DNA of 56,197 bases from Saccoglossus kowalevskii (taxonomy: Eukaryota; Hemichordata; Enteropneusta; Harrimaniidae): NCBI RefSeq assembly GCF_000003605.2, contig NW_003134843.1, forward strand, positions 121,054-177,250, given 5' to 3'. The notes beneath the pieces were generated by a model. The model worked only from the letters and a program-made list of their open reading frames with translations. It had not been told where the DNA came from and did no database searches. The translations under genes and the position numbers were made by a program. Below are positions 1 through 56,197 of the stretch, one piece after another (the stretch's first letter is position 1; each line of letters starts with the position of its first letter).

Positions 1-449
1 TTTGATTTCTTTGCTGTGAAAAATACTACACACAAAGGGAAAACGACACAAGGGTAAAAAAAGACAAGGAAAACTTATCCTACCAGCTACCATGTCGGAT
101 GCCGAGCAGCGGCAACAACCCAAGCTATAAATCCGGACAGGAAAAAAAGCAGGCGATCCAGCAGAGCTCGCTAGATTTCATCTCCACTCAAGGCGGAGAG
201 AAATTAAGAGTGATGGACGGCTGCCTATGGCATTGCCATGTGGCCTCGGTCACGTGGGTTCGTGACGTAAGGGGTAAAAGAATCTTGAGGTCATGGGGCT
301 TCCCCTGACCTAGATTCTATCTCTCCATCACCGGCAGAATCGCTGATTAATGCCTACAGTTCAAAATAGTCATTTTGACTGACCGGAGTCTATGGTGGGT
401 AATTGAACGTAGTGAATTTGATTTGATTCTCTGGGTTCTAGTATTGGAT
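1..449 (+). other. Left edge, unrecognised
   Basis: A 69-codon plus-strand frame (99-308) lies here in a stretch with higher GC than its surroundings. It resembles no family I know. It lies in the ABCG2-like gene downstream of exon 6 and on the opposite strand, so a worn repeat is more likely than a gene. Confidence 0.25.
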
Positions 450-1131
450 ATTATTATACATCTGTTACTGTAAGTAACAGCGTGCCGTAATTTTGCGGTA
501 TTTTACATGGTATTTTCATCCTACCATATAAGGAAATGCAAATACTAAATATGGAATGATTACGCGTGTGAGCGTCCTCTAATAATAAAAACAAACATGG
601 CTGCTATCGGGGTTTGACCGGACTCTACACAAAGAAGTTAACTGATTCTGTTCTAAACTTCTTGGAAGGAAAAGATGTATAATAATGAGGTTATTACGAG
701 AATACTCATACAGTATGCCGGGCATCGACCTCCACTGCACGTCGATCGATACTCCAGCTGTACTGTCTGTGCATACTTTGAGGTATCCTCATAACCTTAT
801 GTTATTATACATCAGTAAGTTATAGTATGCCATCAATTTTGTGGTATTAAACGTGGTATTTGCATCCTGCTTTACAAGGAAAAGCAATTTCCAAATATGA
901 TGAAACGATTGCTGGTACATTATCAAAATGGCAGACATGTTTGAACAATTTTCTACAGCTTGCTCAGTTTTGGTCTTCACGGACAAAGCAGTTAGATTGG
1001 GAACATGTATAAAAATAAGGTTATTACGAGGATACCGCAAAGTATGAACTCAGACAGTACGTGGTGGCACTACACACCAGTTGATACTCTCGCTGTACTG
1101 TTGTGTATACTTTACAGTATACTCATAATAC
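450..1131 (+). repeat. Double inverted-repeat element, two tandem copies
   Basis: Each copy (450-800 and 803-1131) joins two palindromic modules. The first runs from ATTATTATACATC to GATGTATAATAAT. The second runs from GGTTATTACGAGAATAC to a matching inverted end that includes GCATACTTTGAGGTAT. Other copies lie at 25433-25797 (inverted) and 38681-39030. Confidence 0.65.
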
Positions 1132-1258
1132 CCTCCCTATTTCGATATTGACATTGACATTGTCAGTGTATGTAAATTATTATTTTGTATATGAGATTTG
1201 AACGGTGACACTGTAATAACTCGTAGAATTTCAACAGGTCAGTCATTAAAAATGTTAC

Positions 1259-1416
1259 CTTTTCAATAATAAAATCACAGCATTCGCTGTACTTGCATCT
1301 AACCCTGTGGTGGGCTCATCTAGGAATAGTACTGAGGGTTGTATTATTAATTCCATCCCAATGTTGGTTCGTTTGCGTTCACCGCCTGATATTCCACGTA
1401 TGAATGGTGTTCCTGC
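1259..1416 (-). CDS. ABCG2: ABCG2-like exon 6: signature and Walker B
   Basis: This 158-nt exon enters in phase 0 and leaves in phase 2. It encodes [15 protein letters not shown], the ABC signature, and then [14 protein letters not shown], which holds Walker B with its catalytic glutamate and the D-loop. The acceptor reads AACAG just above 1416 and the donor is GTAAC just below 1259. It is the last exon of this gene inside the window. Confidence 0.92.
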
Positions 1417-4400
1417 CTGTTGTAAAGCACAGGTAAAGAATTAGGAACAACACATACTGAGAGCGATTCCACCAAAATATGATGTTATCGCAATATGATA
1501 CCTAAATAAATGCTATTTTTTCCCTATTTATTTCGGCTTTCAGTGAACAATGTGTTAATATGGTCACTGGGGAATCCTTATAGTTTGCTTGACCTCATGT
1601 TTAGTGACTGACCTTTCAACATGATGGCCACATGTGGGCATTCTCTCATTCAGATGCTTTCTATTCTCAGTGGCGGAGCTACGTCACGGACGTTCTACGT
1701 TGCTAAGACGCGCAGCACTGTACCATGTATTTCTATGGGCCCTGCGCAAGCTGCTGTGGAACTCGAGGAAACTGCACAAACCCAACTTTGAAGTAATCCT
1801 GAGCAACCAAATTTATATATGTTGCACAGGTAGGGATAATCTAGTTGCACAGTTTTGGAGAGTCTCAACAACTATACCAAAGTACAGTTTTCGGAAAGTT
1901 TTCGGCCTTTTGTTTTCACCGTAGTGGTTGCCAGGCGGTGATGTACGCCCCGAGAATTCATGTTCACAAAAAAAAAATTTAACACCACATATCTAATCAG
2001 CAATCTAGTATTTATCAGCAATTGATTCAAGAATTAACTAATAATACAATTCCTGGTAAACAACATACCGGTAGTTAGGGGTCCTTCTAAATACTCACCT
2101 TAGAATCAGCACATACGTTAAGACCAAGTTCATGGATAACTTGTTGTACACGAGCATCTCGTTCTTCTTTTTTTATACGACCTGGAAGTCGTAAGGATGC
2201 AGAAAATTCAAGGTTTTCTCTGACAGTCAGTGTTCCCATGACAACATCATCCTGCATTAATAAAGAAGGAAATGATGGTATTTGTAAAAAAAAAAAAAAA
2301 TGTATTCATCTCTATCTTACTTCTTTCAATTGGGAATAACGACATACTAAGTGAAAATGATGTAGAGATGTAGAATCATATACAACCTCCCATGGGAGTG
2401 GAATATAAGATTTCTCACACGAGTTGGAGATTTTTCTGTCTTGTATGAGCCTTAGACGAGTGTGAGACCAAAATCTCTGAGTGTGAGAAATCCTCTAGCA
2501 TTGCTTATAGTGTGAGGGTTTTTTTCTCACAAAATATGTTATAGAACAGAGTGAACAGGCTTGGAGTGTTTGAGTATTAGCTGCATGATTGTCAGCATTG
2601 GTGGATGTATTATTCCACATTAAAAAACGTAGTCCCTGTTATCCACTGCATTTTTGAGTATCAAACAGTTAGAAATCAGCTAGCAATAATAATAAATGAA
2701 ACATTCTAGAAAAATACATGAAAATATGCAAAATCTGGCACCAGAATTGTGGCCAGAATAATTTTGGTTCGCAAACACATCACCCGTGGACGCCTTTTCA
2801 CTCCACTAATTTTGGCTCTCTGTGCAGGAAATGTGTCATTATTATTATGTGTTTATTTCAGATCATAAAAATCCATAGCAAAAAAAAAAATACAAGTCAA
2901 AAAATCCTTTTCTCCCATAATTTCCATATCACACTCTGATGAATGAATTGAAATGTACAGTGTTCTGTTATCAAGGGATTAGAAGAAAGATGCAGACTAC
3001 TAATAAAGCTAAATGTCTTTTTCCGAAGAATTTCATCAAAAGATCTGAAATAAAGATTAACAAACAATCCCTTATTACTCTGTACCACAGAATGTGAATA
3101 CCCAGATAATTTACGAAACACATACGAGTTATGGTAATCTTGTGTTGTTTATTGTGAATTTGTTGTTTTTCCATAAGTTGCTGACACTACCATGACGTAC
3201 CTGTACGACATATCCAGACATGCACTTAAAGTTTAGTGGTTGTCTTTGTCCATCTATCAACACCTGACCTGAAAGGCCTCTTGGATCTTTTCTTCCAGCT
3301 AAAATATCTAGCAGTCTGAAAGCAATGAAAACAAAAAAAAAGTGTTACAGGTATCGACAAAAATGGAAAGAAGTTCCCAATCAATTGTTTACATTTTATG
3401 GGATCCATAACAAACACGACACATCATCAGGATACATTGCATCATTGAACTGAACTAATATTATATTTTGATTTTTTCGATATTTCTGATTTTCAGGAAG
3501 ATTTGACAAAAATTAATAGCATTATTCTGGCCACAAGAAAGTGTTAACAATGATAACAACCGGATATGGTGACACCCTGCGTCATTACCGTTGCAGACAA
3601 GGCAACAAAATAAATGATCAGTTAATGACACACGTCTCATATTCATATTCAATAATATGATAACAATAAATGCTTCTACTTTTCATTAAAAAATAATGTA
3701 CATTATTATCCTGAACCCCCTCCCCAATGCACACACTGGTTTTCAATATACCCTAAATGTGACATCATGTTTCTTGTGACATCATGTTACTATTATGTAC
3801 TGTGTGCAATCAAACAAAGGACAAATGATTTATTTGACAATCGCTTGGTTCAATAGTTGAATAGATTCAGGTAAACTGTTCAACTGTAGAAAACTATGGG
3901 TATTTTTTCGGGGCAAAGTCGCACGAGCGATAGCAAAAATCTTTTTCAATTTTGGCCCCAAAATTCTTCATGATAGAACAGTTTGACTGAATGGGGAACT
4001 ACTTTCAAATGAACTTGTCAAATAATCGTCTTTTTAATTCTTTGCTCAAGAAATCAAAATTAATAAAAGCCACCATTTAAAAAAAATATTGACTGCGATA
4101 ATTTACAAAAGATTAATAATTTCTCTTCATTAACGTAAAACAAAAACTATGAGTATGAAATAATTTAAAGTTATTGATTTCCATTTTTCGGCTGCAGTCT
4201 GCAAAAAATTAAAAACAACAAACTAATTAAACCATCGTTGTGACAATGAATGCAAGATCTAGGAATAGTAAACTGACTGGAGTCTGGAATAGCTCCACAC
4301 ATTCAATGATATTCAATACTTACGACGTCTTACCACTTCCAGTTGGGCCTAGAATGGCATTGACACCAGGAGAAAATACACCACTGAAAAAAAAAGCAGA

Positions 4401-7400
4401 AATAAACAATATTAATTTGATTAAACAATATTAGTTAAATAGCCAAAATTATTGTTGGCATCTTGTGAATTTTGATGCATTGTCATGCATATCATGTGAA
4501 GACGAATGGATTTTTGAAACGTCTACTTTTGTACACCAATCCCAACCAAATCCCTCATAGAGTAGAAGTTAATGGTACTGACGACCAATACGAAAGTTAT
4601 GGTTAGAACCCAGCTTGGCCGACTTTTTCCATTAATAACTTTGCATGGAATCATGACAATGTAGCCATGTGCATACTCACTCCTCGCTTGGAGCATGAAC
4701 TTATTGCTAATAATGACAATGTAGTGAAATGATGCGTATAGAATCGCATAGTGTAAAATACTTTTATTTCGCTTGGAATTAATTTTCACTATTCTCACTG
4801 AAGGAATGATTCAATGAAAATAAAATCCTATATTTTACATTCAACTCACCAAAAATCAGTGAAATAAATTCCATACAAAACACCCAAAAAGCGAAAATTA
4901 ATTGCTGCTAAAATAAAGTTTTTCACAGTACTGAGTTTTAATATCATAACGGTAGTAACAGTACCTAACATTATGAAGAATATCTTTGTTAGTCTTTTTG
5001 CCATCTATTTTTGTGACAACGTTATAGGTAATATCATGGAATGATACTGTGGCTCCATGTAGACGACCGGATCCAAATCTAGTTGGTCCATTGCTGCCAT
5101 AGGACTTCTGGACTGTGTCTTCAGCATCTGCACCATTCAAAATATGTTCCTGATTGCAATAAATAGAAATACCATCACTTTAGAGGAGCTAGCTAGATAA
5201 ATTTGACTCCATATGGTACAGATAGCATACACTGTCACAAGAGCACGTACTACGTGTCTTTCGCATTTTTGAATACCGTGATAACTTTGCTCATTTCCAC
5301 TGAATTCTGTGATGCACATGGAACTCGCACAGAATGGGACCTTCGTCGTCCCATATCACCATACAAGCATTATCTTACAAAACTTTGCCTATTCCCTGGG
5401 GCAGAGCTATGTCACAGAATGTTGCTAAGATGCGCAGCAGCGTAGCATGTATTTCTATCGGTTCTAAGCAAACTGCTGTGGAACATCGGTTGAAGAGCTG
5501 GTGAAAACAACACAAACTCAACATTTAAGTAATCCTGAGCAACCAAATTTATATATGTTGTACACGTGGGGGAAATCTTGTTACACTGTTGAGGGGAGTC
5601 TCAACAACTATCCCAAAGTACCGTTTTCTAAGAGTTTCTGAGATGTGATGGTTGCCGGACGATGAAAATGCCCAGATGTCCACCAGAGAATACATAATTT
5701 CTAGCATCAGCAGCCAATAAAAAGTATTGTTACAGGCAGCTCTCTGATTGGTTGACAAACATGATTTGCATAATAGTTAATACACCCAAAATGCAAGGGC
5801 CACCAAGATCTCATTGAGCGAGAGAGAACCACACATTTTATCCCCTCCAATGTTCCATTCTCATCCATTACCACGTCCACTGTTCCCCTGACCTACGTAA
5901 TCATGGTATTCGGAAAAGTGTATGAAATGAGGGGAGAGAATGAAACAATATTTGTAGGGGAAAAAGTCTTGTGGCTTTCAAACTCTCAATGTGATTTATA
6001 CGGCTGTCTGTATCTAACTAAGGTCTGCAGTGTTTGTCATGTTACAAAGATTTGACTAAAAATAGTACTGACATAATCATAGAATGTGGTACAACACGTG
6101 AGAGCGATCAAGCAAGGACAATGCTTGCAGACAATAGACATTTTAACTGTGTTACTTTGCATTAAATTTTCTATGATTTATTGTAAAATATATTGCCTGA
6201 ACAAAGCCCTAGAGAAATTATTTCATCACCACAACAGTATAAGTATGTCTGTCGATATTTTAATTATGATTACCTTGATTACGTCATCAAGAATAATTAA
6301 TTCCATGCCGTAATGCTTAATGTCATTTGAACAGATCATGGAGGTACCTCCATGGACAACTGTAGTTAAAGCACTGTGGTTAAAGGTACACCAACACAGG
6401 ATTTTTATAATTTAAATTGGACCTGTGAATCCAAAGCAGCAATTAACACACATACTAACCCAATATAGCTAATTCACCCACCTGCCTCTACATCTGTGTC
6501 TCACCTAATTACACTATTAAGTATGTCTGTTGATTAAACAAGCTCAATTGCTATATTAAACATTTTGGAGCTCCGAGACATCATATAAAATTTAGACGAA
6601 CCCTAAACACCAAATGCAGCACTAAACACTAAATGCAGCACTAAACTTGTATTTATATAGTATTAATGTGCGTTCAGTGTGATTAGTACTTGTCACTACA
6701 GTCAGTGTGATTAGTACTTGTCACTACAGTCAGTGTGATTAGTACTTGTCACTACAGTCAGTGTGATTAGTACTTGTCACTACAGTCAGTGTGATTAGTA
6801 CTTGTCACTACAGTCAGTGTGATTAGTACTTGTCACTACAGTCAGTGTACAGTTGGATAATACCGCTATCTCTCTATTCTATTCTAGACTTTGAACTTGA
6901 ACTTGGCTCCAATTTAACAGGAGCCAAGGAGAGGTGCAGACTACCAATTCTTGTGCGAGGGTCACACTTGTATGACTAACTATCTGACTCGCCGCTTTAT
7001 CGTTTTCCAGTGCGAAATTCCAGGTGACCCAGCGCCCCATGAAAGTCACAGTACATGAGTTGAACAATAGTGTCAAAATAGGCACAGTCGCTCTATGTGA
7101 AATAGGTAACCGGCACCGGCATTTCACAGTTTGAAAATGCCCCACCAAATTGAGTCCTGTTAACAGTGGACAGAACAAATCATAACTTACTCGCTCATCG
7201 TGTTTGAACATTTCCGGAATATTTGTCGAACACTTATTTTTCGGGTCTCAAAGTCGATTACATAGGTTCTCCGTTTCACGAGATAATTTGTGTACAGTCT
7301 CTGTGACCTTTGCCCTTCGCGTCGCCGATTCCATTGCCGATTAGTGTAAATACGATCAGTGGCCGTGGTGTACTGGAAACGCTCTAGTGTCAATAGAAGA

Positions 7401-10400
7401 TTCGATTGTTTCACAGTGGCCTGAACTTTTTACGACCCGGTTTCTCGACAGCCCCCCCCCTCCAACGCGATTTGTTTTGCGTCATCCCTGTCGATCTTAA
7501 AAGTATGCGGCTGTCGGTGAGGGCGCACTAACTCGTGCCTATCAACCATTTTCTTGGCGTCAGGTCTGTGTACAGTCACTTGAAAACTGAAAATCCAAAT
7601 ACATGTAAATCGATTCGCCAATCTTCTAAAAAATCGCTGTTTGTTAAATGAGTAGCTATGAAAAATCGGGGAAAAAGAAAAATTTTAACTGATCGATTTA
7701 TTTGGATTTTCAGCCCTCAAGTGACTGTGCTCAGATATAATATTTGTCGATGATATGTCAATTTCCACATTGTTTCAAGAAAGACAACTGTGACAGTCAA
7801 TGTGGGGAACTGTTACCTGCAACAAACATATTTAAAAGCAGAAATAGCGCAGGCCATTCAATGTCAATGTACTAGTAGAAATAAAAATGTATAAATCCTT
7901 GGTACACATATGTACAGTGAAGAACAACAGCTGGGTTTTGCTTATGAACGTTTTTATTACAAATATCTTTCGCGGTCACAGGGGTTTCGCGATCACGCTG
8001 AAAACATTTTTGTTCACAAAGCAAAAAAGATTTTACCAGTCTAGTTCTTGTTAAAAAGAATACATATCGGTAACAGTAACACCTCTGGCAAAGTGGTATT
8101 CAAGTAATTGTGTAATTTAAAGGCACGACAAACAAGGAGCGAGGACATGCTGGTATATAAGGTCGTCCGCGGGCATTACAAAAATACTACTAATTTTAAT
8201 AGATGCTAACTACCTAAACACGAACAACAGTATGTATCATTTTGTTAAATAAGAAATTAGCATATAGTTTAGTATGTAAATGCTACAATTTTACAAGTGG
8301 GAAAATAACTAATGAATACAAAACAGTGCAACAAAATGGAAAACATAACACTTTTGTTTTAGTTTTAGTGAAAAAAAAATGTCATTACTACATACATACA
8401 TATAATATGTTACACATTTCTAAGCTCGGAAATGTATAAAGCGGGAGGGTCGTCACCTGCGCACGCGCGGGAGTTGAGTCACAAACGACGATAACAACAC
8501 ACGCTAAAAACGCAAAGGCTCATTGGTAGACGCTTGTTTGTAAACAATGACACGCTACTAGTATGTATGGCCATTTGACGCATGCGCAGATGACGACTCC
8601 CCGCTTTAAGAAACAGACTTTTCTTTAAACAGATGAATTAGATTGCAAAGAAAAATAGCATGATGTTGACACTTCACTTATAATAAAGACAGAATGGGAA
8701 TATTATAAAACGCTACTTGTATTAAAAACACAAAAAAGAACACGCAATTATTATATTGAAGTTGTCGATTATATTATTATTATTCGGCATTAATTTACAC
8801 AATCCGCGATTGGTGCCTGCGCTTGATATATCTCGCTCCATGCGATTGCTAAGTTCACACTTACTCAGTTCGCATGGCGCTGAATGAACGAGTTTGGTAG
8901 AATAAACGAGGGGACGAAGCCCTGATTGAAGCATACTCTCCTAAATGACTTCATTATCTACTAAGTAAGTTATCATATGGCGTGACTTCAAGTTACTAGT
9001 AGTTAAGAACGAAAGATTTGCAACATTCTGTTGTTACAGTTATTTTGCAGCGTATACGTGTTTGGGCCCGTGTATTTCTTTCATTTGGACAGCGTCTGTC
9101 TAAGTAGGGCCATTACTACAATCGCCACTAATTTTGTTTTTCACCACGCAACATGTGTTTCAACACAAAATAATCCACGCGAATTGTGTTTCGATACGCA
9201 ATGTGTGTTTCGCAGGATTTTTTTCAAGATGTTTTTTTTTCACAACAGAAAATGCCGAACCGGAAAACGTTGTACGCCACGATGCGAGGTTGGATAAGTG
9301 GTGAGCAAAATTCGGTGAGCAAAGTTTGGGTAAGCAATATTCGGTGAGCAATAAACTATGTAAATCAGCAAAATTCCTCTCACCAAATAAGACTAGGAAT
9401 CCTTTTCAACGATGATTTATCATTAGTTCATCACAGTTTGTGAAAACAAAATATTAAAAATAACCCTCATTGCACTAATATATGACCATATTAATTATAT
9501 TCAGTATTGTTATTACTTCTGCCAAGAAGGTTATATTTTGTCGGCATACGGACACCATTTCAGGTCACACCATGATGACAAATAAGTTACATGTAAAAAC
9601 AGAATTGGGAATAGTTTGTGTTTTTAAAAATAAAATGTGTATGATTTCCGTTCGTTGTTAGTGTTCTGTTGAAGGTGTCAACTAATAATCATAATGAAAA
9701 AGATATGATCATAACAACATTAATGTGTATTCTCCAAATCAAATCTATAAAAGAACGATATGTTTTGATAAATACGTTGAGTTTTGATCATTATATGATG
9801 TATGTTACTTGACCTAAAAATAGACGAATTATATTGATGAGGTTTGCCTGCCATGTAAGCAATTGATTGTGATGGTAAAATGTATCAATGTAGTCATAAA
9901 AACCGTGACTTTATCGTGCTTTTATTTTGGATACAACTTTTAAGGAACATATGACAGAGATGACTAGTATAAAAAATAAATAGTTGTATATTATATTCAA
10001 GCATGACATTTAGTATACATGGTCATAACTTCACAAAATCGATATATTCAATAGATGATTTTCCATTAACTGCGAGATCTCGCATATTGCGTGAAGGGCG
10101 CGGACCGAACGTCTGCCACAGAAATCGAACGATTTGATTTTGAACTCGAATTTGTTTTTTCATAGCTCAAAGTCGAAAGACCGATTTTCGACAGGGGATT
10201 TTTACTTCATCGAAATTCACCATCATCAAATGTATACCCCCGGAATATGTTCGCGCTTGTCGAATCCAACGCGATGTTTGACGTTACCAGGACGCTAGTT
10301 TATTATGTACAATCTTGAAGCTAATGTCCCATGGTACAATGAAATAGCATTATTTTGTGTGTTACAGTTATGCTTTTTGAGAAACGTGTCTTAATATTTC

Positions 10401-13400
10401 TTGAAAATTGATATTTCTAGAACAATTCCATAGAACACAACGTTAAAGAAAAATTGCTTTTTTTTAAACCCAGATTTTTTAAATAATTCAGAACAACAAA
10501 AAGTACTCCATCATTAACAATATATGTTTTTTTTCAGCCTATGTCACCAGGCTAGATTTTAAGATATTGCTTAATATATCTGCTATAGGAACCTGTGGTA
10601 AAAGTTTTATAATAGTGTCAAAATAGCAACTTTCCACTAAAATACAACCATCAATTTCTCGAAAAAAGGCTGGTGACCCTCAACTTTTTTTAGGTCAATA
10701 TCTTAATATTGCCTTTGAGTACAAATTATTGCAAAATTAATAAATTCTGCGTTTTTCAATTTATGAGTAGGCTTCTACCATAACTCGTGAAATATTCAAT
10801 AATCAATCACCCATGAAGTTAGTGTAGTAAGTCTGTCTCAGGATTTCAGGTTAGATTCTGATGGTAGTTTAATTGATAGTTATTTTGTTCTTTGACCTGA
10901 CTGAGTGATTCTTGGTTTCAGTTGAATAGTTATAATACAAATTATTGTGAAACGGGGTCACATTCCCCCGTTTATTCATGTCATGTTAATTAAGGGTATC
11001 ACTTGGTGGCAAATAAACCTCCCCTGATTTACCATTGTTAAATTTTTAAAATTACAATTTTACTTTCATTCTTGTTAGCGAGGTTATTTTGTTGGCATAA
11101 TATAACCTCAAGATTAACTGTTTAAAGCGAGGTGGTCGTCGCGCAGCGCGTGTTCGAATTTCATGTAAATAAACAATGTATTTTACACGCGTTGTATACG
11201 TCGCTGAGAGTCCCATATCGAACAGGACGCGGCACGACGACTGCCGCCCTTTAAGTTGCACAATGATATGAATGGAACAACCACATGTTTTATTCATTTG
11301 ATCAGTTGCTCAGAGGCAATGCACGATGGTGGTCACATTATCAATACACTGCAGTAATTCAAAAAAACTCAACTTTAGAAAGGAGTATATTGCAAAATTA
11401 GCGTATTTGTGCTAAGACATGACGGATTTTTAACTCGTAAAATCATAGACACCGCATCAGTCACTAACATAACTTCCATACCAGAAAGAGACAGTAGGAG
11501 GTCAAGATAGTTTGTCAAATTGCTAATAGAAACAGTCCAACATATAAACTGCATGCCCCCTCAGTCATGAATGTGAGGTGGATTTTGGTTGGTATAGGTA
11601 GAAATTATGAGTGTTCTGCAAAATTAAAAACAACTATAATACAGGCGCCAATCGCCGCGCAGATGAAAATGAAGAGCCGATCGAAGGGCAGATAGAAGCG
11701 CTGGCTGATTCGCTAATCGACTAGTACACAGTTCAGAATTCTAGTATTGTTTCACTCTCACCCATCCATACCGTAACCAGAACCTAGGCAATTTGTCAAC
11801 GCTTGTCAGACTGAGCACGGTTACTAACCATGGCCTGAGATCACGTCACTTCCGGCATTTATTTTCAATGTATGTTTTATTGTCGAGAGTACGCAATGAG
11901 GTTTAACTTCAAGATATAAAATCCAAATAGAGTCGGCGATAAACTAACGATACTTTGTGACACCTAGATATTGAATAGTATTAAATCTCACCTGTTGAAT
12001 AGTGCCAGTTTCCACCGAATCCATGTCTTTACAAATATTTGCAATTGTTTGTGTTTCCGTGTTAAATGTACATGTAGTTGACATTTTAGCAATAATATAA
12101 TATCATTTACGTAGAATTATATAGACTCGTCAATACTCGGATATCACGTGAATACAGACGTTCACCGAAAAATGTCCCCGAAGCTAGGCAAACCATGTCA
12201 TGAGATACTACCTGGACAAATTCGAATTCGAATTCGCTTCTTCTCAGGTATGGTACTTATATACTTACTTTAGTAGCTTTGTGCAAAGTCCACCAATGCA
12301 GAGTGTTTGCTGAGCAATAAATAATATGTATTTGACCTACCAATACTGTCGATTTACGGTCCATATATGGAATATATGTAAATGAGTAAACGAAGGTTAA
12401 GTTAGTGCCCCTCCTCGTGCCATTTCTGGTTCAACACGAACGATAATATTCTTGGCTATATTTTTATTTTTATTTTGATAGAATTCAAAGTTGTCATCGA
12501 TATTGATATACATTATTGGCAGCAATAAGTCAAGTTCGACACATATATCTCAAAAACATAAGAACGGTCTCAAATCAAAACAGTATCATTCGCTGGTTCC
12601 CGGCGTTCCTTGCGAATGGCAAGTAGGACGAACTTGGCTCCGAACAGTTCGATACGCGAACGAATTACAAGTTCCTGTCGGTTAACACAGTTATGTTCAA
12701 GTCGCCTGTTTACTTTAATCGGTTTAATAAAACTTTTACGCCCTAAATCTGAAAGAAATGTTCGGTTAATAATTTTAAAACATGTTTGATTCACGCTAGG
12801 AAACTGCAATCCTTTCAAAATTATATTATAGGATAAATGACTAACTTTATAAACTTACTAGAACCTTTGAGCACTATTGCTGTTAGACGCGGAAAATCTA
12901 ACCCACTCAAGCCAGAAATAGTATTGAAATATTCACCAGAATACAGGATGAACAGAAATGTTAGGAAACTCCTTTCAGAGAAATTAGTGTTCAATGTTTC
13001 TTTCCTAACTATATTCGTAAACAAAAGTTTTAGTATATCACGTGTGCCATTTCACTACAATAACATTACCTTGCAAAACATAGTTCGCGATAAAATGGTT
13101 CGTTTTTACTGAAGTCTGACATTAATAAATAGTTCGGATGTCACATACATTTTTTTTCACTTTTGTAGTACGTTCTCAGATGTAACAACTACGGAAAAAT
13201 GGCCTGGCGTAGTGAGGTGATTGACCACAATATTGAAGACTGTCTGTGGCTGAGGTACGGCAACCGAAGTGGCTCACAACATGGCATTTTATAAAACCAT
13301 TTTTACATTTTTATTTTATAATTCATTTTTAATAACCATTTTCGGTTCTGAAATCGATTTTTGTTTCTGGTATCTGTTTTCATTTAAAAAAAATGTTTAA

Positions 13401-15562
13401 ATCCATTTTCGTTTTTTAAATCCATTTTTAAAATCTGTTTTTATTTTCGAATTTCAATGTCGTTTTTAAAACCCATTTTCGTTTTTAAAATCCGTTTTCA
13501 TTTTCAAAACCCGTTTTCATTTTCAAAATCCATTTTTGATTTCAAAATCCATTTTTGTTTTTTAAATCCATTTTCGTTTTCAAAATCCATTTTCATTTTT
13601 AAAATCATTTTTTATTTTCAAAATCCATTTTTGATTTCAAAATCCATTATTGCCTTTAAAATACACTTTCATTTTTAAAATCTATTTTTTTTAAAAATCC
13701 GTTTTTGTTTTTACTAATCCGTTTTTATTTTTAAAATCTATTTTCACGTTTTTGTTGACATTTGAAGTATAGGTATATACGTATTTTTCGAGTTGAAGCA
13801 AATTTCCCATCATAATTTACATAAAAATCACTGTTGTTTCCCCGCCTATCGCATTAACTTCAACCGTTTTTACGGTAATTGTTTTTACAAACCTGATAGT
13901 TTTTTTTATTTTAACCAGTGATGTTTCCATGGTAAGACTTCTTTATGTTTATGTAAGTTCTTCTTCAGGCTATAACAATAGCCGTGNNNNNNNNNNNNNN
14001 NNNNNNNNNNNNNNNNNNNNNNNNNNNNNNNNNNNNCAGGCTTGTCCACCGACGACGTTGCCTTGTTTACCGACAATACCCTACCCGGTACCAAAACGCA
14101 GCAAAACCACGGCTATAACTTATTCTAATCAACCTTCGAGCTCTCATTTTATCAGCTGTAATGTTGATACTCAGGTTAGAACAAGTTATAGCTGTGGGTC
14201 TGCTGTGTTATCGTACCGGATAAGGTACTGTAGGTATACAAGGCAGCGCCATCTGTGTATGTACAGGCATTCCACGCCACAGCGTAAGCCGACAATACGG
14301 ATGAAGCTGAGAACCCTCTATGCATCCAAAATCGCCGTGGAACCACGGCCAAATAGGTTATAGTCTGCAGAAGAAATTACGTAAATAGGCCTTATCATGA
14401 AAACGCCACTGGTGGAAATAAGAAAAAAATGCCAGAATCCGAGTTACAATTCCTCGTCATGTGGTATGAGGTCAGAGGGCGAGGTCACAGGTCAAAAAGT
14501 GAAAATGAAAATGGATTTTGAAAACGAAAATGGATTTTTAAAATGGAAATGGAATTTGAAAACCGAAAATGGATTTTAAAAATGAAAATGAAATTTGAAA
14601 ACGGAAATGGATTTTTAAAATGAAAATGGAATATGAAAACGAAAATAGAATTTAAAAATAAAAAACAGATTTTAAAAACTAAAATAGATTTTGAAAATGA
14701 AAATCGAATTTGAAAACGAAAATAGATTTTAAAAATGAAAAAGGATTTCAAAAATGAAAATGGATTTAAACAACTGGTTTTTAAAATAAAAACAGAACCC
14801 AGAAACGAAAGTGGGTTTAGAAATCGATTCCAGAACCGAAAATGGTGTTTAAAAAAGGATTATAAAATATAAATGAGTTTTCAAAATGTAAATGAATTGT
14901 AAAAATGGTTTTATAAAACGCCATGTTGTGAGCCACTTCGGTTGCCGTACTGAGGTGCTCAATCTCTTTCCCACAGGTCTTTGCGCTTTACGCTTACGCT
15001 TTTTGTGTTCCGTTGCATCGAAAGTCTGATTCGTTTATCTATTGGTAATTGCGAAACCCTACGGTTTCAACAGAAAACGCCAAAAAAAACAGAAACCAGC
15101 GAAATCCAGAGCTACAGAACCGCAGCTGGGGGGGGGGCAAATATAGCAGAAACCCTTTGTGTATTTGTGTCAATGCGACACAGTTGAAGAGGAATGTCTT
15201 GCCCCTCAAAATGCAGGAAAGCGCGTTTCCTCCGGCGTGAGGAATGGTGAGCAGACCCCCCCCCCCATGCTAAATTTCGTGTCGCCGCCTTTGCTATTGT
15301 CATGGTTTACTGAGAATATTGTTTCACTTCCATCAACCTAGTATACGACCATAACCAGAATTCGGGCAATTAGTAAACGCTTGTCAGCCTGAGCATGGTC
15401 ACTTCCGGCAGTTGTGTTTCATTGTCAGAATCACCTAATGAGGTCGAAGCCCCAATATTGAATATTTTAAAATCTCACCTGAATATTGTCTGTTTCCATT
15501 GAATCCATGTCTTTACCAATAATGTCAATTGTTTGTGTTTCTGCGTTATATGTAGTTGACAT
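1259..15562 (-). CDS. ABCG2: ABCG2-like half-transporter, 5' part (exons 1-6)
   Basis: This is the N-terminal half of an ABCG-subfamily half-transporter, a plasma-membrane ATP-driven efflux pump that works as a dimer. The nucleotide-binding domain comes first in the chain, as is usual for ABCG proteins. Spliced exons on the minus strand are 12084-11992 (or the alternative 15562-15479), 5149-4965, 4383-4324, 3315-3201, 2251-2099 and 1416-1259. All junctions are GT-AG and the phases (0, 2, 2, 0, 0, 2) fit without a frame break. Walker A reads GPTGSGKT, the Q-loop region YVVQDD, the signature SGGERKR and Walker [13 protein letters not shown]. The segments [13 protein letters not shown] and [10 protein letters not shown] are close to vertebrate ABCG2. 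The 60-nt Walker A exon agrees with my memory of the human gene. The transmembrane half must lie left of base 1. ABCG2 is the closest family member I recognise; another ABCG paralogue is possible. Confidence 0.9.
1662..1958 (+). mobile_element. TATTCTCAG repeat, copy 1
   Basis: A roughly 300-bp interspersed repeat starting near TATTCTCAGTGGCGGAGCTA. It matches 5389-5692 and 33742-34257. The ends of the third copy are inverted (TATTCTCAGG and CCTGAGAATA), suggesting a non-autonomous DNA transposon. Confidence 0.6.
2099..2251 (-). CDS. ABCG2: ABCG2-like exon 5: helical subdomain
   Basis: This 153-nt exon, phase 0 to 0, encodes [20 protein letters not shown] and runs on to an [11 protein letters not shown] end. 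It follows the Q-loop and forms the helical part of the nucleotide-binding domain. The donor GTGAGT and the acceptor ATGCAG are both good. Confidence 0.92.
3201..3315 (-). CDS. ABCG2: ABCG2-like exon 4
   Basis: This 115-nt exon, phase 2 to 0, encodes [20 protein letters not shown] and ends in [10 protein letters not shown], which runs into the Q-loop. The LLD-LA-RKDP-GLSG-VLI pattern is diagnostic of ABCG2-type proteins. Confidence 0.92.
4324..4383 (-). CDS. ABCG2: ABCG2-like exon 3: Walker A
   Basis: This is a 60-nt exon with phase 2 at both ends. It encodes [19 protein letters not shown], including the Walker A lysine. Because it is symmetric, skipping it would keep frame but remove ATP binding. 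The acceptor is TTTCAG and the donor GTAAGT. Confidence 0.9.
4751..4929. mobile_element. Palindromic TA MITE (family C), degraded copy
   Basis: Shares the AAAATACTTTTATTTCGCTT end, the central ACAAAACACCCAAAAAGC stretch and an inverted end with the 208-bp family seen intact at 32685, 33955 and 50847. It lies in the ABCG2-like intron between exons 2 and 3. Confidence 0.6.
4965..5149 (-). CDS. ABCG2: ABCG2-like exon 2
   Basis: This 185-nt exon, phase 0 to 2, starts [12 protein letters not shown] and continues through [13 protein letters not shown] to DILHNV, the first strands of the ABCG nucleotide-binding domain. There is no ATG in frame before this region. The exon begins at an ATCAG acceptor, so the start codon must come from an upstream exon; two candidates exist, at 12084 and 15562. 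Confidence 0.88.
5389..5692 (+). mobile_element. TATTCTCAG repeat, copy 2
   Basis: Second copy of the 300-bp repeat, in the ABCG2-like intron 1. It keeps AGCAACCAAATTTATATATG and GGAGTCTCAACAACTA, the latter being an empty site for the MITE found in copy 3. Confidence 0.6.
5693..6660. other. ABCG2-like intron 1, no feature recognised
   Basis: AT-rich intronic sequence. Short open frames occur on both strands but have no splice or family support. A small direct repeat, CACTAAATGCAGCACTAAAC, occurs near 6605-6650. Confidence 0.4.
6675..6850 (+). repeat. 28-bp minisatellite, six perfect units
   Basis: The unit reads CAGTGTGATTAGTACTTGTC plus ACTACAGT. It is repeated six times without change (6675-6842), followed by a partial seventh. 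It lies in ABCG2-like intron 1. There are no unique spacers, so it is not a CRISPR array. Confidence 0.92.
6879..7621 (-). other. Cluster of unrecognised open frames in intron 1
   Basis: Three minus-strand frames (7621-7430, 7414-7187, 7211-6879) and a plus-strand stretch of about 50 codons near 7013-7130 stand out from the AT-rich background. Composition here is close to 45-50% GC. None matches a family I know. They may be worn transposon coding sequence or an unplaced exon. Confidence 0.25.
7573..7728. repeat. Inverted repeat with arms of about 40 bp
   Basis: The left arm starts CAGTCACTTGAAAACTGAAA at 7573. The right arm ends at 7728 with the complementary form TTTTCAGCCCTCAAGTGACTG. The spacer is about 75 bp. 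It overlaps the open-frame cluster and may be the end of a transposon. Confidence 0.55.
8440..8605. mobile_element. MITE with GC-rich ends, TTAA-type
   Basis: The left end, after ATAA, reads AGCGGGAGGGTCGTCACCTG. The right end reads GATGACGACTCCCCGCT before TTAA. The ends are inverted and carry TGCGCA-type motifs. It is related to, but distinct from, the 125-bp family at 11126 and 15945. Confidence 0.6.
8610..11110. other. ABCG2-like intron 1, mostly plain AT-rich sequence
   Basis: No gene or intact transposon is recognised. A short imperfect tandem of GGTGAGCAAAATTC-like units lies at 9299-9352. Near 9150-9210 a GTGTTTC-type motif recurs several times. Confidence 0.4.
11126..11250. mobile_element. 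TTAA MITE (family D), 125 bp
   Basis: Flanked by TTAA at 11122-11125 and 11251-11254. Inverted ends are AGCGAGGTGGTCGTCGCGC and GGCACGACGACTGCCGCCCT. TTAA target use is typical of piggyBac-type elements, but no transposase is present. Confidence 0.72.
11641..11727 (+). other. Acidic exon-like open frame
   Basis: An AATACAG acceptor-like site is followed by a frame encoding [20 protein letters not shown], a short end and TAG. The acidic, protein-like composition is unusual for this intron. It has no identified partner exon and is on the strand opposite the host gene. Confidence 0.15.
11740..12300. repeat. Duplicated promoter/first-exon block, copy 1
   Basis: This block contains exon 1a and is similar along its length to 15310-15735. 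Shared landmarks in order are an AACGCTTGTCAG stretch, GGTCAC or GTCACTTCCGGCA, TGAATATT before the donor, the exon, ACTCGTCAATA and GACTCGGATA upstream, and CAGAGTGTTTGCT at the far end. Divergence is moderate, so the duplication is not recent. Confidence 0.65.
11992..12084 (-). CDS. ABCG2: ABCG2-like first coding exon, proximal version (1a)
   Basis: This exon is an ATG followed by 31 codons, starting [13 protein letters not shown] and ending SVETGTIQQ. It ends in phase 0 at a CAG|GTGAGA donor, matching the phase 0 acceptor of exon 2. The upstream minus-strand sequence carries a TATA-like CTATATAAT near 12118-12126 and a CACGTG box at 12145-12150. A diverged copy of the exon and its flanks lies at 15479-15562. 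No protein family match is visible in this short N-terminal extension. The assignment rests on splice phase, position and the duplication. Confidence 0.68.
12300..13250. other. Spacer between the two first-exon blocks
   Basis: Intronic or promoter-region sequence for the ABCG2-like gene if exon 1b is used. No repeats or conserved coding frames are recognised here apart from short shadow frames. Confidence 0.4.
13255..14950. repeat. Large foldback element with pyrimidine/purine minisatellite arms
   Basis: Both ends carry the same inverted sequence, GTACGGCAACCGAAGTGGCT followed by CACAACATGGC. From there each arm (about 490 and 440 bp) is an imperfect tandem of 17-19 bp units of the AAATCCATTTTCGTTTTC type on the left and its complement on the right. 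The centre (13750-14500) includes a 50-N gap and its own inverted bits around GCTATAAC. Long open frames here simply read through the repeat and are not genes. Confidence 0.8.
13987..14036. other. Assembly gap, 50 N
   Basis: The gap sits in the loop of the foldback element, where assembly would be expected to fail. Its length is probably a placeholder. Confidence 0.95.
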
Positions 15563-15735
15563 TATATCAGTGATATATATATCTTTTGTGAATTGTGTAT
15601 ACTCGTCAATATGACTCGGATAGGTTACCCGGACACGATTGCTTCAATTCGAGTTCTCTGCTTTTTAGTCCTGGTACTTTGGTAGCTGTGTCCAGCATTG
15701 CAGAGTGTTTGCTCGGCAATACACGAGAAAGTAAT
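15310..15735. repeat. Duplicated promoter/first-exon block, copy 2
   Basis: This is the second copy of the block around exon 1b, in the same orientation as copy 1 and about 3.5 kb away. It is shorter because of several small deletions. The TATA-like motif seen in copy 1 is changed here. Confidence 0.65.
15479..15562 (-). CDS. ABCG2: ABCG2-like alternative first coding exon, distal version (1b)
   Basis: This exon is an ATG followed by 28 codons, starting [15 protein letters not shown] and ending SMETDNIQ, then a CAG|GTGAGA donor in phase 0. It aligns residue by residue with exon 1a (MSTT, ETQTI, KDMDS, ET, IQ), with one 3-codon difference inside and one codon missing at the end. Non-coding flanks on both sides are also homologous to those of exon 1a. 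The reading frame, ATG and donor are all preserved, which suggests selection rather than decay. It could be an alternative promoter and exon of the same gene or a relic of a partial tandem duplication. Confidence 0.6.
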
Positions 15736-15944
15736 TGATGTCGAAATGTCGTAGCTGGGTGGAAGCGATGTCGTTAAAATATGCAGGTTTGTGTGATTTA
15801 AATATAGCAAATCTCTTAAAATAGTATTTATTATTATATGACGGCCACTGATCGTTATCGACAATGTGAACGGCATGCCCCTTTCTCCCGGGCATTCCTT
15901 ACACCAATTTATAGGGAGTGATTTGTAATGTAATCTTATTTTAA

Positions 15945-16069
15945 AGAACGGTGGTCGTTGCACTGCGTCCTGTTCGATGTGGGACTCATAGCGACGTACG
16001 CAGCGCGTGTAAAATGCATTGTTTGTTTACATGAAATTCGAGCAGGCGCTGCGCGACGACCACCGTGCT
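15945..16069. mobile_element. TTAA MITE (family D), 125 bp
   Basis: Same length as the copy at 11126 but in the opposite orientation. TTAA lies at 15941-15944 and 16070-16073. The ends read AGAACGGTGGTCGTTGC and GCGCGACGACCACCGTGCT. Confidence 0.72.
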
Positions 16070-16609
16070 TTAACTTAATAATATAGAGTATTTACGTTCG
16101 ATTCTTGGAATTCTCCCACGGTCTGTATTAGAGTCATTGCAGTGAGAACATTACTAAAATTACTGTCTGTCCGGCGCATGGCCCGGGAGGGGGTTATTTC
16201 AAGTAAAATAGGTAGAGGTGTGTCGACCAATTATTTCTGACCCCATCCACTATTTACATACTCACCTCTAGACCAATATGTTAGTCTGATTTCAGTACTG
16301 CTAAACGCATGCGCAGTATCACACGGTGATGTCATACAATATAAATATACATATAACAGGTACGAGTTCAAAATACTGGAGAGAGTCAGAGACGGCTCCC
16401 GAATAACATCACGGTCTTCAGGCGTTTTTCCAAAGTTGTTTTTTTAGATTTCTCGAACCTTTCGTTTACATTGAAACCCAGTAGGCGGCACGTAACCGCA
16501 TAGCTTCAAGTTTTTATGGAAGATCCCCCCCTCCGAAAGGGGTGAATTTTTTCAAATCTGTGAACAAAATAAGTGTTGAAAACATAATTTGAAATTTCAC
16601 ACTTTTTAA

Positions 16610-16901
16610 AGGATGGTTATCGTCGCGCCACGCATGCGAGAGATATGGGTCTCATATAAACAAATATGGCGACTTTGACTACTAGTATTTGCGCAGATCA
16701 ACGAGACATTACCAAGCTTTAATTAGGCATTTTAGGCGATTTGGAAAGCATCGAAGGAGTCATCGGCGGTAATTAGTGAAAGTTGCTCCCAGGTCAAAAC
16801 TCATACTTGTGATTTATCATTATAAAAGCGCATTGGAGTATGGGAAAATCAATGTTCATCAAACAAATGTCGCACATGCGTGGCGCGACGACCACCGCCC
16901 T
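16610..16901. mobile_element. TTAA MITE (family D), 292-bp variant
   Basis: TTAA lies on both sides (16606-16609, 16902-16905). The ends AGGATGGTTATCGTCGCGCC and GGCGCGACGACCACCGCCCT match the 125-bp copies, but the interior is different and longer. Confidence 0.7.
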
Positions 16902-16909
16902 TTAAGAAA

Positions 16910-17900
16910 CATGTAAAACATATTCACAGAATAACCTAGTTATTCTTGCATAGACCCTCTAACGTCAGGCGGATGTGCTACAACCGATAAATAACTAAGT
17001 AAAAGTAAATAAACAGTATTCCGTTCCAAGATACATGTACATCGTACATCTACTCCGGCATTATAATACCAAGAACAAACAAACAAACAAGTTATTCACT
17101 ATCGAAAATCCAATGCTCACAGTGAAGTACGCGTTCGAAATTCGCGTAAAAACATGTATAATCTTTATATCACGTTATACACGCGTTTAGAAATGATATG
17201 TCGCATATGACACATACGACTCGGAACAGAACGTGACGCAGCCTTTCTTAGGGGTCGACCATTTGAGATAACAAAATGTTCGCACATTCAAGACAAATAC
17301 AAATGTTCAGACAAGACCTCGTGAAAAAATTGTACTTCCAGCCCCCCCCCCCCCCGTGATTTCAAATGTTTGACCCCTTCACTCCTTGTTGGTAGAATAT
17401 TCTCATAATTCTTATTTCTGATTACAGATTCAACAACAGTCATTTTGTAAATATTGTGCGTATAAAACCCATTTTCACTGATTACAGTTTAATGTATTAT
17501 CCCGTTTCGTTTCGTTTCGTCGATTACAATAAGCCGCATACAGAAAGTCATTCCCCGGAGTCATCCACACTTCCGAAACTCCTTTTCGCGCCTCGGTCTC
17601 ATTCGCATTCAGCTCCTGCTTTTTTCTGGGTTTTCTGCCCTGTATTCATGCCAAAGTCACTCAGAGCTGAACATAAAATTGCGTAATGGTATCTGATGGA
17701 ATAAGAATCCCGGCAAAGTTGTGTGCATTGTGTATTATATTTTTATTTATTTGTTCCTACCCTTTTACATAAGGGGCTCACTAGTAAGTAATCAGGATCT
17801 GCAATAAAATTTTTGGAAAAAGCACATACTATATAAATGAAAAAGAAACAGAAAATTTAAAACTTAAAGGAAGTATAAAAAATTTAACTTTTAAAAACTT
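16910..17900. other. Intergenic spacer with a poly-C tract
   Basis: A 13-base C run lies at about 17343-17355. A short TTTCG repeat lies near 17506-17520. No gene is recognised. Confidence 0.4.
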
Positions 17901-17926
17901 AAAGAAAATACAAAACAATGAAATTT

Positions 17927-19690
17927 TTAAACATAAAGTGGATACAGGAAATAAATGTAATCTACATAATCTTTTCTATATTTCATGGCATCAATGAGAA
18001 ATCTTTTCACAATTCTATCAATTTCTTCACATATCTCATAATTGTAGTGCTGAGTGCTATTGCTTAAAAGGAAACATAATAATGCTTTACCCTTCGTAAT
18101 ATCTTCGTAAAAATTTGCTTCACCATTTTTACATTGGATATGACTTATATTTGTCATCATATTATCCCTATGTTCTTTGTAGCTTTCACACTCTTTCACA
18201 CTCTTAGCCTTAATACTTGGTTCCATAGTGACAAACCATATTCTACTCTATTAATATTTCCATGACCACAAAGTATTGCTTTCATAACTGGAAATAAGGT
18301 ATTACATTTTTCTACTATTTTTGTACAGTGGGTGTGGTCGGAAAGGTTACGTGTAATCCAATAGCCTAAATATTTGTACTCAGCAGATTCTTTTATTTTT
18401 GATTTTCCAATTGACCACTCTCAACGTTTGTCAACTCTTTTGTTTGTGATTAGGACATTAGATTTATCTTCATTAACGGCCATTTTCCATAAATTACAAA
18501 GATTGTTAGTAATTCTTAGCATTGCCACTAGTTGACTTTCATTAGGTGAAATAAGTACTATATCATCAACAAAAAATAGGCCATTAATTAGTAACCCCAA
18601 GTAAAGATTCATCAAGCATTTTTTTGTAAAGTGAAAATAATAATGGAGCCAGAAGACATCGTTCGGTGTAAAGTGTCAGTGTCGATATCACCAAATGATA
18701 TCCTACTTTCTATGTGGTAATATGTCTGTTTATGACTCTCCACAATTTTCCCTGTATACCATTCATACCATAGAGCATACCATAAACTGTCTCTCCAGAT
18801 GGTGTCATATGCTTTTTTGAAATCCCAAAGTGCCAAATAGGTATTTTTATTTTTGCATTTGCGTGCAGTGGCTATTCCTTTTAGAATAGGTATTTGGTCT
18901 GTAGTAATGTAGTGGACACTGAATTTCAACCAGTGTTTTATTTTTTAGTAGAAGAATCTTCTATGCACTTGTATGTGCAAATTGCAAGTGCTGGTGACGA
19001 CACATTTTGCCACAGAAGTCATATTCGTGTTTGGGACTACATGACAGGGCTGTGTCAAATGGCAATTTGTAATGCGCTGTCATCCTGGCGTCAACCAGGC
19101 CCGGTCGAACACAAGCACCTGCTGACCTTAAACCAAGGTTCTCCCAAACTCGCATTCGTTAGTGAATGAATCTCGGCCAGTGGAATTGGCCTGCCGAGCC
19201 GACCCTTTGATGTTCAGCCTAAGGTAGGATTTGAACTTGGCTCTACCGATCATGAGTCTGATGCAACAACCACTATGCTACCAGTGACCGGTACCCAATT
19301 ATTTTTCAAGTATTCTATTATATAATTTCCCTACAACTGAACTTAATGATATACCCCTGTAGTTATTTAAATTTTATTTGTCACCTTTTTTATGCAATGG
19401 TATTATAATACCTTTCCCCCAATCAGCTGGTACTACTTCAAGATGAAGACATGCATTAAACATTATATTCAGTGAATTAATGATAACTTGTCCCCCTCCC
19501 TTAATGATTTCATGTATGATCTCATCCGGACCAGCAGCATTGTTATTTTTTAAATTATAAATTATTTTATCAACTTGATTATCTGTTACTAATATATTTT
19601 GCGTGTTTTGCTTGGAATCTTGATCATATTCAGCTACAGATAGTATTAAACTATCAAATAAATGATCATATTCACAATCATGTCAATAGT
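17927..19690 (-). mobile_element. Degenerate LINE (non-LTR) reverse transcriptase, split by a SINE
   Basis: On the minus strand, 19690-19307 encodes NNNAAGPDEIIHEIIKGGG and VPADWGKGIIIPLHKKGDK, then YRGISLSS and LYNRILEK. After the SINE, 18937-17927 continues with TTDQIPILKGIATARK, TYLALWDFKKAYDTIW, the catalytic-core motif LFFVDDIVLIS and YKYLGYWITRNL. These are the usual reverse transcriptase blocks in the usual order. Stops and frameshifts break it in several places, so it is inactive. No endonuclease domain is visible. The clade is not resolved. Confidence 0.85.
18946..19298 (-). mobile_element. tRNA-derived SINE nested in the LINE
   Basis: The minus-strand head has a pol III A box (TAGCATAGTGG) and B box (GTTCAAATC) about 44 bp apart, as in a tRNA. 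The roughly 280-bp body that follows is unrelated to tRNA. The element is flanked by TTATTTTT at 18938-18945 and 19299-19306, a likely target-site duplication. Removing it would rejoin the LINE reading at LYNRILEK. Confidence 0.7.
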
Positions 19691-19699
19691 TCTCATCTT

Positions 19700-20630
19700 T
19701 CTTCATCAAACAACGAATGACACCAACAGGGGTTGCATACACAGTAACTTGTTCGAGTGCAAAAAACGACAGAGAATGCTCGCAATAGGGGGCAGGATGT
19801 TCTCAATACATGTCTGAAATAGGGGGTGTTTTTTTCTTCAATATGTCTGCTCTAGGGGGTACTAAATTTACATTGCGTCCGCAATAAGGGGCATGGTTTG
19901 CCAATGAGCTGCCAGCCCTAGGAGCCTATTATTTTATTTTTTAGCAAGAACGCACATGGTGTATGGTTTTAATATAGAGTGACCCCCGGGTCCCAGTTTG
20001 AAGCGCGGTGGTTTTAATAATACAAATTTTCTATTGGTTTACAGCAATAAATATATAAGTGATTAAAATAATAATTGGTTATGACATTGATGTAACACAT
20101 GCGAAGGAACTATTTTTAACAACTTGAAGACGACGGAGTACACCATGAAGTTCCTTGGTAAAATCCAAGATTTCTTGTACCCGGAGTTGTCCGAATACCA
20201 AGTCCGATTACGGGCATAATACACCGCACCACATACCATCAAACTGTAAGGTCACGTTCCACGAAAAATAACTCAGGCTTTTCTATTTTATGGGTCATCA
20301 AAACGGACATTTGACAAATTGAGAGGGTGACATGGTGACATTTTTTCATTCGTATCCATTGGTTTTCATTATACGGCTGCTTTGCACATCCCCCCCCCCT
20401 CCCCCTTCAACCCAATTTCCATCACGGGGACAAATATCTCTATTCAAATCATGATATATTTGTCGATGATGTGTTTCTGTTTTGTCATACGATAATACGT
20501 TAGTATTTCCGGAGATTATACAGATAACGTCGGCGATTATCGTCGATATTGTCGATTATCGATTTTTCTTTGAAAAGTATCGCAAACAAAATTCGGAAAA
20601 CAATTGGTGAACTTTTTTTCCGCTTCCGGT
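19700..20630. other. Intergenic spacer upstream of eIF4E
   Basis: The stretch 19770-19930 holds several AATAGGGGG or CTAGGGGG motifs spaced irregularly. C runs occur at about 20388-20404. No gene is recognised. Confidence 0.4.
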
Positions 20631-20635
20631 CGACA

Positions 20636-20706
20636 CGCATGCGCATAGAGCCAGTCGGTAACATGTGACTTTGTCGCCATATTGGATCCTTCTATCAAAA
20701 TGGCGT
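20636..20706 (+). promoter_or_regulatory. eIF4E proximal promoter motifs (NRF1-like and YY1-like)
   Basis: CGCATGCGCA at 20636-20645 matches the core of the NRF1 palindrome. GCCATATT at 20676-20683 is a YY1-type core on the minus strand. The start codon itself sits in AAAATGGCG, a YY1-type motif in the opposite orientation. TATA-less housekeeping promoters with a short 5' UTR often look like this. The motifs are seen; their use is inferred. Confidence 0.4.
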
Positions 20707-20729
20707 CCGAACAAGTATCCGACAAACAG
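20700..20729 (+). CDS. EIF4E: eIF4E exon 1
   Basis: The exon encodes MASEQVSDKQ and ends in phase 0 at CAG|GTAAAA. The start is chosen because the next exon opens in phase 0 with VIPVKPTP and no ATG earlier in that exon fits the family length. The ATG has a purine at -3. Confidence 0.85.
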
Positions 20730-23700
20730 GTAAAACTCTCAAATTTGCTGCGACAGATTGTATTTCTGACCGATTTATCTAGACGCTGTAAAATTATATA
20801 GTAACAGGAACTTCAGAATGTGGAAAACAGAATTATTGATGCTATACGTCCCTGATATTTCATCGAAATATGTTAGTGAAATTCAACCGGCATGTGTTCA
20901 CATACGTCTATTCATTTGCCTACACGACCGATGGTTTTATTTGCCAGATTAAAACAAGAAAGTGCATTTTCTTTGTTTTTGCTTTCTTTTTTTTTTGGCC
21001 GCCTATGTGACCACTTTGTCCCATTTTGGTGTTTGCTTAAATTTCAGCGAAAATTCACAAGTGATGTAGTCTTAACGTTAAATTTAAAAAAAAATCCGTG
21101 AACCAGAAGCAAATGACCATGCTCGCCTATGCTTGGAATTTTTCTCCATTTGTACTACACTAATGTTAGTACCGCAAATTTATCGTTTTCAAAAGGGGAG
21201 TGTTCATGCATGATAAAATACTATACGGGGAAAAAAAGGACAGGCTTGTTTATTATATTTATAATTATCGCCGTCAATGTTAGATACGATTAGTACGATT
21301 CCGTAGTTCCAGATTGCGACAGACGTTTTTCTACATTTACTTTATCCAGTCGTTGGGTCGCAATCTTATTGTCGTCAATCCACCGACAAGTTGAAGTTGA
21401 AATACAGCCGGTCATTGGACTATGAACCACAGTTTAAGTTAGGACAATGTGTTGGTGAATATTTAACTGTCGATTAATTCTTTCATTGTGTTGTTAACGA
21501 TGTTATAAACAAAATACTACAGACCAGCAATCATTGTTATATTACTGGTAAAATTTCACGTAATTGTGATTTAATTATTATTACTCATGGCCAATTATTC
21601 ATCCAAAAATAAGAACATTCATTTCTAATGTATGTCTTGCTGTAAAGATCTCAATTGTTGTCAATTCCAGCTTTCCTAAGCTTTCCCCACCAGTAAAACA
21701 AATTAGATTACTTTGTATGGACTTCGTTTCTTGTGGTGTGTCTCTTGACTCAAAAACACCTGAAAAATCTTGTTTCATTTTACAGAATTGATCAATGAAA
21801 CATTTTGTTGGCTAATTTAGATGTTGCCTACAAATATAACAACAATACAAACCCTGTACAATTTCAAAACTGAACCATTACATACTCCCTTCAATACAAA
21901 TGTTTACACTTAAAATCCAACCCAAACATGCATAAAAGGAAAGATTGCCTATAGCTTGAAATGCATCATGGGTGTAACCATGTGTAGGGCTTCATTATAA
22001 AGCAGCGACTATAACTTTATGCATCATCGGCGCTCAACAGTGTTGTAGGGCTTAATTAATATAGAAGTGGTAATGTTAGGTGTTCACATTTCTATTTTTT
22101 TTCTTCAATTATATTCCGACATGCAATTACCTGCACACATCTGACATCGCACCGTTGGTTTTGTTGTTGTTTAATTAATTGTAGGCAACATTGTTCACAG
22201 CATATCGTTCTGCCTTGTATTCATTCATTCATTTAAAATCAATGAAATGAAAACAAAGTTGCATGTCCTGGGAGGAAATTCAACGACATAAAACTATATT
22301 GTATCAGGTTGAATCCCGTTGCTATAAATAGACCAATTTAACAACTGTCTCAGTGTGCGCACTTCTGCAATACTGTATTTGTTGGATACATCACGCACAG
22401 ATGATGTTTCAGCTGGTGGGTAATCTTTTGGTTAAAAAAAAAAACACTTATTTTTTTTTTTGAGTAAAAAAAATCATTTAGTGCTTATCTGAGCTGAAGT
22501 TTCAAAAATGTGCCTTAAGTACTTTAATTTAGTAGTCATTTTTAAAACATTTAAGTCTTTCACCAAAATTTGAGTGAAATTGAAGTTTTTGTAGTCGCTG
22601 ACACCTGTTCAAGAAAAGATTGTAAAATTGTGACTAGCTTGAATACTAGTAGATGAACTTCGTTTGCAGTGAGCTTTGTTTTCACCATGAAAAATGTTAG
22701 TACTTCTTCAATGATTTTTTTCCCTCCTAATATCATGCTTTATTTTATGAGCATTTTTAAGGATTTGTTTATGAATTGCTAAATTACATGTAGTATTTGC
22801 TGTTTTACCTGAAGGTGATCTTATACTGTCTGTGATGTACGACAGACCCTTGGATTTTTGTCCTCTGTTACAAGCATTGGGTGTGATGAGCTGTGGTCTT
22901 ATCCTGAAAATAAATTATTAGGTTCCTTTCTGAATTTATAGCGACTACGTTTAAATTCTATGATTATAGATTCTATTACTTTTCAAGTTAGCACATTTAG
23001 CTGTTAGCGAATTAAGCAATGATTGAATCCTGTCATTAATTATGTTTTATAGGGGGAAACGGGCTCTATTATTTGTATTCTTTTTGGCATGTAGACATGC
23101 CTTAACATGTAAATGTCTGTAAAATGCTATCTTGGTGAAGATTCAATTCTCTTGTATAACACTGTTCAGTGTTCTCCCCAGAAATTTTTCCATAGAGTCG
23201 CGGCTAATTTGCATAATAATTAGCATACAATTTGCATAAATTAACATGTTGTTTGTCATATGGGGAAATACAACAAGACCAGTTTTTTTTCCTTTTTTTT
23301 CTATTTATTTTATGTACAATCTGTATACAATTATTGTATAACAATAAAAGTGCACTGCATGTTTAGTATTGCAAATGTCCTGCAGAAACACTGAGTTTTC
23401 TGTTTCTTTGCTTGGCCCAGCAATCAGCAACTTTATAAACCCTGTTCGGTCCCGGTAAATTAAACATTGGGTTGATGATTCTCAGTGCTTGTATTCCGTT
23501 TCTGTTGTTTTCTGGTTAAGTACTACAACTGTTACGAGTCACGATATTTACGCTACTATGTAATAATAATAGTTTTTTCGGGCTGAAATTTTTTTTAATC
23601 ATCGATGTTGTCTGTTCAACACAATTGTGAACAAGTCGAGACAACGGAGGTCTGAATTAGGAATTGTCGTCATTGTTATACCACGTAAAATTTAGGCTTT

Positions 23701-26700
23701 TCCTCCAAGAAATAACACAAGTGTCACTCCAATTTCCACACGTTTCTTGATTAAAATTCCTAATTTCTTGATAAATATATTATTTTCCATTTTGCTTCAC
23801 TTAATTCATCCGGATCTGAGCACGATATGCGATCCGAGTGGGAAGTTCACACTCGCTGGATTTTACATGGGTGACGCCATCTTGGATTCACGATCACGAG
23901 GTCAAAATTGTTTACTTCATAAATATATATTTTTCACATTCTGATCTCAAAACACAAATACAATATCAAAAATACTGATAAAAATCAAAACCTAGAATAA
24001 TAGTACGATTACATTTCTAAAAATAATAATTCAAATACGTTTCGTACACACCGGAAACATGTGGCTTTTGACCCCAAGTGTGACTATTCATTTGCATATG
24101 AATATACGTTTTGCAAAAAGCGTTTGACACCGAGGTTTACGGCTTTGCCTTTATAGAACTGCTTTGTTTTTTTTAAACGATATCCAACCAATGAGAAACA
24201 ACAGGGGATTATCCCGGGAATTTGGCATTAATACCATACATTTGTAGATTTAACTAGTTAGCCAGGAAACTTTACAGTCTGTGAGAGACTGAAGAAATCA
24301 GATCACGGGATAAATAATAGCATCGCGGAGAAAACACATAGCGTCGCGGGCAAATCCGATCGCGTTGCTGTTTTGGCCTGGGAGAACACTGCTGTTATGC
24401 GAACCCATTCTCCACTGTATGTGAAGTGGTACATATAATTATGTGCACCCTTACCAATGACATCAATTGTTGCCCCCTATTTTGTTGCAGAATTGCCGTT
24501 GCAACCTGGGATCGAGTTTACTTTTTACATATATATACTATGTAACAGGCTAGACACAACAGGTAGTTTATAGCTTTGGACAATTATAATTGTCTTTCAA
24601 ACTCACTGGCCTCAACAGACTCTAGAAAATAAATAGGAACGTACATTTCAAAAGAGCGAGTTTAAAACGTCAGGCCTTGTATTAATGCAAATTTTACTAA
24701 TCATCTTCTGATTTATGGTAAATTTGATAAGAAATTGCAATTTACTATATTAATGACAGCACCTCAGAAAACCCCAAAAGTATTGTTAACAACAACCATT
24801 TTTTTTTTATTTCAGGTTATTCCTGTAAAACCTACTCCTCAAGGGTTGGCCTCTGACTCGAAAGAAGAGGAAGTTGTCATGGAAGACAAGTTGACTGAAG
24901 AAGGTGCTATTAGCACCACGGTATACATCAAGCATCCACTTCAACACAAATGGGCTTTGTGGTTCTTTAAAAATGACAAATCAAAAACATGGGCAGCGAA
25001 TCTTAGATTAATTACAAAATTTGACACAGTTGAAGACTTCTGGGCGTAAGTATTATAAACATTCTTTGTTTATTCACTTGGTATTGATCTGCATCATATT
25101 GATATATCTATCTGTGTGGATGCTTATGATTAAACTTTGTATTGATTTGTAGTGGTGAGGGGTTTGCAATAGGTCGATATATGGAATAGAATGTTTTATT
25201 TCTACTGTGAAGTGGATATGACATTTCTTTTTAGGTTCAAGGTCAATATAGTTTTATAAAAACACAATTGTCAATTGATTTACTTGGGGGAAATTGGTCA
25301 TTTCTAATTTTAAAAGTAGTCTGTATGAAGGGAACTAGTTCAATTGTTAGCTGTATATAATTACTGCCCATGGTTTACCTGAATTTGACAGTATCATTGA
25401 GTGTCTGGAAAACTATGAAAACATGGAATATAAGATTATTACGAGGATACCTCAAAGTACCAGTATGCACGAAGGCCGTACAGTTCAAGTATCGACCGAC
25501 GAGCAGTGGAGGTCGATGCGCAGTGTACTGTCTGAGTGCATACTTTGAGGTATTCTTGTAATAACCTTATTATTATACATCTTTTCCTTCCAAGGATACA
25601 CTGGGAATGTCGAAATCCAAAATCAGCGAACGTCTTTGTGTAGAGTCCGGTCAAATGCTAGTGTCAGCCATGTTTGTTTTTATTATTAGAGGATGCTTAT
25701 GCACGTAATCATTCCATATTTGGAATTTGAATTTCCTAATATGGTAGGATGAAAATACCCTGTAAAATACCACAAAATTGTAGTGCGGTGTATAACTTAG
25801 TTATGAAATGTAACTCGTCCTCAATAACATCACATTTGACACAGTTAAGTTCAGTTTTTTGGTCGTTTATGTCTGCCTGTCTCAATATGTAGCCTATGAC
25901 AACCGTTAAAATTAGCCTATCATCTATCTGTCATTTAATTGTTTCAGATGAATAGTTACACAGTATGCTTGTATATCAATAATACAAATTGTTTACTATT
26001 GTTTCAGTCATTCTTTGAACGATTATGTTTAACCAAATATTGCTACACTACAGCAAGTTATTATCAACATTGTCGGTAAATGTACAGCAATTGCTTCCAA
26101 TGTTGTTGAAGTTGTTTTGCTACAATAAAGTTTGTTTTGATACATTTGCGACGCACCCAGACTTCTAGCCGCTGTCATTGGACCCACAACGCTTTTCCAT
26201 TTTAGCGTGACCGTACACGCGATTTCCAGTAGTTTTAATAACGGATGATTCATCCAACCAATGTACTTGTTCGACATCATAGTTGGTAACAATATCTATG
26301 AAATCCAGAGTCCACTCTTTGCGTTACGTCCTAGACTCGGCGGCAACACTGGTCAACTTCTTTCGGCTCATCCCCAAATATTTCGTAATAACACAATGAA
26401 TAGTTGACAAGCACGGGAAAGTATCGATGGTACACACATTTTCGGCAATTAAATTTATTCTAATCTCCCTCAAATAAATACTTGGCTTAGTCTTCTTGTA
26501 TAATTCGATGTAACACGTTATCATTAAGTTTTGGGCATTGCTGTGGACCGCCAGTATCATGTTCAATATCACCAGTTGAGGTGAAATTTTTGCATATATT
26601 ATATGCAGTAGATTTTGTCACACCAACCCTTTTCGCTATGTCAGCAAAAGATATTTCTTCTAAATACAGCTCAACTATCTTTTCGCGAATCGCAGGTGGA

Positions 26701-29105
26701 GTCGGGAATCCCTGTTTACCCCGAAACATGATGACTGTGAATGTGACAGTCACAGTCAACGAGTGCGTGATTGGACAGTGGAGCGGCGACTTGAAATCTG
26801 GGTGTGTTGCAAATGTATCAAAACAAACTTTATTGTAGCAAAACAACTTCAACAACATTGGAAGCAATTGCTGTACATTTACCGACAATGTTGATAATAA
26901 CTTGCTGTAGTGTAGCAATATTTAGTTAAACATAATCGTTCAAAAAATGACTGAAACGATAGGAAAATTTTCACCACCAGTTTCCTCATTTCATCACAAA
27001 TTCACAAAATAGTCCTGTTTATAGTCTACACTTTCCTTTAGAAGATTAGAACAAAAAATAGCCAAATATTTTGAGTAAAAACTGAAAATTTACTCAAATT
27101 TTGTCTGTTGTCTCCAATATAAGGATTCATTTTCTGAAATATTGAAGAATGTAAGGAAAAAGTGCAGAAGAATGTGGGTGAGAGTCTGGTGGTGAAAAGG
27201 TTAATCACAGTTAAATAGCAGCAAGCAATGACACATGCTTATATTGATATACAATATAATTTGAATATATTGATTTAACCAGCGTGCAATGACACAAGGG
27301 AAATATTCTGCAAATTGTTGTATGGATATCACTTTCAGTCTGAACGCAACAAATGGTGTTAAAATTGTCAGTTATGCTTTCAATGTTTTTATAGTTACAG
27401 AGATAATCGTTGTTTTTAATAGGCTATATAATCACATTCAGGCTGCAAGTAGGTTACAATCTGGATGCGACTACTCACTGTTCAAGGTAGGTTGCAGAGA
27501 TACGCTAGGTTTACATGGTAGCATTTTATCAGAGTCAAATTATTGCTCCTCCACAAAATAACATGAGATTATCTCTTGTATGTTTATGTGTTACAAGTTT
27601 TCCCCATGTCGTTCAGAGTTGAGCTGAAATAGTGCACTTGACATGTTCTCGTTTACATTGTTCAGGTCTATCCTAGTTCAACACTGAGGGTTTCTTGAGC
27701 TGAACTTGATGCAAGCTGAACATGTTTAAATGCTCATTTTTGCTGGCTCAAACCAACTCCAGCTGTTGTGCTCTGTACTTTGTCTTCTAGTACTTTGACT
27801 GAATTTGTTTTTTTAGGATGGTATTGAACCTATGTGGGAAGATGAAAGAAATAAACGTGGTGGACGTTGGTTATTAAATTTGCAGAAACATAACAGAAAT
27901 CATGATCTAGACCGATTTTGGTTAGAAACTGTAAGTAGAAGTGTTTTGAACTTTTTCAGTGTCTTCAAAATAAAATATACAAATTAATGAAATATAGTTC
28001 AAATCAACAATTGTGTAGTCATTCGTCATCAAGAATATAGTAAAATTTCTCTAACATGATCTGATGGTAGACTATGAATTAAAACAATATTGACAGCCTT
28101 CGTTTCGACCTTTTACTTCATAGAAGTGCTTTGTCACTCGAGGGTGCACTGTAGGATAACCATTGAAACGGTCATCAAGTATGAATAAAATTTGAACTAA
28201 AAGACTTTTTTTTTTTCTAGTTATTATGTCTTATAGGAGAAGCATTTGGAGAGGAAAGTGATGAAGTGAATGGCGCAGTTGTAAATATTCGTAATAAAGG
28301 AGACAAAATAGCAATATGGACGGCTGATTCCACTAGAGGAGATGAAACATGTAAAATAGGGTAAGGATAAAGCATGGGAGAGATTGAAAGCAATGCATGT
28401 AGTCAGTGTGCAATCTAACAGGACTAATATTATATGGACCCTAAGTCAAAATTAATTTTATTCAGTCTGTTGAATGCTGGGTAGGTTAGTATGCTGCGCA
28501 AGTAAATTACTGTAAAACCTGTTGAAAAAGCGGCATGCAATTTTAGCGAATTGTGGTAAAATGCCGTTAATAGCGAAATGTTGATTTAGCGAATTTCTTG
28601 TCATTGTTGATTTCTTTGTTTGGCGGCAATTTTGAATTGATAATAAAGTCATTAGCGACATCTTGAATTAGCAAATCAGTTCTCTCGCTAAACTCGCGAA
28701 AAAGACGCGTTTTACAGCACAACAAGTTGCATCACAGGAAATCTTTGCGAGTCAGTGGCGTGTCATATCGGCTTGAAGGGCACACTACATTAGGTATTGT
28801 TAAACTATATCAGGATTAGTGAGTTTGAATAATCTAAAAAAAATAACATGCAAAACAACGTGCAAGCTAAAAATCTATGGTAGTTGAATTTTTTTTTTGT
28901 GTATGTATAAAAGAAGATCACACAATACATTGGCACATTTATGATACTTTAATCTGCACTAGATATTTTTTGGTGTGTAATTGTGACTTCTTCCTCACAA
29001 AGTACAAGGATGTGACATTTATCAGCCATGTATTAAGGCCACTGGGCAGTCACTTGTTAGTCCCCGTTCAGACGCAGTCCGAAAACGGGGACTTATGTTT
29101 TGATC

Positions 29106-29141
<36 letters not shown>

Positions 29142-32100
29142 TGTGTGCATGCATGTGTGCGTCCGTCCAGACCTGTATCTTAGAAATGCCTGGACCAATC
29201 ACGATCAAACTTCACACATACATCATACATGATATTATACATATGCATATGTTTCACAATCTGATTCAAAATGGCCAAATGGCGGCCATTTTTGTGCTAA
29301 AAATCATCAAAATCAAGCATTTTTCAAAATTGGTATATAGGTTAGACATTATAGGACCTTGATGCACATCATTTTGTTTTTCAGATAAGATTAAAAATAG
29401 CCGACTGGCGGCCATTTTGTTTTAATGAATGTGGTTCTAGTGCCATATCTCTGACTTACTTTGACTGATTATGTTCAAATTTTAAATATACATTATAGAT
29501 CATGTCATAGATATACAGATATATTGGTTTGACGATTCTATTCAAAACGGCCGAATGGTGGCCATTTTTGTGCTAAAAAATCATCAAATATCAAGCATTT
29601 CTGGCATTTCTGGATGGATTTTGTTCAATCTTGGTTACATACATTAGACATTATGTGTTCCTGATGCACGTCATTTTATTTTTGAAATGGCCGACTGGTG
29701 GCCATTTTGTATTAATGAATGCAGCTCTAGTGCCATATCTCTGACATGCTTTGACTAATTATGTTCAAATTTTATATATTCATTATACATGTATTCAAAA
29801 TGGCTGATTTTGTTTTAATTAATGCTGTTCCAGAGCAATGTCTCTCAATACTCGTTTGACGATCAGATACAAATGTCAATCATTTTAATGTTAAACAATC
29901 ATCATAATCATATTCTTGACATGTTTATGTTCCAGCTATATTACTATAATGCTTGGCTTGTTTTAATCACATATTACCATGGTATTTGCATGACACAAAT
30001 TACTATTTATATTTACAGACGTTTATTTAAAGAAAGACTTAATCTTGCACCAAAACATATCCTGGGCTTCCAGGTAAGTTGTTTTTGGTTTATTTTTTTA
30101 ATTTACTGCTTTTAAAGGTCAGCTAAATGCTGTGTTATATACTAAAACATTTTTATTTTTATGTATTTTAAAATGTGGTTATTCATTATCTTGTCATTTG
30201 CATACTCAAATTCCCCTGGTGACATACGCAGGGGAACTTGCAGGTCAGCGTGCAATGCCGATAATGTATATAATTCTTATTCAATTTAATCGTCTTTGAC
30301 TAAATTGAGACTTGTGTACTTGTTGCTTGAGTACGAGTGGACCATAAAGAACACATTAAGTTTATCGTATAGGGTTGAGTTAGATACAACATTGTTTTTT
30401 CTGGTGTAGCTGGTCGTTGGTCAATGTACAATCAGTCACTTGAATGGTGATCAATGAAATCGTTTGAAGTGCTGACATCTCCGCGTCTATTTTTTCCCCA
30501 AGTTTGTCAAGATGGAGTTTGATGTTTGGCTTGTCTAATAATTATTTGCCAGGTTACTGGGTATGTTCATACACTGGTGTATTCCATCGATTGTCTAAGT
30601 AAAAATAAAGATTCAAAATAAAAAGAGACAAAATGTTTTAACATGTTGGGTCATGACGAGAATGGCAGCATTTGATTGTATAACACAAATAATTGAGTGA
30701 AACACAGCAAAAATTCAATTTGATTCAAGTGTGATTGTCATAATACGACATTAAATTGACAGCCCACTTATTATGCAGATCTAACTACTGGAAAAGATCA
30801 CAGTAGTGTGAAGTCGTCATTAACACCAATCACCAAACAATTCAGAAACATTTAGGCAGTGNNNNNNNNNNNNNNNNNNNNNNNNNNNNNNNNNNNNNNN
30901 NNNNNNNNNNNNNNNNNNNNNNNNNNNNNNNNNNNNNNNNNNNNNNNNNNNNNNNNNNNNNNNNNNNNNNNNNNNNNNNNNNNNNNNNNNNNNNNNNNNN
31001 NNNNNNNNNNNNNNNNNNNNNNNNNNNNNNNNNNNNNNNNNNNNNNNNNNNNNNNNNNNNNNNNNNNNNNNNNNNNNNNNNNNNNNNNNNNNNNNNNNNN
31101 NNNNNNNNNNNNNNNNNNNNNNNNNNNNNNNNNNNNNNNNNNNNNNNNNNNNNNNNNNNNNNNNNNNNNNNNNNNNNNNNNNNNNNNNNNNNNNNNNNNN
31201 NNNNNNNNNNNNNNNNNNNNNNNNNNNNNNNNNNNNNNNNNNNNNNNNNNNNNNNNNNNNNNNNNNNNNNNNNNNNNNNNNNNNNNNNNNNNNNNNNNNN
31301 NNNNNNNNNNNNNNNNNNNNNNNNNNNNNNNNNNNNNNNNNNNNNNNNNNNNNNNNNNNNNTTTAATTCTCTAATTTTTAGCATTTTTGGTAAAAAGTGA
31401 TATTTTCGACTTCTTGTTAAAAACTGTAAGACCGATTGCTTTGATACTATACATATTGTTCATTTTCTGATGATATCTTCAGTTCTTTAATTGAAATGTG
31501 CATTTCTAACAGCGGAGCTATCTCAGCCGATAGGCTGCTTGTTTACCATTTTAATTTTTCGGCATTTGTCTTTAACTCCAAGTTCTTTTATAAATGAGGG
31601 CAGATGATTGGTGTAAGAATCTGCGGATAATGGTATAAGGAGAATGTCCATTCCAACTTTTTTTAGCTCTGCTGTTGACAAAGTCGACACAGCGGAGCTG
31701 TTCATATTACTGATTATCCGTCGTCGTCGTTGGCAGCGTCAACTTTACAATTTCAACTTCTTCTTCAAAACCGCAAGTCAAAATGTTTTCAAATTTGATA
31801 TGCAAGTACCTTGGATGGTACTTTCTCAGATTTGTTCATTTCATGTCAAATTCTCTATTTTTGGTGAATATTTTTGTCATTTTTGGTAAAAAGTGATATT
31901 TTCAACTTCTTGTCAAAAACCGCAAGTCCAATTGCTTTGATATTACATATATAGATACTACATGTGGACCTCTCTAAGATTTGTTCATTTTGTAATGATA
32001 TCTTTAATTCTCTAATTTTGGTAAATATTTTGTGTCATTTTTGGTAAAAAGTGATATTTTCCAATATTGTTGAAAACCTCAAGTCTGATTGCTTTGATAC

Positions 32101-33010
32101 TATACATATTGTTCATTTTCTAATGATTTCTTTTGTTCTTTAATTGTAATGTGCATTGCTATCAGCGGAGCTATCTCAGCCGAGAGGCTGCTCGTCTTGT
32201 TGATTTTAAGGGTTTAGTCCACTGATGTCACACCTTCGGATCATTTTGAAAACGCTTAAAATCTCACATGATTACTATACACATCGCTGAGTCTACTAAA
32301 AATGTTTCAAAAAAAGCTCTGACCGAAAATATATCGTTAATAGTATAGTTAAATTATTCAGTATTATGATGATGATAAACATATAGTTTGGTGGTGCACT
32401 TTTACTTCTGCTGGAGTTGGAAAGTTGGAAACAGTCGACTGTTTCAGGATAGGTGGCCATGGCTACAACACAAGAAACATCTCAAATTTACTCAGATGTG
32501 AGTAATCATTTTTAACCAAATAGTGGAACACAAATCTAGTTATGTATTGTACATGAATGTGCAACTACTCAGGTTTAGCATAACGTCCAGATCAGGAGAG
32601 AGGTACTGATGGCCAAATATTTTGGTTACTTCGCCCATCAAGTCATTGAACCACAGTGAATTTTTTTCTGCTACTTAACAAATACTGTGGAATACTTTAT
32701 TTTCGCTGGAATTAATTTTCGCTGAAAACGCTTTTTGGGTGTTTTGCTTGGAATTTATTTTCACTGATTTTTCATGAGTTTAATGTGAAATATAGGAAAA
32801 AAAGTATATTCGCTGGATTGTATTTTCACGGAATCATCCTTTCAGCGAAAATAGCGAAAATAAATTCCAAGCGAAAATAAAGTATTCTACAGTAGTTTCT
32901 TATTTTGTGAGTTACTTTCGTCTGTTATTTATTTTTCACAATTTTTACAGGCACATGCAGATACTATTAGTAAGACCGGTTCAACAGCTAAGAACCTCTA
33001 CAGTACGTGA
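20700..33010 (+). CDS. EIF4E: Eukaryotic translation initiation factor 4E, complete, 7 exons
   Basis: eIF4E is the cytoplasmic mRNA 5'-cap-binding subunit of the eIF4F complex. Exons are 20700-20729, 24816-25045, 27423-27486, 27817-27930, 28221-28360, 30019-30073 and 32951-33010. They sum to 693 nt, or 230 residues plus a TGA stop, and all junctions are GT-AG with matching phases. Cap-stacking tryptophans are W69 (KSKTW) and W115, the latter followed by the guanine-binding E116 (GIEPMWEDE). The eIF4G/4E-BP-binding tryptophan is W86 (VEDFWA). S222 in KTGSTAKN corresponds to the Mnk-phosphorylated human S209. All four sit exactly 13 positions after their human counterparts, so the core has no indels. 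The first 46 residues are variable and acidic, as usual. The gene is divergent from the ABCG2-like gene and convergent with the CRD gene. Confidence 0.97.
20730..23166. other. eIF4E intron 1, first part
   Basis: No coding exon or intact transposon is recognised between exon 1 and the hAT-like element. There is a poly-A/poly-T stretch at 22433-22475. Confidence 0.45.
23167..24391. mobile_element. Non-autonomous hAT-like DNA transposon
   Basis: The ends are inverted: CAGTGTTCTCCCCAG on the left and TGGGAGAACACTG on the right. CAGTGTTCTCCC-type ends are typical of some hAT elements. The 1.2 kb inside encodes no transposase. An expected 8-bp target duplication is not clean; only CTGTT is shared on the two sides. 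Confidence 0.55.
24816..25045 (+). CDS. EIF4E: eIF4E exon 2: first cap-stacking Trp
   Basis: This exon, phase 0 to 2, carries the variable acidic region, then YIKHPLQHKWALWFFKND, SKTW and KFDTVEDFWA. The last motif is the dorsal surface that binds eIF4G and 4E-BPs. Confidence 0.97.
25433..25797 (-). repeat. Double inverted-repeat element, inverted copy
   Basis: Same two modules as at 450-1131, here in reverse order on the plus strand. The palindromic TTATTACGAGGATACCTCAAAG module comes first, then the TTATTATACATC module. It lies in eIF4E intron 2. Confidence 0.65.
25999..26959 (-). mobile_element. Deleted Tc1-like transposon with long inverted repeats
   Basis: Flanked by TA on each side (25997-25998 and 26960-26961). 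The inverted ends are nearly identical over about 165 bp, running inward from GTTTCAGTCATT. On the minus strand, from about 26730, a frame starts MFRGKQGFPTPPAIREK and contains a helix-turn-helix (ADIAKRVGVTKSTAYNICK). A later frame has VHWLDESSV, fitting the first catalytic aspartate block of Tc1/mariner transposases. Frameshifts and missing catalytic blocks show it is dead. Confidence 0.82.
26965..27204 (+). mobile_element. TTAA-ended repeat (family G), copy 1
   Basis: Matches 44191-44429 along its length (CATCACAAATTCACAAAATA, GAGTAAAAACTGAAAATT). It ends GGTGGTGAAAAGGTTAA. The left TTAACC end is missing next to the Tc1-like element. Confidence 0.6.
27423..27486 (+). CDS. EIF4E: eIF4E exon 3
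   Basis: This 64-nt exon, phase 2 to 0, encodes LYNHIQAASRLQSGCDYSLFK, the dorsal helix region that follows the DFWA motif. The acceptor is AATAG and the donor GTAGGT. Confidence 0.96.
27817..27930 (+). CDS. EIF4E: eIF4E exon 4: second cap-stacking Trp
   Basis: This is a 114-nt exon, phase 0 to 0. GIEPMWEDE carries the second cap-sandwich tryptophan and the glutamate that reads guanine. NKRGGRWLL and DLDRFWLET follow. Confidence 0.97.
28221..28360 (+). CDS. EIF4E: eIF4E exon 5
   Basis: This 140-nt exon, phase 0 to 2, encodes LLCLIGEAFGEESDEV, then GAVVNIRNKGDKIAIWT. RNKGDK contains the basic residues expected to contact the cap triphosphate. Confidence 0.97.
28511..28717. mobile_element. 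Small MITE with CTGTAAAAC ends
   Basis: The left end is CTGTAAAACCTG and the right end GCGTTTTACAG. Inside, TTAGCGAA-type motifs recur. It lies in eIF4E intron 5. Confidence 0.5.
29059..29950 (+). mobile_element. AGTCCCCGTT element, plus-strand copy
   Basis: Starts AGTCCCCGTTCAGACGCAGT and contains the GCGT microsatellite. It then has several roughly 300-bp modules, each with AAAATGGCC...GGCGGCCATTTTG motifs. The same series appears inverted at 54083-55310. It lies in eIF4E intron 5. Confidence 0.65.
29107..29147 (+). repeat. (GCGT)n microsatellite
   Basis: About ten GTGC/GCGT units in a row inside the AGTCCCCGTT element. The inverted copy near 55238-55262 has a shorter, degenerate version. 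Confidence 0.9.
30019..30073 (+). CDS. EIF4E: eIF4E exon 6
   Basis: This 55-nt exon, phase 2 to 0, encodes RLFKERLNLAPKHILGFQ, matching the family's KERLGLPPK region. The acceptor is TTACAG and the donor GTAAGT. Confidence 0.95.
30862..31361. other. Assembly gap, 500 N
   Basis: A gap of exactly 500 N, probably a placeholder size, in eIF4E intron 6. The right side resumes inside the GCGGAGCT repeat, which probably caused the break. No eIF4E coding sequence is missing, because exons 6 and 7 join in phase. Confidence 0.95.
31362..32200 (+). mobile_element. GCGGAGCT repeat, eIF4E intron copy
   Basis: Contains CAGCGGAGCTATCTCAGCCG twice (31512 and 32164 regions) and the palindromic AGCTCTGCTGTTGACAAAGT segment near 31665. 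It also has modules of about 157 bp with TTTTTGGTAAAAAGTGATAT. It matches 51240-52655 in the opposite orientation. The left end is lost in the gap. Confidence 0.65.
32685..32892. mobile_element. Palindromic TA MITE (family C), 208 bp, intact
   Basis: Bounded by TA on each side. It begins CTGTGGAATACTTTATTTTC and ends in the inverted form GAAAATAAAGTATTCTACAG. It is in the last eIF4E intron, 58 bp before the terminal exon. Confidence 0.8.
32951..33010 (+). CDS. EIF4E: eIF4E exon 7 (terminal)
   Basis: This exon opens in phase 0 with AHADTISKTGSTAKN and ends LYST plus TGA. It holds the flexible C-terminal loop with the Mnk-site serine. The last four residues differ from the vertebrate ending. 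Confidence 0.94.
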   Translation, partial: AHADTISKTGSTAKNLYST

Positions 33011-33954
33011 TACTAGTTACTTCTGCTGTGTGTATGGTGTGGTAGACTTCTAGCTAAATTATACATGGACATCGCTGACCCGGGAATCAAGACCACCTAG
33101 GATGATGTGAAATGTATGTCATAATCCCCTAGGATGATGTGAAATGTATTACATGATAGCTTTGCATTTATTTTTGAATCAGCTGTGCCAGCATGTTTCA
33201 ATTCAAGTCATTTGATTTCGGTGTCACTTAAAATGCTACAAGGAAATTACTGTAAACCATTTTATTTCACTGCTAGGAATTTCCGCAATTTGATTATTTA
33301 ATAAGGGCATTCGTGACGACAAAATTTTGCGAAATTTGCTGCGACTTGGTTTCTTCAGGACCCCATTGCTACAATGCTGCAATCAAAATTCATGATTTCA
33401 AAATTTTGACCAATTACAGGGGGTTCACAGTATTTTCTTTGTTTGTGATTTCCGCCAATTAACTAAATTGCATCTGTTGTCATATTTATTTTTCTCAAAC
33501 ATTTTAACTGTGTTTACAGTAGTGCTGTTCATATAATGTTGCCTTGAAGGTGTGAGCTGAGTTGAGTTGAGCTGAGCTGAGCTTAGCTTCTTTTTCTACA
33601 TATACCGCCCCTCCTTGTTTCTTTCCTGTACAGTCAACAGATTGTAAAGTACCAATCTGAAATGGGCCTTATACTTTTTATGTATTCTTTAGTTTATAGT
33701 TTGAGTGTACTATAAACTTGTTTACAATGTGTGTGAAATAGTATTCTCAGGGGGCGGGGCTATGTCGCAGAAAGTTCTACATTTCTAAGATGCACACCAC
33801 TGTGCCATGTATTTTTATGGGCTCTGTGTGAGCTGCTGTGGAACATGGCTTAAACAGCACAAACTCAACTTTGAAGTAATTCGAAGCAATCAGATTTATA
33901 TATGTTGCACATGTAGTGGTAATCTTACCCTGTTCAGGGGAGTCTCAACAACTA

Positions 33955-34162
33955 CTGTAGAATACTTTATTTTCGCTTGGAATTTATTTTCCCTATTTTC
34001 GCTGAAGGGATGATTCCGTGAAAATAAAATCCAGCAAATATACTTTTTTTCCTATATTTTACATTAAACTCATCAAAAATCAGTGAAAATAAAATCCATA
34101 AAAAATGCCCAAAAAGCCTTTTCAGCGAAAATTAATTCCAGCGAAAATAAAGTATTCCACAG
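33955..34162. mobile_element. Palindromic TA MITE (family C), 208 bp, nested
   Basis: Same length and ends as the copy at 32685. It sits inside the TATTCTCAG repeat with a TA target duplication. It carries AATAAA motifs on both strands. Confidence 0.82.
34023..34151 (+). terminator. Candidate eIF4E poly(A) signals inside a MITE
   Basis: Reading from the TGA at 33010, I find no AATAAA or ATTAAA until 34023. AATAAA then occurs at 34023, 34088 and 34146, all inside the palindromic MITE at 33955-34162. Whether the transcript ends here is not shown; variant signals upstream are possible. Confidence 0.3.
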
Positions 34163-35454
34163 TATATCAAAGTGCAGTTTTCTGAGAGTTTTCGGTCTTT
34201 TTCACCATCATGGTTGCCAGATTGTGAAAATAGCCAGATGCCCACCTCCTGAGAATATGCATCTACCAACTGTACTGTTACCACTGCTACAAATGACTCA
34301 CATTGTCTGTAGCATCTAACATGAAAGTCACTGTGGCTACTATATGTGTCTGAATAACCTTCACTGATTATTTGAAATCAGTTGTTGTGTAGCTGATTGA
34401 TGTGAAGCCTGTCTAACTTAGCGCATCTCCTGCTAAAAGCGTCCATGGATAGCCAGAATGAAAGGCGGCGGCAGCTAAGCAGGCGATGTGTTGACATCAA
34501 AAGATTTTAAACTTCAGAATTCTGTATCACTGATTTTTTGTAGACAAGTTTTTATTCCACATGGGTATTATCTCTCCAGATAGTCCATGTGTACGATACC
34601 TGGCTCTAGAGTTAACTCCAACAGTGATAAGACATGTACCTAAAACAGTTCTAAACTATGCCCGGCTTTGAAGATCAGCTTTGCGACAAAAACACTTTTT
34701 ATTTTCCCTCATTACAGAATAGTACCGGTAGTACAGAATGTTTTTTCTTTCTGTGGTAATGTTAATATGGTTTCTTGTAGGTCAAAACACTGTCAAAATT
34801 AGGGGGGGGGGTGACCTATTTTCACTCGGCAAACCACTTCGTTGCGACAGAGTTTACACGGTATTTTGTAGACCATTTAATTTTCTCTGCTGATGTATTT
34901 AGCTGAAACATCGACCAACAAATAAGATTGCCCATGGGCAATGTTGCTGCACTTTTTTTTTTTGTGCCATAACCTAGCACAGTGGTAATGTTTTTCAAGA
35001 GTGCAAATTAATATACAAATGGAAATTATTTTTGTCTTGTGCATCAATTACTAGAATAATTTTTGGTGATTCATTTTTTTTTCATATTAAAATAGAGGTA
35101 TGATCTGTCAGGTTGAATGAAAATTTCAAACACACATTTGTAGAAAGAGAATAAATGGGCCCAAAAACTTGTTATTTTTATTGATGTTGTACTAGTTTAG
35201 ATTTACAAATGATCAATCTTTCTCTAATTTCCGCGATTACTCAAGTCCTTTGGTGAAATTTACTTGGCACAGTAACATTTACATATCACTGCAATTGTTT
35301 GATTTGACAACGAATCACACCTCATCCACATGTCCACAGTTATAACAGATATTCAGACTCTATTCTTTGTATATGGATGTCGGTTACAGTGTTCGAGAAA
35401 GTACATGCAATGCATCTATGTAATACATCCATTCTACATGCAATGGGCATAACT

Positions 35455-35766
35455 CAACACTATTTTCTGATATGCCTATATATGGATATACATGTGAGCT
35501 TAGTTCAATCAGATCAACACTATTTTTTGATGTGCCCATACATGTATATGGGTATACCTGGGAGTATAGTTCAATCAGATCAACACTATTTCCTGATATG
35601 CCTATATATGGATATACATGTGAGCTTAGTTCAATCAGATCAACACTAGTTTCTGATATGCCCATATATGGGTATACCTGGGAGTATAGTTCAATCAGAT
35701 CAACACTAGTCTCTGATATGCCCTTATATGGGTATACCTGTGAGCTTAGTTCAATCAAGGCAACAT
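35455..35766 (+). repeat. 60-bp minisatellite, five units
   Basis: Units start CAACACTATTTTCTGATATG and end TTAGTTCAATCAGAT, at 35455, 35515 (66 bp), 35581, 35641 and 35701, with the start of a sixth. The period is a multiple of three, so long open frames appear on both strands. It lies in the eIF4E/CRD-gene intergenic region. Confidence 0.9.
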
Positions 35767-38680
35767 TATTCTTCCATCAGTCATTTATTATGCTTAACAA
35801 TTTTTTTTGTAAATAAATGCATTACAGACAATAGAAATATTGACTACATTTCCAGTCCCCTTTGCTATATGACCACTTTACCCCAGAGTTGATGGGAATC
35901 TCATTGTGGACTTAGCAGTAGCCTGGAAATGTAGGTTGCTTAGCAACATTTTGATAGTGCTAACTTTAGGTAATTCTAGAATGTTGACATTATTAGCTGC
36001 TAGATTTTTGTGTTTCAAACCTACTTGCAGCTGGCAAAGTAACTGCAGCTGCTTTTATGTTAATTTATGTAAATAATTACATAAACTTGAAAAAAAGATG
36101 CTTTCATTATAAAATGTGTAAATTTCTGTGGATTACTTTAAAATGACTTTGTATGTAGTTTATAGGTATACACTCCAACCTTTTTAACACCACTCAACTT
36201 TTTGGTCATCTTTCATAAAATGCCTACTATATTTTTTCCCCTCATATATTCTCAATTTTGATCAGTCAGTGTTGTGAATGGGGGAAAATCTGTTCACTAA
36301 GTCCAAAACAAAGTTATTGAAATATTCATGAAATTGTGGAACCAAAATTTTGACTGGAGAAAATGCACCATATCTGTTGGTAGATGGTTATTTTTTTGTG
36401 TCTACTTATCAGTCTAATTTTTAACCACCATAGATCTGTTGTGTTCAATTTTGAATTCATCATATATTTGCACTAAGCAATTTAAAATATACAAAGTAGA
36501 ACATCTGTTTTGTTTTGAAAATTATTTCTTATTGTATATTTATTCTTCAACTTCCAATCTTGAAGCACATTTCATCATAGTTTAGATAAGCTTGTAGCCT
36601 GTGTTAAAATTCAACTTCAACAAAACTTATATAAATCTGATCAATATTTTTTTCTTTCTTTTAATTATATTTTTAACATACAGAATTCAAAATGATGGTA
36701 TATTTTGTTTTTCTTTTTTTAAGTATTCATCCAAAAAAAAAATCCACAGCAACATTACAAAGCATTTCCTGATGAAACACTTCCTTTTGGTCTGTGTAGA
36801 TAGTTAACAGGTTTTTGCACTGAAATTATATAATCGCTAATATTATCTCTAGAATTTCACCGATTTTGCATGTTACAAAATCAAACCCACTACTACGACC
36901 ATATTTTTTGGATAAAATACAAAACAACAAAAAATTATAAGTTTATATACAAGAAACTAACAGAACAATGTTATTTGTGTTGCCATGGTAATCTGTATGG
37001 GGAATATTGGAAAGTTTGTTTGATGTCCTGCCTCAAGTGTTTTTCCTTCAGAACAAGATGTCATGCCAACGACTTAAATCATTTACTTTTGTTTTTCTCA
37101 TTATTGCATGTTTTCTCCTGGTGGAATTCTTTTACGTCAAAAATTAACTCTGAATGCACGAGATCGTATATCCATAAATGCAAGTACCTGTAGTGCCACA
37201 GTTGGCATCACGTTCGTTAATGTCTCATGCAACGTATGCGTCTTTAAAATATATTGTTTACACAAAATGGATGTAAAGAGTGGTGGTTGTTTCGAAAGCG
37301 TGCATTTGAAAGAGGTTCCGAACCACAGATAGCAGTAACGTAAAATGTGCGATCGCCTTAACCACTGTTCTTTAATGAGAAAACAAATTAAGACAATGAG
37401 AGTGTAAAATTTTCTATGGGTGTAGTTATGTTCGCGAAGCTCAGTTTTAGTCGCAATTAGCGTTAAATGAACAGGTTGACATTGCTTACGGCATTTTCAG
37501 TGTTGCAACTCGAAGCAGAAATTGAACCAGGATAAGTGTTTAGAAAGTTTTTATAACAAGTCTGTTATGTGAATATCATGTCTATTTGTAAACACAACTG
37601 TACATGTATATTTTCAAGTACAGATGTGCTTTGTTTCTTATTTTGCTCTCCCTCAATCATTAATCATAATCATCTACAAGTGAAAAAAGAAATTTACTAC
37701 TAAGTTTGTAGTAAACATTTTCTATTTGAAAATAAATACTGTTAGTTTATTCAATATGTATTGGATTTCTTTCATGATTTTGCTTGTAGGAGTGTGTGCA
37801 GCGTGTCTGTCAATCTGTTTGTGTGAATATCATTTCCCATTAGCTTCTTTCTGTTTGTCATGGTGCACCAAGCCATGCAAGGCAGGTAACTAGTAATGGT
37901 ACAGGCATTCTGCTTGTCCATCAAATTTTTAGTCTCCTGGTTACTTAGTGTTAAATCATAGTGGTTGAGTATGGTCCCATTACACACAAAAGTTGTGGCT
38001 TGTATATGAATTTGTTTTTTGTGTTTGCAACTAAATTGACCTGACATGACATTGAAGCCTGGTTCACAACAAATCCGAAGGGTCAAATTGTTAGTCATAT
38101 GCCATGTAGGGCCACTACTCGTATGAAGGGCACCACCAATAGAAAAAGCTCATTACTTCCAATGAATAACTACAGAGGGCACTGTGTCATGCATTTCTTA
38201 GATGTTTTTTTAGAAGTAAAATTCATTGTAGTTGTACAGCATGCAAGTATGCATTGTGTACATTGACACATGGGACCAACACCATTATGCGAGACATGTT
38301 AGATATGCCAACATACATAATGTGTTTACATAGAATTCATGTGTGCTGCACGACCATAGCACTTTCGTGAGTCTGACGTGTGGCGAATAAGGTTATAATT
38401 CCATGAAGTTGTTGTATGCCCACTGTTTTCCCATTGACATTGCTCCACACTTGGCTACTTCGTGTTGCGATATTTGTTGGGTATGAAGTGCAAAATATGC
38501 ATAAAAATAAAATATTACTTACCATGTACAGTGTATGGTATATCACAAAGTAACATTATAGTAGTCGCGTGTACGCTGCATCAAAGGGACACTGCCAGTA
38601 TTTCAATAAATTTATCATTGAGAGTATACAGCTTCATGAGGAATAAAGTTTAAAAAAATTTAAAAATAATTACCAAGGAT

Positions 38681-39030
38681 TATTATTATACATCTGTTGT
38701 CGTAACGCCTTAAGTTACAGCGTGTCGTAATTTTGCGGTAATTTACTGGGTATTTTCATCCTACTATACAAGGAAATGCAAATTCCAAATATGGAATGAT
38801 TACTACGTGTGTAAGCGTCCTCTAGTAATAAAAACAACTTTTTGGATTTTGGCATTCCCATGATGTATCCTTGGAAGAAAAAGATGTATAATAATATGGT
38901 TATCATGAGAATACCTCAAAGTATGCACTCGAACAGTACGCCACACATCAACCCCTGCTGCGCACCGGTCAATACTACAGCTGTACTGTCTTCATGCATA
39001 CTTTGAAGTATTCTCGTAATAACCTCGTAT
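38681..39030 (+). repeat. Double inverted-repeat element, single copy
   Basis: One complete composite: TATTATTATACATC to GATGTATAATAAT, then GGTTATCATGAGAATACC to GTATTCTCGTAATAACC. It matches the copies at 450-1131 and 25433-25797. Confidence 0.68.
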
Positions 39031-41277
39031 GATTATGATCAGGGCATTGTTCGCCAGTTATTAGCATGTAACTGTGACAATACATGTTTTCAAAATGATG
39101 GGATAAAGAAATAGGAGCTTAAATTATGAAAGTCTTAGCGAGATTGGATGTTTCTGGTTCATCCCCTCTGTGTTTATTTTAGTACTGTTAGCTTACAAGA
39201 TGATATTGGAAAGCGAGGCTCGGAATAGTTAAATTTCTCCTAGTTTTCAAGATAGACTCGACTTCACTGATCGGTTTGCCATCTTTTGACTGTAACTAAA
39301 AATTGTCTGGAACTTTTTTATTTAGACATGATATATTTAGATGTAAATAGATGAGGTAATAATTTGTACGCCATTATCGAGATGAACAATTAAAAGATAT
39401 TTTTAATTGTTAAAATGTAATAAAACTCTATGCAGCCGCAGATAAATAACTAATTTATAGTAACATGTACACCTTTTGGATCATACTTTATACATGTACA
39501 AGTTAGTATTTGGTATACTGGGAATGTTATTCTGTGAAAAACAGTGGTGGACTGTTGTCCAGAAAGCGACAAAACTGAGCAATTTCAGTGATTGATAACA
39601 TGATAATTATGCATCGCAATGCTAATTTATTGAAGACCCTTTTAATATGTGAAACTGGTTCAATCATTATGCAAATCAAATTCATTGTTTTTATTTAGTC
39701 CATTACTTAGCATGGTCATGTAAATTTATGGTAGAATATTTACCTACAACTGGGTTTAGGAAAATTATGCACCAAATGCATCCAATGCACAGTAAATCTC
39801 ATCCAATGATATTTAAAATGCAATACATAATCAGATCTTAAAAATGTTTTTTTTATTTGAAGCTGTATACTAGTAATGCATCTTACCTTCCATGTATTAT
39901 ACACAATTTATGTGGTCAAAAAATAGGGGGAATATTTATTGGGTCTAATGCCCTCTAGCAGTAAAGTTGGGAAATGTGATTATTAAGGGACATCAGCTCA
40001 TTATACATCTTAATTTTTCAATGAATGGAGAATTGAAAATTCAAGGTATTTTCTATAAATTATCAAATTTATCTCATTGTAAGTATGCACAGCTCAAGTT
40101 ATTTAATTACTCAAAAAAAAACTATGGGTATGACCAAGCTTGACCAGTAGATTGTCATTTTTACTGGCTTGGCTGTATGCGCACCAGGTTTTAAGCAGTT
40201 CTTTTAAAAACTGGTCGCTGTAATTATTCGTTGTTTTGTGAGCAATGCACAGTTACCATGACAATGATGCTTTGGAGCATCATGTGTTGCATGTAAAAGC
40301 AGCTGGGAGATTATTTGTTGTTTATTCTCGACCACGGATTGTCAATTTATGGGGCTTTAACATGCCGAGGAAATCATTGGGAAACCGGCGAGTGAAAAAC
40401 GAATGGCTAATTTACTTATTCTGTAGTAGCATTACACTGTCAAATTTTAGAATATGGACACAAATATTTGTTTACATTGCTTAGGAATATTGTGGTCTGA
40501 ACATGATTTTGCCGAGAATATCATAAACATTTCGTTTAGTTGTCTATATTCTTGATACATACATGTGACCAGACTATACTGTTATGCATCAGTTTTAAGT
40601 TTGTCAGTTTTTCAAAACAATCAGGAATAAGATTAATATGCCAAAAGGGTAGCACATGACTGTTTTAATCAATTGTTACAATATAATGGAAAACCATCGT
40701 GTCATGTTTATAAAAAAGATTTATTCATTTTATGAAATTGTTATAAAAGTATTTATAAAAATACAGCTTATCAAGTTAAAGAATTGAGACAATGCTTAAA
40801 AATCTTTCAAAGTAAAATTCAGGATTACATTTTTAACCATAGCCTTAATGGAAATAAAAATAAAAATAACCTATACAAATTGTTAAGATTAATTCAAATG
40901 TAGCGTATGATATAAACAAAAATCAATAATTCAATTGATATGCTCACAAATTGGAATCACAGAACAATTGAAAATATCCCCCCCCCCCAAAAAAAAATAT
41001 CACAATATGGTTGATAAAATATATATTTTAATCTGTATGTGACACAAATTAAAAGTTTGTCAACTATTCACTATGAAATGGCTACATGGACTGAACTTGT
41101 ATAAAAAAAGAAAAAAAAAAGAGTTGCTGTGGTTTTGTGATAAATACCACTCTCGTCAATCATTATTGTTCTTCTCTTTCAGGCTTTTCTTTCCCTACAT
41201 TCAGCATTATACACAGTCATTAAAACGTAATAAACAGAAACATCGGTGGCATTCACAGTACAGATTCATTAAAGTAA

Positions 41278-41322
41278 TAATAATAATTATCATCATCATC
41301 ATTATATATATATATATATATA
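41278..41322 (+). repeat. TAA/ATC/TA microsatellite
   Basis: A run of TAA, then ATC, then about nine TA units. Confidence 0.9.
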
Positions 41323-41735
41323 TCGTCTGGCTTGTTTGGATCGAATAACAGATGGACGAATGAGGGCATGATTTCATCACAGACTGAATAGGTCTGAATT
41401 GGGTCTTGACTATTAACATGAACACAACTGCTGTAATCCTTCTGCAAACACTAAGAATTAAACATTTCGGCACTTGCCAAGATCCTATAACGTGATCAGT
41501 ATCAGTCAATTGCTGACTGATACTTGCATGACACATAATTCTTACTAGCTTGTAAATGCTAGCAATATGTAATTCATTGTTGTGTGAACCCTACCTATAC
41601 ACACATGCAGTTCTGACTACAGTGCTACTTTATGGTCAACCGTTAAATCTAGGACAACATTATTGCAATCATTAAAAACCTAAAAAGACCATTCAATTAG
41701 GAGTATGTAAATAAATACATATAAAAATAAGTGAT

Positions 41736-41741
41736 TTTATT
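41736..41741 (-). terminator. Candidate poly(A) signal of the CRD/EGF gene
   Basis: AATAAA on the minus strand, about 230 nt after the stop codon at 41973. It is the first canonical signal I noticed downstream of that gene. Confidence 0.4.
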
Positions 41742-41972
41742 CCTGCTCTTGTCCAGGAAATGTAACAGAGCAGTAATTAAAGCATTAAAAATATTGCATT
41801 TTACAATTAAATTCCTTTAGCTTGGGATCTTCACATAACGTGATCTTCCCAAAAATGTTAAGCAAATCGGAATCATGCAATGTGAATATAATAGTATCCA
41901 AGATGGTTATTACAAGTGACATCAACTGGAATGGTAGGTCTCTGCCTGCAAACGAACACAGATCTGTGATCA

Positions 41973-42323
41973 TCAATCTGTCGTCTTGGTTTTGTCTAAT
42001 GACATATACTCGCTGTCAACTTTTTGGGTCCCATCAAGTTCCTGGTAATGTGGGTTCCAAACAGCGCTCAACCTTTGACCTTCACCCTCTGCAGACTCAC
42101 AACCGGGCGATGACGGTACATCTTCTACAGGTTCACAGAAAGGTGCATGCTTCAGTGCTGGATCATCACACTCTGCATATTTGTTTTCCAAAACTGCATC
42201 TCGTGGTTCCTCTTGGTATGGCCCATTATAGCCATTCACATTTGCACCATTGGGACCACCAGTGTTGTCATTTTGATTGGCTTCAGTTACAGGATCTACA
42301 TCCACCTGTACTGCTTCACTGTC
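41973..42323 (-). CDS. Exon: cytoplasmic tail, terminal part with NPHY and YMSL
   Basis: This 351-nt terminal exon starts in phase 0 after a GTCCAG acceptor and ends in TGA. It is acidic and Asn/Gly/Glu-rich. It carries a second NPxY motif (VWNPHYQELD), several other tyrosines (GYNGPYQEE, ENKYAE) and a C-terminal SEYMSLDK, which fits a YxxPhi sorting signal or an SH2 site. Confidence 0.88.
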   Translation of the reverse strand, partial: DSEAVQVDVDPVTEANQNDNTGGPNGANVNGYNGPYQEEPRDAVLENKYAECDDPALKHAPFCEPVEDVPSSPGCESAEGEGQRLSAVWNPHYQELDGTQKVDSEYMSLDKTKTTD

Positions 42324-45300
42324 CTGGACAAAAAGGAGTAAGCAATTAAAATTACCCATGATTCACAAATTGGTTTGACTCTCCACAACTAATAAATGCT
42401 GTTACTACAACAGACTTTAGATGCTAATGGCTGCCAGGATATCGTTGACAGTGAGAGGCCGACAAGACTCGTTTCTGCCTTTCAAATAGTGTTCTATTCT
42501 GTCATCACGTTTACTGATCTTCATAACCATAGCAACCATATAACAGTGAATGCAATGACAAAAGTGAATTTGAACAGCAATTTTTTTAATATTAATCTTA
42601 TAAAGGTTTTATCAAATGTTTTATTGGGGTGTAACTACAAGGTACCATGGCGTGACCTCAAATATGCAACGTTATTTAGAATGAAATGTTTTATTTTTAT
42701 TGATGAAAACCAGGCGCGCTGGGCCAGGGAAATTATTGCCCTGATGTGAGGGCGCACTTCTCATAGTGTTACAAGGCTGGGCAATACTAGGTATACGATA
42801 ATAACAAATTTGTCACACCTATGAGAACTAACTAAACACAGAAGTGACATGAAAATGCTGACAATATTCGACTTCAAGTAAATCCTGAAGTTGTTTATAG
42901 CCTGAGAAAAACCCATGCTAAAGTATTCCAACCCCAGGTATAAACACACTATTCTAGTTTTTTCGCTTGTTTTACCAATTTTTTGTCGAAATTGAACGCC
43001 TCCATGTATAATCACATTATGTTTTGCTTAATCATTTGTGAAATACCGATTTAACTATACTAGAAAACAAAATGAACATAAGAAGTACTGTACATCTCAC
43101 CTTGTTTTTACTTTTCACTGCGCTGCCTTTACCATCTGTAAACTGTTCATCATATGCCGGATTGGTGAACACTGCAATATCTGGACGGCTCAATAAATAT
43201 CTTGATTTGCGGCTTACATGTTTTCTGAAACAACAAAACATTGCGTATTAAAAATAACAAAAACCTGCATTATGACTATGGAAAAAAATGGTGGTCGGTA
43301 TGCACCAAATGTGGATGCCGGGATTGACCTTTGACCTATGTTCACCTTTGACATGGATGACCTTTGTTGACCTAGATTGACATTCTTCCTAGACACCAAT
43401 CCTGTATAAATACACCACTGAATGGCCATGACAAAAATGTTTTCTGGTATTTGGACCATCTTGACCAAAGACTTACACTACAAGGTTCAAATTCAAACAA
43501 ATTAACAGATCCAACTTTAATAAAATCCTCATATTCAAAATATATTTTGTTTATTTATTACCTATTATTCTGATGCCTACTAAACACCAGCCTAGCAACA
43601 TTCCAGACCCTTTACTATTTACTGTATTGTTTACCAATAGACTGAGTATTTTAAGTGTCCACATGTAATTGTAAATTCCGATCTCACTTGGCAAATGAGC
43701 AATTCACAAAATACAGATGCAGTATTCATTTATTTATTACTAGCCTGTGTCCTTCATACAAAATAAAATCTATGTACTGGTATTCTGGTGTAAGGCAGAA
43801 AATGAGATCACTATTTATAGTTGTATTGGACAAAAAAAAATAACTCTAGGACAAGCTTTTATATTATTTTAACCTTCTCAACCACCAGACGTCCTTGCCC
43901 AAATTTGTCTGCACTTTTTTCTTATATTTTTCAATATTTTGGGAAATGAACCCTAATTTTTGGGCCAACATACAAAATTTGAGTCAATTCTCAGTTTCAT
44001 CGTGGTATACAACCCTCAAATAGTATAATTACCTTCCAAAGTGTGAAGAGCTCATAGGTCGATTCTGAAACATGTAATTACAAACAATATCACTTTGGAA
44101 ACATTTCCGACGATTAAATGGCCGGCAATTAGATACAAATTCAGCATATCCCAATACCAGGGAGGTCATGTAATCATTCAGTATGCAATGTTAACCTTTT
44201 TGCTACCAGTTCCCTCTTTTCATCACAAATTCACAAAATAGTCCTGTTTATAAGTTTGCACTTTCCTGCAGAAGATTGGGACAAAAATAGCAAAATTTTT
44301 GAGTAAAAACTGAAAATTGACTCAAACTGTGTCTGTTGGCTCCAAAATTAGGGTTCATTTCTGGAAATATTCAAGAATATGAGAAAAAAGTGTGGACAAA
44401 TTTGGGCGAGAAAGTAGTGAAAAAGTTAAGTTTCATCGGATGTACAAGTATTTGCATATACAAGACCACATGAACAAGTGACCTAGCAAAACTACATTTT
44501 TTAAAACAAAATTTCACATAATGGTACATTGAAATTACATATTTCAGTTTCATGTGTGTTTTTTGTGACTGTGACAGAAAATCGTAAAAATTTCATTTTT
44601 TGAGAAAGATTATGGCATCAGAGGATTAAATATTTAATCACATCCATCATTAACAAATTGTACAAACCATCGTTAATAGTAACTAACCTGCAGATTAATA
44701 CTAATACTATCACCATGGTAACACCAATAATACATGCTACACTAATCCCAATACCTAGAGAAATAGCCTCCTTTTTAGCTTCTTCTTCTGAATGGAAATA
44801 ATATAAATGAGAGATTTAATATGTGATGTGCAAGAAAGTTTACTATTCAAAAAATTACCTTGACAAATTTCATTCAATCAGCCATGAGCGATACTTTTTA
44901 CATATTTTTTAATCTTTGTCATACTGAGTCAACATGATCTTTGAGTTACATAAATAGAGTGAATTTGAATATAATCAGTCAAAGCATTTAATAAATATGG
45001 CTCTAGAAGCCCATGTAATTGTTGGTAAGGCCAGACTTTTTTTATTCCTCGTTTCTCGAGTTTTTATAAGGCATTTTTTTTGAGGAGGGCGGGAAAAAAA
45101 TAAAATTAATTCTTTTTTTCCATTGGATTTGTGTGATTCTCAAAGAATTGTAAGTGAGATCATTGATCGGAGAGAAGAAATGAAATAAAATTTTATTCCA
45201 TGTATAACCTTATTTCTCATCTGTGTGAGACTTCGGTACTTTGATCATGATACTCCCATGAAAATGCAACTTGGATTTGTTATGCGGCGGGCGGTAAAAA

Positions 45301-48300
45301 AATGAAGATAAAAATAATATTTCTTTGCGCTTACAAGTCGGCGGGTGCAAAAAATTACGCTGAAATAAAATTTTATTTTTATTTCATTTTCAGCTCCTGT
45401 TCATTCGGTGGGTTCGCAAAACAAGGGATAATAAAAGTCTGGCCTAAGGCATGTTTTGGTTTTGAAACTTCGCCATTCAAAAATGCACAGGATTTTGTAT
45501 GCATGATTTTGCCTTGGAATATTAAAACGTTATGTTATGCAAATTTCCTAAAACTTTACTCAACTTACCTAGTTTTTCCTGCTCTGCTTTGGTTAATATT
45601 CTTTTTTCACATTGCTGCCCAGTAAAATTACCAGAACAACTGTGGAGATAAAATAAAAAGAAGAAATATATGACACTGAGCACTTTCATCATGTTACCTA
45701 AAGAAAAGCTGCCAACAAAGTAATCTGTAACATGTATATTACATGTATGCACTGTAGGTTAAAGCCATGCGTAGCTTTATTTATTCTGTTATAATGTACC
45801 GTAGGATGGTTCCCAGAATGAACAAGACTTGCTTGCAGTCTGTTGCGATTCCAATGGTAATGTGAGGGTGCTTACATTGACGGCAAATCTGTTAGAATTT
45901 TGTGACCACAGGACTTTTGCATTAACCCCTCGTTTATGCAATTTATATTTATTTTTCACAAATTTTTCATCAGAATCACAACAGACTGCAAGCAAGTCTA
46001 AGAATGAACCAATACCTAACATCAGATTTTAATCTGACGGCAAGTGCCCAAATGTATAAAATGGGACAGCATGTTATAGACCTATAACATTGTTTTTCCA
46101 CAGCATTTTTAAGGTCGTAAGAAGGATACTTTTCAATGTAAATGCTCAGGTAAAACATAAGATAAGGCATTGTGTGTAGTCAAATAAATGTTTTTGGCTT
46201 GAAGGCAATTATATTAGAGATATTCTACTAATAAAGGATTTATCACACTTGGTTATATTCAGGCACATAGACTTGAGTACATTAGGAGTAATTTTGTCAA
46301 ACAATCCATTCAGTTTTTTTGATACAAAACCATCCGCATAAGTGGTGGTATTACTACCGTAACCCAACAATTGTGAGTGGATAAAAATTTGACTTACAGA
46401 CAATACATTTCCTGTGTACCATCATCTCCTTTAAGAACATAACAAATTCCATCATTTTTACAATAAGTTAAATGATAATCGCCCTGGCAACGGATGTCTC
46501 CTCTCTTGCTCGTTGACTCGCTTGTTGCAGTTGTCACTTCTGCATACCACAGATTTCATTGCATAGGAGAAAGAGAATAAACTCTGTTATGAAATACAGG
46601 TAAACAATTCATACAAAATATACCAGTAAATATTAAAATATACATGTGTTTGTTGTTGGTCAAAGATTCCCCAATTGAATGTTATTATTTTACAGACAGA
46701 TCTGAACATTTTAGCTGAAATTAATTTTCGCTGAAAAGTCTTTTTGGGTGTTTTGTATGGAATTTATTTTCACTGATTTTTGACGAGTTGAATGTAAAAT
46801 ATAGAAAAAAAATGTATATTCGTTGGATTTTATTTTCACTGATTTATCCCTTCAGCAAAAATAGTGAAAATTAATTCCAAGCGAAAATAAATGAATTTTA
46901 CAGTAGTTCAATTGTGGTCAAAATGACAATAGACATCCCTTCTTGCAACATTCACAAGCCAAAAACTAATAGTAAATGTACTGTATAATTTGCTCTATAA
47001 TTTTTGATGAGTTGAATGTAAAATATCCCTCAAGGGATAGGAAAAAAGGTATATTCGCTGGATTTTATTTTCACTGAATATCCCTTCACCGAAAATAGCA
47101 AAAATTAATTCCAAGCGAAAATAAAGTATTTTGCAGTATGCTACAAGAAAAAATATGGTAACTGCTTACATGTATAGGAGTAAACAAATTTGACATTTGC
47201 TGCATTTTGATGTTTAAGGTATCCTTCAAATAGAAAAAAAAAATCCATACCTGGTTGGTATCCAATACATACGTCTTCATTATCTTCATCTGGGAAGTTT
47301 GAACATTCAAATTCCTCCGGCCATTCATAGTTGTACTGATCCAAAATGGTACCACATCCTTCTTGTACGCCACGACACAGTGACTGACACGGTGGTATGA
47401 TGTTGTCATTCACGCACGGCGGGAACAACGTGGCACATATGGCCAAGTTTAAATGTTCGTAACAGTTAGTCAGTGTAAGTAGTATATATTCCTGTAAAAG
47501 GACCTCTGCTTCTTCTTGAGTTTGGTGGCCAAACATGTTTGGGAAACCAGTCTGTGAGTATGACAGTCCCTGACAAAATGATACCGTAATATCTTCGCAT
47601 TGGGGAGAAAGAGCTAGAAAGAGAATGAAACTAATAACAATCACAAAAACCTATGTTTACTGTTAAATTTTCTCAATGTCCAACTAAGTACAATACCTGA
47701 ATTTCGCTAAAATTGAATTCTCAAACAGACTTTTCACTTAAAATTAGCCAAGGGAGGTAAGTCATTGCAGCATGCATGTGTGAATGTGTTCCACAACCCA
47801 ATGCGCTCAGACAGTGAAGAATACAAGCTTTGGTCGGGTCACACAAAATCTGGAGTAGCTATTAGTGATTAAAAATATATTTTAGCATGGTTGCTCTTAT
47901 TTACAGTACTTTTAATGGGAACATAATGTAATGTTTAATTTAATTATCTGTTGACTATTGAAACAACATCTTTTTTCATTTAATGAGAAGTGGTCTTTGC
48001 AGCACCCACGTCCTAATGTTTCCCACAACCAATGTGCTCAAACAGTGATTTTCCCACAATCCAATGCACTCTCCCAGAGGCAAGCATGAAATTATACGAG
48101 TTTTGATCTGGTCACAAGATGAAATAATAAAATACCAACTTTGACTCCTTAGAGACTTTTGATGCATTCCAATCATCCCAGAAAATACCTAGTTAAGCCT
48201 CAATGATTTTTGTATGATCTATGCAACAATCAAAGTTCCCATCTTTGTTAAACCGTTTGAGTACCATAGTCAGCTTCACATTAACAATTCCATTTATAGT

Positions 48301-51300
48301 CTTTTCCACATGAATTGTTGCGTAAATTTCAAAAATTTCGATCAAAAACTAAAAGCATGTCACATTTTGTCAGTTTTGTCCAAAAGTAAGATTGAATTCA
48401 GAGAAAATTACAGAAAATATGAAGAAATCTACTGAAATTTAAGTGGGAAAAAAGTTTGGAATTCAAAGGGTTAATATGAGACCTATATCAAATGCAATGA
48501 CCACCACCCCTCATGTATGCATGTTTGTATAGAGAAAACATACATGTACCTAGCTGAGAAGTAGAAACACTCTCTGTAAGCAGCTTAGTTGAAAATGGTG
48601 GCTGTGTAGTGGGCAATGAAGGAGAATGCACACAGGATGAATCACTGGGCAAAACAGAACAGTTTAGTTCCTGCGGCCATGGGAGGTCCACATCTTGAAA
48701 CACTTGAAGACAATTTGCGAGGCCCTCTTCACAGAATGACCTACAAGGTGGTTGGATTTGCCCAAGCCGACATGGAGGCATGAACGCAGTGCAGAGCAAG
48801 AGCTGAAGGTGCTCGTAGCAGTCAGATGACATGATAGGCTTATAGACCTCCAAATAGATGTTGGATTGTTGTTGCGATGAGTGCCCGGCAAAGTTAGGGA
48901 ACCCGGTCAAGAAATATGGAAGATTATGAAGACAGAATGGTGCATTGATAACTTCACAGAATACTGCAAATGAAGTGAACACAGAGTTTTATGAGAATTA
49001 TAGTATAATAGAAGCAGTGAAACAAAGAATGAAACATTTAAACTTATCAAAGTCAATGTTAACAAGACATATTCACTATAGCTACTATGAAAAGGATCAC
49101 AGTCATCATCCTGAGTGTGCTGAACAGCATTTCTGAACTGAAGCCATAAAAAATACCTAAAGTACTATCCCATGTCATTGACTATGAAAATAGGTATCAT
49201 CTTGCAACTGGGACACAACCTGAATACACAATACTGTAAATGAATGAAGCGTTGGTATTCAATTTTTTTTTAATATGTGTATTAATCATTTTTCACATTA
49301 CTAGTGATTAATCGAGAACTGGGCACTTGTGGTTTAGACAACTGACTCGAAATGATCAAGGATTTTACACCTGCAGCCAATCAGTGCCCTACAGTACAGT
49401 ACTTTTTTTAGACAACCAGTGATGCAGTTCTGTAAGCCGTGTTCTGATTGGTCACAAACTTTTCTCACACAAAATTAAATTGGTTTATTGTACAGGTAGG
49501 CCATTGCACTTATTGCACTTAAGTTTTGTGTGTACAGGAAGTGGTTGGTAAGAAATGATAATTTTTTTACATCTGAAGAAAAAGAATAATTGCTTCACCT
49601 ATTAAATGCTGTTGTTATTAAATATAAATATATATGTTCCAGTCATAGAACATTAACATTTTGGCAATGTGGTCACAGATGATCATTAGCAGTCTGGTTG
49701 GTAAAATGTACAAAAGCATATATTGAAAACACTTGCGGGAATTGTTCATGTGGTCAAAGTAGAAACAATTAAACAAAGCTTTACTGAGACATTGACATTA
49801 AGAGTAAGACATTTAAAAACTCACCAAGACACTGAGGGAGTGGATGACTCCATTCGCCTTCAAGACACGTCAGTACATGGGCCCCACTGAGATGATATCC
49901 AGCATCACACATATAGGTTACAATGGTGAAAGCTTCATAACTGGGTGTCCCAACCTGAAATCCATGGGCTATGGTGCCAGGATCATTACAATTGCCTATA
50001 AACAATAACAATAACAATCACTGCAGAGAACAATGAAAAGTAAATTGACATGCATGATATAGTAGTAAATGTTAGAACAAACAATTAGAAACTATGTGTA
50101 TCATATGAACTTTGCATACAAATCAAAAAGTATTTGTTCTCATACAGACACGTAACCTGCCTGCTCAAGCTCCACAGACATAAGCCAAATAAGAAAATAA
50201 GGCAAATCCAATTATACCCCGGTATATAGATTTTCTCATACAGGTTGGTAGAATTACAATAAAATCTACATCATGATTTTCGCATAAAGGCCTGAAATTG
50301 GAAATAATTACATTTCCCTACATAAGACATTAAAAGCTTTTTTCCTTTTTCAAAGGGTTTCAAAGTGATATTTCCCAAATTTTTTAAAAATGAAACAAAC
50401 ACTCCAAAGATAACAGTAAGAGGAGGGGGTTTGTATTGTAAAAACTTTCAAGAATAAATCTATTTAATTTAGACAGACATATTCTATGCTTACCAAAATA
50501 TGGTTTCCATGGTTACAATTGATAACACTATACTTACTAACACAGCTTGGAAGCGGGAGGTTCCAAGTGCCATCTGACGTACATGTCAACGTAGATGCTC
50601 CAGACAGAATATAACCCGAATCACACTCTATGGTGAGAGCAGTGCCAACGTGAACTGGATAACTTTCCAAAGGAACACTTAAAGTAGCTGATGCAACAGA
50701 TCCTGGATTCTGACATACTGTCAAAAAAATGCAAGCAGTAATTCTAACATTGCGCAACTATTATAAGCATACACATGGTAAAACCTGTGGGTGGGGGGTA
50801 CATATCGGTAATATTTTTCCGATTTGATATACCTGTAGAGCAAATACTGTGGAATACTTTATTTTCGCTGCAATTAATTTTCGCTGAAAAGGCTTTTTGG
50901 GCGTTTTGTATGGAATTTATTTTCACTGATTTTCGATGAGTTTAATTCAAAATATAGGAAAAAAAGTATATTCGCTGGATTTAATTTTCACGGAATCATC
51001 CCTTCAGCGAAAATAGTGAGAATAAATTCCAAGCGAAAATAAAGTATTCTACAGTAAGTTAACTGTTTTATGTGTAATAAACAGTGATGACAGAAATGGT
51101 ACTTTGGTATAAATATGGGTATAGATTTTGCCACTATCCAGGTATTAAAATGGTCACACTTTTGAGCACTCAGGGGCACCTTCCTAGCCAGCTATGTATC
51201 AACTGCTCCCCCCCCCCCATACATATACAAACATTATATGAAAATTAGAGAAATTCTCATTCAAAAATAAAACAAGCAGCCTGTCGGCTGAGATAGCTCC

Positions 51301-54300
51301 GCTGTTAGTAATGTAAATGGGAATTAAAGAACAGAAGATATCATTAGAAAATGAACAAATTTGAGAGAGGTTCACATGTAGTACCTATATGCATAATATA
51401 TCAAAGTAAATTGGACTTGCGGTTTTCAACAAGAAGTCGAAAATATCACTTTTTACCAAAAATTACAAAAATATTCATCAAAATTAGAGAATTAAAGATA
51501 TCATCATGAAATGAACAAATCTGAGAGAGGTCAACATGTAGTACCTATATATGTAATATCAAAGCAATTGGACTTGAGGTTTTTAACAAGAAGTCGAAAA
51601 TATCACTTTTTACCAAAAATGACAAAAATATTCACCAAAATTAGAAAATTAAAGATATCATTACAAAATGAACAAATCTGAGAGAGGTCCACATGTAGTA
51701 CCTATATATGTAATATCAAAGCAATTGGACAAATCTGAGAAAGGTCTACCCAAGGTACATATACACCAAGTATCAAAGCATTCAGGCTTGTAGTTTTCAA
51801 GAAGAAGTCGAAAAAGTAAAACATTGACACGGACGATGACGGACAATCACTCATATGATGGTACTTTGGTATAAATATGGGTATAGATTTTGCCACTATC
51901 CAAGTATAAAAATGGTCACACTTTTGAGCACTCAGGGGCACCTTCCTAGCCAGCTATGTATCAACTGCTCCCCCCCCCCATACATATACAAACAACATAT
52001 GAAAATTAGAGAAATTCTCATTCAAAAATAAAACAAGCAGCCTGTCGGCTGAGATAGCTCCGCTGTTAGTAATGTAAATGGGAATTAAAGAACAGAAGAT
52101 ATCATTAGAAAATGAACAAATTTGAGAGAGGTTCACATGTAGTACCTATATGTATAATATATCAAAGTAAATTGGACTTGCGGTTTTCAACAAGAAGTCG
52201 AAAAAATCACTTTTTACCAAAAATTACAAAAATATTCATCAAAATTAGAGAATTAAAGATATCATCATGAAATGAACAAATCTGAGAGAGGTCAACATGT
52301 AGTACCTATATATGTAATATCAAAGCAATTGGACTTGAGGTTTTTAACAAGAAGTCGAAAATATCACTTTTTACCAAAATGACAAAAATATTCACCAAAA
52401 TTAGAAAATTAAAGATATCATTACAAAATGAACAAATCTGAGAGAGGTCCACATGTAGTACCTATATATGTAATATCAAAGCAATTGGACAAATCTGAGA
52501 AAGGTCTACCCAAGGTACATATACACCAAGTATCAAAGCATTCAGGCTTGTAGTTTTCAAGAAGAAGTCGAAAAAGTAAAACATTGACACGGACAATGAC
52601 GGACAATCACTCATATGATAAGCTCGGCTCGACAAAGTCGACAGCAGAGCTAAAAAAGAAAGAAAGAAGTATAAAACAAAAGTTTCTTGTATGGGATTTC
52701 ATCTCCCAATCTTCTACTTGCAAAGCAATGATCTTAACTACACTTTCAAAAATTACAGTTTTGGAAGATCAACTCTAAAATCTATACAGGTCAACTATAC
52801 CTGCAGATTATCCAATACACAAGTGTGATAGCAATCAGCTGAATATTATTGCAAGAAAAGTTTACAATGATGACACCAACAGACAACAGACATTTTGCAA
52901 CTACTGGGGTACTATGATCTTCCCTTCACTTTTTTACAGGCAGCCAATAAAAGTTAAAATTGAAAGAATCTAAATTTCAGTAACTTTAAATTACAAATAA
53001 CCAATTCCAGTGGTTGAAATAAAAATTATATCAAGTTATACTTGACTGTGTAATTTATTAATTATTTAAAATACATGCAAATACACAAATTTAGTCTTAA
53101 TACCAGATTAGTTAATTGGGAGCATTAATAGTGTTTTGTTGTTGTTGATTTTTTTCTTTCTTTATTAGTTTTGTGATGTACATGACCATTTTTACCTTTT
53201 CCGGGAAATACATGTACTACGAGTAATAAATATTGTACAATTGCCCCTTTACCACAGTAGATTGTAATTGCACTGTTGTAAGGCATAAAATGCAAGCCCA
53301 CAACATTACAGTACAGAGCAGTGTAAATATTATGCATATATTCATGAATATTAGGTATAATTTTTCAAGTTTAAGTTAAAATTTGTGATAGAGAGAGCTA
53401 ATAGAAATGTACTTTTCTTATTATTCTTTGGTATGGGAAAACTTGTACACACTCACCAACTGGTTGGTATCCAACACACACGTCTTCATCATTAGCGTCT
53501 GGGAATGTTGAACATTCAAGTTCCTCTGGCCATTCCTGGTTGAAATGATCCAACATAGCACTACATCCTTCTTGTGCACCACGGCACAGTGACTGACAAG
53601 GTGGTATGATGCTGCCATTAACACAGCGAGGGAACAATGCGGCACATATGGCTAAGTTCAAATGTTCGTAACAATCAATCAAAAGAAGTAATGAATATTC
53701 TTGTAAAACAGTTTGAGCTTCTTCCTGTGTTTGATGACCAAATAGGTTTGGAAAACCAGTCTGTGAGTAGGACAGTCCCTGACAATCAGACACTCTAATG
53801 TCTTGGCACTGTTGAGAAGAAGCTGGAATGACGGAAAAAGTTTCATTTTAAAAATGTTGTGAGTCTGGGTAACCATTTTTATTTGGTCATGGTTAGGTCA
53901 ATTTAGGTCAATGTCATATATACATGTAGCACCACATATGGTAGAATGGGGAGATATTTGTTTTTTGTTTCAGAGGATGTTTTGTTGATCTAATGCAGGT
54001 TTTTATTCAAAGTGCCTACATGTATTCAAACGAATTTAACATATTTTTTCTTAATACGAAAAAGACAAGCCATGCATGGCACAGTCCCCGTTAGTTATCA
54101 AATTTAAGATATATAGTTTTGTTTATAGTAATATAGCTGGAATATAACTATGTCAGAAATATGATTTTTTAACATTAAAATGATTGACATTTGTATCTGA
54201 TCGTCAAACAAGTACTTGTCCATATTGAGAGATATTGCTCTGGAACAGCATTCAAAATCAGCCATTTTGAATACATGTATATATATATAACATAATGTAT

Positions 54301-56197
54301 AACGAATATATGAAATTTGAATATAATCAGTCAAAGCATTTAAGAGATATGGCTCTAGAAGCCCAATCATTAAAACAAAATGGCCGCCAATCAGCAATTT
54401 TGAATCCAATCTGAAAAATAAAATTACTTGCATCAGGAACCTGTAATGTCTAATGTATGTTATAAGTTTGAACAAAATCCATCCATAAATGCAAGAAATG
54501 CTTGATATTTGAGGATTTTTTTAGCACAGAAATAGCCACCATTTGGCCACTTTGAAAAAGATCGTCAAATCAATATATTCGTATATCTATGATGTATAAT
54601 GAATATTAAAAATTTGAACATAATCAGTCAAAAACAAGTCAGACATATGGGTCTGGAAACCCATTCATTAAAACAAAATGGCCGCCAGACAGCCATTTTG
54701 AATCTGATCTGGAAAATAAAATGATGTGCATCAGGAACCCGTAATGTCTAATGTATATACCAAGTTTGAACGAAATCCATCCATAAATGCCAGAAATGCT
54801 TGATATTTGATAATTTTTTAGCACAGAAATGGCATTTTGAATAGGATCGTCAAACCAATATATCTGTCTATCTATGACATGATGTAAAATGAATATTTAA
54901 CATAATCAGTGAAAGCAAGTCAGACATATGGCACGAGAACCACATTCATTAAAACAAAATGGTCGCCAGTCCGCCATTTTGAATCTAATCTGAAAACAAA
55001 ATTATTTGCATCAAGGTCACACAATGTCTAATGTATATACCAAGTTTGAACAAAATCCATTTGTAAACAGCCTAGAAATGCTTGATTTTTATGATTTTTT
55101 AGCACAAAATTGGCCGCCATTCGGCCATCTTAAATCAGATCGTGAAACAAATTGATGTGCATATGTATAATATCATATATGATGTATGTGTGAAGTTTGA
55201 TTGTGATTGGTCAAGGCATTTCAAAGATACAGGTTCGGACGCATGCACGCACGGTCGCACGTAGGTCAAAACATAAGTCCCTGTTTTCAGACTGCGTCCG
55301 AACGGGGACTAAAAATATAATCGTGTCGCCACAGAATTTTAAATTTATTAAATTAAATTTACATAACCACTGCTGTGAACGAACAAGCAAGCCAACTCGC
55401 AATATTGCAATATACTATAGAATACTTTATTTTAGCTGGAATTAATTTTAGCTGAAAAGGCTTGTTGGGTGTTTTGTTTGGAATTTATTTTCACTGATTT
55501 TTGACATGTTGCATGTGAAATATAGGAAAAAAGTATATTCTCTGGATTTTATTTGAAAATAAATTCCAAGCGAAAATAAAGTATTCTACAGTAGTTCACT
55601 GTTTTGCTAACAAAAAAGCAATAATGATATCAGCTTAATAGCATTACAAACAATACTGCTGATTTATATATAGTAAATGTTATTCAGGGCTTAAAACAGA
55701 CAACGTAAGTACACAAAAAAGATACTAATATTTTTTTTGATTATTTTGGTCCAGATACACATGATGAGTTAAAATTTAGTATTCGAAGAGTTAATGCTCA
55801 CCTGTACTGGTTGGCATTGATGATAGGACTACTGATGGTGATAGTGTAGTCGGTGCTGGTGTTGTAGTATCCTGATCTGACATAACAGTTCCAAAACAAA
55901 CTTCCGAGTCATAAGAATCAGGAAATGTATCACATATTAATTTATCAGGCCACGGAAATCCAAAATTATTCATTACAGGATAGCATCCATCGTAGACTGA
56001 TTGACACAATGACTGACATGGTGGAAGTATACCAGGAACATCATCACATTTTGGAAAATACAATGCACAGAGGAAATCAGCTAAGTGCTCAGAACATTGG
56101 ATTGAAAATAATGGAATATACTGGTTAATCTCCAAAGCAGCATCCTCTGCATTTGTTAATCCAACATAGTTTGGAAACTGCGTCTGATTGTAAGTTG
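41973..56197 (-). CDS. Mosaic type I membrane protein: 4 Frizzled CRDs, 2 sushi, neuregulin-like EGF, TM, NPxY tail (5' partial)
   Basis: Eleven exons on the minus strand join without a frame break: 56197-55802, 53822-53457, 50717-50538, 49995-49825, 48963-48550, 47613-47251, 46539-46398, 45639-45569, 44787-44688, 43224-43101 and 42323-41973. They encode 891 residues in the window. The order is CRD, CRD, sushi, sushi, CRD, CRD, EGF, transmembrane helix, tail. Thr/Ser/Pro-rich linkers follow the first and third CRDs and are likely O-glycosylated. Frizzled CRDs bind Wnts or lipids, sushi domains bind proteins, and an EGF of this type next to a membrane is the layout of ErbB ligands. I do not recognise this combination as a named family. 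Related multi-CRD proteins include corin and MFRP, but no protease, LDLa or CUB domain is seen here. The signal peptide and any further domains lie right of the window. Confidence 0.88.
43101..43224 (-). CDS. Exon: cytoplasmic tail, first part with NPAY
   Basis: This 124-nt exon, phase 2 to 0, runs from a basic juxtamembrane stretch KHVSRKSRYLLSRPD to FTNPAYDEQF and a Lys-rich end. NPAY is an NPxY motif of the kind bound by PTB domains and endocytic adaptors. Confidence 0.88.
43869..44010 (-). mobile_element. TTAA-ended repeat (family G), half copy
   Basis: Starts TTAACCTTCTCAACCACCAG and matches the right half of the copy at 44191-44429 in reverse. Confidence 0.5.
44191..44429 (+). mobile_element. 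TTAA-ended repeat (family G), copy 2
   Basis: About 240 bp starting TTAACCTTTTTGCTACCAG and ending AGTGAAAAAGTTAA. The ends are inverted with TTAA at both extremes. It lies in the intron between the transmembrane and tail exons. Confidence 0.6.
44688..44787 (-). CDS. Exon: transmembrane helix
   Basis: This 100-nt exon, phase 1 to 2, has charged EEEAKKEA followed by about 24 hydrophobic residues (ISLGIGISVACII, then GVTMVIVLVLIC). It ends in Arg at a basic stop-transfer (RKHVSRKSR continues in the next exon). Confidence 0.92.
44935..45025 (-). mobile_element. AGTCCCCGTT element, fragment
   Basis: GAATTTGAATATAATCAGTC and CTCTAGAAGCCCA match one module of the copy at 54083-55310 (near 54310-54370). 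A PIF-like MITE sits at its edge. Confidence 0.55.
45029..45444. mobile_element. PIF/Harbinger-like MITE, 416 bp
   Basis: Flanked by TAA (45026-45028 and 45445-45447). The inverted ends are GGCCAGACTTTTTTTATTCC and GGATAATAAAAGTCTGGCC. A 3-bp TAA/TTA target duplication is typical of PIF/Harbinger. It lies in the intron between the EGF and transmembrane exons. Confidence 0.7.
45569..45639 (-). CDS. Exon: EGF domain, second part (Cys 5-6) and juxtamembrane
   Basis: This 71-nt exon, phase 2 to 1, encodes CSGNFTGQQCEKRILTKAEQ and EKL. It completes the EGF with C5 and C6 and starts a highly charged juxtamembrane segment. Confidence 0.9.
45824..46000. mobile_element. MULE-like MITE, 177 bp, with 9-bp target duplication
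   Basis: The direct repeat AGAATGAAC lies at 45815-45823 and 46001-46009. Inside are inverted ends of about 28 bp, AGACTTGCTTGCAGTCTGTT on the left and its complement on the right. A 9-bp duplication is the hallmark of Mutator-like elements. It lies in the intron that splits the EGF domain. Confidence 0.75.
46398..46539 (-). CDS. Exon: EGF domain, first part (Cys 1-4)
   Basis: This 142-nt exon, phase 1 to 2, starts with a VTTATSESTSKRG linker. It then carries C1-C4 of an EGF fold in RCQGDYHLTYCKNDGICY and EMYCL. The intron falls between the fourth and fifth cysteines. Confidence 0.9.
46705..46903. mobile_element. Palindromic TA MITE (family C), left end worn
   Basis: Shares AATTAATTTTCGCTGAAAAG and the ending CAAGCGAAAATAAA with the family. 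The right boundary has CAG followed by TA. It lies in the intron between CRD 4 and the EGF exon. Confidence 0.65.
47004..47136. mobile_element. Palindromic TA MITE (family C), truncated
   Basis: The right half of the family, ending AATAAAGTATTTTGCAG before TA. It is about 115 bp downstream of the CRD 4 exon on the gene's strand. Confidence 0.6.
47251..47613 (-). CDS. Exon: Frizzled CRD 4
   Basis: This 363-nt exon, phase 1 to 1, has ten cysteines. SYSQTGFPNMFGHQTQEEA, CYEHLNLAICATLFPPC and IIPPCQSLCRG are shared almost unchanged with CRD 2. It lies directly upstream of the EGF exons. Confidence 0.93.
47750..48090. repeat. Pair of similar segments between CRD 3 and CRD 4
   Basis: Two diverged direct repeats share GTTTCCCACAACC/GTTCCACAACCCAATG, GCTCA-ACAGTGA and a GGTCACA end. 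One is at about 47760-47850 and the other at about 47990-48120. Origin unknown. Confidence 0.4.
48550..48963 (-). CDS. Exon: Frizzled CRD 3 plus Ser/Thr/Pro linker
   Basis: This 414-nt exon, phase 1 to 1, has ten cysteines in the CRD pattern, with LTGFPNFAGHSSQQQ, CYEHLQLLLCTAFMPPC and IQPPCRSFC. It is clearly diverged from CRDs 2 and 4. It ends with a Pro/Thr/Ser linker (SPSLPTTQPPFST and onward). Confidence 0.92.
49825..49995 (-). CDS. Exon: sushi (CCP) domain 2
   Basis: This 171-nt exon, phase 1 to 1, is one complete sushi module. It reads NCNDPG, YMCDAGYHLSG, LTC and EWSHPLPQCLG, with four cysteines and the conserved Trp. Confidence 0.93.
50538..50717 (-). CDS. Exon: sushi (CCP) domain 1
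   Basis: This 180-nt exon, phase 1 to 1, is one complete sushi module. The four cysteines lie in CQNPG, IECDSGY, LTC and PSCV, with the conserved Trp in DGTWNLPLPSC and a GY-LSG turn. Confidence 0.93.
50847..51054. mobile_element. Palindromic TA MITE (family C), 208 bp, intact
   Basis: Third copy with exactly 208 bp between TA dinucleotides and both inverted ends preserved. It lies between CRD 2 and sushi 1. Confidence 0.8.
51099..52655 (-). mobile_element. GCGGAGCT repeat, with a recent 762-bp tandem duplication
   Basis: Two almost identical units, 51099-51860 and 51861-52620, differ at only a few bases and in the length of a C run. Each contains three modules of about 157 bp and the AGCAGCCTGTCGGCTGAGAT segment. 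The element ends near GACAAAGTCGACAGCAGAGC at 52632-52655. It lies between CRD 2 and sushi 1. Confidence 0.75.
53457..53822 (-). CDS. Exon: Frizzled CRD 2
   Basis: This 366-nt exon, phase 1 to 1, carries all ten cysteines: QC, DC, DC, AIC, PRC, PPC, SLC, GC, EC, VC. It also has the family's SYSQTGFPN-FGHQTQEEA core. It closely resembles CRD 4 at 47251-47613, far more than either neighbour. Confidence 0.93.
54083..55310 (-). mobile_element. AGTCCCCGTT element, minus-strand copy with both ends
   Basis: The ends are inverted: AGTCCCCGTTAG at 54083 and CGAACGGGGACT at 55310. The modules match the copy in eIF4E intron 5. No coding sequence is recognised. It lies in the intron between CRD 1 and CRD 2. 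Confidence 0.68.
55415..55591. mobile_element. Palindromic TA MITE (family C), internally deleted
   Basis: Both ends are present (CTATAGAATACTTTATTTTA and AAAATAAAGTATTCTACAG) and flanked by TA, but about 30 bp is missing inside. Confidence 0.7.
55802..56197 (-). CDS. Exon: Frizzled CRD 1 (partial) plus Ser/Thr/Pro linker
   Basis: The exon opens outside the window and ends in phase 1 at ACAG|GTGAGC. It encodes QTQFPNYVGL, then CSEHLADFLCALYFPKC, LPPCQSLC, a GC, and W-P-D-KLIC. Eight of the ten CRD cysteines are inside the window, and the first two would lie upstream. The C-terminal end is a linker, TTTPAPTTLSPS and onward, of mucin type. Confidence 0.9.

Follow-up and report, generated by a model that had tools for sequence, protein, structure and literature searches.

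The gene described here is on the minus strand of the window (the whole stretch of Saccoglossus kowalevskii DNA that was analysed, 56,197 nucleotides), where it runs from position 56195 to 41973. Eleven exons with matching phases could be joined into one frame of 891 residues, which ends with a stop codon at 41973, and an AATAAA was found at 41741 on the same strand, 3' of the stop in exon K. The exons are as follows.

Exon A, 55802..56195, minus strand: CRD1, incomplete on its N-terminal side, and a Ser/Thr-rich linker; Fz E 5.9e-26, with the profile entered at position 14; nearest to Frizzled-7 (116 bits); donor phase 1
Exon B, 53457..53822, minus strand: CRD2 with 10 Cys, phase 1-1; Fz E 1.1e-27; 75-76% identity to CRD4
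Exon C, 50538..50717, minus strand: sushi 1, phase 1-1; Sushi E 2.1e-10
Exon D, 49825..49995, minus strand: sushi 2, phase 1-1; Sushi E 3e-10
Exon E, 48550..48963, minus strand: CRD3 and a Ser/Thr-rich linker, phase 1-1; Fz E 2.7e-24; nearest to Frizzled-10 and Frizzled-6
Exon F, 47251..47613, minus strand: CRD4, phase 1-1; Fz E 1.7e-28; nearest to Frizzled-7 (93 bits)
Exon G, 46398..46539, minus strand: EGF cysteines 1-4, phase 1-2; the Cys spacing of the EGF is 8-5-13-1-8
Exon H, 45569..45639, minus strand: EGF cysteines 5-6 and the start of the stalk, phase 2-1, with the intron between C4 and C5
Exon I, 44688..44787, minus strand: remaining stalk and transmembrane helix, phase 1-2; hydropathy peak at residues 715-733
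Exon J, 43101..43224, minus strand: start of the cytoplasmic tail with FTNPAY (motif at residue 753), phase 2-0
Exon K, 41973..42323, minus strand: remaining tail, which includes NPHY and YMSL, and the stop codon

GT/AG ends were present in all 11 exons and the junction phases were 1 at the first six junctions, followed by 2, 1, 2 and 0. When splice signals on the minus strand of window positions 40001-56197 were ranked with a textbook matrix, the ten donors used were among the top 10% of GTs and the ten acceptors used among the top 17% of AGs. Neither N run of the window (13987-14036, 30862-31361) overlaps the gene, and Rfam gave no match within the window. Profile search and Pfam on the joined translation gave the domain order CRD-CRD-sushi-sushi-CRD-CRD-EGF-TM-tail, with Fz found in four stretches (E 6.9e-102) and Sushi in two (E 4.5e-18). 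The original prediction had read eleven phase-consistent exons with Frizzled-type CRDs and sushi modules at this locus, and all of these were confirmed by the coordinates, splice ends and domain matches. Its further claim, that the CRD/sushi and EGF/TM parts belong to a single gene, was supported by phase and spacing, from which exons A to K appear to be one gene.

A run of 4,126 Ns directly adjoins the last base of the window on the 5' side of the gene, and CRD1 is for this reason short by about 13 profile positions and no signal peptide is seen. The domain list is therefore a lower bound, since further domains may precede CRD1. Beyond the N run, no further CRD or sushi exon was found in contig positions 181377-216899 with profiles built from the gene itself, where the sushi profile was weak (only two sequences) and part of the region is masked by two N runs, at about 192.7-194.5 kb and 212.9-216.9 kb.

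The combination of Frizzled CRDs, sushi modules and a neuregulin-like EGF looks unusual. Sushi exons are numerous in the 572-Mb genome (268 candidates), and no other contig with both CRD and sushi exons was found among the exons scored, which for sushi were 150 of the 268. As far as titles and the openings of abstracts tell, the architecture was not found described in the papers searched.

Among solved CRDs, those of Frizzled receptors were nearest to the CRDs of the gene, and sFRP3, sizzled and Smoothened came after them. In a tree of CRDs from the same genome, which left out the weak matches L021 and L023 and the duplicate L026 (the same as L003), eight of the nine CRDs from corin-type loci were placed across the root split from those of the gene with weak support (46/77); the bootstrap had not converged and the placements of CRD1 and CRD3 were not settled. 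The divergence between CRD2 and CRD4 (dN 0.147 and dS 0.730 with NG86; dN 0.176 and dS 0.423 with YN00) is that of copies evolving as if under purifying selection. The best AlphaFold2 model of CRD4 had a mean pLDDT of 76.9 and the other four 45.8-68.3, from an alignment of only 4 rows. The stretch aligned with QFYP of Frizzled-7, which we take to be part of the lipid groove, differs in CRD2 and in CRD4 (EYIL in the latter), so these two domains may not bind Wnt lipid. In Frizzled the Wnt lipid is held by the CRD groove (PMC8251975). A weak Pfam match to Glypican (E 0.18) was below the cut-off and was rejected, and NCBIfam gave only one match on CRD4, at chance level.

The joined protein has a single strong hydrophobic stretch, at residues 715-733, and about 20 residues after it the tail contains FTNPAY, an example of the FxNPxY endocytosis motif. 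An endocytic link had been suggested in the original prediction, and this motif is in line with it. In both LDLR and EGFR, FxNPxY is bound by the PTB domain of Dab2 (PMC9821069). A lone FxNPxY is a short motif, which counts against an endocytic reading. The tail alone gave nothing meaningful against PDB (best E 0.64), and a Protocadherin match over the transmembrane segment and tail (E 0.0063, 17 bits where the Pfam cut-off is 26.3) was rejected.

Taken together, we tentatively favor, at somewhat less than even confidence, an endocytic receptor for multivalent capture of Wnts, with a neuregulin-like EGF/TM cassette as its base. The protein would be a single-pass cell-surface protein, of type I by inference, with an outer part made up of four or more Frizzled-type CRDs together with two sushi modules, followed by the EGF-stalk-TM cassette and a tail of its own. 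The CRDs would bind lipid-modified Wnts, with CRD1 as the most Frizzled-like site, and the sushi modules may space the CRD array or bind a partner. The FxNPxY in the tail could recruit a PTB adaptor of the Dab2, ARH or GULP type, by which captured ligand would be internalised and then cleared or handed on. Being near the membrane, the EGF could also come into contact with ErbB receptors, in which case it would more probably modulate them than act as an agonist. Capture and endocytosis by this mechanism have no needed role for the EGF, which counts against it.

If the EGF were instead the active part, the protein would be a neuregulin-type membrane pro-ligand, with an EGF that acts on ErbB in shed or presented form. 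The CRDs and sushi modules would then direct it to sites rich in Wnt or to the matrix, like the Ig, kringle and type III domains of neuregulins. We regard this as unlikely, if far from negligible. In the PDB set the joined EGF was nearest to neuregulin-1 (E 4.6e-6), with Spitz next, and two cysteine-preserving shuffles gave no ErbB-ligand match at E up to 1. The C3-C4 spacing of 13 equals that of the aligned neuregulin, the charged 21-residue stalk between the EGF and the membrane includes a QEKxEE aligned with heregulin-alpha, and ErbB-type L1 exons are present in the genome (C775 and C2664). Two hallmarks of ErbB ligands named by Stein and Staros (2006, PMC1618406), an EGF that is interrupted by an intron between C4 and C5 and that lies close to the transmembrane segment, are both found (a phase 2 intron between exons G and H, and the stalk just described). 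The predicted EGF of ErbB-ligand type beside the membrane, which is neuregulin-like, is supported. However, according to the same paper, Arg precedes C6 in verified ErbB ligands, tomoregulins excepted, and mucins and meprins also have such an intron and location and yet are only putative ligands. Here the residue before C6 is Gln in the alignment with neuregulin/heregulin, and C1-C2 spacing is 8 instead of the 7 of the aligned neuregulin-1, with a visible insertion. ErbB agonism by this EGF is therefore not supported, and the prediction that it is an ErbB ligand as such could not be upheld. In these searches the preference of the EGF is limited to neuregulin and Spitz, and a Notch chain (E 0.037) ranked just ahead of EGF itself (0.043). 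In the joined protein the EGF reached no Pfam EGF model, and NCBIfam gave no match for the EGF-TM part.

A scavenger, adhesion or immune receptor, in which the CRDs and sushi modules would bind lipids, microbes or cell debris and the tail would drive uptake, is rather improbable. Uptake by CED-1/Draper is driven via an NPxY/YxxL tail, and the tail here has NPAY, NPHY and two YxxL; the abundance of sushi exons in the genome would also fit, but the CRDs are closer to Wnt-binding Frizzleds (see CRD1 above) than a generic scavenger module would require. Direct Wnt-ErbB coupling in one protein, in which Wnt loading on the CRDs would control how the EGF meets ErbB, be it on its own membrane or on one next to it, and Wnt capture would thereby gate EGF-type signalling, is a doubtful proposal to which we give little weight.

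Least probable, and in our view very unlikely, is a wrong join of two adjacent genes, one for a secreted CRD/sushi protein and one for a neuregulin-like EGF/TM protein. Three Frizzled ORFs of the same genome were used to train a crude gene finder, which was run at five intron costs; exons G, H and I were retained at the lowest cost only, and exons A-E were cut differently there. At every one of the five costs, however, one-gene models outscored split models by 23-26 (20 being the fixed gene end/start cost), the intron between F and G is just 711 bases with fitting phases, and exon G is an open frame without Met before the EGF. The sole signal-peptide-like ORF in that intron (46556-46681, MYILIFTGIF) was rejected as a separate start, since none of the six GTs after its ATG is a consensus donor and an intron starting there could span no more than about 100 bases.

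If transcripts confirm the gene, domain shuffling would have combined a neuregulin-like membrane cassette with a capture array of Frizzled type, which would make the protein an obvious place to look for crosstalk between two signalling systems. It would also add another split EGF beside the membrane that lacks the arginine found in verified ErbB ligands, and offer a test case for the function of arginine-less EGFs.

With neuregulins and other ErbB ligands (NRG1, Spitz) the protein shares the 13-residue C3-C4 loop, the C4-C5 intron, the membrane-proximal EGF, the charged stalk and the single transmembrane segment. It differs from neuregulins in the missing Arg before C6, in having a CRD/sushi array in place of the Ig, kringle or NRG1 type III domain, and in its FxNPxY tail, a motif that to our knowledge is absent from neuregulins. 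Tomoregulins (TMEFF1/2), as described in PMC1618406, likewise have an EGF that is split, lies next to the membrane and lacks the conserved Arg, with other modules in front, but these are follistatin domains and the residue before C6 is His. The single-pass tail with FxNPxY is common to LDLR/LRP, whereas Pfam found no LDLa repeats or beta-propellers in the protein, of which the 5' end is missing. Corin and MFRP are multidomain membrane proteins with CRDs; with the same incomplete 5' end, Pfam gave no match to trypsin, LDLa or CUB domains in this protein, and sushi modules and a neuregulin-like EGF are present instead. Compared with sFRPs, there are at least four CRDs and no netrin-like domain by Pfam. 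Frizzled receptors have the Fz domain in common with this protein, which has no Pfam match to the Frizzled 7TM region but one strong transmembrane stretch, and its CRDs are closest to those of Frizzled-7/2/1 and Frizzled-10/6.

The original prediction of eleven phase-consistent exons was confirmed, as was the CRD and sushi content assigned to them (CRD, Frizzled-type (Fz) cysteine-rich domain). The gene is:

56195 to 41973, minus strand: predicted CRD-CRD-sushi-sushi-CRD-CRD-EGF-TM-tail membrane protein, 11 exons (A-K) with GT/AG ends

A single frame is kept across the 10 junctions of exons A-K, giving 891 residues and a stop. The joined protein was searched against Pfam, where Fz matched in 4 stretches (E = 6.9e-102) and Sushi in 2 (E = 4.5e-18), and each of the six CRD/sushi exons was significant also when searched singly. 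As delimited, CRD2-4 contain 10 cysteines each and CRD1 contains 8 because its first part is missing. On the minus strand of 40001-56197, the splice acceptors used rank in the top 17% of AG and the donors in the top 10% of GT.

We ran a crude gene finder whose codon usage came from three Frizzled ORFs in this genome. It favoured a one-gene model at 5/5 intron costs by a margin of 23-26 units, 20 of which are the set penalty for adding another gene. It recovered exons F-K exactly at the lowest intron cost only, where A-E were cut differently, and dropped exons G, H and I at higher costs; its backing for one gene is weak. Stronger support for one predicted gene comes from intron F-G, which is 711 bases long with compatible phases, and from exon G, whose open frame lacks a start codon.

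A run of 4,126 N begins at contig position 177251, the base right after the window (C2662:121054-177250), and may be an assembly gap or withheld sequence. What is missing of CRD1, and a signal peptide if there is one, must be located within this run or past it, and further domains of the gene may be there too. Searches with gene-derived profiles found no more CRD or sushi exons past it up to 216899, a region partly masked by two further N runs and searched with a weak sushi profile. A PP2C-like gene, identified by eye, has exons on the opposite strand from about 196.4 kb (contig coordinates).

Several repeats were observed in the window. The CRD2/sushi 1 intron holds a tandem duplication (51096-52619, spacing 760-762 bases, copies 98-99% alike) with 156-base repeats, the CRD1/CRD2 intron holds a tandem array of a 298-base unit (54310-55114, 2.8 copies), and a dispersed 121-base element occurs in two introns (50844-50964 and 55412-55532, 86% alike). 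Elsewhere there are a perfect 28-base tandem repeat (6674-6848, 6.2 copies), a 60-base tandem repeat (35387-35776; 5 copies at 35454-35757) with an uninterrupted minus-strand reading frame, and a 19-base minisatellite, largely alike by eye, in opposite orientations at 13399-13745 and 14500-14767, with an N gap (13987-14036) between.

The mosaic gene is real, and unusual to the extent tested. The best-supported working model, which we hold tentatively, is putative capture and endocytosis of Wnt-like ligands. In the cytoplasmic tail FTNPAY begins about 20 residues inside the membrane and is followed by NPHY and YMSL; Dab2 participates in the uptake of LDLR and EGFR via FxNPxY (PMC9821069). No account of the architecture was found in the titles and abstract openings searched (including PMC3927609 and PMC4595640, and covering few subscription journals).

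The main rival, a neuregulin-type pro-ligand, is rather unlikely in our judgement and turns on the EGF domain (cysteine spacing 8-5-13-1-8). Its top PDB matches were heregulin/neuregulin-1 (E = 4.6e-6) and then Spitz (0.0014), with a Notch chain (0.037) just above EGF itself (0.043). At E up to 1, cysteine-preserving shuffles gave no ErbB-ligand match (0/2), and one shuffled EGF matched complement receptor 2 (E = 0.098). The ErbB ligand criteria of Stein and Staros (PMC1618406) are a C4-C5 intron and nearness to the TM, and the gene's EGF has both. The same paper states that Arg precedes C6 in every verified ErbB ligand except tomoregulins; here the residue is Gln, and the cassette was therefore filed as neuregulin-like and not as an ErbB ligand. 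The claimed ErbB-ligand type is supported as to top match, intron and position, and is not supported as to the residue before C6. No close genomic paralogue of EGF-TM-tail was seen among 9 matches at E up to 10, of which 4 were its own exons and the other 5 had E of at least 0.61. In PMC4914847, whose main text contains neither 'frizzled' nor 'sushi', bilaterians were the only animals found to have neuregulin-type ligands.

In the 572-Mb genome (4,830 contigs), 38 Fz exon matches fell on 20 contigs. Among 150 scored sushi exons (268 candidates), only two lay on a CRD-bearing contig, both of this gene; a 2211-residue open frame with numerous sushi repeats was noted at G000:C1172:16785-23186. 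By-eye typing of exon translations, which left out six contigs with single CRD matches (C3652, C1467, C1652, C4726, C93 and C2502), gave, for the other multi-CRD loci, corin-type protease-like genes (L013, L015, L017, L024 and L025, on contigs C1058, C2346 and C2858), apparent CRD-LDLa genes (C3577) and, on C770, an apparent receptor combining Ig with CRD. Exons at the corin-like loci include CUB, LDLa, Fz, EGF and trypsin types, which were not all observed at every locus, and a corin-type protease expansion is possible. Two of the five receptor L domain matches, on C775 and C2664, are ErbB-type L1 exons; the C2664 match crosses two TGA, and its open stretch alone was used.

On the mitochondrial contig of the assembly (L043, G000:C4830), comparison by eye placed TGA at Trp, AGA at Ser, AAA at ND1 Lys and ATA at Ile/Val positions, with conserved methionines as ATG; this suggests a hemichordate-like mitochondrial code and, provisionally, a hemichordate as the animal. 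COX1 lies on the opposite strand from ND1 and a COX2-looking frame.

The CRDs of this putative protein for capture of Wnt-like ligands were compared with PDB chains by sequence: CRD1 (116 bits) and CRD4 (93 bits) were closest to Frizzled-7, and CRD3 to Frizzled-10 and Frizzled-6 (67 and 65 bits). In a tree of 29 sequences, the gene's four and 25 other CRDs of the same genome, the four grouped with Frizzled receptors, and 8/9 CRDs of corin-type loci lay across a split from the Frizzled side whose support was only 46/77. CRD2 and CRD4 paired (support 94/97) at 75-76% identity, and with dN/dS of 0.20 (NG86) or 0.41 (YN00) their divergence looks as if constrained. The AlphaFold2 model of CRD4, from an alignment of the four CRDs, was moderate (best mean pLDDT 76.9, others 45.8-68.3). 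At the stretch aligned with HQFYP of Frizzled-7, which we take to be part of the Wnt-lipid groove, CRD1 has NQYIP, whereas CRD4 has QEYIL.
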